Part shown: positions 1 through 51,477 of the stretch, one piece after another
Layout: each line of letters starts with the position of its first letter
How positions within the stretch are numbered: the stretch's first letter is position 1
Source: a virus
Length of the DNA: 51,477 nucleotides
IMG/VR virus record: IMGVR_UViG_3300023192_005275
Coordinates: 1-51,477 of that record
Direction: 5' to 3' (one strand)
The notes under the pieces: generated by a model
The model's database searches: none
Told to the model about the DNA's origin: nothing
Seen by the model: the letters and a program-made list of their open reading frames with translations, nothing else
Translations under genes and position numbers: made by a program

Positions 1-2
1 GG

Positions 3-134
3 AATAGAGAAACAATCCCAATGGATACATCTAATATTTTATTTATATGTGGTGGAGCCTTTGTTGGATTAGAAGAAATTATTAAAGAAAGAAAGCGAGA
101 AAAAAGCGCATACTTTAATTACAGATGGATATAG
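3..134 (+). CDS. ClpX-like AAA+ protein, 3' fragment
   Basis: The frame is open from the window edge to a TAG at 132-134, so the 5' part lies upstream. Residues 7-24 ([18 protein letters not shown]) match the ClpX segment D-T-[ST][13 protein letters not shown], which is highly specific to ClpX unfoldases. ClpX would unfold substrates, including ssrA-tagged ones, for ClpP. In bacterial ClpX more than 150 further residues follow; here the frame stops about 20 residues later. A run of six A at 100-105 precedes the stop, and the +1 frame then continues as plausible coding sequence to 237, so the stop may come from an indel. Identity as ClpX-like is fairly sure; completeness is not. Confidence 0.6.
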
Positions 135-237
135 TCTACCACGTGGGACAATTAATAGATTAGAATATATTCTAGAGACACTAGAAAAGAAATTAATTAA
201 TTTAATTGAAAAGGATGATTCTAGCCCCTCCTCATAA
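106..237 (+). other. Possible frameshifted tail of the ClpX-like gene
   Basis: In the +1 frame relative to the ClpX-like fragment, an open stretch from the A6 run to a TAA at 235-237 reads as natural protein, including [12 protein letters not shown] and an amphipathic helix L-E-Y-I-L-E-T-L-E-K-K-L. It has no credible start codon or ribosome binding site of its own. Joining it to the upstream frame would give a protein that ends differently from bacterial ClpX. It may reflect a homopolymer sequencing error, a real frameshift mutation or recoding; the sequence alone does not decide. Confidence 0.35.
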
Positions 238-305
238 AAAAGTAAAAAAATATTTTCTAGCTAAAAAATTCTTACCTTATCTTCTTTTAACTTCTAATTA
301 TATCA

Positions 306-482
306 ATGAAAATAACTAAATGCCAACTTAAGAAGTTGATTAAAGAAGAAATTAATGAAATTTCATTAAAATCGCTTGGCGCGGGTGCTAATCCTTTAGA
401 ACCCATATATGCTGCCTTAAGGGCTTTAGGCAACGGCTTAGATGATCTAGGTGATAGGGTGAGCAGGTTAGAGGACAAATAA
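306..482 (+). CDS. Tag A small protein (58 aa)
   Basis: A 58-residue protein beginning M-K-I-T-K-C-Q-L-K-K-L-I-K-E-E, a member of the recurrent tag A family found on the next genes. The tag is an amphipathic basic helix ending in I-K-E-E, similar in layout to T4 capsid-targeting propeptides that gp21 cleaves after [I/L]-x-E. The remainder is Ala/Leu-rich and ends in a short heptad-like helix (L-D-D-L-G-D-R-V-S-R-L-E). No function is recognised for the body. It ends 3 bases before the next tagged start, as in a translationally linked cassette array. Confidence 0.7.
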   Translation: MKITKCQLKKLIKEEINEISLKSLGAGANPLEPIYAALRALGNGLDDLGDRVSRLEDK

Positions 483-485
483 ATA

Positions 486-734
486 ATGAAACTCACCAAA
501 TCAAGACTTAAGGAAATTATTTACGAGGAATTGGAAGCGGTTTTAAATGAAAAAATTTTTGAAGAAAAAAAAGATGACCTATGGATTCAAAGCGCCGAAG
601 AAGATATCGAAAAACGCGGAACTGAAGGGGTTTGCACTGGGGATAAGTTTGGTGGACCAACTTGCCCCCCTGGTACCAAACGATATAATTTAGCAAAAAC
701 GTTTCGTAAAATGGCAAAGAAACGAAAAAAATGA
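486..734 (+). CDS. Tag A protein with Cys/Lys-rich body (82 aa)
   Basis: The N-terminus M-K-L-T-K-S-R-L-K-E-I-I-Y-E-E is tag A. A second candidate cleavage site, V-L-N-E, follows near residue 22. The body is charged, has two cysteines in a C-T-G-D-x-F-G-G-P-T-C context, and ends in a strongly basic K-K-R-K-K tail that could bind DNA. The TGA stop overlaps the next ATG (ATGA at 731-734), implying coupled translation. A basic, short, tagged protein fits a packaged internal head protein; this is inference. No family was recognised. Confidence 0.7.
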   Translation: MKLTKSRLKEIIYEELEAVLNEKIFEEKKDDLWIQSAEEDIEKRGTEGVCTGDKFGGPTCPPGTKRYNLAKTFRKMAKKRKK

Positions 735-1105
735 AACTAACCAAAGGGCAACTTAAAGAAATTATTAAAGAGGAGCTGTTTGTGTTTATGAACGAGGGAA
801 ACAAAGCTTCTAAAACGGTGGGCGATCCTCCTTATCGAGAAAGAGGCGCAACAGAATCTCAAGCTCAACAAAAAGCTGCTGGAATGGCATATTCATGTCG
901 CGAAAAGCGCGGGGATGAGCGTACTAAATGTGCTGCCAAATTAAAGGATTATGGCGGCGCTGCGTGGGATTTATATAATGGCGAAATTACCTTTAAAGAA
1001 TTAAGAAATTTGGCGAAATTAGGACAGAAAGTTAAACAACACAAATCTAAAGAGCCTAAACATCTTAAAAGCCTTCCGGGGCACGCTACACAAGCAAAGG
1101 ATTAA
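731..1105 (+). CDS. Tag A protein, basic body (124 aa)
   Basis: It starts M-K-L-T-K-G-Q-L-K-E-I-I-K-E-E, and the tag is followed by F-V-F-M-N-E, a second possible [I/L]-x-E-type end. The body has two cysteines (near residues 56 and 67), a helical Lys/Leu-rich stretch (F-K-E-L-R-N-L-A-K-L-G-Q-K-V-K) and a basic C-terminus rich in Lys and His. It is coupled to its upstream neighbour by a 4-base overlap and lies 3 bases before the next tagged gene. No catalytic motif is visible. Internal head protein is the most economical guess. Confidence 0.7.
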   Translation: MKLTKGQLKEIIKEELFVFMNEGNKASKTVGDPPYRERGATESQAQQKAAGMAYSCREKRGDERTKCAAKLKDYGGAAWDLYNGEITFKELRNLAKLGQKVKQHKSKEPKHLKSLPGHATQAKD

Positions 1106-1108
1106 ATT

Positions 1109-1498
1109 ATGAAACTAACTAAATCAAAACTCAAACAGATTATCAAAGAAGAGCTTGCTCAAGCAATAAAAGAAGGCGATGTTGTTCCTGGTCCATGGGA
1201 AAAAACCAAAGAAGACCCTGGTCCTGTTGGGGGAGAAGAACTTCCGGCAGAATATCAATATGAATATGTTTTAGATGAATTAGTTAATGCCGCTAGAGAT
1301 GCTATAATGCCTTTAGCCGTTAAAAAACTAAAAGATGCAGGGGCTTTTAGTGAAGAAACGGGAATAGCTTTAACTTATAATGATATTGAATTAGAAATTG
1401 AAGAGCCCTTGTTAGATGCGCTTAAACCACTAGCTAAATTAATTCAAGCTAAATCAGATCACGCCCCCCAGCGAGAAACTGAAGAAGGCGAGTGGTAA
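1109..1498 (+). CDS. Tag A protein, acidic helical body (129 aa)
   Basis: The N-terminus M-K-L-T-K-S-K-L-K-Q-I-I-K-E-E-L is the canonical tag A. A Pro/Gly/Glu-rich linker (about residues 25-45) follows, then an acidic helical domain around L-D-E-L-V-N-A-A-R-D-A-I-M-P-L. The coding bases for the tag are identical over about 32 nucleotides to those of the gene at 1509, far closer than the bodies, which are unrelated. That suggests recent copying or recombination of the tag. Function of the body is unknown. Confidence 0.7.
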   Translation: MKLTKSKLKQIIKEELAQAIKEGDVVPGPWEKTKEDPGPVGGEELPAEYQYEYVLDELVNAARDAIMPLAVKKLKDAGAFSEETGIALTYNDIELEIEEPLLDALKPLAKLIQAKSDHAPQRETEEGEW

Positions 1499-1508
1499 GG
1501 TAATAAAA

Positions 1509-1622
1509 ATGAAACTTACAAAATCAAAACTCAAACAGATTATCAAAGAAGAACTCACTAAAACAGAAAAAAAACGTAAGAAAGAACTTGAAGGTGAGCT
1601 TGAAACTTTGGAGCACCAATGA
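1509..1622 (+). CDS. Tag A mini-protein, probably the 5' part of a split gene (37 aa)
   Basis: Thirty-seven residues: tag A (M-K-L-T-K-S-K-L-K-Q-I-I-K-E-E-L) followed by a very charged helix (T-E-K-K-R-K-K-E-L-E-G-E-L-E) and an in-frame TGA at 1620-1622. Sense codons continue in the same frame straight into the ORF called at 1653, with no new ribosome binding site between them. The two pieces are therefore probably one original gene (1509-1877) interrupted by a nonsense codon, or one read through at low level. TGA is used as an ordinary stop elsewhere in the window, so a reassigned code is unlikely. Confidence 0.55.
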   Translation: MKLTKSKLKQIIKEELTKTEKKRKKELEGELETLEHQ

Positions 1623-1652
1623 ATAAAAGAGGCAACGCTGAGTTCAGCGCTG

Positions 1653-1877
1653 ATGGTACGTTATGGAATTAACGAAGAAGACACTACAGGTATTGTGCTT
1701 TGGCATTCTTTAAGCGAAAATGGCAAAGTTGGTATATATGATATGAAATTTGGCAATACCATTATTCGTAATCTAACTGAGGGAGATCTCACGGAGTCCG
1801 TGCCAAAAACTCACAAGCGTGATGATAATCATGGTGCGCAAAGCGAAGAAGATCCAGTTAGAGGAACAAAAAAATGA
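1653..1877 (+). CDS. Probable 3' part of the split tag A gene (74 aa)
   Basis: The ORF opens at an ATG with no Shine-Dalgarno sequence and lies in the same frame as the tagged fragment that ends at 1622; the codons from 1623 to 1652 are all sense. The product contains a compact hydrophobic segment (T-G-I-V-L-W-H-S-L and V-G-I-Y-D-M-K-F-G-N-T-I-I) and a polar, charged tail. It ends in a 4-base ATGA overlap with the next tagged gene, so the cassette spacing is preserved as expected for the 3' end of a tagged gene. Independent expression is doubtful. No family was recognised. Confidence 0.5.
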   Translation: MVRYGINEEDTTGIVLWHSLSENGKVGIYDMKFGNTIIRNLTEGDLTESVPKTHKRDDNHGAQSEEDPVRGTKK

Positions 1878-2125
1878 AACTAACCAAATTAAAACTTAAA
1901 CAGATTATTGCTGAAGAGCTTAATGGCATTCTTCTTGAAGATTATGATTATGAAGATGAATGGGCAAACCAGCTTGAAGAAACAATAGATTCTATACAAA
2001 AATTAGCAAAAACATTAGAAAACGAAAAATCTAATTCCATTGAGTATGTTCGTAAAATACTGCATGGTCGTTTAGATGAATATATTAATGAAGACTATAT
2101 TAAAAGAAGTTTAACAGAGCAGTGA
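1874..2125 (+). CDS. Tag A protein, acidic helical (83 aa)
   Basis: It starts M-K-L-T-K-L-K-L-K-Q-I-I-A-E-E-L, the last clear tag A in the array. A second possible cleavage site (I-L-L-E) follows at about residue 22. The body is an acidic helix with heptad character (W-A-N-Q-L-E-E-T-I-D-S-I-Q-K-L-A) and a C-terminal helix. It overlaps the preceding frame by 4 bases and is followed by a 68-base gap, which marks the end of the tag A group. Function is unknown beyond the inferred head localisation. Confidence 0.7.
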   Translation: MKLTKLKLKQIIAEELNGILLEDYDYEDEWANQLEETIDSIQKLAKTLENEKSNSIEYVRKILHGRLDEYINEDYIKRSLTEQ

Positions 2126-2193
2126 CCTGAGCAGAAAAAGCTTCGTGTAAGCTTAAAATAGATTGAATAAATATTTGAAAATAGAACAGTCTC

Positions 2194-2418
2194 ATGCTTA
2201 ATTGGAATCGGCAAATTGAATTTAAATTAGATATCGTCACCATTGTTGTCATCAGCTTATTTACAGTAATTTTGGGAATATATTATTTTTCTATAGAAAG
2301 AAGACTGGATTCTATTCATGAGAAAGTAGAATTTATGCATCACCGCTATGGGGATTATGCACATTTAGAAAATCGTCTAATATTACTTGAAGAAAAATTA
2401 AACCAGCAAAATAAATAA
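2194..2418 (+). CDS. Small membrane protein with coiled coil (74 aa)
   Basis: Residues about 13-30 (I-V-T-I-V-V-I-S-L-F-T-V-I-L-G-I-Y-Y-F) form one membrane segment. A heptad-patterned helix follows (S-I-E-R-R-L-D-S-I-H-E-K-V-E-F and L-E-N-R-L-I-L-L-E-E-K-L). A single N-terminal anchor with a cytoplasmic or periplasmic coiled coil is seen in many phage small proteins. It does not resemble a holin closely, since it has only one segment and no dual start. It carries no tag. Function is unknown. Confidence 0.6.
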   Translation: MLNWNRQIEFKLDIVTIVVISLFTVILGIYYFSIERRLDSIHEKVEFMHHRYGDYAHLENRLILLEEKLNQQNK

Positions 2419-2498
2419 CTTAAAATACATTGCATTATAAATTAAAATATATAAAAATGAGGTAATTATAAATGCAGAATCACGAAAGGGAGCATGTC

Positions 2499-2687
2499 AT
2501 GGCTACGAATAAAGAACTAGAACAACAAGTAAAGGTGTTAAGCGAGAGAGTCGCGAGAGTACAAGCCTCTAACTCCGAAATGCGAGATGAAGTTGTGTAT
2601 TTAAAAAGAAATTATGCAAACCTAGTTGACGATATGAATGCGAGGTTGGAAGCAATTCACACTACATTTCGAAATAAAACCAAATAA
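2499..2687 (+). CDS. Coiled-coil protein (62 aa)
   Basis: The start chosen is the ATG at 2499, which has a strong AAGGGAG six bases upstream. An in-frame ATG at 2472 with a weaker GAGG would add nine residues. The protein is almost wholly a coiled coil: L-E-Q-Q-V-K-V-L-S-E-R-V-A-R-V-Q followed by M-R-D-E-V-V-Y-L-K-R-N-Y. It probably forms a homo-oligomeric helical bundle. No family or function was recognised. Confidence 0.6.
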   Translation: MATNKELEQQVKVLSERVARVQASNSEMRDEVVYLKRNYANLVDDMNARLEAIHTTFRNKTK

Positions 2688-2729
2688 AATCAAAATGCTT
2701 ATTAAAAAAATAAAAAAATTTTTACTATT

Positions 2730-2954
2730 ATGAATGTTAACCCACAAGATCAAATAAAAATAGATTTATCGGACGTAGAAACTGTTTCCTGTGACAATTG
2801 TCAAAATGAAACTTTTGTAACGGCTTTCATTATTAAAAAAGTTTCTGCTTTGATATCTCCCACTGGGCAAAATACGCTGGTACCTTTACAAGTTTTTAAA
2901 TGTGATGAGTGTGATCACATTAACGAGTTATTCCTTGAGGGTATGACTAATTAA
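2730..2954 (+). CDS. Small zinc-ribbon protein (74 aa)
   Basis: Two Cys pairs are visible: C-D-N-C at residues 21-24 and C-D-E-C near residues 60-63, separated by a beta-rich segment, which is the layout of a zinc ribbon. Similar short proteins occur in many marine T4-like phages without assigned function. It lies 3 bases before the tagged nucleotidyltransferase gene, so the two may be co-translated. It could bind nucleic acid or a partner protein through the zinc fold. Confidence 0.6.
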   Translation: MNVNPQDQIKIDLSDVETVSCDNCQNETFVTAFIIKKVSALISPTGQNTLVPLQVFKCDECDHINELFLEGMTN

Positions 2955-2957
2955 TGT

Positions 2958-3740
2958 ATGGATTTCATAAAATCTTGGAAAAGTTTTCTTGAGGAATTAG
3001 CAGATCCTCAGTTTGTTGATGTTTCCTCCTTAAAATTGAAAGACCAGCTGCCTCCTGGTTTGTGGCATGGGAATCAACTCCAACCAGAGGTGCGCGAGGC
3101 GGCAATTAAGATCGCTAATGAATTTTTTGAATCTTTAGAATTGGATCCTTCCATATCACTAAAAGATATTATTTTAACAGGCTCTACAGCGACCTATAAT
3201 TGGTCTGATATGTCGGATTTTGATTTACATATTCTTATAGACTTTGATCAGCTAGCTAATCTTCCGCTTCTAGAAGATTATTTTAAACAAAAAACTAGAA
3301 ACTGGAATAATACCCATATGATTCTCATGAAAGGATTTGAAGTTGAGGTATATGTTCAAGATAGCAACGAGCCGCACTATGCTAGTGGCATATACTCCGT
3401 GGTGGAAAATCGTTGGCTGAAACAGCCATCTAAATTTCGCGGGGAAATCGACTATGAAAGTATTAAGAGGAAATCAGCTCACTTGATGGAAGAAATAGAT
3501 GAAGTATATGAATATTACGCCGAAAAAGATTATAAAACAGCTCATAAAATGGCTGAAAATCTAATGGATCGAATTAGAAAGTATAGAAAAGTTGGATTAG
3601 AAACTGGTGGTATAAATTCTATTGAAAATCTTACATTTAAAGTTTTAAGACGAAACGAATATATAAAAAAGTTAAGTAGTTTGAGAATTCTTTCGTACGA
3701 TGCAATGATGTCCGTCAATGGCTTGAGTGAAGTAATTTAA
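2958..3740 (+). CDS. Nucleotidyltransferase-fold protein with tag B-like N-terminus
   Basis: A 260-residue protein. Around residues 75-96, I-L-T-G-S-T-A-T-Y-N-W-S-D-M-S-D-F-D-L-H matches the polymerase-beta type nucleotidyltransferase signature G-S-x(8-10)-D-[FL]-D; the third carboxylate may be the E in F-E-V-E-V-Y. The family moves a nucleotide onto protein, RNA or small-molecule targets. The N-terminus M-D-F-I-K-S-W-K-S-F-L-E-E-L is a looser form of tag B (W-x-x-[YF]-L-x-E). The C-terminal 100 residues are helical. If the tag is a head-targeting signal, this would be a packaged enzyme; the substrate is unknown. Confidence 0.7.
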   Translation: MDFIKSWKSFLEELADPQFVDVSSLKLKDQLPPGLWHGNQLQPEVREAAIKIANEFFESLELDPSISLKDIILTGSTATYNWSDMSDFDLHILIDFDQLANLPLLEDYFKQKTRNWNNTHMILMKGFEVEVYVQDSNEPHYASGIYSVVENRWLKQPSKFRGEIDYESIKRKSAHLMEEIDEVYEYYAEKDYKTAHKMAENLMDRIRKYRKVGLETGGINSIENLTFKVLRRNEYIKKLSSLRILSYDAMMSVNGLSEVI

Positions 3741-3825
3741 AAAAAGAAAGTCATATAGAAATAAAATACTTAGCGAGTTAAAAGAAAATAAAATAACTAA
3801 TTAATGTAAAAGGAGTTACACAACT

Positions 3826-4248
3826 ATGAGTCATGATAATTTGTCCTTTACCAAATATACATATGGTACAGGTCTAAGTAACGTTGGTTCTTACCAAGTT
3901 AGTGGCAAGCCATTTTTATCTGGGAATATCAATACCCAAGTTACTAGCAAAATAGTGTTTCCCGCCGTAACACAATGGATTCATGTTTCATCGAGTGCAG
4001 CTATTGATATAGGGATGTCTGCTTTTGGCGTAGAGGGGGACAGTTCTATCGGCGGTCAACAATCTTTTAGAGTCAACACTGCGGGCGGGCAAAATCTCCC
4101 TGTATTACAAATTAAATGTACGGAACTATATTTAGAGGGATCAGCTATAGTAGATGTTATAGCCGGACTTACCGGCATTGACATTGCACGCATTCAGGCA
4201 ATTTCTCCATCTGGGTCAAATTGGTCAGGATCAGCTGGCATTGGGTAA
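3826..4248 (+). CDS. Probable virion structural protein (140 aa)
   Basis: An Ala/Gly/Ser-rich, beta-type protein with few charges, beginning after an excellent ribosome binding site (AAAAGGAG about nine bases before ATG) that suggests high expression. The motif Y-G-T-G-L-S-N-V-G-S-Y-Q-V-S-G-K-P-F is the type of conserved N-terminal strand seen in small phage structural proteins. No catalytic residues are apparent. It is best viewed as a decoration, tail or fibre-related protein, but the exact role is not established. Its TAA overlaps the next ATG by one base. Confidence 0.55.
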   Translation: MSHDNLSFTKYTYGTGLSNVGSYQVSGKPFLSGNINTQVTSKIVFPAVTQWIHVSSSAAIDIGMSAFGVEGDSSIGGQQSFRVNTAGGQNLPVLQIKCTELYLEGSAIVDVIAGLTGIDIARIQAISPSGSNWSGSAGIG

Positions 4249-4451
4249 TGAAAATTAATATTCTAGAGGTTGGGAGCCATAACAATTTCACCCCAGCGGG
4301 ATATGTAGAAGATGAAGAAGATGAAGATATTGAGAAGCGCGCTATTATAGACCAACCGGTCATTTATACTGAAAAAAAAAATAAAAATGTATCATTGGTT
4401 ATCCGCATTAAAAAATGCGGACACAAAGATGAAAGTGCGCGCACCATGTAA
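4248..4451 (+). CDS. Small acidic protein (67 aa)
   Basis: The start is placed at the ATG overlapping the preceding stop (TAATG); the longer frame from 4221 would begin inside the structural gene. The product has an acidic run (V-E-D-E-E-D-E-D-I-E) followed by a beta-like segment and a basic Cys-containing end. An 8-bp perfect hairpin (4402-4409 with 4414-4421) lies inside its 3' coding part but lacks a T-tract. Function is unknown. Confidence 0.5.
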   Translation: MKINILEVGSHNNFTPAGYVEDEEDEDIEKRAIIDQPVIYTEKKNKNVSLVIRIKKCGHKDESARTM

Positions 4452-4478
4452 TATATATTTTTTGTGGAGCGTCAAATA

Positions 4479-4661
4479 ATGGAATATGAGGATTTTATTT
4501 TTAATAATCAAATGATAGCGGAAAGCGAAGCGCAATCATATATAATTGATATAAATAACTTGCAAGCTAAAATAAATATTTTAGAAAAAAAGCTTTCTCA
4601 ATTTAAAGAGTGCCAATTAAAATTTCTTCCAGAATGCGCGCAACAGCGCCGAAAGAGCTAA
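4479..4661 (+). CDS. Small coiled-coil protein (60 aa)
   Basis: The ATG at 4479 is preferred over an in-frame GTG at 4464 because GGAG at 4467-4470 sits at the right distance from the ATG. The central part is a heptad helix (I-N-N-L-Q-A-K-I-N-I-L-E-K-K-L-S-Q-F). Two cysteines follow near the end (E-C-Q and P-E-C-A). No function was recognised. It lies between a structural gene and a lipoprotein gene. Confidence 0.5.
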   Translation: MEYEDFIFNNQMIAESEAQSYIIDINNLQAKINILEKKLSQFKECQLKFLPECAQQRRKS

Positions 4662-4706
4662 CAATTATTAAAATATCTTCTATTAGCCATTAAAAAGGAA
4701 AACAAA

Positions 4707-5171
4707 ATGAATATTACTTTCAAAAAAACAATTTTATTAGCCCTGGTTTGGCTAGGATTTATAGTTTCTAATGTGAGTTGCGTTTCTTCAGCTCATTTAT
4801 CCGCTAAAACTTTAAATAAATTAATCTTTAAAAATATTCAACAATGTCAGATTGCAGGCTTGTGGAACGTTCCCGTTATGGGGCTTTCTGTTACTCTAGC
4901 AATCTATGAACGGTGTATGGGTGTTAAAGATTTGGTTTTATTATCGATTAATACGCAAAACAATGTGGAGCTTGAAAATGCCACCATTGCTGTGGTTATG
5001 CTGCGTTATGTACATTATCTTAATACTACTGATGCGGGGAACAAACTACAGTGGGCAGCCCAATTAGTTAAAAAAACGCAGCTGCCAGCACTGGAAAGTC
5101 CATCGAGGCAAAAAAACCGTATTTATTATTATGTGTTAAAGGGTGAATCTAAGAAAAGTGTTAAGGACTAG
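4707..5171 (+). CDS. Probable lipoprotein or exported small protein (154 aa)
   Basis: The N-terminus has a Lys-rich start and a hydrophobic core (I-L-L-A-L-V-W-L-G-F-I-V-S) leading to V-S-C, a possible lipobox with the lipidated Cys near residue 25. The rest looks like a globular, mixed alpha/beta domain with two further cysteines that could pair in the periplasm. It starts a group of three membrane-associated genes (4707-5829). In phages, small lipoproteins often act in superinfection exclusion or as Rz1-type spanins, but the size and lack of a proline-rich tail argue against Rz1. Function is unknown. Confidence 0.5.
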   Translation: MNITFKKTILLALVWLGFIVSNVSCVSSAHLSAKTLNKLIFKNIQQCQIAGLWNVPVMGLSVTLAIYERCMGVKDLVLLSINTQNNVELENATIAVVMLRYVHYLNTTDAGNKLQWAAQLVKKTQLPALESPSRQKNRIYYYVLKGESKKSVKD

Positions 5172-5175
5172 TAAA

Positions 5176-5367
5176 ATGTTAAGGGCTAGTGTAGTCATAT
5201 TTTTATCTATATTGGCATTGGTTTGTCTCTGCCTTGGGGTTTTAGGGTTATCAAGGGAGATTACCTCCATTAAGAACGAAATAGAAATACAAAAAGTAAT
5301 ATTGTATAATTTAGAGATTCAAACAACTGAAATAAAAAAAATAATAAAAGAAGACTGTTATTTATAA
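5176..5367 (+). CDS. Small membrane protein with coiled coil (63 aa)
   Basis: The ATG at 5176 follows AAGGA with good spacing; a GTG at 5143 would overlap the preceding gene by 29 bases. One hydrophobic segment (V-V-I-F-L-S-I-L-A-L-V-C-L-C-L-G-V-L-G-L) is followed by a short coiled coil (I-K-N-E-I-E-I-Q-K-V-I-L-Y-N-L). A membrane protein followed by a lipoprotein resembles an i-spanin/o-spanin pair in layout, but no endolysin is adjacent, so this remains a guess. Confidence 0.5.
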   Translation: MLRASVVIFLSILALVCLCLGVLGLSREITSIKNEIEIQKVILYNLEIQTTEIKKIIKEDCYL

Positions 5368-5379
5368 CTATTTAATAAT

Positions 5380-5829
5380 GTGAAAACTATTATTTTATTT
5401 TGCCTTGCATTATTTTTTGTAAGTGCATGCGGTTCGCGATTTGCTCAAAATCCCAATGCAAATGTGATAGTGGTCTCTCAATATGAAGATGAATCCCCTA
5501 AAATAGTTTTATCACCAAATTCTGATTGTAACCGCAAAACTATATGTGACACCAAAAAAGGCGCTAACTGCGCTGCCTTTCTTTATCTCCAATCCGAATC
5601 TTTTATCCAAGAAGGAAAAAAACTAATAACTAAAAAGCTTTATCTTTCAGCGCAGCTTGAATATATGCAAGCATTGTGTTATCTTTTTATAGGAGAGATT
5701 GTTTTAAAAAAATCAAAAACTGAAAGTTATGAAGATTGGGAAATTGCTGTGACCCTGGGATTAGAAAAAAAAATAAAAGAAAGAATTGAACTTTGCGAAA
5801 AACAAATCAGACTTTTAAGGTGGAAATAA
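5380..5829 (+). CDS. Lipoprotein with helical body (149 aa)
   Basis: It starts at GTG. The signal peptide is textbook: M-K-T-I-I-L-F-C-L-A-L-F-F-V-S-A-C-G-S, with lipobox V-S-A-C and lipidated Cys17. The mature part has a cluster of cysteines (C-N-R-K-T-I-C-D and A-N-C-A-A) and then two or three long helices of TPR-like appearance (L-Y-L-S-A-Q-L-E-Y-M-Q-A-L-C-Y-L). It would sit in the inner or outer membrane facing the periplasm. TAA is followed immediately by the ATG of the next, tag B, gene. Confidence 0.6.
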   Translation: MKTIILFCLALFFVSACGSRFAQNPNANVIVVSQYEDESPKIVLSPNSDCNRKTICDTKKGANCAAFLYLQSESFIQEGKKLITKKLYLSAQLEYMQALCYLFIGEIVLKKSKTESYEDWEIAVTLGLEKKIKERIELCEKQIRLLRWK

Positions 5830-7077
5830 ATGAAACTCCTACTTGAAAGCTGGCGACAGTATCTAAATGAAGTTTCTTTTTCAGATGCAAAAGAAATCCT
5901 TGATTCTAAACGCACTTTAAAGATTATTAAAGCATATCGCTATGATAACGATCAGGATGATACAATTAAAAGCTGGGACGCTCCATTGATAGGCACTCAA
6001 CACCGTAATTTTAGAAACTATCTTCTCGATCATATCCCCGATGATTTAACTGATAACCAAAAGGGCACTTCTGTTCTCTGGTTGCTAAAACTATCAAGAG
6101 AAGACCCAAAAGTTGCTGCTGAATTTATTAATGGTCGTATTACGATTGGTCCTCGACGCAGCCTTGAAACATTTTTTCATCATCAGCGATTTATGCCTAG
6201 ACAAGATCTAATGCAAATCAAGACCATGGAAGATCTTGTTGCTATGACTTATGCAGCAAAAGAGGAAATTCAAAAAGCACAAGATAAAAAGAACTATCTT
6301 GATGCAGAACAAGGTACAGAAATTTTTAGAAATGATGATAAGTGGACTATCGCGGCACTTCACAATAAAGGTGCTGCATGCGAACTCGGCAAAAACACCG
6401 ATTGGTGTACTGCTGCTCCCGGTTTAGATTATTTTGAAGATTATTATAAAGAAGATGATCCTTTGTTTTATTTCCAAAATAAAAGCAATTTAAATAAATT
6501 TCAGTTCCACTATGGTTCATCTCAATTTATGAATTCGAAGGATGAGCGGGTTGATAAAGAATCTTTTGAAGTATTACACGATATGCTTACTCAAACAGAG
6601 GCATACAACAAATATGAGAAGCTTCGGAGATTTGATTTAGAGAGGTTGGTGAAAATACGCCTAGTTGATGGACCGCATGCGCAGGCGCAGATAGATGAGA
6701 TGAGGGAAATTCTGAATTCTTTAGAAGATCCTTATGCTATGGCGAACACGCTAGCAGAAATGGCAACTCTAGATCATTTTAATATTCCAACATATGTTTT
6801 AAGGTGGTTAGCTAGCGAAGAGTTTTATGAATATACTGGAGTTGCTAGAAGAATTGTTAAATATTATGATATTGTTCCTTCGGATATCTTGGAGGATATA
6901 GCAGAAAATAATCCACAAGAGAGAACAAGAGAGATGGCTAAAAATGTTTTAGAAAAGAGAAGTGCCTCAACTCCTGCTGCAGCAAGCTTGCGTGGTTCAC
7001 AATCAACATCAGCTGCGGATCCGTATGCAGCGCTCCAAGAACGCTTCAAAAAGTTCAGAATAGGGATAATTAAATGA
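5830..7077 (+). CDS. Tag B protein with W-C-T-A domain (415 aa), paralogue 1
   Basis: It starts M-K-L-L-L-E-S-W-R-Q-Y-L-N-E, the tag B peptide, followed by V-S-F-S-D-A-K-E-I-L. Residues about 180-235 hold the hallmark N-K-G-A-A-C-E-L-G-K-x-T-D-W-C-T-A-A-P-G, then F-E-D-Y-Y, P-L-F-Y-F and F-H-Y-G-S-x-Q-F-M. This W-C-T-A/Y-Y/L-F-Y pattern recurs in phage proteins of unknown activity. A C-terminal extension of about 130 helical residues, ending in an Ala/Ser-rich stretch, is absent from the paralogue at 7325. The gene ends in an ATGA overlap with the next tag B gene. Probable internal head protein; biochemical role unknown. Confidence 0.7.
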   Translation: MKLLLESWRQYLNEVSFSDAKEILDSKRTLKIIKAYRYDNDQDDTIKSWDAPLIGTQHRNFRNYLLDHIPDDLTDNQKGTSVLWLLKLSREDPKVAAEFINGRITIGPRRSLETFFHHQRFMPRQDLMQIKTMEDLVAMTYAAKEEIQKAQDKKNYLDAEQGTEIFRNDDKWTIAALHNKGAACELGKNTDWCTAAPGLDYFEDYYKEDDPLFYFQNKSNLNKFQFHYGSSQFMNSKDERVDKESFEVLHDMLTQTEAYNKYEKLRRFDLERLVKIRLVDGPHAQAQIDEMREILNSLEDPYAMANTLAEMATLDHFNIPTYVLRWLASEEFYEYTGVARRIVKYYDIVPSDILEDIAENNPQERTREMAKNVLEKRSASTPAAASLRGSQSTSAADPYAALQERFKKFRIGIIK

Positions 7078-7328
7078 AACTCCTACTTGAAAATTGGCGG
7101 AAGTATATGAAAGAAAATATTGATCTTGATATTAAGGTTGGTGATGTTCTATTGGGCGGCAGATACAAAAATAAAAGAATTGTAGTTAAAGAAATAGGAA
7201 TCGATGAATTAGGTCAGCCAACTATTAATGGTAAACCTATTTTAAAATTTAGAATTGAAAAAAACCTACCAGATGAAAAAAAAAGCAAGAAGACTTTAGA
7301 AACAGAAAAAAAGGATTCTAAAGAATGA
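7074..7328 (+). CDS. Tag B protein, small beta domain (84 aa)
   Basis: The tag M-K-L-L-L-E-N-W-R-K-Y-M-K-E is joined to a short beta-barrel-like segment (I-K-V-G-D-V-L-L-G-G-R-Y-K-N-K-R-I-V-V-K-E-I) reminiscent of small SH3-like or KOW-like folds. The tail is highly charged and Lys-rich. It overlaps both neighbours by ATGA, so three tagged genes are translated in series. No enzyme motif is visible. Confidence 0.65.
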   Translation: MKLLLENWRKYMKENIDLDIKVGDVLLGGRYKNKRIVVKEIGIDELGQPTINGKPILKFRIEKNLPDEKKSKKTLETEKKDSKE

Positions 7329-8164
7329 AACTCCTATTTGAAAATTGGCGTCAGTATTTAAATGAAGTTTCCTTTGCAGACGCCAAAGAAATTCTTAATT
7401 CTAAAAGAACAGTAAAAATTATTAAAGCGTATCGTTACGACAAAGAGCAGGGTGATGCAGTTGATAGTTGGGACATGTCATTGCCACGCACTCAACATCG
7501 CAACTTTATAAACTACCTCCTCGATCAAATCCCAGACGATTTAACAGACAATCAAAAAGGTTCTTCTGTATTGTGGCTGTTAAAATTGTCACGAGAAAAT
7601 CCAAGTTATGCAGCTTCTTTTATTGAGGGGAGCACAAACCGGTTCCGCAATGTCTGGGATCATCTCGAAACCTTTTTCCATCACCAACGCTTTATGCCTC
7701 AACAGGATTTGATGCAAGTTAAATCAATCGAAGATCTTGAAAAAATGGCAGAAGATGCAAAAGAGGAAATTCACGCAGCACAAGAGAAAAAGCAATATCT
7801 AGATGCAGAAGTTGGCACGGAAGTTTTAAGAGATGATGATGAATGGTTTATCGCCGCTATTCATAATAAAGGTGCTGCTTGCGAACTGGGCAAACAGACC
7901 GATTGGTGTACTGCTGCTCCTGGTTTGAATTATTTTGAGGATTATTATGAACCAGATGATCCGCTGTTTTATTTTGAACAGCGAGAATCCAATTTAGAGG
8001 GAATGGTTGTTGGCAAGTGGCAGTTTCATTATGGATCTGAACAATTTATGGATCGTAATGATCGCGAGGTTCCAGAGAAGCAATTTAAATTTCTTACCCG
8101 TCTCCTCAGACAAACAGAAGCATATAAGAAATATCCAATCATAACAGCCCGGTCTGGCTTGTGA
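7325..8164 (+). CDS. Tag B protein with W-C-T-A domain (279 aa), paralogue 2
   Basis: It starts M-K-L-L-F-E-N-W-R-Q-Y-L-N-E and is clearly homologous along its length to the protein at 5830, keeping N-K-G-A-A-C-E-L-G-K-Q-T-D-W-C-T-A-A-P-G and the downstream F-E-D-Y-Y and F-H-Y-G-S. It is shorter: after Q-T-E-A-Y-K-K-Y it leaves the paralogue's sequence and stops. The +1 frame from about 8145 continues as plausible coding sequence, so this copy may be truncated by a frameshift. Tandem duplication with a small tagged gene in between indicates local expansion of the family. Confidence 0.7.
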   Translation: MKLLFENWRQYLNEVSFADAKEILNSKRTVKIIKAYRYDKEQGDAVDSWDMSLPRTQHRNFINYLLDQIPDDLTDNQKGSSVLWLLKLSRENPSYAASFIEGSTNRFRNVWDHLETFFHHQRFMPQQDLMQVKSIEDLEKMAEDAKEEIHAAQEKKQYLDAEVGTEVLRDDDEWFIAAIHNKGAACELGKQTDWCTAAPGLNYFEDYYEPDDPLFYFEQRESNLEGMVVGKWQFHYGSEQFMDRNDREVPEKQFKFLTRLLRQTEAYKKYPIITARSGL

Positions 8165-8267
8165 GAGGGGTGTGGATGAAGACGAGCCCATTGTTGAAGA
8201 TATTGCGCGCCTATTTGAAAATTGGCAAGAGTGCTTAAATAAAAATGAAACATCTTATAGACCATAA
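8145..8267 (+). pseudogene. Frameshifted relic containing a tag B-like peptide
   Basis: The frame here is open from just after a TAA at 8142-8144 to TAA at 8265-8267. It includes E-D-I-A-R-L-F-E-N-W-Q-E-C-L-N-K-N-E-T, whose middle matches tag B (L-F-E-N-W-R-x-Y-L-N-E). No properly spaced start codon precedes the motif; a GTG at 8172 is too close to a GAGAGGGG. It is either the frameshifted end of the 7325 gene or the decayed 5' end of another tagged gene. I see no evidence that it is translated. Confidence 0.45.
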
Positions 8268-8454
8268 TGAAACATATTTAAATCATATGCTGTTTGCCGG
8301 TAAAATTGGTTTAACCTTGATGCTTAGAGGTCTTGTTTTTTTATTACATGCTGTTTTTCCACTTTGCAAAATTCCGAGAAGGTGGAATCTTTCTAATACG
8401 TCTACGAAAATAGCAGAATGGAACTCATATACCATTAGGAGATTGAAAGAGTGA
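8245..8454 (+). CDS. Small possible membrane protein (69 aa)
   Basis: This ORF starts at an ATG inside the relic region and has one hydrophobic stretch (I-G-L-T-L-M-L-R-G-L-V-F-L-L-H-A-V-F) followed by a basic tail. Its TGA overlaps the next GTG start (GTGA), the linkage typical of the real genes here, which supports translation. It has no tag and no recognised family. It might be a remnant created when a tagged gene decayed. Confidence 0.4.
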   Translation: MKHLIDHNETYLNHMLFAGKIGLTLMLRGLVFLLHAVFPLCKIPRRWNLSNTSTKIAEWNSYTIRRLKE

Positions 8455-8822
8455 AAGTACTATTTGAAAATTGGCGAGTATATTTAAAAAACATTGGAAA
8501 GACTTTTCCTACAATTACAAAGTTAGATATTATAGAAAACCCTGCTCAAAATGTTCATCAAAAAAATGCATTATTAAATATGTTTGGAACATTGCAGCGC
8601 ACCACCAACACAAACCCAGAAGATGGGGTTACAATACAAAATATTTTAACTTCCATTTATAATTATAGTGGCAATTCTGAGGAATTCAAATATAAGTCTA
8701 AAGAAGATGCGTTGCGTGATTATGTGGAACCATATAAATATGGAGACAAAAGCTTAAAAGATCACCATAAGCGGATTCAAAATATCATTTATGACTTGAC
8801 ACGGCATAAATTACGGATATAA
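8451..8822 (+). CDS. Tag B protein of unknown function (123 aa)
   Basis: It starts at GTG with M-K-V-L-F-E-N-W-R-V-Y-L-K-N, a tag B in which the usual final Glu is Asn, so the presumed protease site may be weakened or lost. The body is mixed helical, with Q-N-I-L-T-S-I-Y-N-Y and a basic C-terminal helix (H-K-R-I-Q-N-I-I-Y-D-L-T-R-H-K-L). No motif was recognised. Overlap with the preceding frame and a short gap to the next tagged gene keep it within the cassette array. Confidence 0.65.
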   Translation: MKVLFENWRVYLKNIGKTFPTITKLDIIENPAQNVHQKNALLNMFGTLQRTTNTNPEDGVTIQNILTSIYNYSGNSEEFKYKSKEDALRDYVEPYKYGDKSLKDHHKRIQNIIYDLTRHKLRI

Positions 8823-8829
8823 TAGAAGA

Positions 8830-9813
8830 ATGAAAAATGCGTTTGAAAATTGGCGAGAATATTTGAAAGAAGAAGAAGTTGTTACTTTTGATTTTGATTC
8901 TACGTTGTCTCTTTCTCACTGGGGCAAAGAAGAAGATAATTGGGTTCATGATGGACCTTATCTACCTATGATTAAAATGTTCAAACAATATAAAAATAAG
9001 GGGTATAAGGTTTATATAGTAACTTCTAGATATTCTAAATTTGAAAAAGATGCTGAAATGGTAGAAAACCAACGCTCAGTTAAAGAATTTGTCGAAGAAT
9101 ACCACTTATATCCAGATGGAATTATTTTTACGGATGGAAATTTAAAAGCCGATACATTAAAATCACTTAATTCTTTAATTCATTATGATGATGATCCCGT
9201 GGAAATTCAAGCTGCTGAAGAAATAGGCATAAAGACAGTCCTTGTCGATCCATACAAGGAAAACATGCATCAAGTTGATGAGAATAAAGCTCCAAGAGAT
9301 ATAAATAAGATATCTAAAGTCATCATTTATAATAAAAATGGTCAAATTTTAATATTAAAACGAACAAATGGAGAACAAAATTGGGATTTACCCGGTGGGC
9401 ATCTCCAAAAAGAGGAAGATTTTATTGCGGCAGCCAAGAGAGAAACAAAAGAAGAAACAAATTTAACTATTTCCGACATAAAACCCATGGAAACCTATAG
9501 AAATATAAATATATATAAAACAGCATGCCCCAATGAGGATATACGCCTACAACCCAAAGAACATGTGGACTTTAAATGGGTTAATCCAAAGGATGTTCAC
9601 CAATATAATATGAGAAAATACTTAAAATTGGCAGTTTTAAAAGCCTTCGATGCGATGAAAGAAGATTTTCAACACGATGTCAAAAAGAATTATACAAAAC
9701 TTAAATTTAAGCTGCTGGGTGGAGGAGGAAACAAGTATAATGTGGGTGGAAAGATGAAAAAACCCTCTTATAAACGTTCAAAAAGTGCCCCCACGGGCTT
9801 TGGAGGAAGTTAA
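8830..9813 (+). CDS. Tag B HAD-NUDIX fusion protein (327 aa)
   Basis: Tag B (M-K-N-A-F-E-N-W-R-E-Y-L-K-E) is followed directly by a HAD-like domain: motif I D-F-D-S-T-L at about residues 20-25, S-R near 66, and the acidic motif Y-D-D-D-P near 118. Residues about 155-270 form a NUDIX hydrolase with the box G-G-H-L-Q-K-E-E-D-F-I-A-A-A-K-R-E-T-K-E-E, fitting G-x5-E-x7-R-E-x-x-E-E. HAD enzymes remove phosphates and NUDIX enzymes cut nucleoside diphosphate-linked compounds, so a role in nucleotide or NAD metabolism is likely. The C-terminus is Gly/Lys-rich and possibly disordered. The tag suggests packaging in the head; substrate unknown. Confidence 0.8.
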   Translation: MKNAFENWREYLKEEEVVTFDFDSTLSLSHWGKEEDNWVHDGPYLPMIKMFKQYKNKGYKVYIVTSRYSKFEKDAEMVENQRSVKEFVEEYHLYPDGIIFTDGNLKADTLKSLNSLIHYDDDPVEIQAAEEIGIKTVLVDPYKENMHQVDENKAPRDINKISKVIIYNKNGQILILKRTNGEQNWDLPGGHLQKEEDFIAAAKRETKEETNLTISDIKPMETYRNINIYKTACPNEDIRLQPKEHVDFKWVNPKDVHQYNMRKYLKLAVLKAFDAMKEDFQHDVKKNYTKLKFKLLGGGGNKYNVGGKMKKPSYKRSKSAPTGFGGS

Positions 9814-9820
9814 TAATATA

Positions 9821-10009
9821 ATGATTACCATTTCTCGAATTAATTTTAAAATTATTGATTTTTTAAGTGAAAAAGAAAAAAAAGAGCAAGAAAAGGAACA
9901 AAGCCGTCCTTATGCTCAACTGCCGCTACCAAACAAGCCCCATAAGCCCCCCAAAGATGAAAAAAAAGATAAAAAAGGCGGCGGCGGGGCGATTATAATA
10001 GATATATAA
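9821..10009 (+). CDS. Small Lys/Pro-rich protein with Gly-rich end (62 aa)
   Basis: The ATG at 9821, just after the HAD-NUDIX stop, is preferred to one at 9785 inside that gene; GGAGGAA lies upstream although somewhat far. The product has a hydrophobic N-terminal strand (I-S-R-I-N-F-K-I-I-D-F-L), a charged Glu/Lys run, a Pro-rich linker and the C-terminal G-G-G-G-A-I-I-I-D-I. Low complexity suggests a flexible linker protein. No function was recognised. Confidence 0.45.
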   Translation: MITISRINFKIIDFLSEKEKKEQEKEQSRPYAQLPLPNKPHKPPKDEKKDKKGGGGAIIIDI

Positions 10010-10028
10010 TTATATAAGCGTTTATGTC

Positions 10029-10223
10029 ATGGCTGCATTATTTAAAAAAGGAGATCTTGTTTGTTTTGATTTGACGCATCAATACGGATTAGTTTTAGAA
10101 GCGAAAGCCTTTGATGGGTTTGAAGAATGGAAAGATGAACCTTTTATACAGGATGTATTGGTGCGATGGATCGATGGTAAAGAGTTTTGGTGTTTAAGTT
10201 TTACTTTGAAACCAGTTAACTAA
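10029..10223 (+). CDS. Small SH3-like beta protein (64 aa)
   Basis: A short beta-rich protein: F-K-K-G-D-L-V-C-F-D near the start, G-L-V-L-E-A-K, then D-V-L-V-R-W-I-D-G-K-E-F-W and a final strand. The pattern K-x-G-D-L-V ... V-x-W-x-D-G is common in small phage SH3-like domains. It lies between tagged genes but has no tag. No catalytic residues are visible. Function is unknown. Confidence 0.55.
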   Translation: MAALFKKGDLVCFDLTHQYGLVLEAKAFDGFEEWKDEPFIQDVLVRWIDGKEFWCLSFTLKPVN

Positions 10224-10231
10224 TTAATAAT

Positions 10232-10579
10232 GTGAAACTATTACTTGAAAATTGGAAAACCTACCTCAACGAGCAATTAGTCAAATATCAGATGGAAGTG
10301 CTTTTAAGAGCTGAACCAGATACACAACTCTACGGTACCGTATTTGAAAAAATAAGGGCGATTGAAGGTATAACTGTTATAAAAACTACCGAATCCATGC
10401 ATAAAGATTCTCAAGGAAACAAAAATGTAAAACTTAATATTAGATTTATGGTCAATCCTGCCTTGGGTACCCGGTATTTAGCTTTTCTAAGAAGCAAGCT
10501 CCAAACTATAAAAGATGATGAAGGTGATCGTATCATTTCTGTAAAAATTTTACAATTGCCTAAAAAAATTGATTTTTAA
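10232..10579 (+). CDS. Tag B protein, ferredoxin-like body (115 aa)
   Basis: It starts at GTG with M-K-L-L-L-E-N-W-K-T-Y-L-N-E, the last tag B in the window. The body alternates helices and strands (V-L-L-R-A-E-P-D ... I-T-V-I-K-T-T-E-S ... V-K-L-N-I-R-F-M-V ... I-I-S-V-K-I-L), which resembles a beta-alpha-beta ferredoxin-like domain. No active-site pattern is seen. It is followed by a probable promoter, so it likely ends the tagged-gene unit. Confidence 0.65.
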   Translation: MKLLLENWKTYLNEQLVKYQMEVLLRAEPDTQLYGTVFEKIRAIEGITVIKTTESMHKDSQGNKNVKLNIRFMVNPALGTRYLAFLRSKLQTIKDDEGDRIISVKILQLPKKIDF

Positions 10580-10581
10580 TA

Positions 10582-10611
10582 TTGAAACATATGTTCTTTA
10601 TGTAATAAAAT
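10582..10611 (+). promoter_or_regulatory. Predicted sigma70-type promoter
   Basis: TTGAAA at 10582-10587 and TAAAAT at 10606-10611, separated by 18 bases, each match the host sigma70 consensus at five of six positions. It is in the non-coding gap just before the MopE/vWA lipoprotein gene, whose ribosome binding site (AGAGGA) lies about 20 bases downstream. The AT-rich background lowers certainty. Confidence 0.4.
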
Positions 10612-10637
10612 AATAGTTATTATAGAGGATTTTAATT

Positions 10638-12821
10638 TTGCCTACGGTAAAAAAATGTTTTTGGATGTTTGTGATATTTATTTTTTTTCTGCTTGGCGCT
10701 ATATCTTGTACGGAAGAAAAAGAAGGCGCAACTAGCAATTCAACTCCTCATCACTATCCTGATATAACCACGGAAGATGTGACCGAAACAACACCATCTG
10801 CAGATGTAGAAGCACCCGAAGACATTCCCGAAGATACTTACGAAAAAGATTGTTTAAGAGAAATATATTATTATTGTCCCCCATTAGATGAAATGAATCG
10901 CGCCAAAGCTTTAGTAGATATATGTGATGATAATAGGGTTTTATCTATTAGTGACTGTGAAGAAGTGTTGGAATGTATACCAACTCCTGCTGTTGTTGCA
11001 GTTGAGGAATGCGAAAAGGATGGAATGAAGGGGTATCTTAATGTTTATTGTTTTAAAGGATTTTTTGAAAAAGGACCGTGTGATCCCTGCGATCTGGAGA
11101 TCTGTGACGGGATCGACAATGACTGTGATGGATTAACGGATGAAGGAAAATATGATTGTAAATCTGAATGTGGAGCAGGATCAGCAGTGTGTGTAGGGGG
11201 GAAAATTGTTGAGTGCGATGCGCCGAAACCTGAAGTGGAAATTTGTGATTATTTAGATAACGACTGCGATGGGGAAATAGATGAGGGGCTCACAAATAAC
11301 TGCGGCGAGTGTGGCAAAGAACCTGAAGAAATTTGTGACCACTTGGACAACGACTGCGACGGTGAGACAGACGAGGGGCAATTAAATGATTGCGGGGAAT
11401 GTGGACCCGATTTAGATGAAATTTGTGATGGCATTGATAATGACTGCGATGGTTTAATAGATGAGGAATTGGTAAAGGAATGCTTTACTGATTGTGAAAA
11501 GAGTTTAGAATATTGCATAGGGGGGCAATGGGTTTGCACTGCTAAGAAACCATTGCCAGAAATCTGTAATGGATTAGATGATGATTGTGATGGAAAAGTC
11601 GATGAAGGTTTACAATGCTTGTGTACGATGCAAGATCTAGGCGTATTAATGCCCTGTAAAGAATCTCCTCTTATTTGTGGAGAAGGGTATAAAACCTGTG
11701 AATGTATAGATAAAAAATGCTCGAAATTACAACTAACAGAATGTTTTGCTGTATGTCATTGGCTTCCACAGCTTTTGCCTCCAAATGCTATATGTGATAA
11801 GCTTATGGGCATTTCAAAACCCGAAGAATGCAATAACCATGATGATAATTGCAATCAATTGGTAGATGAAAATCTTTTTGGCGTGTGTTATAGTGGACCA
11901 CCAGAAACAATGGGAATTGGCATATGTGAAGCAGGAATGCTACTGTGTTTTGAAGGCAAGTGGGGCAATTATGATGATAATAATGGTTTTATTAAAAAGC
12001 TTTGTTTGGGAGAAATTACCCCTGAACCTGAAGATATTTGTAATGGTACCGATGCCAATTGCGACGGAAAGATAGATGAAGATAAGCAACTAACACCAAC
12101 GGATATTCTTTTTATTGTAGATCTTTCAGGATCCATGTTTGAGGAAATTAATGCAGTTATGACAGCGTTAAATAAATTTGCTACCTATTATAGTGATTCT
12201 GAAGTTGTAAAATGGGGGTTAGTATTCACCGCTTCAACAGGAAATAGTAATTCGTCATGGAAAGAAAGGGTAGTACTACAAACCAATCTTGTTGATTTTA
12301 AAACATTTATTAGTATTTTTCAAAATTCTGGTTATTCTTTAGACGGGGGATATGAACAAAATTATGATGCTATATATTTATCCATACATAATTTGGTAAG
12401 TCAGGCAGCGCTTCCTTATTTGGTGACAGACTTAAAATGGATAGAACTGGGATGGGGAGGCGCAATAGGAGAATCTATACCTCCGAAAGAGCAATGGAAT
12501 ATTAGTTGGAGAAACGATGCAAAGCATGTAATAATATTATTTTCTGATGAAGAAGGGCAATCTTATTTGGTACCAAAGATCACAGAATCGATTTTGGTAC
12601 AAATGATTAGTGTAGCTATTGATTTATCGATTTATGTATTTAGTGAAAAATATATACTGGATGGCATATGGGGGGACAGCTATATACCTTTAATTCAAGC
12701 GGGTGCCGGTGGTAAAGCATATGAACTTAAAACTAAAGCTATAGAAATATATAATAACTTATTGGAAATTTTAGAAGAAACAGCGTGCAGTCAGCAGAAA
12801 ACAAATTCTCCCTCTCCATGA
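10638..12821 (+). CDS. MopE-repeat and vWA-domain lipoprotein (727 aa)
   Basis: It starts at TTG after AGAGGA. A signal peptide with a hydrophobic core (V-I-F-I-F-F-L-L-G-A-I-S-C) suggests lipidation at about Cys25. Residues about 150-485 carry seven Cys/Asp repeats of the MopE metal-binding type (E-I-C-D-G-I-D-N-D-C-D-G-x-x-D-E). A von Willebrand A domain follows, with the MIDAS motif D-L-S-G-S at 495-499 and a later L-F-S-D-E-E. MopE repeats are typical of secreted or surface proteins of Myxococcota and other deltaproteobacteria and bind Ca or Cu. No standard phage role is known; a surface adhesin, a receptor-binding accessory or host-derived cargo are possible. It overlaps the next gene by 4 bases. 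Confidence 0.8.
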   Translation: MPTVKKCFWMFVIFIFFLLGAISCTEEKEGATSNSTPHHYPDITTEDVTETTPSADVEAPEDIPEDTYEKDCLREIYYYCPPLDEMNRAKALVDICDDNRVLSISDCEEVLECIPTPAVVAVEECEKDGMKGYLNVYCFKGFFEKGPCDPCDLEICDGIDNDCDGLTDEGKYDCKSECGAGSAVCVGGKIVECDAPKPEVEICDYLDNDCDGEIDEGLTNNCGECGKEPEEICDHLDNDCDGETDEGQLNDCGECGPDLDEICDGIDNDCDGLIDEELVKECFTDCEKSLEYCIGGQWVCTAKKPLPEICNGLDDDCDGKVDEGLQCLCTMQDLGVLMPCKESPLICGEGYKTCECIDKKCSKLQLTECFAVCHWLPQLLPPNAICDKLMGISKPEECNNHDDNCNQLVDENLFGVCYSGPPETMGIGICEAGMLLCFEGKWGNYDDNNGFIKKLCLGEITPEPEDICNGTDANCDGKIDEDKQLTPTDILFIVDLSGSMFEEINAVMTALNKFATYYSDSEVVKWGLVFTASTGNSNSSWKERVVLQTNLVDFKTFISIFQNSGYSLDGGYEQNYDAIYLSIHNLVSQAALPYLVTDLKWIELGWGGAIGESIPPKEQWNISWRNDAKHVIILFSDEEGQSYLVPKITESILVQMISVAIDLSIYVFSEKYILDGIWGDSYIPLIQAGAGGKAYELKTKAIEIYNNLLEILEETACSQQKTNSPSP

Positions 12822-13144
12822 AAAATAAAGATTTTAAATTCTTAATAATTCTTATAGTCTTAATGGTGCTAAATGTAATTGACGCTATAGCAACGGTCTT
12901 TTGGATTGAAAACCAGCTAGCGACTGAAGTCAACCCTCTAATGGAAATATTGCTTAATATAAGTCCTACTGTTTTTATTATTATGAAAATAGCACTAGTA
13001 TTTCTTTGCGCTGCGCTTTTATGGCTCTTACGTCGGCGCAACTTAACTTTTATATTATTAGCTCCAGTCGTTCTTATTTATTGTTATGTATTTTTAAAAC
13101 ATTCTAATATAGCTTGGAATGTTTTTTTTGTTACTTTACTATAA
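12818..13144 (+). CDS. DUF5658-like membrane protein (108 aa)
   Basis: The ATG overlapping the previous stop (ATGA at 12818) is chosen over an internal one at 12785. Three to four membrane segments are visible, with L-N-V-I-D-A-I-A-T-V-F-W-I in the first and E-V-N-P-L-M between the first and second. The combination L-D-A-x-x-T ... E-x-N-P-L-M is that of DUF5658-type integral membrane proteins, whose function is not known. Coupling to the MopE lipoprotein suggests a membrane or envelope role for the pair. Confidence 0.6.
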   Translation: MKNKDFKFLIILIVLMVLNVIDAIATVFWIENQLATEVNPLMEILLNISPTVFIIMKIALVFLCAALLWLLRRRNLTFILLAPVVLIYCYVFLKHSNIAWNVFFVTLL

Positions 13145-13163
13145 AAAATAAATATGTTAATAT
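13135..13163 (+). promoter_or_regulatory. Predicted extended -10 promoter
   Basis: TTTACT at 13135-13140 and TAATAT at 13158-13163 are 17 bases apart, and TGT precedes the -10 box, giving an extended -10. The site overlaps the end of the membrane protein gene and lies in the 91-base gap before the adenylosuccinate synthetase gene. Prediction by eye in AT-rich DNA. Confidence 0.3.
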
Positions 13164-13235
13164 ATGATAAACAAACCCATGAAGAGCATCGCGATTCGAT
13201 ACTCTATATTTTATTTTGGCTAAAAAGGAAGTTAA

Positions 13236-14258
13236 ATGATTGCAGATATTGTTGTCGATCTTCAATACGGAGATTGTGGAAAAGGTAAAGTAACTCATCA
13301 TCTTTGTAAAATAGGAGATTATACGCATGTTATTAGATACAACGGGGGATGCAACGCGGGTCACACCATTTTTCATCAAGGAAAGAAATTTATCACCCAT
13401 CATATTCCTGCCGGGGTCTTTTTCGGCATTAAGTCTATCATTGGTCCTGGGTGTGTTCTTAACATTAATCAATTTTTTAAAGAGATAGGTGAATTGGAAG
13501 ATGGAGGGATTAAAACCAGCGGGCTTATATACATCGCAAAAAACACTCATATTATTACAGAAAAGCATCTCATGGAAGACAGCAAAGATACAACAATAGG
13601 CACTACAAAAAAGGGAAATGGTCCCGCCTATAGAGATAAGTATGACAGAAAAGGGATTAGAGCAGAACAAATACCTGAATTAGAGCCATACCTAGTTGAT
13701 ATTTATGAGGAATTACATATTAATTCAAAAAATCCCATAATATTATTGGAGGGCGCGCAAGGCTTTGGATTAGATATCGATTGGGGTGACTACCCTTATG
13801 TTACTTCTAGTCACTGTACCGCAGCTGCAGCTCTTTTAAATGGCATACCCCCACAAGCCATTAGAGATGTTTGGGGGGTTGCAAAGGCTTATGAGACATA
13901 TGTCGGCGCAAAAAAATTTCATGGAGAAGATCCCATCTTCGATCATATTCAAGAAATTGGTGAAGAGTATGGGGCAACTACAGGAAGAAAACGACAAGTT
14001 AATTGGATGAATATTAGTTTATTACGAAAAGCTGCGCAAATCAATGGAGTAACGCATCTTGTAATCAATAAAATGGACATTTTGAATAAAATAAAAAAAT
14101 GGTCAGTATATAATCCCCAAGCACCCCACACAAAAGGAGAGCGAGAAAATTTAGTTGATTTTTTAGCAGCCAATGGTTTAAGCACATTTATACAAATGGA
14201 ACTTAAAAATACCGCAGTTAACAATTTTTATTTTTCAGAGTCTCCGCACTATATTTAG
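13236..14258 (+). CDS. purA: Adenylosuccinate synthetase, short phage form (340 aa)
   Basis: The enzyme family joins IMP and aspartate with GTP on the route to AMP. Visible signatures: Y-G-D-C-G-K-G-K at 11-18 with catalytic-type Asp13, N-A-G-H-T at 40-44 with the catalytic His43, G-A-T-T-G-R-K-R-Q near 250 for substrate binding, and N-K-M-D at 278-281 for the guanine of GTP. At 340 residues it is much shorter than bacterial PurA (about 430) and close to archaeal and phage PurA/PurZ proteins. The usual G-W-x-D after the Arg motif is N-W-M-N here. Retention of Asp13 argues for PurA or a PurZ0-like intermediate rather than true PurZ, but I cannot settle the substrate. Confidence 0.85.
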   Translation: MIADIVVDLQYGDCGKGKVTHHLCKIGDYTHVIRYNGGCNAGHTIFHQGKKFITHHIPAGVFFGIKSIIGPGCVLNINQFFKEIGELEDGGIKTSGLIYIAKNTHIITEKHLMEDSKDTTIGTTKKGNGPAYRDKYDRKGIRAEQIPELEPYLVDIYEELHINSKNPIILLEGAQGFGLDIDWGDYPYVTSSHCTAAAALLNGIPPQAIRDVWGVAKAYETYVGAKKFHGEDPIFDHIQEIGEEYGATTGRKRQVNWMNISLLRKAAQINGVTHLVINKMDILNKIKKWSVYNPQAPHTKGERENLVDFLAANGLSTFIQMELKNTAVNNFYFSESPHYI

Positions 14259-14284
14259 AAAAAAACAACTAATTATCTTTAGTT

Positions 14285-15043
14285 ATGAAAAATCTCCACA
14301 CTTATGCCGATGCTCTTATGGATTTTTTTGGTCAAACCTATAGTTTACAAAACAACCCCCAAGTTAATTTTGTTGAAGATCATAATAATTCAGCTAGCCC
14401 TTTGGGCAGTACTGCACACTATGATTCACACAATAAAGCAATTACAATATATATCACAGGACGGCACATCAAAGACTGTCTTCGTTCTTTGGCGCATGAA
14501 CTAGTTCATCACTTACAAAAAGAAAGAGGGGATTTAGATAATGCTAAACCAACTAGTCTAGGATATGCACAAAGTGATGAACATTTACGAGAAATGGAGA
14601 GAGAGGCATATGAAAAAGGGAACATGTGTTTTAGAGACTGGGAAGATAATTTAAAAATATCAAATAAGGAACTCTATGAGACTATTTATAAAGATAACGA
14701 CAACCAAGGAGAAAGAATAATGTCAACTAAAGACTGGAAAAATGAAGAGCTTAACATTCTTTTAATGAATAAGTGGGGCTATTCTTCTAAAGAAGATACA
14801 ACCACCACTCAAGTTCTTAAAGAGGAGGTCGGCGCTTTTCTCGATACTAGCAAAGGTGGAGATTATAAAGGTGCAGAAAAAAAGTACCCTGATGATGCGC
14901 TGGAAGAGGAAGAAGAAGAAGAATTAGATACTCATCCTCATGATGTAGAAAAAAGAATTGAAAAATCTTATGAAGCTGCTCCGGATTTATATGAAGAAAG
15001 AATTCGCGCATATGTTAGAAAAGTTATAGAAGAACTCACATAA
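14285..15043 (+). CDS. Zinc metallopeptidase-like protein with acidic tail (252 aa)
   Basis: H-E-L-V-H-H-L-Q at residues 71-78 is an HExxH zinc site, and E-M-E-R-E-A-Y near 103-109 can supply the third, glutamate, ligand, as in gluzincin-type phage peptidases. The C-terminal 100 residues are a separate segment with a run of seven Glu and a final helix ending V-R-K-V-I-E-E-L. That helix is similar in character to the tag peptides. It is adjacent to coiled-coil and core-like genes, so a head-maturation or internal-protein role is possible but unproved. Confidence 0.65.
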   Translation: MKNLHTYADALMDFFGQTYSLQNNPQVNFVEDHNNSASPLGSTAHYDSHNKAITIYITGRHIKDCLRSLAHELVHHLQKERGDLDNAKPTSLGYAQSDEHLREMEREAYEKGNMCFRDWEDNLKISNKELYETIYKDNDNQGERIMSTKDWKNEELNILLMNKWGYSSKEDTTTTQVLKEEVGAFLDTSKGGDYKGAEKKYPDDALEEEEEEELDTHPHDVEKRIEKSYEAAPDLYEERIRAYVRKVIEELT

Positions 15044-15295
15044 ATGAAATTCAGTTTAGAACGGATGACCAGAAGTTTTCTTTTGGGTGAAACAAAAATA
15101 AGTCCTTCGGCACGTGCATATGCAGAATCAGTTTTGCGTATCTTAGAGGCACTTCGTCCTAAATCACAAAGAGAAAGTCGTCAGATCAGCATAGCAAAAC
15201 AGCATCTCCAAGAAATAAAGAAATTAAATAGAAAACTTGAAGAAAGAATAACACTTTTAGAAGAACAAGTCAAGATTTTAGAAGAAGGGAAATAA
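15044..15295 (+). CDS. Coiled-coil protein with possible cleavable N-terminus (83 aa)
   Basis: It begins M-K-F-S-L-E-R-M-T-R-S-F-L-L-G-E; L-G-E resembles the [I/L]-x-E end of the tag peptides. The C-terminal half is a clear heptad coiled coil (L-Q-E-I-K-K-L-N-R-K-L-E-E-R-I-T-L-L-E-E-Q-V). Its ATG follows the previous TAA without a gap and the next ATG follows after one base. A head-core or scaffold helper is conceivable. No family recognised. Confidence 0.6.
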   Translation: MKFSLERMTRSFLLGETKISPSARAYAESVLRILEALRPKSQRESRQISIAKQHLQEIKKLNRKLEERITLLEEQVKILEEGK

Positions 15296-15296
15296 A

Positions 15297-17618
15297 ATGG
15301 GCGGCGTAGCGGGTCATTTAGCGCATCTTTACGACAATCGCGACCTAACTTACAATAAAATGGCAGATATTCTCCAAAAAGCAGCTAATGGCGAGCTTAT
15401 TGGTACCGAAAAAACTGATGGATATAACATTTATCTAGGTTTTGTTGACGGTAGAGCACGCGCAGCGCGTAATAAAGGTGATATGTCTCGTGGTGGCATG
15501 ACTATGGAGGATTTAGTTAATCGCGAGTTTAAAGGAGGTGAAAAACCCAAAAAAGCATATGTTACAGCATTTGCTGCCTATGAAAAAGCATTAAATTCCC
15601 TTTCCAATGAAGAAAAAGCACAAATATTTGGAGCAAATGGGGAAATATTTTATAATACTGAAATACAAGGTCCAATTGCTGCAAATGTAGTTAATTATGA
15701 TGAAAATATCCTTAATATTCACCACATGGGACATAAAAAATATAACAAAGAAACAAATCAATTAGAAATGGCAAATAATGAAGAACAATCTGCCTATTTA
15801 GATAATATTATTGATCGGTTCGAGCAAGCAACCGCCAATGAGCCATTTAGCGTTAGAAAAACCGCATTTTTAGATCTAAACCGAATAACAGACGAAGTAT
15901 TAGTTAATGGTATATTAGATAAAATACAATCCACTGGTTATACCGGCGATATGACAATTAATGAGTATTTAGAAAACAAAATTCACCCAATGGTTGAAAA
16001 AGATTTGCCCCAATTAGACGAAAACATAAGACAGCTTTTAATAGATCGTATACTTCAAAAGGAAGGCGCTCTATCAATCACTCAAATAACCAAAGGAATG
16101 CCAAAAGAAGAAAAACAAGTAGTTTCTCAATATAATAAAAGTTCGAACTTTATTATAAAAAAGCTTATTGAACCAATTGAATTAGCAATTCATGATTTAT
16201 CAGTAGAATTGTTACGCGGCTTAAAAAGTGCTTACATTTTAGATAATAATGCCGAAGTAAAAAGACTAAAAAAAGAAACCGAAGATGCGATCAGAGCAAT
16301 TCAATCTTATGAAGGTATCGAAAAAGAAGCAGCTCAAGATATTCTAGTTAATCAACTCACTAAATTAAAGCATCATGATAACATTGATACAGTTGTAGAA
16401 GGTTTTGTTTTTCAGTATGATGGGCAGATGTATAAATTTACCGGAAATTTTGCCCCAATGAACCAACTTTTGGGTTTATTTCGTTACGGCAGGGGAAAGA
16501 TACCTCAATTGGTAAAAGAAGCGCTTCTAGAATCAAACGAAGACGATTATGATAGAGATTTACCTACTGGTGAGCTAACAATAGGGTTAATTCCCATGTC
16601 CGCTAAACCGTATCACCTGGGGCATCATAAATTAATTGAACTGGCAGCTGCCGAAAATGACATTGTTGGAGTTTTTATTTCTTATACGGGTAGAGGCGTA
16701 AGAAAAATAAAAGATCCTACAGATGTAAGGACTTTAAAGAAGGGTGCGAGGAAGATCGAGGATCCAAAACCTGGAGAAATACCCGTATTTGGTTCTGATA
16801 TGAAGTATATTTGGAATAATATCTTGATACCACACCTTCAATTGCCTTCTAATGTAGTTCTATTGACTCCAGATAAGGGCTTAAGCGCTTCTCCTGTACA
16901 AAGTATACATGAAATATTAAAAGCATATAAAGCAGCTGCTGATGAGGAGTCTCTTACCTTTATAGTTCCTTTTTTAAGGATATCCGCTCCGGTAAACAAT
17001 AGCATTATAAGCATATATTCTGATAATGAAGATATCGCGATTAACTTTTCTGATGAAAAAATGAAAAATTATGGAGGTCTTTGGAAAGCTTCTATCTTAC
17101 CCAGAGGTGTTGCAAGAACTGAAACAATAGAAATCAGTGGGACAAAAATGCGAAATTATTTGTGTCAAGGTGACGTTAAAAGCTTTGCTGAATATCTTCC
17201 GCCGCTGCCTCAAGATAAAAAAGAAGAAATAGCGGATATTCTTTCAAAAAGTATTGAATTTGGCTGCCCATACAGTCAACGAAAAATAGAGGAGAACACC
17301 CAGCATTTTCTGGGTATATTTCGTGGGTTAGTTGATGAAGTGTTGGAAGAAATCAGCAAAGCAGGAAAAAAAAGAGTAGCTAAAAAAATTCCTATCCTTA
17401 AAGATGAAGGATATCCTCAAAAACAAGCAATTGCAATTGCACATTCTATGGAAAAAAAGAAAAAGCTTGATGAAGAGGAAGAAGAAATAGAAGAAGTATC
17501 TGGTGTTGGTGCAGTGGGGGGGTACTCTCTACCTCTAGGAGAGAAACCTAAAAAGCATAAAAAAGACAAAGAGGTTAATGAAATATTAAACTATTTACTA
17601 GAGAAACTCGGGGAATAA
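15297..17618 (+). CDS. KxDG ligase-like plus HxGH nucleotidyltransferase fusion (773 aa)
   Basis: Two nucleotidyl-transfer domains are joined. The first has K-T-D-G at 39-42, the adenylated-lysine motif of RNA/DNA ligases, and later E-G-F-V-F-Q-Y-D-G and Y-K-F-T-G near 365-380, which fit ligase motifs IV and V. The second, from about residue 425, has G-L-I-P-M-S-A-K-P-Y-H-L-G-H-H (H-x-G-H) and I-S-G-T-K-M-R near 612, matching NMN adenylyltransferase or cytidylyltransferase enzymes. The C-terminus holds D-E-G-Y-P-Q-K-Q-A-I-A-I-A, a short motif repeated in many phage proteins. RNA repair linked to NAD or nucleotide supply is one reading. Confidence 0.7.
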   Translation: MGGVAGHLAHLYDNRDLTYNKMADILQKAANGELIGTEKTDGYNIYLGFVDGRARAARNKGDMSRGGMTMEDLVNREFKGGEKPKKAYVTAFAAYEKALNSLSNEEKAQIFGANGEIFYNTEIQGPIAANVVNYDENILNIHHMGHKKYNKETNQLEMANNEEQSAYLDNIIDRFEQATANEPFSVRKTAFLDLNRITDEVLVNGILDKIQSTGYTGDMTINEYLENKIHPMVEKDLPQLDENIRQLLIDRILQKEGALSITQITKGMPKEEKQVVSQYNKSSNFIIKKLIEPIELAIHDLSVELLRGLKSAYILDNNAEVKRLKKETEDAIRAIQSYEGIEKEAAQDILVNQLTKLKHHDNIDTVVEGFVFQYDGQMYKFTGNFAPMNQLLGLFRYGRGKIPQLVKEALLESNEDDYDRDLPTGELTIGLIPMSAKPYHLGHHKLIELAAAENDIVGVFISYTGRGVRKIKDPTDVRTLKKGARKIEDPKPGEIPVFGSDMKYIWNNILIPHLQLPSNVVLLTPDKGLSASPVQSIHEILKAYKAAADEESLTFIVPFLRISAPVNNSIISIYSDNEDIAINFSDEKMKNYGGLWKASILPRGVARTETIEISGTKMRNYLCQGDVKSFAEYLPPLPQDKKEEIADILSKSIEFGCPYSQRKIEENTQHFLGIFRGLVDEVLEEISKAGKKRVAKKIPILKDEGYPQKQAIAIAHSMEKKKKLDEEEEEIEEVSGVGAVGGYSLPLGEKPKKHKKDKEVNEILNYLLEKLGE

Positions 17619-17621
17619 TAT

Positions 17622-18374
17622 ATGATTAATCGTGAGGAATTTTTAATGGAATTAAAAGAAGAAAAAAGGTTTCGTAAAATATTACGTAATTTAATAGAAA
17701 ATTATTTTAAAAAACAAAAGAAAAAAGAACTTCAAGAATTCAAGCTTCGCAAAATTATTAAAAAGTTAATTAAAGAAGCAGCCACAACAGATGTACCGGA
17801 TGCACAGCCTCATAATAATACTGGAATTAATGTATTAGAAGATCTATTAAAAAATATTATTCCCACCATTGAAGATGATTATAAAGCGCTTACAAGCAGC
17901 AAAAAACAAAGATCTTCTTTTAGAGCGCATATATTAACTGCTATTCAGAATACATTAGCACCTGTAGAAGTTATTGCAGATCTAGATGATGAGGAACTTG
18001 AGGAACAAGATTTAAATATTAACATTGAAGATGAAGAATCAAAATTTCTTCCCGTTAGAGACGTAGATGCTGAACCAGAAGAAGAAGAGCCGGAATCATT
18101 CGCTACCATTGAAGGAATGGATGAAACAGGCAGAAACTTTGCTTCTATTACATTTAATAAAGTCCAAAAACAAACAATTGATTCTTATGAAAGTCTGGCA
18201 AATGAAACTGATCGTACTTTATTTTATGATTATCTTTTAACTAATTTGAAATTATACTTTGATAAATTTGAAGATGAATTACAAATTAATGTACCCGAAC
18301 CTTCCTCTCCAGATTATAAAGAAGAGGAGCAAGAAGAAATAGATCTAGAAGATGAGCTAGATTTAAATGTATAA
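17622..18374 (+). CDS. Acidic helical protein, possible head-core or scaffold protein (250 aa)
   Basis: A basic N-terminal helical region (about residues 1-50, including L-R-K-I-I-K-K-L-I-K-E, reminiscent of tag A) precedes a long, strongly acidic part with E-E-E-E-P-E and a C-terminus L-E-D-E-L-D-L-N-V. No catalytic motif is visible. Charge distribution and size are like prohead core or scaffolding proteins of T4-like phages, which are degraded on maturation. No homology could be verified, so this is inference. Confidence 0.5.
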   Translation: MINREEFLMELKEEKRFRKILRNLIENYFKKQKKKELQEFKLRKIIKKLIKEAATTDVPDAQPHNNTGINVLEDLLKNIIPTIEDDYKALTSSKKQRSSFRAHILTAIQNTLAPVEVIADLDDEELEEQDLNINIEDEESKFLPVRDVDAEPEEEEPESFATIEGMDETGRNFASITFNKVQKQTIDSYESLANETDRTLFYDYLLTNLKLYFDKFEDELQINVPEPSSPDYKEEEQEEIDLEDELDLNV

Positions 18375-18433
18375 TTTAATATAATACTAAATAAAAAATA
18401 TTTTATCATATTTTACATCAGTAGTCAACCATT

Positions 18434-18826
18434 ATGTCTTGGAAAAGAAAAAAAAAGAAAAATTTATCCAAATATCAACAATACAGTCTAATAAACAAGC
18501 TTAAATCTGAAGAAAAAATAACCAATCAAACTTTAAATAATATCAATAGTTTATCTTTAGAAGATTTAATAGCTATTAAATTAGAATTGACTTCTAGGTT
18601 TGTATGTGGTAAGTTTTATGGACTGCCGCTGTGGCGAATTACGAAGCAAACTGTAGTCGATGCTCTTTTGAAAACAGCTTTAAGCATATGCCGAACAAAA
18701 AAAGAAGGCGCTAGATTTCTTGGAGTAGACTACGTAGAGTTTAACAGGCTCATTAAAAAATATCAGACTGTTTCATTTTTTGAATCTCCTTATGGGGGTG
18801 AAACGGTTTCGACAGAGGAAGAATAA
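18434..18826 (+). CDS. HTH-like protein whose 3' end overlaps tmRNA (130 aa)
   Basis: The N-terminus is very basic (K-R-K-K-K-K-N-L). The C-terminal part, A-L-S-I-C-R-T-K-K-E-G-A-R-F-L-G-V-D-Y-V-E-F-N-R-L, looks like a Fis-type helix-turn-helix. The last eleven codons (Y-G-G-E-T-V-S-T-E-E-E end) are formed by the 5' acceptor and D-like region of tmRNA from 18794 onward, so the same bases serve as coding sequence and structural RNA. It may bind DNA as a regulator; target unknown. Confidence 0.6.
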   Translation: MSWKRKKKKNLSKYQQYSLINKLKSEEKITNQTLNNINSLSLEDLIAIKLELTSRFVCGKFYGLPLWRITKQTVVDALLKTALSICRTKKEGARFLGVDYVEFNRLIKKYQTVSFFESPYGGETVSTEEE

Positions 18827-19101
18827 AATTAACGTGCAAGGCTGTGTGAGTGCGCACAGTAAAAACACTCAACCTTTTAACTGCCAACGATAATGTTGAA
18901 GTTGCTTATGCCCTAGCGGCATAAGCATGGGGTGGTAGTTGCCTTATTAACCAAAACTACAAATAAAGGTTTGTTTATTTTCCTTTTTCAAAAATTAACA
19001 AACGTTGCTTTTGTGCTTGTTGGAGCCTAAAACCAACTAACCTTGTGAATGACGTGGTTTTTGATCTTTTCTGGACTCGGGTTCGACTCCCGACACCTCC
19101 A
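18794..19101 (+). ncRNA. ssrA: tmRNA (transfer-messenger RNA)
   Basis: All the key parts are present. The 5' G-G-G-G-G-U-G (18794-18800) pairs with C-A-C-C-U-C-C (19094-19100), followed by discriminator A and no encoded CCA. The conserved GAAACGGTTTCGACAG follows the 5' stem, and a T-arm TCGGG-TTCGACT-CCCGA precedes the 3' stem. The resume codon GCC at 18883 opens a reading frame for ANDNVEVAYALAA ending in TAA at 18922-18924; the final codons lie in an 8-bp hairpin (18905-18912 with 18918-18925), as in classical tmRNA helix 5. The tag ends in A-L-A-A, the ClpXP degron. tmRNA rescues ribosomes stalled on broken mRNA, which would be plentiful if the phage degrades host transcripts. Confidence 0.95.
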
Positions 19102-19151
19102 CTTTTTAAATTATCTATAAAAACCTGATAGGATAATCTTATTAATACCCG

Positions 19152-19382
19152 GTGATCAATGTGGAAGAAAAAATAAATAAAATCTGGCAAACTTGTGGAA
19201 TATTTGAAACCTTTACAGAAGCCAATAAAAGAAAAAAAGAACTTGTAGCGCTTCATCAGCTTGTACAAGTAAAAAGATGTGGAAACGCAGGAATGAGATA
19301 TAAAGTGAAGGTTTGGGATGAACCTAAACGCGCCCCTGTCGATGGCTCGCGCAAATCTAAGAAAAAAAGGAAAGAAAAATAA
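19152..19382 (+). CDS. Small basic protein (76 aa)
   Basis: It starts at GTG (19152; a second GTG at 19161 is possible). The product has an N-terminal helix, a central beta-like part with a single Cys (V-K-R-C-G-N-A-G-M-R-Y-K-V-K-V-W) and a strongly basic tail (R-K-S-K-K-K-R-K-E-K). It probably binds nucleic acid, by charge only. Its stop overlaps the next start by one base. Confidence 0.5.
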   Translation: MINVEEKINKIWQTCGIFETFTEANKRKKELVALHQLVQVKRCGNAGMRYKVKVWDEPKRAPVDGSRKSKKKRKEK

Positions 19383-19603
19383 TGTTAACCAGACGGTTTG
19401 CACTAGATTCTGGAGGAAAGAAGGTCTATATAAATGATCATGTTCTTTACGAAAACAAAGTGTACTATATCGAAGACATTAAATATTTAAAGTGGAGTAA
19501 GGAACAATATTTAACCCTTATTGACTCTAGAAATAAAAATAAAATATTGGATTTCATTTTATCTGATAAAATTAGCGCTATTCGACAACGAGGACAACAA
19601 TGA
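19382..19603 (+). CDS. Small beta-rich protein (73 aa)
   Basis: Strands such as V-Y-I-N-D-H-V-L-Y-E-N-K-V-Y-Y-I-E-D-I resemble an SH3-like small barrel; the C-terminus is helical and basic. It overlaps the GAPDH-like gene by ATGA at 19600, so the two are translationally coupled. No function recognised. Confidence 0.5.
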   Translation: MLTRRFALDSGGKKVYINDHVLYENKVYYIEDIKYLKWSKEQYLTLIDSRNKNKILDFILSDKISAIRQRGQQ

Positions 19604-20661
19604 AGAATATCTTAGTAATCGGTACTGGTACCATTGGCGAGCCGCTCATTGGTCTTTTATCCGATTTTAAGAAAAAATTAAGAATAAACGTTTATTTCCA
19701 CAAACGCACCCCACTCATAGATGAAATTGCTAAAGTTAATAGTTTAATTAAGCGGGGAGCAAATTTAGTTGTAGATGCTGAAAGAGTAGAAAATTTTATA
19801 GCTTTAGGACATGAGCCTGTTTTGAATTATGAGGCTGCATTGAAATTATGCGATATTATTATAGATTGCACTCCCGCAGGAAATCTTGCTAAAGAATTAC
19901 ATTATTTACCTCTTTCAAAGAAAAAAAAGAAAAAAGCTTTTATAGCTCAAGGAAGTGAAAAAGGCTTTGGAGTGCCTTATGCTCATGGAATTAACGATGA
20001 TGCGCTTTTAGAATCGGATTCTCAATTTGTGCAAGTCGTTAGCTGCAATACACATAATATTTGTAGTATATTAAAAAGCTTATCGCCAAATTTTGATACA
20101 ATTCTTGATTCTGATTTTGTTTGTATTCGTAGAGCAAACGATATAAGTCAAGATGGAGATTTTATTGCCTCTCCTGAAGTTGGAAGTCATGAAGATGCTA
20201 TTTTTGGCACTCACCACGCGGCTGATGCATCGAGGGTGCTTAGCACCCTTTATCATCATTTACCGCTTTATTCAAGTGCTATGAAGGTAAATTCACAATA
20301 TATGCATACAATGAGATTTAATATCACTGTCTCCGGCAGCGAAAATATCGCTAGCGTAATAGACAGGTTTAAAAGAAATTCATTTGTGGCGCTCACTCAT
20401 AAAAATTTAGCTAATAAGGTATTTTCTTTTGGAAGAGATCATGGTTATTATGGACGAATTTATAATCATACTGTAATTTCTATCCCCAGTCTTCATGTAA
20501 TGTCTACGGGAAAAGGAACGAAAATTTCTGGGTTTTGTTTCACTCCGCAAGATGGTAATTCTCTACTTAGTAGTATAGCAGCTGCTCTATATCATGTTCA
20601 TGGTAAGAAATATATATCTTATATGAAGCATTTCGATAAGTTTTTATTTGATGTTATATGA
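19600..20661 (+). CDS. Type II (archaeal-type) glyceraldehyde-3-phosphate dehydrogenase
   Basis: G-x-G-T-I-G-E-P at 8-15 begins a Rossmann NAD(P)-binding domain. S-C-N-T-H-N at 148-153 contains the catalytic Cys149 and is the archaeal-type GAPDH signature; M-H-T-M-R-F-N near 230 fits the His-containing catalytic region. At 353 residues it has the usual length for the family (about 335-345), with an internal Lys-rich loop. Type II GAPDH acts in archaeal glycolysis or gluconeogenesis and is rare in bacteria. As a phage gene it may redirect host carbon flow or NAD(P)H supply during infection. Confidence 0.8.
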   Translation: MKNILVIGTGTIGEPLIGLLSDFKKKLRINVYFHKRTPLIDEIAKVNSLIKRGANLVVDAERVENFIALGHEPVLNYEAALKLCDIIIDCTPAGNLAKELHYLPLSKKKKKKAFIAQGSEKGFGVPYAHGINDDALLESDSQFVQVVSCNTHNICSILKSLSPNFDTILDSDFVCIRRANDISQDGDFIASPEVGSHEDAIFGTHHAADASRVLSTLYHHLPLYSSAMKVNSQYMHTMRFNITVSGSENIASVIDRFKRNSFVALTHKNLANKVFSFGRDHGYYGRIYNHTVISIPSLHVMSTGKGTKISGFCFTPQDGNSLLSSIAAALYHVHGKKYISYMKHFDKFLFDVI

Positions 20662-20999
20662 GTCGATATAAACCTATTATAAAAGAAAGAGGCTATGTAT
20701 GTGACCCCCCTTATTTGAGCATTAAAGCTTTTCAAGATGCGCCTTGCCAAGGCTTAACGATAGAGGTATATATTAACACGACATTGAGTTTTTCACAATT
20801 TTTTAAAACTAATTTAACTAATGATCGAGATCTTTTAGATGAAAAGGTAAAACATGTTTTAAATTTATTATTATTGTCACTAACTCGTGATGAATTCGAA
20901 AATTCTATATTAGGTACCACCATTAGCGGATTAAATTTTTATGATAAAGTAAAATGGGTTAAAAACAAATCAGGAACAACAATTTGGAAAAGATCTTAG
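20658..20999 (+). CDS. Hypothetical protein (113 aa)
   Basis: It is coupled by ATGA to the GAPDH-like gene. The product is mixed: an N-terminal C-D-P-P-Y segment, a central helix with L-L-L-L-S-L-T-R-D-E-F and a basic end. No motif recognised. Its stop overlaps by three bases the stop of the convergent protease gene on the other strand. Confidence 0.5.
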   Translation: MSRYKPIIKERGYVCDPPYLSIKAFQDAPCQGLTIEVYINTTLSFSQFFKTNLTNDRDLLDEKVKHVLNLLLLSLTRDEFENSILGTTISGLNFYDKVKWVKNKSGTTIWKRS

Positions 21000-21784
21000 A
21001 AGTATTTTCTTTCTAAGAATGTATTTTTGAAGACCGGTGGAGAATGATTACGTAAATTTAAACGTGAGTCGTATTCTCGAATATTAACAGCAATAAACTG
21101 TTTTAAATCATAATAAGTCACTCCAACTACAATTTCATATATATGTACATATACTGAATGAAGCAAACCGATTAGTTCTCCATTAGTATTTAGTATCATT
21201 GAACCACTGGATCCAGGCGCAGCGGTAAAAGTGTAATAACTACGAAATTTTTTAGTACCTATGTAAAAGCCTTCAAATATTGGTACCACATTCGTTAATT
21301 TAATCCCATAGGGTGATGCCACATTATATACTCTATCTCCCGCAACCGGCGCTTCTAACGCAATTTTAACTTCTTCAATATTGTCTACTAAGTCTTTTAT
21401 AAAAAGTATGCAAGCATCGATTTTATTGTTAGTTGCTATAATTTTAGCAGTATAGTATCTATCATCCAGTGTTTCCACTTTAATTATAATATTGTTTTTA
21501 ACTTTTGTATTTTCACCACGCAGCGTGATGTCAGGTTCTTCGCATACATGCGCCGCAGTTAATGCATATGCACCTTTATAATTAATTTTTACAATAAAGC
21601 CAGAGCCCACCGAAATCATGCGTGATTGAGCACATTGGCTTTCTTCACACACTTTTATATTAACAATTTTTTTGACGAAGAGGTAAGCCCGGCGGGGCAC
21701 AATATTTTTAACTGATTGGTGTTTGATAGCACTACTGCAAGAAACTAGAAAAATCAAAAGAATATAAAAGATTATCTTTACCAT
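20996..21784 (-). CDS. Trypsin-like serine protease lipoprotein (262 aa)
   Basis: This is the only well-supported minus-strand gene. The start at 21784 is chosen because GGGAGGGG lies seven bases upstream and the product then begins with a clean signal, M-V-K-I-I-F-Y-I-L-L-I-F-L-V-S-C, lipidated at Cys16. The catalytic triad of chymotrypsin-fold proteases is visible: T-A-A-H (His79), D-A-C-I-L (Asp123) and G-S-S-G-S (Ser193), followed by G-E-L-I-G-L-L-H. It resembles the DegP/HtrA catalytic domain but has no PDZ domain. It should act in the periplasm. Opposite orientation suggests it is independently regulated, as a cargo-type gene. Confidence 0.8.
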   Translation of the reverse strand: MVKIIFYILLIFLVSCSSAIKHQSVKNIVPRRAYLFVKKIVNIKVCEESQCAQSRMISVGSGFIVKINYKGAYALTAAHVCEEPDITLRGENTKVKNNIIIKVETLDDRYYTAKIIATNNKIDACILFIKDLVDNIEEVKIALEAPVAGDRVYNVASPYGIKLTNVVPIFEGFYIGTKKFRSYYTFTAAPGSSGSMILNTNGELIGLLHSVYVHIYEIVVGVTYYDLKQFIAVNIREYDSRLNLRNHSPPVFKNTFLERKYF

Positions 21785-21893
21785 TATATTTCCCCTCCCT
21801 ATAGTAAATATGAGATAAAAACGCTTGATCACTTTCGAATAAATAAAATATGAAAACTAATTATCTTATAGAGTTGTGTAAATATTACAGTTA
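21785..21893. promoter_or_regulatory. Divergent intergenic region
   Basis: A 109-base AT-rich gap separates the minus-strand protease start from the plus-strand PIN-PhoH start, so it must hold divergent expression signals. The protease ribosome binding site is clear (GGGAGGGG on the minus strand). I could not settle on a particular promoter pair by eye. Confidence 0.4.
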
Positions 21894-23219
21894 GTGAGAG
21901 TTAAATTGACTAAAAAGATTTATGTTGTAGATACCAGTGTTTGTTTAACTGATTCATATTCTATCTTATCTTTTGTAAATAATGATGTTGTAATTCCTCT
22001 TAAGGTTTTAGAAGAAATCGATAGTCATAAAAAGCGGCAAGATGGTGTAGGTGCCAATGCACGTGCAGTAATTCGCACCTTGGATGGACTGCGGGAGAAG
22101 GGAAGCCTGTACAAGGGAGTTAAAATAGGTGAAGAGAAGGGAATAATGTCTGTTAAATTATATCTTAAGGAAATTTTGCCCGCAGATTTGGATCTTTCCA
22201 TCGCAGATAATGAAATTATCGCTGTTGCACTTACTCAGAAGCATCTTTTCCCGAAAAAAAAAGTTATTGTTGTAACTTGTGATGTAAATATGCGCGTGAA
22301 GTGTGATGCGCTTGGATTGATAACAGAGGATTATCATTCTAACCAAGTGGTCAAGCATACGAGTCATATATATACCGGTTATGTTGATCATTTGGTTGAT
22401 GAGTCAGTATTAGATAGATTTTATGAAAATAAAGAAATATTTTTAGAACAAGATGATCTAGAATTGTTACCAAATCAATTTATATTACTGGTTTCTAACC
22501 AAAATGAAAAAAAGACAGCATTAGCACAATTTAAGAATTATAATACTCCTTTAGTACGAATATGTGGTACTCACAAACAAGGGATATGGGGTGTTAAGCC
22601 TCGCAATAAAGAGCAAATATTCGCGTTAAGTCTTTTAAGAGATCAAAGTGTTAAAATTGTTACTTTAGTTGGCAAAGCAGGCTGCGGAAAAACTCTGGTG
22701 GCAATAGCGGCAGGACTCCATCAAGTAATGGAAGAATCGATATATAAAAGATTGGTTATTTCTAGACCTATCCAGCCAATGGGTCGAGATATCGGTTATC
22801 TACCTGGTACTATGGAAGAAAAAATGCGTCCATGGGTCGCACCCATTCAAGATAATTTACGCTACTTAATGGGAAATGATCGAGAAAGTTTACAGATGTA
22901 CATGGACAAAGGAATAATTGAAATTGAGGCTTTAACTTATATACGTGGACGCTCCATATCGGATGCATACGTTATTATTGATGAAGCTCAAAATTTAACT
23001 GCACATGAGTTAAAAACTATTCTAACCAGGGTAGGCGAAAATACTAAAATAGTTCTTACTGGTGATATAGAACAAATAGATAATGTTTATATTGATGAAA
23101 CTTCCAACGGTCTCACACATGCGGTAGAAAAATTTAAATTATACGATATAGCCGGTCATGTTACTTTATTAAAAGGTGAACGTTCTAAAATTGCGACATT
23201 GGCATCTAAAATTCTTTAA
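21894..23219 (+). CDS. phoH: PIN domain-PhoH family ATPase (441 aa)
   Basis: It starts at GTG. Residues about 8-145 form a PIN domain: V-D-T-S-V near 11-15, later A-D-N-E-I near 104 and T-C-D-V-N near 127 carry the metal-binding acids. Residues about 240-440 form the PhoH ATPase with Walker A G-K-A-G-C-G-K-T at 260-267 and Walker B I-I-D-E-A-Q (D363, E364), plus L-T-G-D and G-R-S-I-S-D-A. PIN-PhoH proteins (PhoH2/YlaK type) are RNA helicase-nucleases; phoH is common in marine phages. Length is normal for the fused form. Confidence 0.9.
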   Translation: MRVKLTKKIYVVDTSVCLTDSYSILSFVNNDVVIPLKVLEEIDSHKKRQDGVGANARAVIRTLDGLREKGSLYKGVKIGEEKGIMSVKLYLKEILPADLDLSIADNEIIAVALTQKHLFPKKKVIVVTCDVNMRVKCDALGLITEDYHSNQVVKHTSHIYTGYVDHLVDESVLDRFYENKEIFLEQDDLELLPNQFILLVSNQNEKKTALAQFKNYNTPLVRICGTHKQGIWGVKPRNKEQIFALSLLRDQSVKIVTLVGKAGCGKTLVAIAAGLHQVMEESIYKRLVISRPIQPMGRDIGYLPGTMEEKMRPWVAPIQDNLRYLMGNDRESLQMYMDKGIIEIEALTYIRGRSISDAYVIIDEAQNLTAHELKTILTRVGENTKIVLTGDIEQIDNVYIDETSNGLTHAVEKFKLYDIAGHVTLLKGERSKIATLASKIL

Positions 23220-23243
23220 AATTATTAATTTATTTGTTATAAT
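23215..23243 (+). promoter_or_regulatory. Predicted sigma70-type promoter
   Basis: TTTAAA at 23215-23220 and a perfect TATAAT at 23238-23243 are separated by 17 bases, just after the PIN-PhoH gene and before a gene with AAGGAG ribosome binding site. Good geometry, ordinary -35 box. Confidence 0.4.
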
Positions 23244-23266
23244 ACAAACGTCAAGGAGATAAAATT

Positions 23267-23533
23267 ATGAGTGTGGATGAGAAAAATCCGGATTTGCTTC
23301 TTCCGGTTGTAAAAGATAGTAAGTTAAAAAAGTTAATTATTAATTATGTTGGAGAGCAATTAGCGCCTGAGAAAGATGAAATTAACGTTGAAATGGTTAT
23401 TAAGATAATGGCTGACGAATTCCCTGAAATACTTCTTGCAATTGCAGAGGAAAATTTTATTCGAGGCTATCAGCAAGCCATGTGGGATATTGATAATTTA
23501 GGTGTGGACCACACAAAAGAAAATATTTCATAA
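23267..23533 (+). CDS. Hypothetical acidic protein (88 aa)
   Basis: A clear AAGGAG lies nine bases before ATG. The product is acidic and helical (V-N-E-style helices around V-E-M-V-I-K-I-M-A-D-E-F-P-E-I-L) with a final G-Y-Q-Q-A-M-W-D-I helix. Similar helical Asp/Glu-rich small proteins accompany phoH in phages, but no function is known. No motif recognised. Confidence 0.55.
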   Translation: MSVDEKNPDLLLPVVKDSKLKKLIINYVGEQLAPEKDEINVEMVIKIMADEFPEILLAIAEENFIRGYQQAMWDIDNLGVDHTKENIS

Positions 23534-23556
23534 ATTATTTTTAGGAATTACCAATA

Positions 23557-24225
23557 GTGGAATATATTAAAAATACAGCGACGTCAGCGCAAAGACAAGA
23601 CCTTTTTTTATATAAAAAGCCTGTTTATAAACTAGAATCATTTACCACTCCTATAGATTTTTATTCCCTTTTACAACGATTAGAAAAATTAATTCCCAAG
23701 CACCTAACACACAATTTTGAAGTTATATATGTAGGAAGCTTTGATGATTTTTATAAAAACAATCGGTTATTTAATGCCATGTATAAAGATGGTGCGATAT
23801 ATGTGAGCAATGTGCAAGATGGTGAAGAAGACTTAGTTGATGATATTATTCATGAAATTGCTCATTCAATTGAAAAAGAATATGATGATATAATTTATGG
23901 GGATGGGCTCTTAGAGGAAGAATTCTTGGGAAAACGAAGAAGTTTAAAGTATTTGATTGACAAACCCACCTATAATATGTTAATATATAATAATGTAGAC
24001 TATCAAGCTAAGTTTGATAATCACTTATATGATGATTTAGGGTATGATTATTTAAGAAACGTTTCTTCTGGCTTGTTTTACTCACCTTATGCCATTACAT
24101 CCCTTCGGGAATATTGGGCAAATGGTTTTGAAAACTATTTACTAGGAGACAACAGTCGATTAAAAGCTTTAAGTCCTGTGTTATATAAGAAAATACAACG
24201 ACTAATAAATTTAGGCGAGGAATAA
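23557..24225 (+). CDS. Zincin-type metallopeptidase-like protein (222 aa)
   Basis: It starts at GTG after AGGA. H-E-I-A-H at 99-103 is an HExxH site, preceded by I-I as usual in the active helix. S-L-R-E-Y-W-A-N-G-F-E near 185-195 can give the third ligand as Glu; this late R-E-Y-W-A-x-x-F-E pattern is like ATLF/anthrax-lethal-factor-type and related zincins. No signal peptide is visible, so it would act in the cytoplasm or after injection. Target unknown. Confidence 0.65.
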   Translation: MEYIKNTATSAQRQDLFLYKKPVYKLESFTTPIDFYSLLQRLEKLIPKHLTHNFEVIYVGSFDDFYKNNRLFNAMYKDGAIYVSNVQDGEEDLVDDIIHEIAHSIEKEYDDIIYGDGLLEEEFLGKRRSLKYLIDKPTYNMLIYNNVDYQAKFDNHLYDDLGYDYLRNVSSGLFYSPYAITSLREYWANGFENYLLGDNSRLKALSPVLYKKIQRLINLGEE

Positions 24226-24230
24226 ACAAA

Positions 24231-24575
24231 ATGAGAAGTCATTTCGAAAAAAAAGAAGATCAGGTTATTATAAGCGTGGATATGCCACGGTGTGTGACGT
24301 CCGCAGCTAAAAAATCTTATACGCAGCATGAAATGGAACATGTATTGCGAGAAAAATATGATTTAACGGGACTCGTTATGACGAGTGCTCCAAGAAAAAT
24401 ATGCAATTTTCAAACCAATAATTCGGGAGTTTATATTTTCGCCGCAGCATCTTCTCAAGTACAGCCTGTAACAGAAAAAAAGACTTTGGTAGAAAGTCAC
24501 ACTCTTATAACGAGCGACACCTCTAAACCTTCAAAACCCTCCACTCGAAAAAGAAAAAATATCTCTAAAGGTTGA
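24231..24575 (+). CDS. Hypothetical protein with disordered tail (114 aa)
   Basis: The first 70 residues form a compact mixed domain with two cysteines (P-R-C-V-T and K-I-C-N-F); the C-terminal 40 are Ser/Thr/Lys/Pro-rich and probably disordered, ending in a basic R-K-R-K-N. It lies between the zincin and the nuclease genes and is probably co-expressed. No function recognised. Confidence 0.5.
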   Translation: MRSHFEKKEDQVIISVDMPRCVTSAAKKSYTQHEMEHVLREKYDLTGLVMTSAPRKICNFQTNNSGVYIFAAASSQVQPVTEKKTLVESHTLITSDTSKPSKPSTRKRKNISKG

Positions 24576-24578
24576 TTG

Positions 24579-25370
24579 ATGCCTCATATTTCTTATTCAG
24601 CACTTAAAGAATGGGTAGATTGCCCCTGGAAACATAAGATAAATTATGTTGATGGGGTCAGAAAATTTAAGGGCAACGAACATACAGTTTTTGGTACCAC
24701 TCTACATACTATCTGTGAAGCTTTAGTTAAGACAAAAGATGCAGCTGCATATGATGCAAAAGCGTGTTTCCAGAAAGAGTTTTTAAATAATCTTCAAGCT
24801 TTAAAAGAAAAAGTGCCTGATTTCCAATTTAATGAAAATCTTATACGTGATATGCGCCAGCAGGGGGAAACTCTCACTGAATTCATTTTACCTGCTCTAA
24901 AAAATTATTTTGATAATTTTCTTTTGGTTACTGTAGAAGAAGCGCTCTATGAAAAAATTGAAGATTATGATTATAATTTTAAAGGTTTTATAGATTTAGT
25001 TATTAAAACCCAAGATGGTAAATATCATATTATTGATTGGAAAACATGTTCATGGGGCTGGGATAATCGCAAAAAAACCGATAAAATAACAACCTATCAA
25101 CTCACACTTTATAAACATTTTTGGTGTAAAAAGCACGGCATTGATCCCACCTCTGTATTAACACATTTTGCTTTATTGAAAAGGACTGCTAAAAGAAATA
25201 AAGTAGAAATATTTAAAGTAACCACCGGCAGCAAAAAAATTGAAAATGTCCTTAAACTGTTACACAAAGCAGTATACAATATTAAAAAAAGTAATTACGT
25301 CAAAAATCGATTATCATGTTATGGAAGATATGGCGTATGTGAATATTATAAAACCAAACACTGTAAGTGA
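24579..25370 (+). CDS. PD-(D/E)XK exonuclease, RecB/Cas4-like with Fe-S Cys pattern (263 aa)
   Basis: The ATG at 24579 is used rather than an adjoining TTG. The nuclease core shows G-T-T-L-H near 43-47, G-F-I-D (Asp139), I-I-D-W-K (Asp153, Lys155) and Y-Q-L-T-L-Y as the Q-x-x-x-Y motif. One Cys near the N-terminus (Cys15) and three near the C-terminus (Cys247, 254, 262) reproduce the split four-cysteine arrangement of AddB/Cas4-type [4Fe-4S] nucleases. No cas1/cas2 or CRISPR array is in the window, so a phage recombination or DNA-processing role is more likely than adaptation. Confidence 0.85.
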   Translation: MPHISYSALKEWVDCPWKHKINYVDGVRKFKGNEHTVFGTTLHTICEALVKTKDAAAYDAKACFQKEFLNNLQALKEKVPDFQFNENLIRDMRQQGETLTEFILPALKNYFDNFLLVTVEEALYEKIEDYDYNFKGFIDLVIKTQDGKYHIIDWKTCSWGWDNRKKTDKITTYQLTLYKHFWCKKHGIDPTSVLTHFALLKRTAKRNKVEIFKVTTGSKKIENVLKLLHKAVYNIKKSNYVKNRLSCYGRYGVCEYYKTKHCK

Positions 25371-25377
25371 GGAATAA

Positions 25378-26649
25378 ATGGAAAAAAAGATTAAGCTGCT
25401 CACTATTGGCGATATGCCGCTTTCACCTAGTGGGGTGGGTACCCAATCTAAATATATATGTGAAGCGCTTTTAAAAACTGGAAAATTTAAAATTATAAGT
25501 TTCGGCGGCGCAGTCAAACACCCCAAATATGATCCCATAAAAACCCAGGAATGGGGGGATGACTGGGTGATCTTTCCTGTTGACGGATACGGTACTCAAG
25601 AAATGTTACGTTCTATTATTCGTCAAGAAAAGCCAGACATTCTTTGGTTTATGACGGATCCCCGGTTCTGGGGATGGCTGTGGCAGATGGAAAATGAAAT
25701 TAGACCCCTTCTTCCCATGGTTTATTATCACGTGTGGGATAATAAACCCTACCCTACGTTTAATAAGGTTTTTTATGATTCGAATGATATGGTTGTAGCC
25801 ATATCTAAGGTTACAGCTGATATTGTAAAAACTGTATCACCCGATGTTAAATCAGTTTATCTACCGCACGCGGTAGATAATGAAATATTTAAACCCATCG
25901 ATGACGAAGAATCGATGTTAGAAGTAAAAAAGAAAGTGTTTGGTGAATATTATGATCCGGATAAATTTATTTTTTTCTGGAATGGTAGAAATGCACGGAG
26001 AAAACAAAGCGGATCTACCATATTTTGGTTTAATGATTTTCTAGAAAGAGTAGGGAAAGATAAAGCTTGTTTAGTAATGCACACTGAAGTAAAAGATCCG
26101 CATGGGCAAGACTTGGAAGCTATTGTAGATCACCTTGGATTAAAAAATGGAGAAGTGCTGTTTAGTCAACAAAAAGTTGATCCCGGCAGTTTAGCTAAAA
26201 TATACAATATGGTAGACTGCACAATTTGTCTTTCTGACGCCGAAGGCTTTGGTTTACCTACTATGGAATCACTTTCTTGTGGCACTCCTATAATTGTCAC
26301 GATGACGGGTGGCTTACAAGAACAGGTGACGAACGGAAAAGAGTGGTTTGGTATAGGAATAGAGCCATCCTCAAAGGCTATTATTGGCTCCCAGGATATC
26401 CCATGGATATATGAAGATCGGTTAAATGGTAAAGACGTGGTAGATGCCCTAGAAAAAATGTTCTTTTTAAGTGTCGATGAAAGAAAAGACTTGGGACTGA
26501 AAGGTCGAGCGCATATATTAGAAAATTATGGCTTTGAAGAATATAATAAAAAATGGGTAGCACTATTATCTGAACTTCATGAACGAGAAGGCTCTTGGGA
26601 AACTAGAAATTATTCTAAACGCTGGGACCTAAAGGAGGTGCGCGCATGA
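25378..26649 (+). CDS. Glycosyltransferase family 4 protein (423 aa)
   Basis: GT-B fold with an N-terminal G-D-M-P-L-S-P-S-G-V-G-T-Q acceptor-side loop and the C-terminal donor site E-G-F-G-L-P-T-M-E-S-L-S-C-G-T-P (E-x7-E motif) near residue 290. It would transfer a sugar from a nucleotide donor to a glycan, lipid or protein. Full-length for the family. It opens the glycan island, eight bases after the nuclease stop, with GAGGA upstream, and overlaps the next glycosyltransferase by ATGA. Confidence 0.85.
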   Translation: MEKKIKLLTIGDMPLSPSGVGTQSKYICEALLKTGKFKIISFGGAVKHPKYDPIKTQEWGDDWVIFPVDGYGTQEMLRSIIRQEKPDILWFMTDPRFWGWLWQMENEIRPLLPMVYYHVWDNKPYPTFNKVFYDSNDMVVAISKVTADIVKTVSPDVKSVYLPHAVDNEIFKPIDDEESMLEVKKKVFGEYYDPDKFIFFWNGRNARRKQSGSTIFWFNDFLERVGKDKACLVMHTEVKDPHGQDLEAIVDHLGLKNGEVLFSQQKVDPGSLAKIYNMVDCTICLSDAEGFGLPTMESLSCGTPIIVTMTGGLQEQVTNGKEWFGIGIEPSSKAIIGSQDIPWIYEDRLNGKDVVDALEKMFFLSVDERKDLGLKGRAHILENYGFEEYNKKWVALLSELHEREGSWETRNYSKRWDLKEVRA

Positions 26650-27911
26650 AAAAGGTTGTTGTTAGGGGACCTGTGTTGACACGAACTGGTTATGGTGAGC
26701 ACACTCGATTTTTATTGAGATCTCTGCGGACCATTGAAGACAAAATTGATATATATTTATTACCGATTGCCTGGGGAGAATCCAATTGGATATGGGAAGA
26801 TAATGAGGAAAGAGAGTGGTATGATCTCCTCATTAAAAAGACAGCAATGTATGTCCAGCATGGAGAGGGAAAATATGATGTAAGTATTCAAGTGACTATT
26901 CCAAATGAATGGAAGGGGCTAGCTCCAATAAACATAGGAGTAACTGCGGGAATTGAAACTACAAAGGTTGCTCCATTATGGTTACAAAATGCCAATTATA
27001 TGGATAAACTTATTGTTGTATCGAATCACGCTAAAACCTCATTTGAAACCACCATATATACGGGCACCAATAAGGAGAAAAAAGAGGTTACGCTAGAGTG
27101 TGAAAAAGACATCTCCGTGGTGCCTTATCCGGTTAAAAGCTATAATAAAGTTAAGATGGATTTAAACTTAAGTACAGATTTTAATTTTCTCACCATTGCA
27201 CAGTGGGGACCCCGAAAAAATATTGAGAATACCATTGTTTGGTTTGTTGAAGAGTTCATTGATAACCCGCAAGTAGGCTTGGTAGTAAAAGCTTTCGGTC
27301 GCGGTGGCTCTTTAATAGATCGCCAAGCAGTTACTAATAAGCTTAAGCAAATTTTATCTAAATATGAAAATAGAAAATGTAAAGTATATCTTCTTCATGG
27401 GGATTTATCGGAGGATGAAATGCATTCTCTCTATAGTCATCAACAAATAAAAGCTTTTGTTTCTCTTACTCATGGGGAGGGGTATGGTCTTCCTCACTTT
27501 GAAGCTGCTTACTGTGGATTACCGGTAATTGCACCAGAGTGGAGTGGTTATTTAGATTTTCTGCAGATGCCTGTAAAGAACAAAAAAGGAAAAGTAAAAA
27601 ACAAGTCTCGTTTTGCATGTGTTGATTTTGATATTCGCCCAGTGCAAGAGGAAGCTGTTTGGGATGGGGTTTTACAAGCAGATTCAATGTGGTGTTTTGC
27701 CCAGCAGGGATCTTATAAAATGAAACTGCGGGAGGTGTCCAAGGACTATGGGCGATTTAAAAAACAAGCAAAACAGTTACAAACATGGATTTTAAAGAAT
27801 TTTGCGGAAGATAAAATTTTAAACCAACTTGTAGAAGAATTAAAAGACTTTATTATTGATGAAGGGCAAGATGAGTGGCTGAAAAGTCTCGATCAAATCG
27901 AAATGATATAA
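26646..27911 (+). CDS. Glycosyltransferase family 4-like protein (421 aa)
   Basis: The second GT-B transferase of the island. Near its start, R-T-G-Y-G-E-H-T-R resembles the glycine-rich acceptor loop; the donor site is H-G-E-G-Y-G-L-P-H-F-E-A-A-Y-C-G-L-P near residue 277-294. I-A-Q-W-G-P-R-K-N-I supplies the usual R-K segment for the phosphate. It is coupled by overlap to both neighbours. Donor sugar not predictable. Confidence 0.85.
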   Translation: MKKVVVRGPVLTRTGYGEHTRFLLRSLRTIEDKIDIYLLPIAWGESNWIWEDNEEREWYDLLIKKTAMYVQHGEGKYDVSIQVTIPNEWKGLAPINIGVTAGIETTKVAPLWLQNANYMDKLIVVSNHAKTSFETTIYTGTNKEKKEVTLECEKDISVVPYPVKSYNKVKMDLNLSTDFNFLTIAQWGPRKNIENTIVWFVEEFIDNPQVGLVVKAFGRGGSLIDRQAVTNKLKQILSKYENRKCKVYLLHGDLSEDEMHSLYSHQQIKAFVSLTHGEGYGLPHFEAAYCGLPVIAPEWSGYLDFLQMPVKNKKGKVKNKSRFACVDFDIRPVQEEAVWDGVLQADSMWCFAQQGSYKMKLREVSKDYGRFKKQAKQLQTWILKNFAEDKILNQLVEELKDFIIDEGQDEWLKSLDQIEMI

Positions 27912-28741
27912 AGAAAATTATATTCATTGCCGATTTTTTTAAAAATGATCTATTGGGGGGAGCTGAAAGTAATGATTCCGTCCTTATAGATTTTTTATAT
28001 TCCTGTGGACATTCTTTAAAAAAACTCAAATGTTGTGATGTGGATTCCACTCTATGGGGAAAAGATTATTTTTTTATTATAAGTAATTTTGTTTCATTAG
28101 CCCCCAAACATCACGAAGCCTTACACACTGAAGACTATATTATTTACGAACATGATCATAAATATCTTATTTCGCGTGATCCTAGCATTTATAAAAACTT
28201 TGTAGCGCCATCATCGCACGTAATTAACCGTGACTTTTATAAAAATGCACGTGCCGTTGTAGTTTTAAGTACCATATGCAAACAGGTGATGGAAAAAAAT
28301 CTTGATATTGATAATATTTACAATATTGGGTGTAGTTTATGGTCCAATAAAAAATTAGATCTTATTGCTGCGCTTGCCAACCGCCACAAAAATGAAAAAT
28401 TTGTAATTTTAGATTCTTCAAATCCCATTAAATCTACACCGGAAGCCATTCATTTTTGTGAACACAACAATATTGAGTTTGAGGTAGTGCCGCCATGTAG
28501 TGAAAGTGAGTTATTAGTTGAATTATCCTATTCTAAAGGGCTCGTATTTTTTCCTAAAGTTTTAGAAACGTTTTCGCGCATATGTGCCGAAGCCAAAATG
28601 TTGAACTGCAAATTAATTACTAAACCCAACTTATTGGGTTTTGCCTCAGAAAAAATTTTTGAGTTATCCGGCACTGAACTAATAGAACAGATAAGGGATA
28701 GAAAAAATCGCGCTTTAAGATTATTTTCATCATTCATGTAA
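27875..28741 (+). CDS. Glycosyltransferase-like protein (288 aa)
   Basis: The only possible start is a GTG at 27875, overlapping the previous gene by 37 bases. The sequence begins with a Rossmann-like strand (I-I-F-I-A-D-F-F) and L-G-G-A-E-S-N-D, and its second half (F-V-I-L-D-S-S-N, then G-L-V-F-F-P-K-V-L-E-T-F-S-R-I-C-A-E-A) has the E-x7-E type donor site of GT4 enzymes. It is shorter than its neighbours, consistent with a minimal GT-B enzyme. Confidence 0.65.
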   Translation: MAEKSRSNRNDIKKIIFIADFFKNDLLGGAESNDSVLIDFLYSCGHSLKKLKCCDVDSTLWGKDYFFIISNFVSLAPKHHEALHTEDYIIYEHDHKYLISRDPSIYKNFVAPSSHVINRDFYKNARAVVVLSTICKQVMEKNLDIDNIYNIGCSLWSNKKLDLIAALANRHKNEKFVILDSSNPIKSTPEAIHFCEHNNIEFEVVPPCSESELLVELSYSKGLVFFPKVLETFSRICAEAKMLNCKLITKPNLLGFASEKIFELSGTELIEQIRDRKNRALRLFSSFM

Positions 28742-28748
28742 GGGGAAT

Positions 28749-29642
28749 ATGAGAAAAACAGTAGTAATAACAGGTGCATCTGGGTTTATTGGTACCAATC
28801 TTTATAATAGTCTTATGTCCCAATTTGATAATATTCTTTGCTGTGATCATACTTCGCACCCCAACAGAGAAACTATTCCACCTGATCAGCTTTTGTCTCT
28901 CCTTAAAGCATCATCGGACATTGAAGTTGTTTTTCACCAAGGGGCATGCTCAGATACCACATGTCATGATGTGGGTTATATGATGAAAGAAAATTTTGAT
29001 TATAGTGTGGCGCTATTTAGACTATGCCTTAAAAAAGGAATTAGGTTTATTTATGCTTCTTCAGCGGCTGTATATGGAGATGGTCCCTTTGAAGAGTCCA
29101 TTTATTGTAAACCAAAAAATATTTATGCCAAATCCAAATATCTTTTTGATGAATATATAAATTGCTTTCTTGATTTTAAAATCTCTTCGCAGGTGGTAGG
29201 TTTACGTTATTTTAACGTCTTTGGTCCTCATGAAGATCATAAAGAGAAAATGGCATCTGTAGTCTATCAGTTTCATAAACAAATAAAAAAAGACAAAAAG
29301 ATAAAAATATTTAAAAATAGTAGAACGTATATGAGAGACTTTATTAACGTGGAAGATATAATAAAAATAAATCATCATTTTTTACAGCATCAAAATCTCT
29401 GTGGAATATATAACTGTGGCACTGGTACCCCTAGAAGTTTTTATGATATAGCTCATATATTGAAAAAATATTATACTTTCTCAATTGAGGAGATAGATAT
29501 GCCTCGTAATCTAATCTCCCGCTATCAAACCTATACTTGTGCCGATAATCACAAAATATTTCATGAAGCACAATATAAAAAAGACTTTCTCTCTCTTGAA
29601 GCGGGAATTGCTCAATATGTTAATTTTTTAGATAATAAATGA
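28749..29642 (+). CDS. hldD: ADP-L-glycero-D-manno-heptose 6-epimerase
   Basis: This SDR enzyme makes ADP-L-glycero-D-manno-heptose, the last precursor step for inner-core heptose. Visible: NADP site T-G-A-S-G-F-I-G at 8-15, H-Q-G-A-C-S-D-T-T typical of HldD, A-S-S-A-A-V-Y-G, Y-A-K-S-K (Tyr126, Lys130), and the second HldD base Lys165 within H-E-D-H-K-E-K-M-A-S-V. Tyr and Lys spacing matches E. coli HldD (140 and 178). Length 297 is near the usual 310. It is followed by HldC and HldA genes with overlaps, confirming the pathway. Confidence 0.92.
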   Translation: MRKTVVITGASGFIGTNLYNSLMSQFDNILCCDHTSHPNRETIPPDQLLSLLKASSDIEVVFHQGACSDTTCHDVGYMMKENFDYSVALFRLCLKKGIRFIYASSAAVYGDGPFEESIYCKPKNIYAKSKYLFDEYINCFLDFKISSQVVGLRYFNVFGPHEDHKEKMASVVYQFHKQIKKDKKIKIFKNSRTYMRDFINVEDIIKINHHFLQHQNLCGIYNCGTGTPRSFYDIAHILKKYYTFSIEEIDMPRNLISRYQTYTCADNHKIFHEAQYKKDFLSLEAGIAQYVNFLDNK

Positions 29643-30031
29643 AAAAGGTTTTTACAAATGGATGTTTCGATATTCTTCATCGAGGACACATAGAATTGTT
29701 GCGTTATTGTAAGAGTTTGGGATATGTTATCGTAGGAATTAATAGTGATTCCAGCGTCCGCACACTTAAAGGACCAGGGAGACCTATAACCCCCCACGCA
29801 GATAGAAAGTTTTTATTGGAATCATTGCGGTATGTTGATGGTGTTGAAATATTTAATGAAGCAACACCTTACGAATTGATTAAACGTATTAAACCTGATA
29901 TAATAGTTAAGGGTGGAGATTATGAGTCTTCTACGGTGATAGGCTGTGATCTAGCTGATGTAAGGATATTTGATTTTATAAATGGACACTCAACAACCGA
30001 AATCATTAAAAGTATTATTGATAGGGGATAG
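29639..30031 (+). CDS. hldC: Heptose-1-phosphate adenylyltransferase
   Basis: The protein transfers AMP from ATP to D-glycero-beta-D-manno-heptose 1-phosphate. N-G-C-F-D-I-L-H-R-G-H at 7-17 holds the H-x-G-H nucleotidyltransferase motif, R-P-I-T-P and R-x-x-x-L-x-S-L-R-Y-V-D are family features, and S-T-T-E-I-I is the C-terminal ATP-site motif. It equals the C-terminal domain of bifunctional HldE as a stand-alone protein of 130 residues. It overlaps hldD by ATGA and the kinase gene by 50 bases. Confidence 0.92.
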   Translation: MKKVFTNGCFDILHRGHIELLRYCKSLGYVIVGINSDSSVRTLKGPGRPITPHADRKFLLESLRYVDGVEIFNEATPYELIKRIKPDIIVKGGDYESSTVIGCDLADVRIFDFINGHSTTEIIKSIIDRG

Positions 30032-30779
30032 CTGCACGGACATATATCATTATGGTTCGTGTACACGCTTAAGTCCCGAAGCACCTGTTCCTGTTTTAAA
30101 GTTATCTCGAAGCGAAGAAAAGCCGGGAATGGCTCTAAATGTTAAGAAAAATTTAGAATCTTTTTCTATAGTGGTAGATTGCTTAACTAATGATCGTAGC
30201 ATAACAAAAGAAAGGTTTATTGATATTAAAAGTAAAAACCACTTATTAAGATTTGATACCGGCGAAGATAAGGCGCTACCTCCGCTTTCTAGTGAGAAAA
30301 TTACTTCTGTTGATTTTTCTCGTTATGATGCTGTTATAGTCGTGGATTACAATAAGGGATTCTTAAATGAAGAAAATATAAAATTATTATCTAGGCTATG
30401 CCACCAATATGATCTTTTATTTTTCATAGACAGTAAAAAAACAAATTTGAAACCCTATAATCACTCTATTATAAAAATTAATGAATTAGAAAATAGCCTA
30501 GTGAGTAGATTTCCCTCTGAATATGATTTAATTGTTACTGCGGGGGCAAAAGGGGCATATTATCAAAATAAGTGGATTAAATCTCAAGCTGTGGGGATTT
30601 ATGATGTATGCGGCGCGGGAGACACTTTTTTCGCCGCTTTTATTTATAAATATTTGTTAACAAAGAGTTTTATGGGTTCTATTAAATTTGCTAATAATTG
30701 TGCTAGAATAACTGTAATGAAAAGCGGTGTATATGCTTTAAATGAAGACGATGTAAAAAATGCAAACTTATGTTTTTGA
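29982..30779 (+). CDS. hldA: Heptose-7-phosphate kinase (PfkB family)
   Basis: The counterpart of the N-terminal HldE domain. L-I-G-D-S-C-T-D near residue 14, L-S-P-E-A-P-V-P-V-L near 30 and P-G-M-A-L-N-V-K-K-N-L are HldE-specific; G-A-G-D at 211-214 contains the PfkB catalytic Asp214. It phosphorylates heptose 7-phosphate at O1. At 265 residues it is somewhat shorter than the roughly 310-residue kinase domain, mostly in the mid-region. The 50-base overlap with hldC suggests that the two genes arose by splitting a fused ancestor, or use a downstream start. Confidence 0.85.
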   Translation: MDTQQPKSLKVLLIGDSCTDIYHYGSCTRLSPEAPVPVLKLSRSEEKPGMALNVKKNLESFSIVVDCLTNDRSITKERFIDIKSKNHLLRFDTGEDKALPPLSSEKITSVDFSRYDAVIVVDYNKGFLNEENIKLLSRLCHQYDLLFFIDSKKTNLKPYNHSIIKINELENSLVSRFPSEYDLIVTAGAKGAYYQNKWIKSQAVGIYDVCGAGDTFFAAFIYKYLLTKSFMGSIKFANNCARITVMKSGVYALNEDDVKNANLCF

Positions 30780-31083
30780 TATAGATGGCACTATCTGTAC
30801 CACTAGTGGTTCGGATTATAGAAACGCATTACCGTTAACAAACCGCATAGATTACATCAATTCGTTATATGATAAGGGACACACAATTATATTTCAGAGC
30901 GCACGGGGAATGGGACGATTCGATAATAATCGGTCCTTGGCGATAGAGAAATTTTATGAGTTAACTATAACACAATTAAAGCAATGGGGAGTGAAACATC
31001 ATGGTTTATTTCTAGGTAAGCCAGCAGGGGATATTTATATTGATGACAAAGGGATTAGCGATGAAAACTTTTTTGGAAATTAA
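30760..31083 (+). CDS. Small HAD-family phosphatase-like protein (107 aa)
   Basis: D-I-D-G-T-I at residues 7-12 is HAD motif I, Q-S-A-R-G near 48 is motif II, and Y-I-D-D-K near 97 is motif IV; G-K-P-A-G-D precedes it. It is a minimal, cap-less HAD, like the small phosphatases in capsule and O-antigen clusters. Its position between hldA and a cupin gene makes it a candidate for the GmhB step (removal of the 7-phosphate of heptose 1,7-bisphosphate), though a HAD domain fused to the GmhA-like protein at 36052 is a rival. Confidence 0.75.
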   Translation: MQTYVFDIDGTICTTSGSDYRNALPLTNRIDYINSLYDKGHTIIFQSARGMGRFDNNRSLAIEKFYELTITQLKQWGVKHHGLFLGKPAGDIYIDDKGISDENFFGN

Positions 31084-31420
31084 ATTTGTTTCAAAAGGGT
31101 GGGGATTTGAAAAATGGATTGTCAACAATGAAGAGTATTGCGGAAAGCTTTTGTATTTTGTAAAAGATAAAAGGTGTTCATGGCACTATCATAAACTCAA
31201 AGATGAGGTTTTCTACCTTCAATCAGGCAAAATGTTGGTAAAGTATTCTGAAGGAGACAAAATTAAAACCGCTCATGAGGTTCTCCTCCTTCCAGGTGAT
31301 AATTTTCATGTATATCGGAGACTTAGACATCAGATGATAGCTTTAGAAGATTCAGAGCTATTTGAATTTTCAACGCAGCATTTTGATACCGATAGTTATC
31401 GTCTTGAGAAGGGTGATTAA
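31061..31420 (+). CDS. Cupin-domain protein (119 aa)
   Basis: The ATG at 31061 is chosen; an upstream ATG at 31040 is deeper inside the preceding gene. The sequence W-H-Y-H-K-L-K-D-E-V-F-Y-L-Q-S-G-K-M fits cupin motif 1 (G/W-x-H-x-H-x4-E-x6-G) and L-L-P-G-D-N-F-H-V motif 2. Small cupins in sugar clusters act as epimerases/isomerases or as sugar-binding accessory proteins. Substrate unknown. Confidence 0.8.
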   Translation: MKTFLEIKFVSKGWGFEKWIVNNEEYCGKLLYFVKDKRCSWHYHKLKDEVFYLQSGKMLVKYSEGDKIKTAHEVLLLPGDNFHVYRRLRHQMIALEDSELFEFSTQHFDTDSYRLEKGD

Positions 31421-32119
31421 ATGATGTTAAATGATATGAATTGGTTTATTAATAATTTAGAAAACAACATACCTTTTGGCTTTGCCCGTTTTAATGATGG
31501 CGAAATGGGAGGCATTGCCGAGGTTGGCTCTATCGCTGCACGAGGCGATCAACGTGTTGATGAAACTTTAAGCGTGGCTTTAAAGGACGCGCTCACTCAC
31601 AAGCAAAAAAATTATTATATTGGAATTCCTTGTTCGTTGTGTTATCCTGCATTTAATCAGTTAGCTCTTCAACTTGTAGGAGAATATAAATATCTTACAA
31701 AAGCAGTAGTAACTACAAATAGAAATTGGAAAAAATTCATAGATTTGTTTCCAGCCGCCGTTAAAGGAAAGAGAGTGTTGTGGGTTGGAGGCGATGACCA
31801 AAACGTGGATGAATTAGAAAAAATAGATATTAGTATAGTTAAAAAAGGTCTTATTCCTCGTACTAATAGTTGGAGATATTTCGAACATATACGAAAAACA
31901 TTTCCAAGCAACTTCCAATCGGGAGATATTGTAGGAATTTCGTTGGGTCCTACCGCTAGAGTGCTGGTCAAGGAATGGTTCGCTTTAATGCCAGATATTA
32001 CTTTTATTGATATGGGAAGCAATTTAGACCCATATACTAGAAACATTAGACATGATTGTCATAAAGGCTGGGAAGATACGGGCTTTAATTTAACAACACC
32101 GTGCGTGGAGTGCAATTAG
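31421..32119 (+). CDS. GT-D type glycosyltransferase (DUF1792-like, 232 aa)
   Basis: F-A-R-F-N-D-G-E-M-G at about residues 21-30 is the R-F-x-D-G-E signature of GT-D fold glycosyltransferases, in which the Asp-x-Glu binds the nucleotide-sugar metal. V-L-W-V-G-G-D and G-I-S-L-G-P-T-A-R-V-L follow as in this family. Length matches (about 230-270). It starts immediately after the cupin stop. Members elongate glycans on serine-rich adhesins; here the acceptor is unknown. Confidence 0.7.
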   Translation: MMLNDMNWFINNLENNIPFGFARFNDGEMGGIAEVGSIAARGDQRVDETLSVALKDALTHKQKNYYIGIPCSLCYPAFNQLALQLVGEYKYLTKAVVTTNRNWKKFIDLFPAAVKGKRVLWVGGDDQNVDELEKIDISIVKKGLIPRTNSWRYFEHIRKTFPSNFQSGDIVGISLGPTARVLVKEWFALMPDITFIDMGSNLDPYTRNIRHDCHKGWEDTGFNLTTPCVECN

Positions 32120-32124
32120 CATAA

Positions 32125-32847
32125 ATGAGATTATTTTTAATTACATCAAATAAGTTCACGAATATTTGTCCCATCAATATACATTTTTTGAATAAATATT
32201 GGGCAGGGCAAGAAATCGTTTTGTTGGGTTACGAAGAAGTACTTCATTTAAAGAATTTACCAAAAAACGTTACGGTAGAATTTTTAGGAAAACAAGAAAA
32301 CTTCGGAAGAAGCTGGACTGATGCTTTAATTCCATATTTTAATAATATTTCGGATGAATACTTTTTTCTTTTAATGGATGATTTCATTTTATTAAAGCCC
32401 GCAGATAAGGAGCAAATTGCGTTATTGGAAACTCAAATTAAAACCGGAAAAGCTCAAAAAGCTATGGCAGGCGGCGGTTTACCTCTTGCTTCCACCGAAG
32501 AAACAGAAAAAGGTATTTTGAAGTTCAATCAGGGAATTAATTATAGAGCTACTCTACATCCAGCTATATGGAATAGGAAGTATTTTTTAAAATTTTTAAG
32601 ACCCAACTTGACTGCCTGGCAGTTTGAGCTTAATAATGATACTTTAGCTAAATATGATGGTGCGAATATTGTGAACAATAAATATAGTTATCCTAAAGAA
32701 CCACACCCCTTTTCGGCATTAAATCTTTATAATAAGGGCAAATTAACAATAGATAAAGAGGGGAATATATTAGATTCACAACCATCGGAGAAATTCTTTA
32801 ATAAAAAAGATATAAAGCATATCTGGGAGAAATTACATGCGTCATAA
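32125..32847 (+). CDS. Glycosyltransferase-like protein (240 aa)
   Basis: F-F-L-L-M-D-D-F-I-L near residues 79-88 looks like a GT-A D-x-D-type metal-binding strand following a Rossmann-like N-terminus (L-F-L-I-T-S-N-K). G-x-x-Y-R-A-T-L-H-P-A-I-W near 145 is typical of galactosyl/other GT-A-like proteins in phage and capsule clusters. It overlaps the next gene by 11 bases. Family assignment is tentative. Confidence 0.55.
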   Translation: MRLFLITSNKFTNICPINIHFLNKYWAGQEIVLLGYEEVLHLKNLPKNVTVEFLGKQENFGRSWTDALIPYFNNISDEYFFLLMDDFILLKPADKEQIALLETQIKTGKAQKAMAGGGLPLASTEETEKGILKFNQGINYRATLHPAIWNRKYFLKFLRPNLTAWQFELNNDTLAKYDGANIVNNKYSYPKEPHPFSALNLYNKGKLTIDKEGNILDSQPSEKFFNKKDIKHIWEKLHAS

Positions 32848-33463
32848 TCCTTATCAAATAGTAAAAATGTTTGAAGAAACGGTTGCAGATTATTGTGGTT
32901 CTGCATATGCTATTGCAATAGATAACTGTACAGATGCATTATTAATGTGTTGCAAATATCTGAATGTAGACGAGGTAGTAATTCCCTCTAAAACATATCT
33001 TTCTGTGCCACAATCGATAATGCATGCCGGTGGCACAGTTAAATTCAAAGATTATCATTGGAAAGGAATATATCAATTAGAACCTTATCCCATTTATGAT
33101 GCTGCAAAGAGATTTACTGCGGGAATGTATATTCCGGGGAGTTTGATGTGTTTATCATTTCATGTGAAAAAACACCTAAAAATAGGTAAAGGTGGCATGA
33201 TATTAGCAGATGATATAGACGCAGTTAAATGGTTTCGAAAAGCAAGATATGAAGGGCGAGGTGAGGCAATGTATCATGAAGATTCGATTGAAATTAATGG
33301 TTGGAATTCGTATATGACCCCTGAACAAGCTGCGCGAGGATTAATGTTGATGCAAAATTGCGCAGAATACAATGAAGATTTGCCTGAATATCCTGAATAT
33401 AGAGATTTACGAGAATTTCCACTTTTTAAAGATTGTGCCACTGCTCATTCCGGAAGGGAATAA
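32837..33463 (+). CDS. Short DegT/DnrJ-type aminotransferase-like protein (208 aa)
   Basis: The N-terminal half of the PLP sugar-aminotransferase family is recognisable: A-I-A-I-D-N-C-T-D-A-L near residue 25, V-V-I-P-S-K-T-Y near 45 and C-L-S-F-H-V-K-K-H-L-K-I-G-K-G-G-M near 105-120, where a Lys of V-K-K may hold PLP. The usual length is about 370; the C-terminal small domain is largely missing. It may be a degraded enzyme, a minimal version, or an accessory subunit; no frameshift is obvious. Confidence 0.6.
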   Translation: MRHNPYQIVKMFEETVADYCGSAYAIAIDNCTDALLMCCKYLNVDEVVIPSKTYLSVPQSIMHAGGTVKFKDYHWKGIYQLEPYPIYDAAKRFTAGMYIPGSLMCLSFHVKKHLKIGKGGMILADDIDAVKWFRKARYEGRGEAMYHEDSIEINGWNSYMTPEQAARGLMLMQNCAEYNEDLPEYPEYRDLREFPLFKDCATAHSGRE

Positions 33464-33466
33464 ATA

Positions 33467-34681
33467 ATGTCAACTAAATCGGGAGATATAGACAAAGACA
33501 AATCGGGTTGGGTACTTAAGCACCCCGAACATTTAAAAAAAACATGGCAAACCACCGGAAAATGTAATATCGAATCGGCAACGGCAGCAATAGCGTTTCC
33601 AGCCTCTGGAGGAGATCCGGAATATATTAAATTATTTAAAAAATATTTTGGAACTTTTTCGGGAAAAATATTAGAAATTGGTCCAGGCACCGGATTTTTA
33701 GCTAAACACGTTTTACAAAATAATAAAAATATTGAATATACGATTTTAGATATTGAACAAAATATAAATTATGTAAAGAGCAAACTCAAGGAATATAAAA
33801 ATGTTAGTTATATAACTTCTAAAGATTACAAAGAAGTATTTTTGAAAGAATATGATCTTTTAATTGAAACACAGTGTTTATCGGAAACGCCTGCTTATTA
33901 TTACAAAGATATATTAAACAACATCTCGACACAGGCATGTTTTGTAATAGATGAAAGCACGGACCCCACTGATCCATATTTTAATGAAACGATTGCCTCG
34001 TGGTGTTCTGCTTTCAAAGATAATAGTATATTTAGAAGTTATAATGTTTGCGGACACAGCCATAAAGGTACCATGGTGTATATTGGGAAAAAAGGTGAGA
34101 CAATGAAATTAGTTCTTCCAGAGCTGGGACAAGGATTACAAAAATATAATAGTAAGGATGCGGAATCAATTGATCCCACCAACACATTAGAAGTGTTTGA
34201 AAAAGAAATATGGATACACATTAAAAAATATTTTAACCTTGATAAAGTTTTATTGGATGTTGGTTGTGGTAATGGACGCTTTTCTTCTTTTTTGAGTGAA
34301 TATGTAAAAAGCGTGACGGCAATTGACGTTTTTAGAGAAATAAACGAAGCGCATCAAAGAGAAAATATAACTTTCATTAAAAAAAGTTTACAGGATCTGG
34401 AACCAGAGGGTTTTGACGTAATTTTTCTCTTTGGAGTGTTTTATTTACAAGAAAATTGGGATACATATCAAGCTTTTGAATCCCTTGTTTCTAAGTTAAA
34501 TGAAGGTGGTGTTATTATCTCTATTGATGATAGACGTAGGGATGCGCATCACGCAAAGAGCAGACAGCTCCCGGTTGGAATGTATAATCTTATGGAACTT
34601 GCTGAAGAATACGATGTTGATATAATAGAAAGCTTTATTCAACAAAATAAGGTACACAAGGTGACGGTGATTAAAAAATGA
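33467..34681 (+). CDS. Tandem SAM methyltransferase protein (404 aa)
   Basis: Two class I methyltransferase domains occur in one chain. The first has I-L-E-I-G-P-G-T-G-F-L near residue 68; the second has L-L-D-V-G-C-G-N-G-R-F near 263 and V-T-A-I-D-V as the acidic loop. The second domain ends with I-S-I-D-D-R-R. The first resembles sugar O-methyltransferases of the putative sugar MTase type. The pair may methylate two positions of a glycan. It overlaps the next gene by ATGA. Confidence 0.75.
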   Translation: MSTKSGDIDKDKSGWVLKHPEHLKKTWQTTGKCNIESATAAIAFPASGGDPEYIKLFKKYFGTFSGKILEIGPGTGFLAKHVLQNNKNIEYTILDIEQNINYVKSKLKEYKNVSYITSKDYKEVFLKEYDLLIETQCLSETPAYYYKDILNNISTQACFVIDESTDPTDPYFNETIASWCSAFKDNSIFRSYNVCGHSHKGTMVYIGKKGETMKLVLPELGQGLQKYNSKDAESIDPTNTLEVFEKEIWIHIKKYFNLDKVLLDVGCGNGRFSSFLSEYVKSVTAIDVFREINEAHQRENITFIKKSLQDLEPEGFDVIFLFGVFYLQENWDTYQAFESLVSKLNEGGVIISIDDRRRDAHHAKSRQLPVGMYNLMELAEEYDVDIIESFIQQNKVHKVTVIKK

Positions 34682-35346
34682 ATGTAGAAAATCCATTTGC
34701 CTCATATAGAGACAAACACTTGGGACAATCGGGAATATTGTTTGGCTCTGGTCCTACAATTGAAAAGTTTAATACTGAAAAAAATATTATAAAAGTTGGT
34801 TTAAACGAACAAATTTATTTAAACCTTAATTTGGATTATTGGTTCATGGGCGATACTTTTCCGCGAAATCCATACAAGTTTATAAATTATTTTAACGACT
34901 ACAATGTTTATAAACCCAATATAACAAAATTTATTAGATATCAGACCTGGGGTGAAAGGGGTCGAATGCCACTAGGGATGAAATACGCTACTTATTATTC
35001 CTGTGATTTGGGAGGCATTCCCGACACGTGCTTATTTACAAAAGATATATCTATAGGCAACATGATAGGTGTAGCTTCGATTTCTTTTGAAGCGCTGCAA
35101 TTTATGTTGTATTGCGGCTTAAAGACAATATATTTAGTTGGTCATGATTGTGATTATTCTTTTGGAACTTTTAGAACAGAAATTCAAAATAAAGATGAAG
35201 GATATCTTGTTTTGCGTTATTGGAAGTTTGCGCAGCAGTGGATTGAAGAAAATTATCCCGATGTAAAAATATACTCTATCAATCCCATGGCTCTGCAAAT
35301 ATTTGAAGAAGTAGAAGAAAAAGACATTTTAGAAAATGATAAATAG
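34678..35346 (+). CDS. DUF115/MptE-like glycan-associated protein (222 aa)
   Basis: G-I-L-F-G-S-G-P-T-I-E-K-F near residues 19-31 is a glycine-rich nucleotide-type loop as in DUF115/MAF-type proteins, and Y-L-V-G-H-D-C-D-Y-S near 155 matches their second conserved motif. Relatives include motility-accessory and sialyltransferase-like enzymes that glycosylate flagellins. Its neighbour is a CMP-sugar synthetase, which would fit a transferase using a CMP-activated nonulosonate. The link is inference. Confidence 0.6.
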   Translation: MNVENPFASYRDKHLGQSGILFGSGPTIEKFNTEKNIIKVGLNEQIYLNLNLDYWFMGDTFPRNPYKFINYFNDYNVYKPNITKFIRYQTWGERGRMPLGMKYATYYSCDLGGIPDTCLFTKDISIGNMIGVASISFEALQFMLYCGLKTIYLVGHDCDYSFGTFRTEIQNKDEGYLVLRYWKFAQQWIEENYPDVKIYSINPMALQIFEEVEEKDILENDK

Positions 35347-36007
35347 AAAAAATGCGTGTTTTATACCCATAAAATCTAAAAGTATGCGTGTACCAGGAAA
35401 AAATTTTAAATTATTGAACAATAAAAGGTTATTTGAGTATATTGTTGATGCAGCCATTGCGTCTAACGCTTTTGACGATATTTTTGTAGATACAGATAGC
35501 AAAGAGGTAAAAAAGTATTGCTTAAGCAAAGATCTAAATGTTATTGATCGAGATCCTTGCCTCGCTCAAGATAGCGCTAATGGTAATGATTTATTAAATG
35601 CGTGGTATAATGCTTTTTCTCATTATGAATATTATTTTCAATTATTTGTCACCTCTCCTTTTACTAGTGTTAAAACGATTAAAGAGTGTGTAAAGTTTAT
35701 TAATAACAATGATAGTTTTGACTCCATATTCACAGCTTATGAAGAATGTGGCTGGTATTGGTTTGAAAATACACCTATAAATTATGATCCACAAACTTTA
35801 CCTCGAAGTCAAGATGCAAAAAAAGTTTTTAGCGAAACAACCGCTCTATATGGAATCACCAATAGCGCTTTAAAAGTGAACAAATGCCGAATCGGAGTTA
35901 AGCCGTATTTTTATTTTGTGAATGATGTTGAATCTATTGATATTGATTCTGAATTTGATTTTCAATTAGCTGAAACAATAGCTAAAGAACATTATACAAA
36001 GACATAA
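35336..36007 (+). CDS. CMP-sugar synthetase (NeuA/KdsB-type cytidylyltransferase)
   Basis: F-I-P-I-K-S-K-S-M-R-V-P-G-K-N-F near residues 9-24 is the CTP-binding signature [A/I]-x-x-x-S-x-R-x-x-x-K-N of acylneuraminate cytidylyltransferases. Later features include V-D-T-D-S, L-F-V-T-S-P-F-T and a C-terminal D-V-E-S-I-D-I-D-S-E-F-D. The length of 223 is normal. It activates an acidic sugar (sialic-acid-like, Kdo-like or other) as the CMP derivative; which one cannot be told, since no synthase (NeuB/KdsA) is in the window. Confidence 0.82.
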   Translation: MINRKNACFIPIKSKSMRVPGKNFKLLNNKRLFEYIVDAAIASNAFDDIFVDTDSKEVKKYCLSKDLNVIDRDPCLAQDSANGNDLLNAWYNAFSHYEYYFQLFVTSPFTSVKTIKECVKFINNNDSFDSIFTAYEECGWYWFENTPINYDPQTLPRSQDAKKVFSETTALYGITNSALKVNKCRIGVKPYFYFVNDVESIDIDSEFDFQLAETIAKEHYTKT

Positions 36008-36021
36008 AATTATGATATAAT
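35994..36021 (+). promoter_or_regulatory. Predicted internal promoter with extended -10
   Basis: TATAAT at 36016-36021 is preceded by TGA, forming an extended -10 (TGnTATAAT). A weak -35 (TATACA at 35994-35999) lies 16 bases upstream. It sits in one of the few gaps of the glycan island, before the GmhA-like gene, which has its own GGAAGGA ribosome binding site. Confidence 0.4.
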
Positions 36022-36051
36022 TAATTCGCTATCGGAAGGACATTACCAGAA

Positions 36052-37044
36052 ATGAGTATATTTGATATAGAAAACTTGGAACAAAAGTTTCGAAATGTTG
36101 TAAATTCACGACCATGGGCAGAGTTCCAAGAAAAATTTAATAATTGCGATGATATATACGTTCTGGGACACGGGGGCAACTTAGCCATCGCAGATCACAC
36201 TGCAGTTGATATTACTAGATTATCAAACGGTCAAAAAAACGCCCTTTCCCCTGGAAGCGGAGTGGTCGCGACTTCTTTTATTAATGATACTAGTTTTGAT
36301 CAATGGATGGTGAACTGGCTATCATGCAGGACAGCAGTAAGAAACGCGGAAGAAATAAAAAAGTCTTTAGTCTATGGAATTTCATCTTCTGGAAAATCAA
36401 CTGATGTAATTAAAGCGCTTCAGTGGGCAGCTGATAGTGGAATGCAAACAGTAATAATCACCGGTCAACCAATAACCGTCCAGGTTCCAGGGCTCACTAC
36501 TATTCTTTTAAATACTAAGTTTTATCACACGTGCGAGGTGCTTACTCTTCTTTTACAATATCAGCTTACTCATGGTTCTGGTCGTGAATGCCCTCCAATT
36601 GGTAAAAATACGCCTGAAGAGTTAGAAAAATTAAATTGGAAAGGGGGCACCATTCGTAAGCATAGTTATCCCGATGAACAAATTAATGTTGGAGTTGACT
36701 TTGATGGTGTATTGCATAAATGTTCTAAAGGTTATCACGATGGTACAATTTATGATGATCCCGTTTCCGGGGCATATGAGGCATTAGAAAAATTATCTAA
36801 ACAATATATGGTGATTATATATACATGCAAAGCAAAGCCTGACCGAGGGCTAATCAATGGAAAAACAGGGACTGAATTGGTGTGGGAATGGCTAGACAAA
36901 CACAATATGACACAGTTCGTGAGTAAAGTTACATCAGAAAAACCAAGAGCTAAATTTTATATTGATGATAAAGCAATTAGATTTGATGCTTCTTGGGAAA
37001 ATGTATTTAAAGAAATGCATCACCTGGGCTACGACAAGGAGTAG
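36052..37044 (+). CDS. gmhA: SIS-HAD fusion: GmhA-like sedoheptulose-7-P isomerase with HAD domain
   Basis: Residues about 30-190 align well by eye with GmhA: L-G-H-G-G-N at 38-43, I-N-D-T-S-F near 80 (GmhA N-D-x-x-F), Y-G-I-S-S-S-G-K-S-T-D-V-I-K-A-L near 108-123 and V-I-I-T-G. The H-T-C-E-V near 165 may serve as a metal-binding or catalytic region. Residues about 210-330 form a HAD domain, D-F-D-G with Asp216 and Asp218 and Y-I-D-D-K near the end. GmhA makes heptose 7-phosphate; the HAD part may do the GmhB phosphatase step. GmhA alone is about 190 residues, so this is a true fusion. Confidence 0.8.
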   Translation: MSIFDIENLEQKFRNVVNSRPWAEFQEKFNNCDDIYVLGHGGNLAIADHTAVDITRLSNGQKNALSPGSGVVATSFINDTSFDQWMVNWLSCRTAVRNAEEIKKSLVYGISSSGKSTDVIKALQWAADSGMQTVIITGQPITVQVPGLTTILLNTKFYHTCEVLTLLLQYQLTHGSGRECPPIGKNTPEELEKLNWKGGTIRKHSYPDEQINVGVDFDGVLHKCSKGYHDGTIYDDPVSGAYEALEKLSKQYMVIIYTCKAKPDRGLINGKTGTELVWEWLDKHNMTQFVSKVTSEKPRAKFYIDDKAIRFDASWENVFKEMHHLGYDKE

Positions 37045-37061
37045 GAGAGGAAAATCCATAT

Positions 37062-37769
37062 ATGAAATTATTAATTACCACACGAGCCGATAAAAAAGTT
37101 AAAGATTGGGCGGATTTAGTTCATCCGGTTTTCAAACAATATGCACACAAAGTTGGAGCTGATTTTAGAATCTTAGATGAAACTTTAAATTGCGCTGATG
37201 CCTTGACGGGTATTGGTGATGGATTATGGCATTTTAGAATAATGAAGCACTATGATCTTCATGAAGAATATGATAGAATTTTACATTTTGATAGTGATAT
37301 TTTGGTAACTCCAAATTGTCCAAATTTGTTTCAAGAGGTACCATATGATAAAATTGGAACAGTGTATGAAGATATTGGCTCTAGAAAACCTCAACGAATT
37401 CAGTGTATGATCGCATGTCAAAATAAATTTGGCTTTATTGGGTGGGATAGTGGATATATTAATACTGGCGTTTTTCTAACTTCAAAATGTCATAAAGATA
37501 TCTATCAAAGTATCAATGGAGAATATTTTACTGAATGGGGTACTGATGATGTACATTTGGGTTATTTAATTAAAAAAAATCGCTACCACGTGCATCAACT
37601 ACATTATAAATTTAATCATATGACAATGTTCTCTGAGCCATGGAATAAGAATGCAGATCGCTTTGACTCACATGTAATTCATTATGCAGGCGCAGGTATT
37701 TTTGATAAAGGAGTTGCGCAAAACAAGCTTCATCAAGCTAAATTAGATTATAAAAGACTATACGGGTGA
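37062..37769 (+). CDS. Glycosyltransferase family 8-like protein (235 aa)
   Basis: I-L-H-F-D-S-D-I-L near residues 71-79 holds a D-x-D metal site typical of GT-A retaining enzymes, and N-T-G-V-F-L near 141 plus G-T-D-D-V-H-L near 160 match GT8-type proteins. A late H-Y-A-G motif (residues 208-211) corresponds to the conserved H-x-x-G near the end of GT8. It has an AGGAG site upstream and overlaps the next gene (GTGA). Confidence 0.75.
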   Translation: MKLLITTRADKKVKDWADLVHPVFKQYAHKVGADFRILDETLNCADALTGIGDGLWHFRIMKHYDLHEEYDRILHFDSDILVTPNCPNLFQEVPYDKIGTVYEDIGSRKPQRIQCMIACQNKFGFIGWDSGYINTGVFLTSKCHKDIYQSINGEYFTEWGTDDVHLGYLIKKNRYHVHQLHYKFNHMTMFSEPWNKNADRFDSHVIHYAGAGIFDKGVAQNKLHQAKLDYKRLYG

Positions 37770-38596
37770 AAAGATTAATAGCTGGTCCCTGGGTGGGAGA
37801 GTTTGGATGGGAACTGTTTGCGTGGCAAGCATATGTAAGACAATTAGCCTCTTATTTTACTGAAACTACTGTTATTTCACGTCCCAATTCCCAATATCTC
37901 TATTCTGATTTTGCAGACCGATTTGTCCCCTTCGCTTCGAATGTGGGTGATGCTGATGCTTTTTTTATGCATAACTTAGATATGAATAAGGCTCTACAAA
38001 CAATTATTAAAGAAAATAAAATAATTTTAGATGAAAATGTGGCTCTTTTGTTACCCAGAAGGATAGGTTACCCTCCTCACACTCACTATAACGAGGAATT
38101 TACATTTGGAAAAAACAAAATCAAACCAAAGTATATCCAATTAGGAAAGCCAAGAAAAAGAAAATATGATTATATTTTTCATGCTAGAAGTAGAAGTTTG
38201 AGAAAAAAAGATAATTGGAGTTTAGAAAATTGGCAGACTCTTAGAAATCTTTTGGATAATAAAAATATAGCATGTATCGGCACCAAAAAAGAGTCTGATT
38301 GGATAGAAGATACAGCAGATCTAAGAGGTTTAAACTTAGAAGAGCTGTGTGATGTCTTAAGAAACGCACGATGTGTTTTTGGTTCTTCTTCGGGTCCAAT
38401 GCATTTAGCTAGTTTGTGTGGGTGCGATCATGTGGTGTGGTCTATTCCTGCTAATAAAATAAGATATGAAAAAAACTGGAACCCTTTAGACACTAGAATC
38501 CTTTTTAATCATGATTATGATTGGCATCCACCAGCGGAGCTTATATATAAAGAATATTTGAAATGGAGCAAACCAAATGAGGCTATTAATGAATGA
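37766..38596 (+). CDS. GT9/heptosyltransferase-like protein (276 aa)
   Basis: It starts at a GTG overlapping the previous stop. G-P-W-V-G-E-F-G-W-E-L near the start is the acceptor-side glycine loop. The second half, C-I-G-T-K-K-E-S-D-W and D-L-R-G-L-N-L-E-E-L-C-D-V-L-R-N-A-R-C-V-F-G-S-S-S-G-P-M-H-L-A, has the pattern of family 9 heptosyltransferases (D-x-x-G-x-x-x-L-x-E ... S-G-x-x-H-L-A). With the ADP-heptose genes nearby, a heptosyl donor is plausible. It is shorter than WaaC/WaaF (about 320-350). Confidence 0.75.
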   Translation: MKRLIAGPWVGEFGWELFAWQAYVRQLASYFTETTVISRPNSQYLYSDFADRFVPFASNVGDADAFFMHNLDMNKALQTIIKENKIILDENVALLLPRRIGYPPHTHYNEEFTFGKNKIKPKYIQLGKPRKRKYDYIFHARSRSLRKKDNWSLENWQTLRNLLDNKNIACIGTKKESDWIEDTADLRGLNLEELCDVLRNARCVFGSSSGPMHLASLCGCDHVVWSIPANKIRYEKNWNPLDTRILFNHDYDWHPPAELIYKEYLKWSKPNEAINE

Positions 38597-39611
38597 AATA
38601 TTAGAAAGAGATAATTTACACATTGGTGAATACCTAAAAGATGATATAAACCTATTAAAGGGGAGAAGAATTCTTGTCACTGGTTCACATGGTTTTCTGG
38701 GGAAAACCATTTTATCTTTTTTACAATTTTTAAATGATTTTAAATTCAACTATAAAGAACAAATTGAAATTATTGCCATAGATTACCAAGATCATGACAT
38801 CTGTAAACCTTTAGACGATGTTGTTCCGGAGGGACATTTAGACTACATAATTAATTGTGCAGGCATCGCTTCTCCTAAAAAATATTTAAAATCCCCCATT
38901 AAAACTCTGGATGTCTCTTATCTTGGAACAAAAAATATTTTTGACTTAGCTATGTTAAGAAAGACTAAATCGGTTCTTGTATTCTCCTCTAGCGAAGTAT
39001 ATGGTACCCCCGATGAAAAAAATATCCCCACTGGGGAAGAATATATTGGTTCAGTCACAACGTTTGGAAATAGAAGCTGTTATGATATTGGTAAAAATGT
39101 ATTGGAGGCGCTTTCTTATGTCTATCACAGTATATATGATCTTCCTATAAATGTTCTCAGACCATTTAATTTATATGGTCCTTTAATGGATATAAATGAT
39201 GGTAGAATCATTCCTAATATTTGTAAATCGATGATTAACCAACAAGATTTTTCGGTATATGGGAATGGAAAACAAACAAGAACGTATTGTTATGTAGCTG
39301 ATGCTATGGTGCTTTTTTTTAAAATCCTTTTATCCAACAAGTTTGGGGAAATATACAATATTGGTTCCGAAGATGAAGAATTATCCGCATTGGAAATAGC
39401 CGAAAAGGCTTATTCGATTGTTACTCCTCAAAATTCTACTTTTGTAACCAAACCTTATCCAAATGAATATCCCCATAGTGAACCACGCAGAAGATGTCCG
39501 GATATTTCTAAGGTAAAAAGTAAGTTTGGTTATGCTCCCAAGTATGGGTTTAAAAAAGGCTTTCTATCGTGTTATAGTTTTTTCTCTTCAGCTGGTGAAA
39601 AAAATGCATAA
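38577..39611 (+). CDS. NAD-dependent sugar epimerase/decarboxylase, UXS-like (344 aa)
   Basis: An extended SDR: L-V-T-G-S-H-G-F-L-G near residues 32-41 for NAD, F-S-S-S-E-V-Y-G near 136 and a Y-D-I-G-K motif (Tyr/Lys catalytic pair) near 168. A-G-I-A-S-P-x-x-Y-L-K-S-P-I-x-T-L is typical of UDP-glucuronate decarboxylases (UDP-xylose synthases) and close relatives. R-R-R-C-P-D-I-S-K fits the arginine-rich C-terminal part of UXS. It overlaps the Ugd gene by 8 bases, which supports a UDP-glucose to UDP-glucuronate to UDP-xylose path. Confidence 0.75.
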   Translation: MRLLMNEILERDNLHIGEYLKDDINLLKGRRILVTGSHGFLGKTILSFLQFLNDFKFNYKEQIEIIAIDYQDHDICKPLDDVVPEGHLDYIINCAGIASPKKYLKSPIKTLDVSYLGTKNIFDLAMLRKTKSVLVFSSSEVYGTPDEKNIPTGEEYIGSVTTFGNRSCYDIGKNVLEALSYVYHSIYDLPINVLRPFNLYGPLMDINDGRIIPNICKSMINQQDFSVYGNGKQTRTYCYVADAMVLFFKILLSNKFGEIYNIGSEDEELSALEIAEKAYSIVTPQNSTFVTKPYPNEYPHSEPRRRCPDISKVKSKFGYAPKYGFKKGFLSCYSFFSSAGEKNA

Positions 39612-40446
39612 AATTGGTATTTTGGGCAATGGGTTTGTTGGATCGGCAGTGGCTAGCGGTTTTGCGTTGCATGCAGATGTGCGTGTGTATGATATTGATC
39701 CTAAAAAATCTATCCATTCTTTTGAAGAAGTGATGGAGAGTGAATTTATTTTTATTTGTGTGCCCACCCCTATGAATATAAACAATAGTAATAAAATCGA
39801 TCTTTCAATGGTTACAAGCGCTTTTAAAAAAATAGCCACTTATGAAAAACCCTTAAATGAAAAAATATTTATTTTGAAATCTACCGTTATTCCAGGCACA
39901 ACCAATGCACTCGTAAAACAGTTTTCAAATTTAGAAATTGTTTTTAATCCTGAGTTTCTTACCGAAAGGAGCGCAAGGTTAGATTTTATTAATGCTTCGC
40001 GTATAGTCTTAGGGGGAACAGAAGAAGCTTGTAAGAGATTGGCAATCCTCTACCGTATACGCTTTCCTTATACACCCATTATAATCACTGATTGGATGTC
40101 GGCAGAATTTGTAAAATATATGTGTAATTGCTTCTTTGCAACAAAAATTTCATTTATGAATGAAATGAAACAAGCATCTGAAAAGGTTGATTTAGATTGG
40201 AAGAGTATTTTAGGGGGATTCCTAGCGGACGGGCGCATTGGAAACTCCCATATCGATGTCCCTGGTCATGACGGTCACCCAGGCTTCGGAGGCAAGTGTT
40301 TTCCAAAAGATATTAATGCATTTATAAATTTTTTTAAAGATATCGAGGTGCGCCCTTCGGTACTAGAGGCTGTTTGGGAAAAAAATGTTGAAGTAAGAGA
40401 TGGGGCGGACTGGGAAAAAATAAAAGGCGCAATTTCCAAAAAATGA
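39604..40446 (+). CDS. UDP-glucose/GDP-mannose dehydrogenase, short form (280 aa)
   Basis: The ATG at 39604 is used because the product then begins M-H-K-I-G-I-L-G-N-G-F-V-G, the NAD-binding loop of UGD; the longer frame from 39526 lies inside the preceding gene. Other UGD hallmarks are C-V-P-T-P, K-S-T-V-I-P-G-T-T, F-N-P-E-F-L-T-E and the catalytic Cys in G-F-G-G-K-C-F-P-K-D near 230. At 280 residues it lacks the whole C-terminal UDP-binding domain of normal 390-450 residue enzymes, so activity or substrate may differ. Confidence 0.82.
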   Translation: MHKIGILGNGFVGSAVASGFALHADVRVYDIDPKKSIHSFEEVMESEFIFICVPTPMNINNSNKIDLSMVTSAFKKIATYEKPLNEKIFILKSTVIPGTTNALVKQFSNLEIVFNPEFLTERSARLDFINASRIVLGGTEEACKRLAILYRIRFPYTPIIITDWMSAEFVKYMCNCFFATKISFMNEMKQASEKVDLDWKSILGGFLADGRIGNSHIDVPGHDGHPGFGGKCFPKDINAFINFFKDIEVRPSVLEAVWEKNVEVRDGADWEKIKGAISKK

Positions 40447-41594
40447 TAACTTTAGTAAAAGATACAATAGATCGTGATGACATACATAGCTTAATTGGAT
40501 GGTTGCAAACTTATCCGCGATTAACAAAGGGTCCTCTGACTCTAAAACTAGAAGAAAAATGGGCTCAATGGCTCGGCACCAAGTATTCTGTTTATGTTAA
40601 TTCAGGCTCTTCTGCGTTGCTTTTAATGGTGTATTCTCTTCTCGAATCTAATAAAATAGCAAGAAATGATAATATTGTTATCCCCGCTTTGTCTTGGGCA
40701 ACCGATTTAGCTCCTTTGATTCAATTTGGTTTAAACCCCATATTGTGCGATTGTAATTTACAAAATTTATCTGTTGATTTGGAACACCTGGAAGAAATTT
40801 TCATCAATCAAAAACCCAAAGCTTTGATATTAGTTTCTGTTCTGGGTTTTTCACCCGATATGAAAAAAATACAAACTTTGTGTGAAAAGCATGATGTGAT
40901 TCTTTTAGAAGATGTTTGTGAGAGTACTGGTAGCAAATATAAGGGAAAAAAATTGGGCACTTTTGGCGCTATGTCTGTTTTTTCTTGTTATTTTGGACAT
41001 CATTTTAGCACTATTGAAGGTGGTTTTATAAACACAAACGACTATGAAACATATAATCTTCTTAAAATGTTGCGCAGCCACGGGTGGGATAGAGATGTGG
41101 ATGAGAAATATAAAAAGCAAATAAGAGAAAACGCCGAGGAGGATGATTTTCATAACTCATATCGTTTTTATGTGCCTGGATTCAATGTGAGGTCCACCGA
41201 TCTCCAAGCATTTATAGGTTTAAACCAGATTGATAAACTACAAAATGCCATTATCCAAAGAAATAAGAATTATTTTCTTTATAAAAAGAATATAAAAAAC
41301 AACTATTGGTCCCCCATTGATGAAAATAACTTTATTAGTAATTTTGCTTATCCTATTATTCATCCCAAAAGGGCACAATTAGTTCACGCGTTCAAAGAAA
41401 ACAATATTGAGATTAGACCTTTAATCTGTGGTTCAATGGGATTACAGCCTGTTTATAAAAAGAAATTTAGTTCTTTGGAACTTAAAAACGTTTCCATCGT
41501 GGATAATTATGGGTGTTATATTCCCAACCACCCTCAACTTACAGATGAAGAGTTAAAAAAAATAATTAATATTGTTAATGATTGTATTGGATAA
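40443..41594 (+). CDS. ColD-like GDP-4-keto-6-deoxymannose 3-dehydratase (PLP, His form)
   Basis: A full-length DegT-fold protein of 383 residues (ColD about 388). The position of the PLP-binding lysine is taken by His: C-Y-F-G-H-H-F-S-T-I-E-G-G at 184-196, with His187 aligning with the base His188 of E. coli ColD. Aminotransferases here have K. S-H-G-W-D-R-D follows as in ColD. No Cys cluster for a [2Fe-2S] centre, unlike RfbH/E1. Between Fcl/ColC-like and Gmd genes, the likely reaction is removal of the 3-hydroxyl of GDP-4-keto-6-deoxymannose towards GDP-colitose. Confidence 0.8.
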   Translation: MITLVKDTIDRDDIHSLIGWLQTYPRLTKGPLTLKLEEKWAQWLGTKYSVYVNSGSSALLLMVYSLLESNKIARNDNIVIPALSWATDLAPLIQFGLNPILCDCNLQNLSVDLEHLEEIFINQKPKALILVSVLGFSPDMKKIQTLCEKHDVILLEDVCESTGSKYKGKKLGTFGAMSVFSCYFGHHFSTIEGGFINTNDYETYNLLKMLRSHGWDRDVDEKYKKQIRENAEEDDFHNSYRFYVPGFNVRSTDLQAFIGLNQIDKLQNAIIQRNKNYFLYKKNIKNNYWSPIDENNFISNFAYPIIHPKRAQLVHAFKENNIEIRPLICGSMGLQPVYKKKFSSLELKNVSIVDNYGCYIPNHPQLTDEELKKIINIVNDCIG

Positions 41595-41599
41595 TTTAA

Positions 41600-42514
41600 A
41601 TGTATAAAAGGGTTCTAGTATTAGGGGGGACAGGTTTTGTAGGAAAAAATCTTCAACACTTAAGACCAAACTGGATATATTTTGACAGAAAGAAGTGGAA
41701 ATGCAAAGATACACTTTTAAACCTACAAAAAACGTTAAATATGTATAAATATTACCAGCCTGACGCTGTTTTACACTTAGCTGCTAGGGTAGGAGGCATT
41801 AAAGATAATTCTGCCAATCAAGCCGTCTTTTTTTATGAAAATACGATTATTAATACAAATGTGATTCAAGGTGCTTATTTAAGTAATATTCCAAGAGTTT
41901 TGTCTTCTCTGAGTACCTGTGCTTTTCCCAACATTGTAAAACAATATCCTTTTTCGGAGAAAGCCCTTTTTTCGGGACCACCAGCTGAAACGAATTTTTC
42001 TTACGGTTTTACAAAGCGAATGCTTCACGTGCAAAGTGTTTCTTATAGAAAGCAATATGATTTAAATTATTCTACTTTTTGCCCTTCTAACATATATGGT
42101 CCACAAGATCATTTTAATTCGGAGAATTCGCATTTTGTTGCCGCTCTGGTGAGCAAACTATACAATGCTAAGGATAAAGATGTCCTAGAGTTTTGGGGAA
42201 CAGGAGAACCAAAGCGACAACAGCTTTATGTTAAAGACTTGATTCAAATCATTCCCCTTCTATTAGAGAAACATAACACTGATTTACCTTTAATTGTAGC
42301 GCCTAAAGAAAATTTAAGTATATTAGAGATGGTGAATATTGCTTTAAATAAATCTGAAAAAAATGTTACCATTGGGTTTAATAACATGTTCGATGGACAA
42401 TTTAGAAAAGATGGGGATAATACTAATTTGTTAAAATTAATTGGAGATTTTAAATTTACTCCTTTTCAAAAAGGGTTTAATGAAACCTACAAATGGTATA
42501 AGGATAACCTATGA
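41600..42514 (+). CDS. GDP-fucose/GDP-colitose synthase-like epimerase-reductase
   Basis: An SDR with L-G-G-T-G-F-V-G at 8-15 and the Fcl signatures H-L-A-A-R-V-G-G-I, F-Y-E-N-x-x-I-N-T-N-V-I, L-S-T-C-A-F-P (Ser and Cys of the active site) and Y-G-F-T-K (catalytic Tyr, Lys). G-T-G-E-P-K-R-Q-Q-L-Y-V-K-D-L is also typical. The family epimerises and reduces GDP-4-keto-6-deoxymannose to GDP-fucose, while ColC does so on the 3-deoxy form. The neighbouring ColD-like gene favours the colitose version. Confidence 0.85.
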   Translation: MYKRVLVLGGTGFVGKNLQHLRPNWIYFDRKKWKCKDTLLNLQKTLNMYKYYQPDAVLHLAARVGGIKDNSANQAVFFYENTIINTNVIQGAYLSNIPRVLSSLSTCAFPNIVKQYPFSEKALFSGPPAETNFSYGFTKRMLHVQSVSYRKQYDLNYSTFCPSNIYGPQDHFNSENSHFVAALVSKLYNAKDKDVLEFWGTGEPKRQQLYVKDLIQIIPLLLEKHNTDLPLIVAPKENLSILEMVNIALNKSEKNVTIGFNNMFDGQFRKDGDNTNLLKLIGDFKFTPFQKGFNETYKWYKDNL

Positions 42515-44445
42515 ACAAAGTACAATTAGTTCAGTTAAATAACAAGTACGGTAATCAAGTTTATCTTCCTTATAGCGTTGGTATATTGCAATCTCATACC
42601 TGTCAGGATAATTTTATATCTGATAATTTTAAATTTAATGAATTTATATTTGTCAGAGAAAATGTTCAAAAAATGATAGAGAGAATTGGTGACGCTGATA
42701 TTCTTGGAGTTTCTTGTTATGTATGGAATTGGAAAATTAGTTTAACTTTAGCGGAAGAATACAAAAAAGCATACCCAGATTCCTTGATTTTGTTTGGAGG
42801 TCCACAAGTTCCGGACAAGCCGGAAAATTTCTTTGAAAAGTTTCCCTTTATAGATCTTTTGTGCCATGGCGAAGGCGAAAATACTTTTTATGAGATTTTA
42901 ACTAGGTATGCAAAAAATGAAGATTTAAAAATAATAGAGTCGTGTACTTATAACGATAGGGAAAATTCAAAAACAATTACAAATCAAAAACGTGAAAGAA
43001 TTCAAGATCTTAATATCATAGCTTCTCCTTATTTAACTGGTATGTTTGAAGATATAATGAACAAGTATGATTATAAATGGATGGCTACTTGGGAAACAAA
43101 TCGCGGTTGTCCGTTCAAGTGTACTTTTTGTGATTGGGGCTCTCTAATAGCATCAAAAGTTAAAAAGTTCGACGAGCAACGTTTATACGATGAGATAGAC
43201 TATTTCTCAGATCATAAAATGGATTTAGTTTTCGGGGCAGATGCTAATTTTGGAATGCTTCGACGTGACAAAAACTTTTCAATCAAACTGGCAGAGAAGA
43301 AGATGGATACAGGATATCCAAACCAGTTCCGCGTATGTTTCACAAAGAATACAACCAATAAGGTTTTTGAATTAGCACAAATATTTGCAGATGCGGGAAT
43401 GAACAAGGGCGTTTCTTTGAGTATGCAATCCTTAAATCAAGACACCTTAAAGGGAATTAAAAGAGATAATATAAAGCTTAGCTTTTTTAAAGATTTGCAA
43501 CAAAAATATGTTGCAGCAGGTTTGGTAACATACACGGAATTAATCTTACCGCTACCCGGAGAAACATATGAATCGTTTGTTCTTGGGATCGATAATCTTC
43601 TAGATAGTTCGCAACACTCAGGTATTGTAGTTTATAACTGTACTATTATGCCCAATGCAGAAATGGGAGACCCTGAATATCAAAAAACTTATGGTTTGGA
43701 CATGATTGAAATTCCTATTTTTCAAGCACATTCTGACGAGAAAGAAGACGATATAATTGAAAATGAGACAATTGTTGTCGGTACGAATACCATGAACAGA
43801 GAACAATGGATTAAGACTTTTAAATTTTCATGGACCATACAATGTATGCATATGCTTGGCTTACTTCAGGCAATTGCCATATTATTTAGATATAAATTTG
43901 GTGTCGAGTATAGTGATTTTTACCAAAGATTATTGTCACATAGCGCAAAAACAGATACAATCATCAATCAAGAATTAGCGAATTTAGATAATTTGTTGAA
44001 TGGTGTTTTAAATGGAAACGGCTTTGATCAACATGTCGACGGATTCGAAACGATATCTTGGCCAACAGAAGAAGCTAGTTTTTTGAGAATATCTGATAAG
44101 GTTAACAAATTTTATGAAGAGATTAAAGTTTTTACACAAGAAGAATTCCCAGAGCTGGGCGGAGAAAGGAAATTAATTGATGGATTAGTAGAATATCAGA
44201 AATATTTAATTGTAAAATATAATAACAATAATGATATATTAAAGTCAGAGTATGATTTTCACAATTACTTTGTCCAACGCCGCGCAGGAACATTATCGGA
44301 GCTAGAAAAAGGAAACTATATTAACAAGCTAGCAGAGACTAAAAATTATGAAGGGGACAAAAAATTATTCTCTAGAGAAATAGTTTGGTATGGTAGAAAG
44401 GGCGGCAAATTTTTTAATCCTATAGATGTTGGAAAAGATATATGA
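42511..44445 (+). CDS. B12-binding-type radical SAM protein (644 aa)
   Basis: Residues about 60-140 resemble the cobalamin-binding fold that precedes many radical SAM domains (L-G-V-S-C-Y-V-W-N, I-L-F-G-G-P-Q). C-P-F-K-C-T-F-C at 200-207 is the C-x3-C-x2-C cluster, and F-x-G-A-D-A-N-F-G and L-P-L-P-G-E-T follow as in the class B family. Such enzymes do methylation or C-C chemistry on sugars, lipids or peptides. Here it sits between the Fcl/ColC-like and Gmd genes with 4-base overlaps on both sides, so a sugar substrate is likely but not shown. C-terminal 200 residues unassigned. Confidence 0.8.
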   Translation: MNKVQLVQLNNKYGNQVYLPYSVGILQSHTCQDNFISDNFKFNEFIFVRENVQKMIERIGDADILGVSCYVWNWKISLTLAEEYKKAYPDSLILFGGPQVPDKPENFFEKFPFIDLLCHGEGENTFYEILTRYAKNEDLKIIESCTYNDRENSKTITNQKRERIQDLNIIASPYLTGMFEDIMNKYDYKWMATWETNRGCPFKCTFCDWGSLIASKVKKFDEQRLYDEIDYFSDHKMDLVFGADANFGMLRRDKNFSIKLAEKKMDTGYPNQFRVCFTKNTTNKVFELAQIFADAGMNKGVSLSMQSLNQDTLKGIKRDNIKLSFFKDLQQKYVAAGLVTYTELILPLPGETYESFVLGIDNLLDSSQHSGIVVYNCTIMPNAEMGDPEYQKTYGLDMIEIPIFQAHSDEKEDDIIENETIVVGTNTMNREQWIKTFKFSWTIQCMHMLGLLQAIAILFRYKFGVEYSDFYQRLLSHSAKTDTIINQELANLDNLLNGVLNGNGFDQHVDGFETISWPTEEASFLRISDKVNKFYEEIKVFTQEEFPELGGERKLIDGLVEYQKYLIVKYNNNNDILKSEYDFHNYFVQRRAGTLSELEKGNYINKLAETKNYEGDKKLFSREIVWYGRKGGKFFNPIDVGKDI

Positions 44446-45443
44446 AGAAAATAGCGTTAGTTACAGGTATTACAGGTCAAGATGGTTCTTACTTGGCAGA
44501 ATTTTTGTTAAGTAAAAATTATAAAGTTGTTGGGTTTAAACGAAGAACCTCGGAAATCAGTACAAGCAGAATAGATCATCTTTTTGCGAACCCGGATTTT
44601 ACTGTAGAATATTATAATCTAAATGATTGTAGCAGAACATGGCAACTTTTACTTAAATATAAGCCCGATGAAGTTTATAATCTTGCCGCCCAATCTCATG
44701 TTAGAGTTTCATTTGACACAACAGAAGAAACTGTAGATTCAATTGTAATGGGCACCCTACATCTTCTTAATGCAGTGAAGGAGATTGCTCCGGATGCTAA
44801 ATTTTACCAAGCTTCCTCATCAGAGATGTATGGGGACAATTGGAATTTTCCCTTTAACGAAGAATCAATCTTAAAACCTGTTTCTCCTTATGCATGCGCT
44901 AAAGTTTGCGCTCACCATTTAACAAGAAATTATCGCGATGCATATGGCTTACACGCATCTTCTGGTATACTTTTCAATCACGAATCGCCTCGACGCGGCG
45001 AAACTTTCGTTACAAGAAAGATCACACGCGCAGCAGTTGCAATAAAAGCAGGATTACAAGAAAAACTTTATTTAGGTAATTTGGACGCTAAAAGGGATTG
45101 GGGCTTCGCTGGTGATTATGTACAAGCTATGTGGCTTATGTTACAACAAGAAAAACCCGATGATTATGTAGTTGCCACCGGACAGACACATTCTGTAAAA
45201 GAGTTTCTTGAACATGTTTTTGATATTGCAGGTTTGGATATTGCGAAGCATGTTAAAACTGATGAAAGACTTTTTAGACCAAATGAGGTACCTTATTTAC
45301 TTGGAGACAGCTCCAAGGCTCGAAAGGTATTGGGGTGGAAGCCTACTGTATCGTTGAAAGAGTTAGCACAAATGATGTATAATGCTGATTGGAATCGTAT
45401 GTGTAAGACTGATGACCTAAATCGTACATATTTTAAAAATTAA
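44442..45443 (+). CDS. gmd: GDP-mannose 4,6-dehydratase
   Basis: V-T-G-I-T-G-Q-D-G-S-Y-L at 8-19 is the GMD signature NADP loop. N-L-A-A-Q-S-H-V, S-S-S-E-M-Y-G (active-site Ser/Glu), Y-A-C-A-K (catalytic Tyr, Lys), F-N-H-E-S-P-R-R-G-E-T-F-V-T and Y-L-G-N-L-D-A-K-R-D-W-G all fit. Length 333 is normal. The enzyme converts GDP-mannose to GDP-4-keto-6-deoxymannose, the substrate for the ColD-like and Fcl-like proteins upstream. GDP-mannose itself must come from the host, since no ManC is present. It closes the glycan island. Confidence 0.93.
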   Translation: MKKIALVTGITGQDGSYLAEFLLSKNYKVVGFKRRTSEISTSRIDHLFANPDFTVEYYNLNDCSRTWQLLLKYKPDEVYNLAAQSHVRVSFDTTEETVDSIVMGTLHLLNAVKEIAPDAKFYQASSSEMYGDNWNFPFNEESILKPVSPYACAKVCAHHLTRNYRDAYGLHASSGILFNHESPRRGETFVTRKITRAAVAIKAGLQEKLYLGNLDAKRDWGFAGDYVQAMWLMLQQEKPDDYVVATGQTHSVKEFLEHVFDIAGLDIAKHVKTDERLFRPNEVPYLLGDSSKARKVLGWKPTVSLKELAQMMYNADWNRMCKTDDLNRTYFKN

Positions 45444-45458
45444 AAAGGAAAATATAAT

Positions 45459-45689
45459 ATGAAAGAACTAAAATTATCCACCCAGGCAGTGGGCGCATTA
45501 ATGATGGCTTTACAACAATCTCTTCTGGAACAAAGCGATATTGTTCCTGTATTGAAGGAATTTAAACTTAAGCTTTCGGAAGATGGATTGGTGGTATTAA
45601 ATCCCCCCATAGTTAGATTCAATAAAAACACCACTCAAGACCTTGTTCAGGCTAATGAAGGGAAAGATGAAGGGATTGCCGTCGAATAA
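45459..45689 (+). CDS. Small conserved-type phage protein (76 aa)
   Basis: A well-placed AAAGGAAA precedes the ATG. The product has an N-terminal helical part (A-L-M-M-A-L-Q-Q-S-L-L-E) and a beta-hairpin around L-V-V-L-N-P-P-I-V-R-F. It seems to be the first gene after the glycan island and belongs with the following core genes by its one-base overlap (TAATG). No function known. Confidence 0.55.
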   Translation: MKELKLSTQAVGALMMALQQSLLEQSDIVPVLKEFKLKLSEDGLVVLNPPIVRFNKNTTQDLVQANEGKDEGIAVE

Positions 45690-45937
45690 TGCCTATATAT
45701 GTCTATCGCTGTGATGAGTGTGCCACGGAGTGGACTACTAATCATGGGATGTCCGAAACCGAGGATGCCTGTGCAAATTGCGATTCTACCAGCATTTATC
45801 GTGTGCCCTCTAACATTTCTAATCTTTCTAAAAAAATATCGTCAAAAAAAGTAGTTGGAGATTTAACAGAAGAGTTTATAGAAAAATCAAGAGAAGATTT
45901 GCAAAAACAAAAAAAGGAATTAAAAAATAAAAAATGA
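45689..45937 (+). CDS. FmdB-type zinc-ribbon protein (82 aa)
   Basis: M-P-I-Y-V-Y-R-C-D-E-C begins the protein as in FmdB/putative regulatory zinc ribbons, with Cys8, Cys11 and the second pair Cys28, Cys31 (C-A-N-C). A Lys-rich helix follows. Such proteins are common just upstream of late-transcription and baseplate genes in marine T4-like phages and may regulate transcription or bind DNA. It overlaps the next gene by ATGA. Confidence 0.8.
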   Translation: MPIYVYRCDECATEWTTNHGMSETEDACANCDSTSIYRVPSNISNLSKKISSKKVVGDLTEEFIEKSREDLQKQKKELKNKK

Positions 45938-46230
45938 TGGAAATATTATTTTTCTTTTCTATTGTGGTTAATGTTTCTTTGGTTTGGTATATTATTCAAC
46001 TTTTGAAAAGATATTTAGCTTTTCAGGATGAATTGGATGAATTTGCTGACAAAATTAAAGAATACGAAGCTCATATAGATGTTATAAACAAAATTGAAAC
46101 ATATTATGGTGATGAAACGTTAGCCAATCTATTACGACACTCCAAGGCTGTAGCAAAAGAGTGTGAGCGTTTTAAAATTTATATTGGCTTAGAAGAAGAT
46201 ACGGAAGAAGAAATAAATGACGAAGAATAA
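45934..46230 (+). CDS. Membrane-anchored coiled-coil protein (98 aa)
   Basis: One N-terminal membrane segment (I-L-F-F-F-S-I-V-V-N-V-S-L-V-W-Y-I-I) is followed by an acidic helix (F-Q-D-E-L-D-E-F-A-D-K-I-K-E-Y) and an acidic end with E-E-D-T-E-E-E. Similar single-anchor proteins are found beside gp55-like genes in marine phages. It overlaps the sigma factor gene by 14 bases. Function unknown. Confidence 0.6.
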   Translation: MMEILFFFSIVVNVSLVWYIIQLLKRYLAFQDELDEFADKIKEYEAHIDVINKIETYYGDETLANLLRHSKAVAKECERFKIYIGLEEDTEEEINDEE

Positions 46231-46921
46231 AAATCACTATTTTACTAAAGTCCACGAACAAGCAATTATAGATTATTGCGCCACTGAAGATATGAAGCTC
46301 CGCAATGAGCTTTATAAAGAATATATTGGTCCTGTTTTTGATGAAATGGTAGATAAGATAGTTTATACATATAAGTTTACTATGCTACCTAATATCGATG
46401 CCCTTCGTGATGACTGTAAAAACTGGTTAATAACAGTTTTAGACAAATTTGATGCCACCAAAGGCTCTAAGGCATTTACATATTTTAGCGTTGTTTCAAA
46501 AAATTGGTTTATAGCCGAAGTCAAAAAAACAAGCAAAAAGGCAAAACGAGAAGTTCACTTAGAAGATTATTATTTTGATGATAATCTTGAAGGAGCCGCC
46601 ACCGCAACAAAAAATCCCTTAAACAATTTAATATCTTATAATACCTATCTTGAAGATCGCATTACTTTTGAGTTTTTTTCTAGCCTCTTTAACGAAATAG
46701 AGACATGGAAGAATCTTCCTTTGCGTCCCAATGAAAGAAAGACCATCCAAGCCATTCAAATTCTTTTTGAAGACTCACAAAAAATAGAAATTTTTAATAA
46801 AAAAGCTATTTACCTATACATTCGAGAAATCACTGGTTTAAATACAAAACAAGTGGTTAGCTCGTTAAATAAAATAAGAAAACGTTATGGAGAGTTTAAA
46901 AGAGAATGGGACAATCAATAG
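46217..46921 (+). CDS. T4 gp55-like late sigma factor (234 aa)
   Basis: A sigma-70 region 2-like helical domain occupies about residues 50-130, with F-D-A-T-K-G-S-K-A-F-T-Y-F-S-V-V-S-K-N-W-F near 76-96, a core-binding and -10 recognition pattern seen in phage gp55 proteins. The C-terminal part is a helical domain that in T4 contacts the sliding clamp. Such a factor directs host RNA polymerase to late promoters. Region 4 (-35 recognition) is not evident, as in T4 gp55. Confidence 0.8.
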   Translation: MTKNKNHYFTKVHEQAIIDYCATEDMKLRNELYKEYIGPVFDEMVDKIVYTYKFTMLPNIDALRDDCKNWLITVLDKFDATKGSKAFTYFSVVSKNWFIAEVKKTSKKAKREVHLEDYYFDDNLEGAATATKNPLNNLISYNTYLEDRITFEFFSSLFNEIETWKNLPLRPNERKTIQAIQILFEDSQKIEIFNKKAIYLYIREITGLNTKQVVSSLNKIRKRYGEFKREWDNQ

Positions 46922-47211
46922 ATAATCTAGAATCTTATATTAAAGAAGCGATTACTAATATTAGACAGGATCGCGACGTAACATCCAATTTATTAGCAGA
47001 TATTTTTTCTGCAATTAAAAAAGCCAACACTACTGATGCCCATAAGGAACTAGGGTTCATTGCTTCGAAATATGTGGAAACTTTGCAAAGATCTAATGAA
47101 CAACTAGTAAAGATTTCTTCAATTCTTTCGCGCAAGCACGACCCTACTGCTTCTTTGGATAATAAAGATAAAAATGAACTCTTTGACATTATTCAAGGGG
47201 AAAAGAAATAA
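46906..47211 (+). CDS. Small helical protein downstream of sigma factor (101 aa)
   Basis: It overlaps the sigma gene by 16 bases, starting M-G-Q-S-I-D-N-L-E-S-Y-I. The product is nearly all helical, with heptad-like L-L-A-D-I-F-S-A-I-K-K-A and Y-V-E-T-L-Q-R-S-N-E-Q-L-V-K-I. The position next to a gp55-like gene makes a late-transcription coactivator (gp33-like) role possible, but I cannot see gp33 signatures; a virion-assembly role is equally possible. Confidence 0.5.
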   Translation: MGQSIDNLESYIKEAITNIRQDRDVTSNLLADIFSAIKKANTTDAHKELGFIASKYVETLQRSNEQLVKISSILSRKHDPTASLDNKDKNELFDIIQGEKK

Positions 47212-49383
47212 ATGAGTGAAGTAAAATCGACTCCTGGTGTTTTAATGAAAAATCGCTTAGATGTTTCGGATGATCTTATTATTTATGATTCCACGTATGA
47301 AAGTCCAATTGCTTTTATAAAAAAGGTTGTAACCAGTGTAGCGGTACCGAATGTCTTTCGAACAAGAAAACAATATTATGGAAGATATATTGCTACTCTT
47401 TCAGGGCAGGAAAATCAGGGGCAAATCGATGGGAATGCCATGTGGGATGATGTTTTAGCTGCGTTTAAAAGAACAGGAGGTGAAGACACAGATAAAATGC
47501 AAATTTTTGTTGCTATTGTGTGGATAGAAGAATTGCAGCCTTATGCCTTTCCCACGCAAGATGATACAAGTACCATTCGTGATATAGCTTTGAATGGGGG
47601 TATTTTTAAATCTTATGTATTTTTGATGAGTGGCGGTCAAGAACCTTCTTATGGCGATAATGTAATGGTGTCATTTGCAGATAATAGCACGCGAAAAGAG
47701 GGGATTTTTGAATATCCCTTGATTAAGGGAGCAGGAACAGTCGCGACCGGGGGTACCCAAACGGAGCAGGGTGATCCGCCGTCTCCTTCGAGTCAACCAT
47801 ATAATAGAAGTGTACAAAGTTCTTCTAGCACCCATAGCCCACAAGCACAGTCATCAAGTGATCCATTTGGTTGCGTGCCTAAACAAAAGGTCCCAAAACC
47901 GGGGGCAACAAAGAATAATGTTTTAACAACCCCAAGAGCCCTGGCAGCAGCTGCCAGGGCAGAGAAAAGGAAAAAAACGAAAGCCCAAACACAAACCTCT
48001 AAAGTAGCTGCAGCTAAATTCCAACTTCAGGCAGCCAAGATTGCACGCGGGGCAGCAAAAGCACTTGCTGCCGGTAAAAAAGCATTGGGTATGAAGGTAA
48101 CTAAAGCCGATAAGAAAGCCGCCAAAAAAGCTGGCAGAGCCCGCGCCAAGCAAATGCGCGCATACACACAACAAATAAATAAAGCGAAAAATATTCGGAA
48201 AGCAGCTAGAGCAAAGTTTTGTCCTTCAGGATATCCAGATTTACCCAATGAATTCCCTCTCGTTATTGACCGCAGACATGAATTAAAACAATCAGTGATG
48301 GCTGGCAAACAACGCCCGCAGGGTACGGCTTATTTTGCTAGTTTTTATGAACGCAAGAAGAAACAAAGCTCTGCGAATATGAAAAAATCAGTTATGATAA
48401 TTTTACATCAAACTGCTGGAGGAAGACCTAGAAATGGCTTTGTAGATGGTAACCCAGTGGGCAAAAAAATAGCTAAATATCAAACCTGGGCAGGCAAAAC
48501 AGTTTCCGGCAACCCGATAGCAATTCCAGTTCATTTTTTCTGCGATATGTGGAATTCTTATTGGAATTATGCACTAGAATATTCTGGAGGAGGAGGAGAC
48601 CAGCAATTAAATGGGGGACACGCAGCAATTCCAGCCATTGGCATAGAAATAATGCAGTCTACGGAGGGTATCGTAGGAAGCCCTCCCGGCAGCGGCGGCA
48701 GCGGGAAGGGTAGCATGACCATGAGCGGCAACACCCGTGGTTTAAAAAGACAGATTGCTGAATTGAACACTGCCGTGGATGGAAAATTTGCTCGTTCTGG
48801 TCCGACTGGGGGCACTCTTCCACCGTCACAGATTGCTGCTCTAAGAGAGACAATACAATTTATAATAGCATATTTACAAAAAAACTACGGGACTCAAATA
48901 ATTTATATTGCTACCCATCGAGCTGGTTTTAAAAAGAAGCCCAACTGCCCTGGCGAATATGCCTTTAGGTGGGGTGTCGCTCCTATTCTGGAACAGATGG
49001 GATTACAACCGTTGCCTTTTCACGTCCCATACAAAGGTCCTATTCCTTTTGGCGCAATCGCAAGTGGCATAGCGAATTATAGTGGCGGCAAGGTTGGAAT
49101 ACCCTTCCCAGAATCCTATGTTCAGGGATTCGTCTACGAAGACGATTTCAAGAACAATCCTTATACGTGGAATGGCAGGTCTGGCGGTCGTCCATTTACA
49201 AGAGAGGCGGGCTGGAATGTTGAACAAACCGGTATGCGTCCTTTGACATTTGATGAAGCGCGAACTCAAAGAAAAGCTGGGGAGTGGAAGAAACACATGA
49301 TAAAAAAATATCAACCAGGCGCACCCCCACCGTGGTCGCCTGCTGACAAACCCAAGAAGGGAAAAAGAAAAAAACGAAAATGA
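47212..49383 (+). CDS. Tail-associated protein with N-acetylmuramoyl-L-alanine amidase domain (723 aa)
   Basis: N-terminal domain (about 1-175) ends with Y-G-D-N-V-M-V-S-F-A-D-N-S, an OB-like strand pattern seen in tail hub/gp5-like proteins. A Ser/Pro/Gln-rich linker (about 180-230) and an extreme Ala/Lys-rich helical region (about 240-330) follow. The amidase_2/PGRP domain spans about 390-590: His399 in L-H-Q-T-A-G-G, and His569 and Cys579 in T-H-R-A-G-F ... N-C-P-G, the three zinc ligands of T7-type lysozyme. It probably cuts the host cell wall during infection as part of the baseplate. Length and Ala/Lys region are unusual. Confidence 0.8.
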   Translation: MSEVKSTPGVLMKNRLDVSDDLIIYDSTYESPIAFIKKVVTSVAVPNVFRTRKQYYGRYIATLSGQENQGQIDGNAMWDDVLAAFKRTGGEDTDKMQIFVAIVWIEELQPYAFPTQDDTSTIRDIALNGGIFKSYVFLMSGGQEPSYGDNVMVSFADNSTRKEGIFEYPLIKGAGTVATGGTQTEQGDPPSPSSQPYNRSVQSSSSTHSPQAQSSSDPFGCVPKQKVPKPGATKNNVLTTPRALAAAARAEKRKKTKAQTQTSKVAAAKFQLQAAKIARGAAKALAAGKKALGMKVTKADKKAAKKAGRARAKQMRAYTQQINKAKNIRKAARAKFCPSGYPDLPNEFPLVIDRRHELKQSVMAGKQRPQGTAYFASFYERKKKQSSANMKKSVMIILHQTAGGRPRNGFVDGNPVGKKIAKYQTWAGKTVSGNPIAIPVHFFCDMWNSYWNYALEYSGGGGDQQLNGGHAAIPAIGIEIMQSTEGIVGSPPGSGGSGKGSMTMSGNTRGLKRQIAELNTAVDGKFARSGPTGGTLPPSQIAALRETIQFIIAYLQKNYGTQIIYIATHRAGFKKKPNCPGEYAFRWGVAPILEQMGLQPLPFHVPYKGPIPFGAIASGIANYSGGKVGIPFPESYVQGFVYEDDFKNNPYTWNGRSGGRPFTREAGWNVEQTGMRPLTFDEARTQRKAGEWKKHMIKKYQPGAPPPWSPADKPKKGKRKKRK

Positions 49384-49392
49384 GAGTAAACC

Positions 49393-50370
49393 ATGCTTAA
49401 AAAAGCTTATGATATATCTGCATTAACTCCGACAGAAAGAAAAAATATGGACAGTAGCCCTCTTCAGATTTCTCTTAATCGAAGAGGCACGCAGGGGGAT
49501 AATTTAATTGAACCAATCCCGAATTATCATGGAAGAATTAGTGATTCCATATATGAAGGTTCTAATAATACTTCTATTGTCTTAGGACGAGATCGACCTG
49601 GCGAAGTGGGCAGCGGATACGGCAACGAAACCGGCGCAGGCACAATAGATATAGTAGTTGGACGTGTTTCGAATGATATACAGCCTTCTCGGTTTAATAG
49701 ACAATCAACAAAAAAAGACAGCCTTTTCGTTGATCCTAATCTGGCAAAAGATGCTTCTAGAATATATATAAGTCAAAAAACTGATGCCGACGCAAATTTT
49801 GCCTTGAAACCTGGCGGCACCGGCAGCTCTAAGGGTAAGGCAGCAATTGTTATAAAATCAGACGCTGTGAGAATAATTGGGCGTGAGGGTGTAAAAATAG
49901 TTTCACGAGTAGATTCAAAAAACTCGCATGGTGGTAAAATTATAACGATTCCTCCTATAGAATTAATTGCTAATAATAATCCTAAAAATTTGTCACCTTT
50001 AACCCGACAAGACCCCTTGGATAAAGCCCTAAAAGATATTATAAAAAGAGTAGATGAACTAAATTCGTATGTAGACAATTTTATAACAGCTCAAATGGAT
50101 TTTAATGGTTCAACGATGGAACATGAACATCCAAGCCCGATGCTACAAGGTTTAGGCGCCACTGCTGCATTTGACCCATTTTTAATAAATGATGGAAAAA
50201 TTCCCTTTAGCCCAGGTTTATGTATAGCTGGTATGAAATCTTTTGGTAGTCACTCCATAGCTAAAAAAGATGGTATTGTTACTAAACTTCAACTAGCATT
50301 AAGCGACATTAATTCTGCCGAATCGTTTGGTGTTAATCATGCAGGCAGCAATAACGTAAAAGCAACTTAA
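49393..50370 (+). CDS. Probable baseplate or spike structural protein (325 aa)
   Basis: Nearly no cysteine; repeated short strands such as A-I-V-I-K-S-D-A-V-R-I-I-G-R-E-G-V-K-I-V-S recall the beta-helical parts of phage spike proteins. A helix L-D-K-A-L-K-D-I-I-K-R-V-D-E-L follows near residue 220, then H-E-H-P-S-P. It directly follows the tail lysozyme gene by nine bases and precedes another large structural candidate. Probably part of the tail hub or baseplate. Confidence 0.6.
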   Translation: MLKKAYDISALTPTERKNMDSSPLQISLNRRGTQGDNLIEPIPNYHGRISDSIYEGSNNTSIVLGRDRPGEVGSGYGNETGAGTIDIVVGRVSNDIQPSRFNRQSTKKDSLFVDPNLAKDASRIYISQKTDADANFALKPGGTGSSKGKAAIVIKSDAVRIIGREGVKIVSRVDSKNSHGGKIITIPPIELIANNNPKNLSPLTRQDPLDKALKDIIKRVDELNSYVDNFITAQMDFNGSTMEHEHPSPMLQGLGATAAFDPFLINDGKIPFSPGLCIAGMKSFGSHSIAKKDGIVTKLQLALSDINSAESFGVNHAGSNNVKAT

Positions 50371-50380
50371 CGAGCACAAA

Positions 50381-51477
50381 ATGAATTATTGGTATAAACT
50401 TAAAAAGCTAGAGCGAATCAGACCCAAAGAAGCATCAGAGGCAGGCTTTAAGATGATAGAGTGGGTTAAAGCCGACATAGATGCTATATTTTATCAAGTA
50501 AAATATAGAAAGGCTATAGGCTACGGCACGCCTACTCCTAAATTTGATTCTAAAGGGTTGTTTGAGACGCTTGGCAATGAGGAGTGGGGGAATCCTGAAT
50601 TAAGTAAAATAATGAGATACGCCCTTAGAGAAGTACTTGAAGACACGTTTTTGCTCAACGGTGGTGATATACAAAAATGGACACAAAAAAATAAACAAAC
50701 AGGAATTATTTTTGGGATTAAATATGAAGATAAGCTGAGAGCTTTTTTGGATACACATATCAAAAGCTCTACCCTTATTACCCAAAGGTTTCATATAGAC
50801 CCCGGCAACAAGCCACCCGGAGATGTTCAAATTCAAGTAATAGTGGGTTTAACTCACCCCGTTAAGCTAGAATTTCTTGATCTTCTTGACGATATAGACC
50901 CCACCTGGAAGATAGGTGCAAAGCCTCCTACAGCAAGCACTGCTAAAGCAGCACGAACATATGATGTTAAACTTTTTACTCATTTAGAGCAATTAGATAA
51001 ATTGAGACAAATCTTTATTATTTTTCAAGAAAAAAATAAAATGCTTAAACAAAGTTATGCTTATGATTTTTCCGTCTTGTCTCGGGAATTTAAAACATAT
51101 TCTAGACGTTTACAAGAGAAATACCAAACTAGAGTATTGACAGGGAAGTTTTTTAAAAGTTTAACCAAAGAACAACTTGTTGGTAAACTTGGAGAAAAAA
51201 AGACATTTGATAAGGATTCTTATATTCTTCAATATTCTTTTATGTCTATAAAAAATCCTACTAAAACGCCTGGCGTCGCGACTCAAACTCCCGCAATCGT
51301 AGAAAAAGAAAAGATATTTTTTAAAGATTCTCCCTCTCTCTATCTTTTTAAGTCTCCTATGTTTTCTATGGAGTCAACTTTGTTTCCCAGCGCGTCTTCT
51401 TCAAGCGAAACTCTTCCAGTTTATAGTATGGAATTCGTTAGGATTCTTTATAATTTAACAGAAATCCTAAGTTATTT
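50381..51477 (+). CDS. Probable baseplate or tail protein, 3' truncated by window edge
   Basis: The frame opens with M-N-Y-W-Y-K-L-K-K-L-E-R-I-R-P-K-E-A and stays open for 365 codons to the end of the window. The first 200 residues contain mixed alpha/beta segments and a V-Q-I-Q-V-I-V-G-L strand; later parts are helix-rich, with Lys and Tyr. No motif was recognised. The context after two tail proteins, and no tag, suggests virion structure. The C-terminus is outside the window. Confidence 0.6.
   Translation, partial: MNYWYKLKKLERIRPKEASEAGFKMIEWVKADIDAIFYQVKYRKAIGYGTPTPKFDSKGLFETLGNEEWGNPELSKIMRYALREVLEDTFLLNGGDIQKWTQKNKQTGIIFGIKYEDKLRAFLDTHIKSSTLITQRFHIDPGNKPPGDVQIQVIVGLTHPVKLEFLDLLDDIDPTWKIGAKPPTASTAKAARTYDVKLFTHLEQLDKLRQIFIIFQEKNKMLKQSYAYDFSVLSREFKTYSRRLQEKYQTRVLTGKFFKSLTKEQLVGKLGEKKTFDKDSYILQYSFMSIKNPTKTPGVATQTPAIVEKEKIFFKDSPSLYLFKSPMFSMESTLFPSASSSSETLPVYSMEFVRILYNLTEILSY

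Follow-up and report, generated by a model that had tools for sequence, protein, structure and literature searches.

Two families of N-terminal tags on unrelated phage proteins as probable capsid-targeting propeptides in T4-type head maturation

Here we present two short N-terminal tags, designated A and B, which recur on proteins with otherwise unrelated bodies in a 51,477-nt stretch of viral DNA (the whole of which is called the window below) and in its relatives. The tags probably act as capsid-targeting propeptides in head maturation of the T4 type, from which we infer packaging, cleavage and injection of the proteins that carry them. This interpretation, originally made from the window alone, gained support from the maturation protease encoded by near-complete relatives, from the T4 spacing and cleavage motif of tag B, and from the tags found on head-operon proteins. 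On sequence grounds, tag B would belong strongly with the T4 capsid-targeting sequences by every testable feature. Tag A is moderately supported as working in the same manner and is not counted as a member of that group, since it lacks the aromatic pair at the targeting positions, where its columns show L, I or K instead. It is apparently a second tag class, new to the literature; no published account of the tag strings was found in the literature searched.

Gene starts were called with a simple script, and the ORF lists bore out the predicted inventory of six tag A ORFs within positions 306-2125, six tag B ORFs within 5830-10579 and a looser tag B at 2958. The tag B ORFs at 5830, 7074, 7325 and 8830 begin with ATG, and those at 8451 and 10232 with GTG. 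The tagged ORFs of the window are as follows:

306..482, plus strand: 58-aa protein with tag A (MKITKCQLKKLIKEE); a tag A homolog in contig G026 has 57% identity.
486..734, plus strand: 82-aa protein with tag A and a second site, VLNE, at residue 22; a homolog in L006 is 71% identical.
731..1105, plus strand: 124-aa tag A protein with a body resembling DUF3008 (E 5.5e-5, just under the Pfam cut-off); MNEG follows the tag.
1109..1498, plus strand: 129-aa tag A protein with AIKEG at residue 22; the body is kept in relatives at 66-84% identity.
1509..1622, plus strand: 37-aa ORF, barely longer than tag A (ORF list).
1874..2125, plus strand: 83-aa protein with tag A and a second site, ILLE, at residue 22 (ORF list, site count).
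2958..3740, plus strand: nucleotidyltransferase-like protein (database match) with the looser tag B (MDFIKSWKSFLEE); its orthologs have variant tags.
5830..7077, plus strand: 415-aa W-C-T-A (PcfJ-like) protein with tag B (ORF list, homology, structure model).
7074..7328, plus strand: 84-aa protein with tag B (MKLLLENWRKYMKE); a homolog in another phage has tag A.
7325..8164, plus strand: 279-aa W-C-T-A paralog with tag B; the G025 ortholog has YLLTE in place of YLNE.
8451..8822, plus strand: 123-aa protein, GTG start, with tag B minus the final Glu (YLKN); the G001 homolog has YLNE.
8830..9813, plus strand: fusion of HAD-like and NUDIX domains with tag B (ORF list, database match).
10232..10579, plus strand: 115-aa protein, GTG start, with tag B; homologs in several other contigs have tag B variants.

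As predicted, the tagged bodies in the window are mutually unrelated, with the exception of the W-C-T-A pair at 5830 and 7325; database matches were nucleotidyltransferase-like (2958), HAD plus NUDIX (8830) and DUF3008-like (731). The further proposal that both tags end in [I/L]-x-E held for most copies and failed at 8451, which lacks the final Glu (LKN), and at 7074, which ends M-K-E. The ORF at 15044 begins with MKFSLERMTRSFLLGE, and a relationship of this end to the tags is only suggestive. No enrichment was found in a search for C-terminal tag-A-like motifs prompted by the stretch 14285-15043.

The T4 internal proteins IPI, IPII and IPIII carry a capsid-targeting sequence that is cleaved by gp21 (PMC9026906, PMC3012670), and the sequence records of IPII and IPIII both begin with MKTYQEFIAE, so that the short common targeting peptide invoked by the original prediction is indeed present. 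According to mutational work, targeting depends on residues 4 and 7 and processing on residues 8 and 10, and the gp21 cleavage site is L/I-x-E (PMC9026906). Tag B, likewise a short N-terminal peptide on unrelated proteins, shares with T4 the aromatic pair three apart, the hydrophobic residue and the [L/I]-x-E end: its W8-x-x-Y11-L12-x-E14 has the spacing of Y4-x-x-F7-I8-x-E10 in IPII and IPIII, although its front is four residues longer (MKLLLEN-W). Column frequencies were 1.00 for W8, 0.97 for Y/F11, 0.91 for L/I12 and 0.99 for E14 in a set collected with a pattern that covered these positions. When 229 tag B N-termini were picked only up to W-x-x-aromatic, with the site left out of the selection, [L/I]-x-E was in register in 177 and displaced by exactly one residue in 12, against a background of 1% per position. 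One such displacement is seen in the G025 ortholog, where YLLTEV stands in place of YLNEV of the window. An acceptable site is missing from about a dozen tag B copies, including that at 8451.

No head genes were found in the window, which is a fragment. The gp21-like protease on which the original prediction depended was found in the relatives, with Peptidase_S77 present in all 14 tag-bearing contigs longer than 150 kb. Thirteen of these came from the matches listed in the pattern scans described below, and both Peptidase_S77 and Gp23 scored above cut-off in 13 of the 13. The remaining contig, G025, was reached through its W-C-T-A cargo and encodes both the protease and a gp23-like gene; it is the nearest relative found, with homologs of 39 window proteins, largely in the same order across 14-50 kb of the window. 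T4 gp21 residues H85 and S140, which we take to be catalytic, are invariant in the Peptidase_S77 of the relatives. Nine gp23 homologs have L-[RK]-E before A/S at 59-60, near the end of the T4 gp23 propeptide at residue 65. In 13 of 19 shorter tag-bearing contigs, the gp55-like late sigma factor of the lineage was identified. Since gp21-type protease matches were also obtained in six of six named control phages that carry nucleotidyltransferase or W-C-T-A homologs, some of them with a homolog that has no clear tag, co-occurrence with the protease is necessary and not discriminating. S77-type proteases are common in large phages.

Tagged genes are found next to the protease gene, with tag A in G001 and G005 and tag B in G012, G007 and G003. 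Also adjacent to the protease, the head operon encodes a conserved protein of about 140 aa, assigned as a core protein by its position, which has a tag-A-like N-terminus and an invariant L22-x-E24-x-G26; the G004 copy reads MKLKRSVLKQLIKECLVEILIEG and aligns with tag A without gaps. A gp22-like gene was placed by position alone, upstream of gp23.

The tags can be exchanged on a single cargo. The 7074 protein consists of MKLLLENWRKYMKEN followed by its body, and its L029 homolog of the tag A sequence MKITRRQLRKIISEA followed by its body; over 59 residues the bodies alone share 64% identity (E 2e-19), and in both proteins tag and body join at residue 15, directly after residue 14. Two more body clusters mix tags A and B. 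Furthermore, the nucleotidyltransferase orthologs start with MDFIKSWKSFLEE in the window, MRKLFENWEIYLEE in G001, MSFERKWKNFQRLTE in G005, MEDWNDFKRMIRE in G008, MKAFKEYLEE, of T4 length, in G006 and MNKWKKFLDE in G025. Across these six the N-terminus varies, aromatic-x-x-aromatic followed by Glu is kept, and all six end in [L/I]-x-E.

In tag A, [L/I]-x-E occurs at residue 14 in 96% of cases, a value that derives partly from the pattern used to collect the set. A second [L/I]-x-E was found at residues 19-26 in 47%, compared with 4-10% in control windows, and this count is unaffected by the selection. Since about half of the tag A proteins have a second site near residue 22, tag A may be processed at a point other than residue 14. 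The presence of more than one [LI]xE in several tag A N-termini, together with short tag A bodies (median 91 aa) of which only 2 of 70 representatives match Pfam, would suit a reading in which tag B alone is a capsid-targeting propeptide and tag A marks components of the prohead core, small proteins that help to assemble or fill it and, in the manner of T4 gp67 and gp68, are digested afterwards and not delivered. We consider this unlikely, because the same cargo can bear A or B, other clusters are mixed, and conserved domain-like proteins occur among the tag A bodies.

Less probable still is that the tags are docking peptides for some other phage or host structure, such as the tail, the replication complex or the membrane, with [L/I]-x-E incidental to an amphipathic helix. 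Both tags can be read as amphipathic helices from their sequence, and many tagged genes are distant from the head operon. However, the site is retained when the tail of the tag shifts, and the ordered body starts after it: in an AlphaFold model of the W-C-T-A protein, pLDDT is below 50 at tag residues 1-12 and the body is ordered from about residue 17. The head-operon placement of tagged genes and the likeness to the T4 sequence also argue against this explanation and for capsid targeting.

Degenerate DNA patterns run on IMG/VR matched tag B in 61 stretches and tag A in at least 119, with several contigs containing both. From the matches listed and eight whole contigs, 485 distinct tagged proteins were collected (281 A and 204 B), which form 331 body clusters, with 265 singletons among them; alignment of cluster representatives limited conservation to residues 1-14/15. 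In a set of 1764 proteins from eight related genomes and the window, a generic tag B core occurred 2.72 times per 1000 positions at residues 1-10 versus 0.165 after residue 50 (16-fold), and a generic tag A core 3.18 versus 0.05 times (about 60-fold). A motif-free search for N-termini common to unrelated bodies returned tags A and B as the main groups in nearly every genome, with a maximum of 13 (A) and 15 (B) genes in G001. Other recurrent groups from the search were rejected as further tags, being the starts of domains (MKVGDLV-type, Rossmann), as was the SGSPF...LRFE motif of some nucleotidyltransferases, a candidate third tag that sits at about residue 50. A tblastn search with the short tags gave no convincing isolate with exact tags among named phages, and regex searches covering most of the genome of Flavobacterium phage immuto, the closest cultured relative by protease, gave no convincing tag A or B. 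The N-termini of the immuto head operon are loosely similar to the tags only.

Tagged genes are clustered and tightly packed, with intergenic gaps of less than 40 bp for 121 of 139. A T4-type late promoter, TATAAATA, was not enriched upstream of tagged genes, nor clearly upstream of head genes, which makes the result uninformative. Between tag copies within one genome, 47-85% of synonymous sites differ versus 3-34% of nonsynonymous sites, and dN/dS was 0.03-0.28 where computable. Despite the dense packing, it is thus very improbable that the common 5' ends are kept at the DNA level to serve as a recombination or translation device through which genes are shuffled into expressed position, since synonymous sites have strongly diverged with the amino acids held, and the motif outlasts insertions.

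Each Pfam family detected among 76 tag B representatives was found on one representative: NUDIX, guanylate kinase, AAA_33, protein kinase, HNH, GNAT, ParB, nucleotidyltransferase, ART-PolyVal and 5'-nucleotidase. With a median of about -4 per 100 aa, the tagged bodies are acidic, unlike the T4 internal proteins, which have been described as basic (PMC9026906). Their wealth of enzyme-like domains and the use of tag A as a second class are other differences from T4. The W-C-T-A model gave no match in a PDB fold search (best E 0.33). Its weak viral matches included PcfJ-like proteins and a PA5oct 'structural protein' (E 5.5e-6, low TM-score). A sequence homolog, MIJ3_00046 (E 2e-12), starts with MKLFEVFTLYE, which like the T4 sequence has aromatics at positions 4 and 7, and adjoins the terminase gene in a phage that also encodes the protease; these observations are no more than suggestive.

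Other systems share parts of this arrangement with the window's relatives, which have in common with T4 a gp21-family protease and a gp23 capsid. The capsid-targeting signal of P1 DarB is also N-terminal and suffices to package a reporter into the phage head; however, a consensus was not found for the Dar proteins, the cargo is one very large protein, and a separate scaffold appears absent in P1 (PMC9024508). In the giant phage SPN3US, diverged head ejection proteins such as gp53 and gp54 have common N-terminal propeptides, which a related protease cleaves behind a motif ending in Glu (PMC5694885, PMC10052503), but most of these exceed 100 residues and occur on few proteins, whereas the tags have 14-22 residues and occur on many. 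Polyvalent proteins and packaged effectors, which are predicted to be packaged and injected, have cargo-type domains of the same kind (ADP-ribosyltransferase, ParB, GNAT and others), and are large, multidomain and recognized by domain architecture and context (PMC5512222); the tagged proteins are instead mostly short and united by a removable-looking tag.

In the mechanism we propose, the short amphipathic N-terminus would dock cargo on the scaffold core, made of the gp22-like protein and associated core proteins, during prohead assembly. Cleavage by the gp21-type protease would then follow the Glu of the [L/I]-x-E motif, which is residue 14 in tag B and would be residue 14, about residue 22, or both in tag A. 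The tag would thereupon depart and the folded cargo would remain in the head, to be ejected with the DNA into the next host. Tag B would be the form taken in this lineage by the IPII/IPIII sequence, and tag A a second class, like the N-terminus of the conserved head-operon core protein. The cargo may be an exchangeable accessory set, in which tag A would mostly accompany small unknown proteins and tag B those that are nucleotide-, kinase-, nuclease- and transferase-like.

A capsid-targeting sequence that lets related phages package diverse proteins has already been proposed for T4 (PMC9026906, PMC3012670), so the tag system would be a much enlarged version and not a new kind. The evidence tips slightly towards a widespread marine T4-like lineage in which the head acts as a general vehicle for delivering proteins, with a payload that is quickly exchanged. 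Two interchangeable packaging codes, an aromatic tag of T4 type and an apparently undescribed helix tag that a core protein also bears, would operate in parallel, and each virion would be loaded with roughly ten to thirty different proteins for injection. If this is true, a 14-residue motif would pick out injected proteins from sequence alone, and hundreds of unannotated marine phage proteins would become candidate early-infection effectors and counter-defence proteins. Two modular signals would also become available by which proteins can be loaded into phage heads, and the internal-protein strategy of T4 would prove able to far exceed its size in T4.

Tagged or possibly tag-like cargo is also found outside the window, where a tag B protein at locus L045:1037-2020 carries a protein-kinase-like domain (Pfam, E 1.5e-6), and where the distant jumbo phage MIJ3 of Pseudomonas encodes a homolog of the PcfJ-like W-C-T-A cargo (L345:37684-39174). 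The N-terminus of the latter, MKLFEVFTLYED, is T4-like in having aromatic residues at positions 4 and 7. Within the window, an ORF of 37 aa at 1509-1622 consists essentially of tag A alone and can be read either as a free tag peptide or as a truncated gene.

Two further kinds of small protein were noted in the relatives. The first, a small basic protein resembling ribosomal protein S21, is encoded in the head operon at L224:16236-16469 and by the equivalent gene of other genomes, adjoining the gene of the tag-A-like core protein; the copy in the related contig G001 matches phrog_21469 (E 1.8e-10). The second is defined by the start M[KQ][VI]GDLV, common to up to nine small genes per genome with diverged bodies (relatives G001, G006, G007 and G025, among others). 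This start reads as the beginning of a small beta-domain rather than as a removable tag. A possible further gene of this type lies at window 10029-10223.

The large protein at window 10638-12821 reads as secreted and lipoprotein-like, with repeated C-D-G-x-D-N-D-C-D-G motifs, a vWFA-like segment (DILFIVDLSGSM) and a homolog at 55% identity in G025, the nearest relative found. By reading of its sequence, the phage gene at 13236-14258 resembles adenylosuccinate synthetase; it may be of the PurZ type and so serve to make modified DNA. Finally, the ~20 kb at 25378-45443 contain genes reading as radical-SAM, glycosyltransferase and sugar-nucleotide functions, as if the phage altered a surface glycan.

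Follow-up and report, generated by a model that had tools for sequence, protein, structure and literature searches.

A phage tmRNA gene that begins inside, and in frame with, the end of a probable Fis-like regulator gene

What happens to a protein-coding message whose last codons are also the first nucleotides of an RNA that is cut free during maturation? The question is raised by a linear IMG/VR virus record of 51,477 bases, analysed whole (the window), which carries a one-piece tmRNA (ssrA) at 18794-19101 on the + strand, running from G1 to the discriminator A73, with the CCA not encoded (CACTTTTT). We examined whether the tmRNA is complete, how it is joined to the gene upstream, here called u18434, and what the junction may do.

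The tmRNA gene and its viral relatives

ARAGORN called a tmRNA at 18794-19102 (+) with the tag ANDNVEVAYALAA followed by a stop codon, the tag frame occupying nucleotides 90-131 of the gene. The covariance-model search that a first-pass annotation had proposed gave a match to Rfam RF00023 over the full model (1-374 of 374); it scored 116.5 bits, where the gathering score is 47, and with an E value of 6.4e-45 it is not due to chance. Both programs start the gene at 18794 and end it at 19102 and 19104, respectively; A73 lies at 19101. The acceptor stem, T-arm, resume codon, tag and stop-containing hairpin of which that annotation had spoken are all intact, and the D-loop region GGTTTCGAC was found in the tmRNA sequence as well. 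ARAGORN and Rfam detected no second RNA gene in the 51,477-base record; no match to the permuted tmRNA family RF04321 was obtained there, the two-piece order was not encountered, the ARAGORN call being one-piece, and none of the Rfam riboswitch families matched.

We aligned 14 distinct viral sequences, this record included, to nine helices written by hand from this record and the relative L002. Of 812 cells, 90.5% were paired, compared with 35-47% in slid controls, and 21 of 58 pairs showed changes on both sides, against a shuffled mean of 10.9 (none of 500 shuffles was as high) and at most 9 in the slid versions. The acceptor stem was paired in 100% of cells, with both-side changes at two pairs; PK1 (helices 3 and 4) was paired in 98.6% and 98.8% of cells, PK4 (helix 8) in 100%, with both-side changes in three of its five pairs, and the P5 stop-codon hairpin (helix 5) in 89.7%. 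G3-U70 was GU in all 14 aligned sequences and in all 69 distinct tmRNAs collected (see below). The PK2 and PK3 stems, drawn from L002, were paired in 77% and 62% of cells, and two hand-written PK3 pairs almost never form; these stems hold less well because this record's own stems differ from those of L002. The pseudoknots on which the first-pass annotation had staked its reading were thus borne out, with covariation, for PK1 and PK4, but only partly for PK2 and PK3.

A search with the neighbouring 773-aa protein returned 18 related viral loci, which were not chosen by tag. Six of them have a tmRNA at the same position, with tags of the form ANDNVE(F/I)(D/E)YA(L/V)AA. That the gene is phage-encoded, structurally intact and, as far as its sequence can tell, should work in trans-translation agrees with its place in a whole virus record and with these six relatives. 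A tag-pattern search added 64 viral stretches, most of them tmRNAs by ARAGORN, and in total 69 distinct viral tmRNAs were collected, a collection partly selected by tag. An AN(D/N)NVExx(Y/F)A-type tag is present in 50 of the 69, with that partial selection, and other ANNN tags (e.g., ANNNNHFEQRLAA) in 18; the remaining one has an odd ARAGORN frame. At L074 (1403-1836, - strand), a locus that came from an ANDNVExxYA-type pattern, ARAGORN reads the odd tag VAIKKVLKSAGRLNYIRTI; the tmRNA there is long, and the program probably picked the wrong frame. The V-E-V-A interior, earlier taken to be odd and to mark proteins differently, does not stand out in this family, where N-V-E is the rule in the partly tag-selected set: the V-A pair alone is unique (1 of 50, this record), and an A at the second variable position occurs in 2 of 50. 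By sequence, the tag interior therefore appears only slightly unusual. A similar tag, ANSNVASAYALAA, occurs in a Streptomyces phage group. Tags ending in ALAA are read by ClpXP-type proteases.

The exact tag had no match in viral_contigs. Since its last 12 residues, NDNVEVAYALAA, had no match in GTDB genome contigs and the looser pattern ANDNVxxxYA?AA had four alphaproteobacterial matches only, three of them two-piece tmRNAs with ANDNVAPAYAVAA, it is plausible that the tag differs from the host's; no host was assigned from these matches. SmpB (PF01668) was found in none of the 49 records searched, this one included (the control was positive in 10 of 14 genomes), so that the phage tmRNA presumably uses host SmpB. 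Among named phages, the tmRNA of a relative had no blastn match.

The tmRNA itself is a phage tmRNA of an already known type, and phages carrying tmRNAs are not new. The earlier remark that they are uncommon is fair, though the fact was already known: the Melnitz study (PMC9004378) gives a count of 402 tmRNA-bearing genomes among 18,146 from phages. A 2014 survey, to judge from the portion available, lists them in eight mycobacteriophages, phage G and DS6A (PMC4131195), and similarly partial texts describe tmRNA and SmpB in huge phages (PMC7162821) and tmRNA in Bradyrhizobium phages (PMC12656738). Roles guessed at in the parts of this literature available include keeping translation going, recycling host proteins and sensing host state.

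Other genes in the window deserve mention in their own right. In two regions, 486-2125 and 5830-10579, numerous genes that are otherwise unlike one another have N-termini of the type MKLTKxxLKxIIxEEL or MKLLxENWRxYLNE, which we take to resemble the peptides that direct packaged T4 internal proteins to the capsid. An adenylosuccinate synthetase-like gene at 13236-14258 (PF00709, 281 bits; GDCGKGK kept) also belongs to PHROG 1211, annotated '2-aminooxy adenylosuccinate synthetase', and is possibly linked to a modified adenine in the genome. The 727-aa lipoprotein-like protein at 10638-12821, with DNDCDG repeats and a Cu-binding_MopE match (PF11617, 81 bits), is unusual phage cargo. Over ~20 kb, 25378-45443 holds apparent sugar-nucleotide, glycosyltransferase, epimerase and aminotransferase genes, judged from translations; the sole gene tested there, at 42511-44442, is Radical_SAM plus B12-binding.

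The overlap with the upstream gene

The first-pass annotation did not contain the overlap between the tmRNA 5' end and u18434 (Table 1). Exactly 120 codons of u18434 (360 bases) precede tmRNA nucleotide 1, at which codon 121 begins, so a codon boundary of u18434 falls exactly where RNase P is expected to cut, just ahead of G1.

Table 1. Features at the junction of u18434 and the tmRNA, in window coordinates
Feature	Position	Strand	Details and basis
u18434, 130 codons, probable Fis-like helix-turn-helix protein	18434-18826	+	ORF; homologs
In-frame overlap, 33 nt	18794-18826	+	tmRNA nt 1-33 = u18434 codons 121-130 (GGETVSTEEE) + TAA
Acceptor stem, 5' strand	18794-18800	+	Pairs with 19094-19100; GGGGGTG/CACCTCC, G3-U70 wobble
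P2, inner part	18835-18841	+	Pairs with 19041-19047; alignment helix 2
Pseudoknot PK1	18842-18871	+	18842-18846/18855-18859 and 18847-18852/18866-18871; helices 3 and 4
Tag reading frame ANDNVEVAYALAA, resume codon GCC, TAA stop	18883-18924	+	ARAGORN, sequence
P5 hairpin with end of tag frame and stop codon	18904-18926	+	18904-18912/18918-18926, 9 bp; helix 5
PK2 region, stem GTAGTT/AACTAC	18935-18960	+	Sequence only; relatives have a different stem
PK4 stem GTTGG/CCAAC	19019-19037	+	Helix 8; GTCAG/CTGAC in most relatives
T-arm TCGGG/CCCGA	19077-19093	+	Helix 9
Downstream gene, 76 aa, no assigned function	19152-19382	+	ORF; often adjoins the tmRNA in relatives

Homologs of u18434 were present at all 18 of the first related loci. 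As a single query, u18434 found no relative in viral_contigs, but a 13-member alignment did, from which the best 80 of 141 were taken; tblastn of the protein against 50,697 phage records gave no match, and among viral structure models one 128-aa protein was 66% identical to it. HTH_8 (PF02954, Fis family) was matched by 17 of 49 u18434 homologs at E ≤0.1 (best 4.8e-05), and this record's own protein did not match HTH_8 at E 0.1. In a PDB profile search the top hit was a 185-residue chain named CAP REPEAT (E 0.00025, with just 32 residues aligned), and the helix-turn-helix hits were Fis (1fip, E 0.045) and an NtrC-family regulator (4l5e, E 0.17). Foldseek ranked Fis first (1etq, prob 0.98, E 0.31), with no match below 0.001. 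u18434 is thus a probable Fis-like DNA-binding protein. In an AlphaFold model made from 49 sequences (pLDDT 77.8), which replaced a 13-sequence model (pLDDT 58.9), the final helix extends to residue 117, and pLDDT is <50 over residues 120-130. Since the tail lies beyond that helix and is modelled with such low confidence, loss of the part encoded by the tmRNA would probably leave the domain whole.

Both genes are intact, and their overlap is conserved. It is in frame 0 in all 17 distinct overlapping viral tmRNAs, which belong to related proteins and are not 17 independent events. Its length is 33 nt in ten (this record, L002, L003, L004, L015, L034, L044, L050, L096 and L131, with L034 and L050 near-copies) and 39 nt in seven (L029, L046, L053, L065, L072, L111 and L125), which places the regulator stop codon at tmRNA nucleotides 31-33 or, in the relatives with the longer overlap, 37-39. 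In 25 relatives with separate genes (u18434-linked ANDNVE tmRNAs), the relative frames are distributed 8/8/9. Other long frames, which are not u18434, enter the tmRNA in L067 and L089, also in frame 0, and end far inside it. Between the conserved FFE of u18434 and the tmRNA lie linkers of one codon (N, H, Y, E, T, D or S), three codons (SPY) or four codons (KERH, NERN or DERN), and in L015 two residues follow FFD. As these linkers differ by whole codons, the frame has survived codon-sized insertions and deletions. In the overlap clade, u18434 evolves under purifying selection: dN/dS is 0.07-0.14 in six of eight pairs (0.070, 0.087, 0.071, 0.098, 0.133 and 0.139; a seventh gave 0.316 at a dS of only 0.10, and the eighth was saturated). 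Five non-overlap u18434 pairs gave 0.048-0.099.

A tree of 80 u18434 homologs, built by a quick method on 118 columns with many forks open, omitted duplicates and proteins of <100 residues, such as that of L015. Within it, one 34-row group (support 87) takes in all 15 overlap proteins along with L006 and a tmRNA-less 18-row clade (support 98). Rfam found a tmRNA in none of 13 records of that clade, which reach 138.6 kb (e.g., L005) and may be fragments; the tmRNA-less label is confined to this clade, since L042 and L154, given it in the tree, have a tmRNA in their records by Rfam, and for L026 and L156 it is not relied upon. u18434 and its neighbours are kept in place in the tmRNA-less clade, which offers a natural comparison for the need of a phage tmRNA. 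On this tree the overlap label has to change three times, and the simplest account is one fusion, one tmRNA loss and one re-separation in L006, in an order that is not proved. The lack of overlap in L006, together with the 18-protein sister clade in which no tmRNA was found, counts against the reading favoured below.

Maturation, tagging and competing explanations

RNase P maturation and the tagging of non-stop products are known from other tmRNAs. The stop codon of u18434 is part of the tmRNA sequence and is read in the same direction, so any message of that gene that includes it would also include the tmRNA 5' end. Given that tmRNA 5' ends are made by RNase P (PMC3985003, in the part of the text available), maturation should strip such a message of its stop codon. 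The predicted cut at tmRNA nucleotide 1, 30 nt before the u18434 stop codon, would leave a stop-less message ending after codon 120, and ribosomes reaching the message end would stall with an empty A site. The phage tmRNA, borrowing SmpB, AlaRS, EF-Tu and the CCA-adding enzyme from the host, would then rescue them and add ANDNVEVAYALAA, so that residues 1-120 would receive a degradation tag. Tagging could limit the regulator or, as for ArfA, make it sense rescue capacity.

On balance, we favour the reading that a working phage tmRNA is fused to the end of a regulator gene and that its maturation yields a non-stop message and a tagged regulator in an ArfA-like manner. One shared transcript, translation of the non-stop message and either consequence for the regulator would all be part of it. 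More tentatively, the transcript may give either full-length regulator or mature tmRNA plus a non-stop message tagged by that same tmRNA, and the regulator would then gauge free trans-translation capacity; this extension is possible rather than probable. u18434 has no clear ribosome-binding site upstream, which counts against the non-stop reading.

It is also quite possible that this is an ordinary phage tmRNA and that the overlap reflects genome compaction after deletion of a spacer, with no regulatory consequence, most u18434 coming from ribosomes that trail RNA polymerase and terminate before the tmRNA has been fully transcribed. u18434 and the tmRNA adjoin throughout the group, with spacers from 36 nt up. 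The in-frame TAA at tmRNA nucleotides 31-33, in a P2 strand, is also found in non-overlapping relatives (e.g., L006, L027, L035 and L051), so that the stop belongs in part to the tmRNA itself, and the short, harmless overlap that frame 0 gives may be the sole reason for its being kept. The spacers of relatives contain elements that appear to have been lost as by deletion: a (G/A)(T/A)TCTTT element of the GTTCTTT type (as in GTTCTTTAAAATAT), with an apparent likeness to boxA antitermination sites, occurs within 20 nt upstream of 17 of the 25 separate tmRNAs and 1 of the 17 overlapping ones, and a promoter match beating 95% of shuffles lies just upstream of 9 of 25 and 1 of 17, respectively. Consensus-like spacer promoters, with a best score of 14.5, were found in L036, L069, L071, L073, L075, L087 and L088, the maximum in the overlap set being 10.9. 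These differences fit, and do not prove, spacer deletion in the overlap clade. What compaction accounts for less readily is that frame and overlap outlived whole-codon changes in the linker; moreover, RNase P cleavage would make non-stop messages anyway, harmless or not.

In this record no sigma70-like promoter was detected on the + strand from 18300 to the tmRNA, and no terminator was found; this, like the rarity of promoter matches before overlapping tmRNAs, also speaks for the favoured reading. Overall promoter scores did not differ significantly between overlapping and separate tmRNAs (Mann-Whitney p 0.33), and for that reason a tmRNA promoter could still lie inside u18434. Upstream of u18434, a promoter reached a shuffle p ≤0.06 in 3 of 15 overlap loci (L029, L046 and L072), compared with 0.28 in this record. 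TATCAYA was considered as a general phage promoter before u18434 and rejected, only one of its seven + strand copies in the window lying near a gene start.

The u18434-tmRNA spacer of eight relatives (L056, L068, L070, L076, L078, L082, L086 and L089) holds a conserved structured RNA of ~150 nt, a candidate regulatory RNA before the phage tmRNA. Its long outer stem encloses a hairpin, and GACTC pairs with GAGTC (30 pairs by RNAalifold, 16 with both-side changes). It had no Rfam family of its own at the gathering score in the seven loci scanned (all but L056). The permuted tmRNA family RF04321 overlapped the normal tmRNA in 5 of 10 relatives scanned (L070, L076, L078, L086 and L089); a duplication intermediate toward a permuted tmRNA was considered and rejected, as in our judgement the upstream piece appears to be part of the separate structured RNA with its own outer stem.

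Somewhat unlikely, in our estimate, is that the viral tmRNA is mainly a replacement that stays intact when host tmRNA is degraded or when a defence nuclease or toxin cuts it, the differences in tag then being incidental. In GTDB contigs no one-piece tmRNA with the family's tag patterns was found, and the G3-U70 pair is kept throughout the family, but the sister clade does without a tmRNA. That a fragment of host ssrA was carried along through integration or imprecise excision is very improbable: ssrA is a common integration target, as the accessible text of PMC12656738 also indicates, but the gene is complete at both ends and syntenic in 6 of 18 related loci, its tag was not found in GTDB contigs, and compensatory changes have occurred within the viral family.

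If the more tentative extension is true, an ArfA-like circuit was reached by a different route, and the regulator would be a built-in gauge during infection. Should tmRNA maturation remove the stop codon of a neighbouring regulator, ribosome rescue and the control of phage genes would be linked in a concrete way that can be tested, and the u18434 message would be a natural substrate of tmRNA with a known end. The overlap also shows that a protein gene can have its last codons in common with a structured RNA over long periods.

Comparison with known systems

The conserved in-frame fusion of a tmRNA and a regulator gene, in which the expected processing site falls on a codon boundary, appears to be new. 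The titles and abstract openings of the phage-tmRNA and non-stop literature, in which few subscription papers are covered, mention no tmRNA that overlaps a protein gene.

Like the Fis/NtrC-type DNA-binding proteins (PF02954), u18434 has a probable helix-turn-helix, at approximately residues 66-110; it differs from them in extra N-terminal helices, and all matches are weak. One-piece tmRNAs are likewise carried by the mycobacteriophages Bxz1, Cali and Wildcat, Bacillus phage G and Streptomyces phage StarPlatinum, and one-piece tmRNAs of RF00023 share with this one the G3-U70 tRNA-like domain, tag frame and pseudoknots. Here the tmRNA 5' end lies inside a protein gene, whereas in StarPlatinum and Kumao the preceding annotated gene ends 21 and 139 nt before the tmRNA. 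The marine phage Melnitz, in the portion of its description available (PMC9004378), likewise has a tmRNA adjoining a transcription-related gene; its tmRNA is permuted and two-piece, with a predicted glutamine riboswitch, in contrast to the one-piece tmRNA and upstream Fis-like gene described here.

The closest parallel is ArfA (YhdL) of Escherichia coli. According to the available part of PMC3985003, the arfA mRNA is cut by RNase III before its stop codon, and the tagged product is degraded through trans-translation unless trans-translation is in short supply. For u18434 the corresponding cut and tagging are predicted. Here RNase P would take the place of RNase III, and the fragment removed would be the tmRNA; the protein is also of another kind, u18434 being probably Fis-like, with no ArfA match in family searches.
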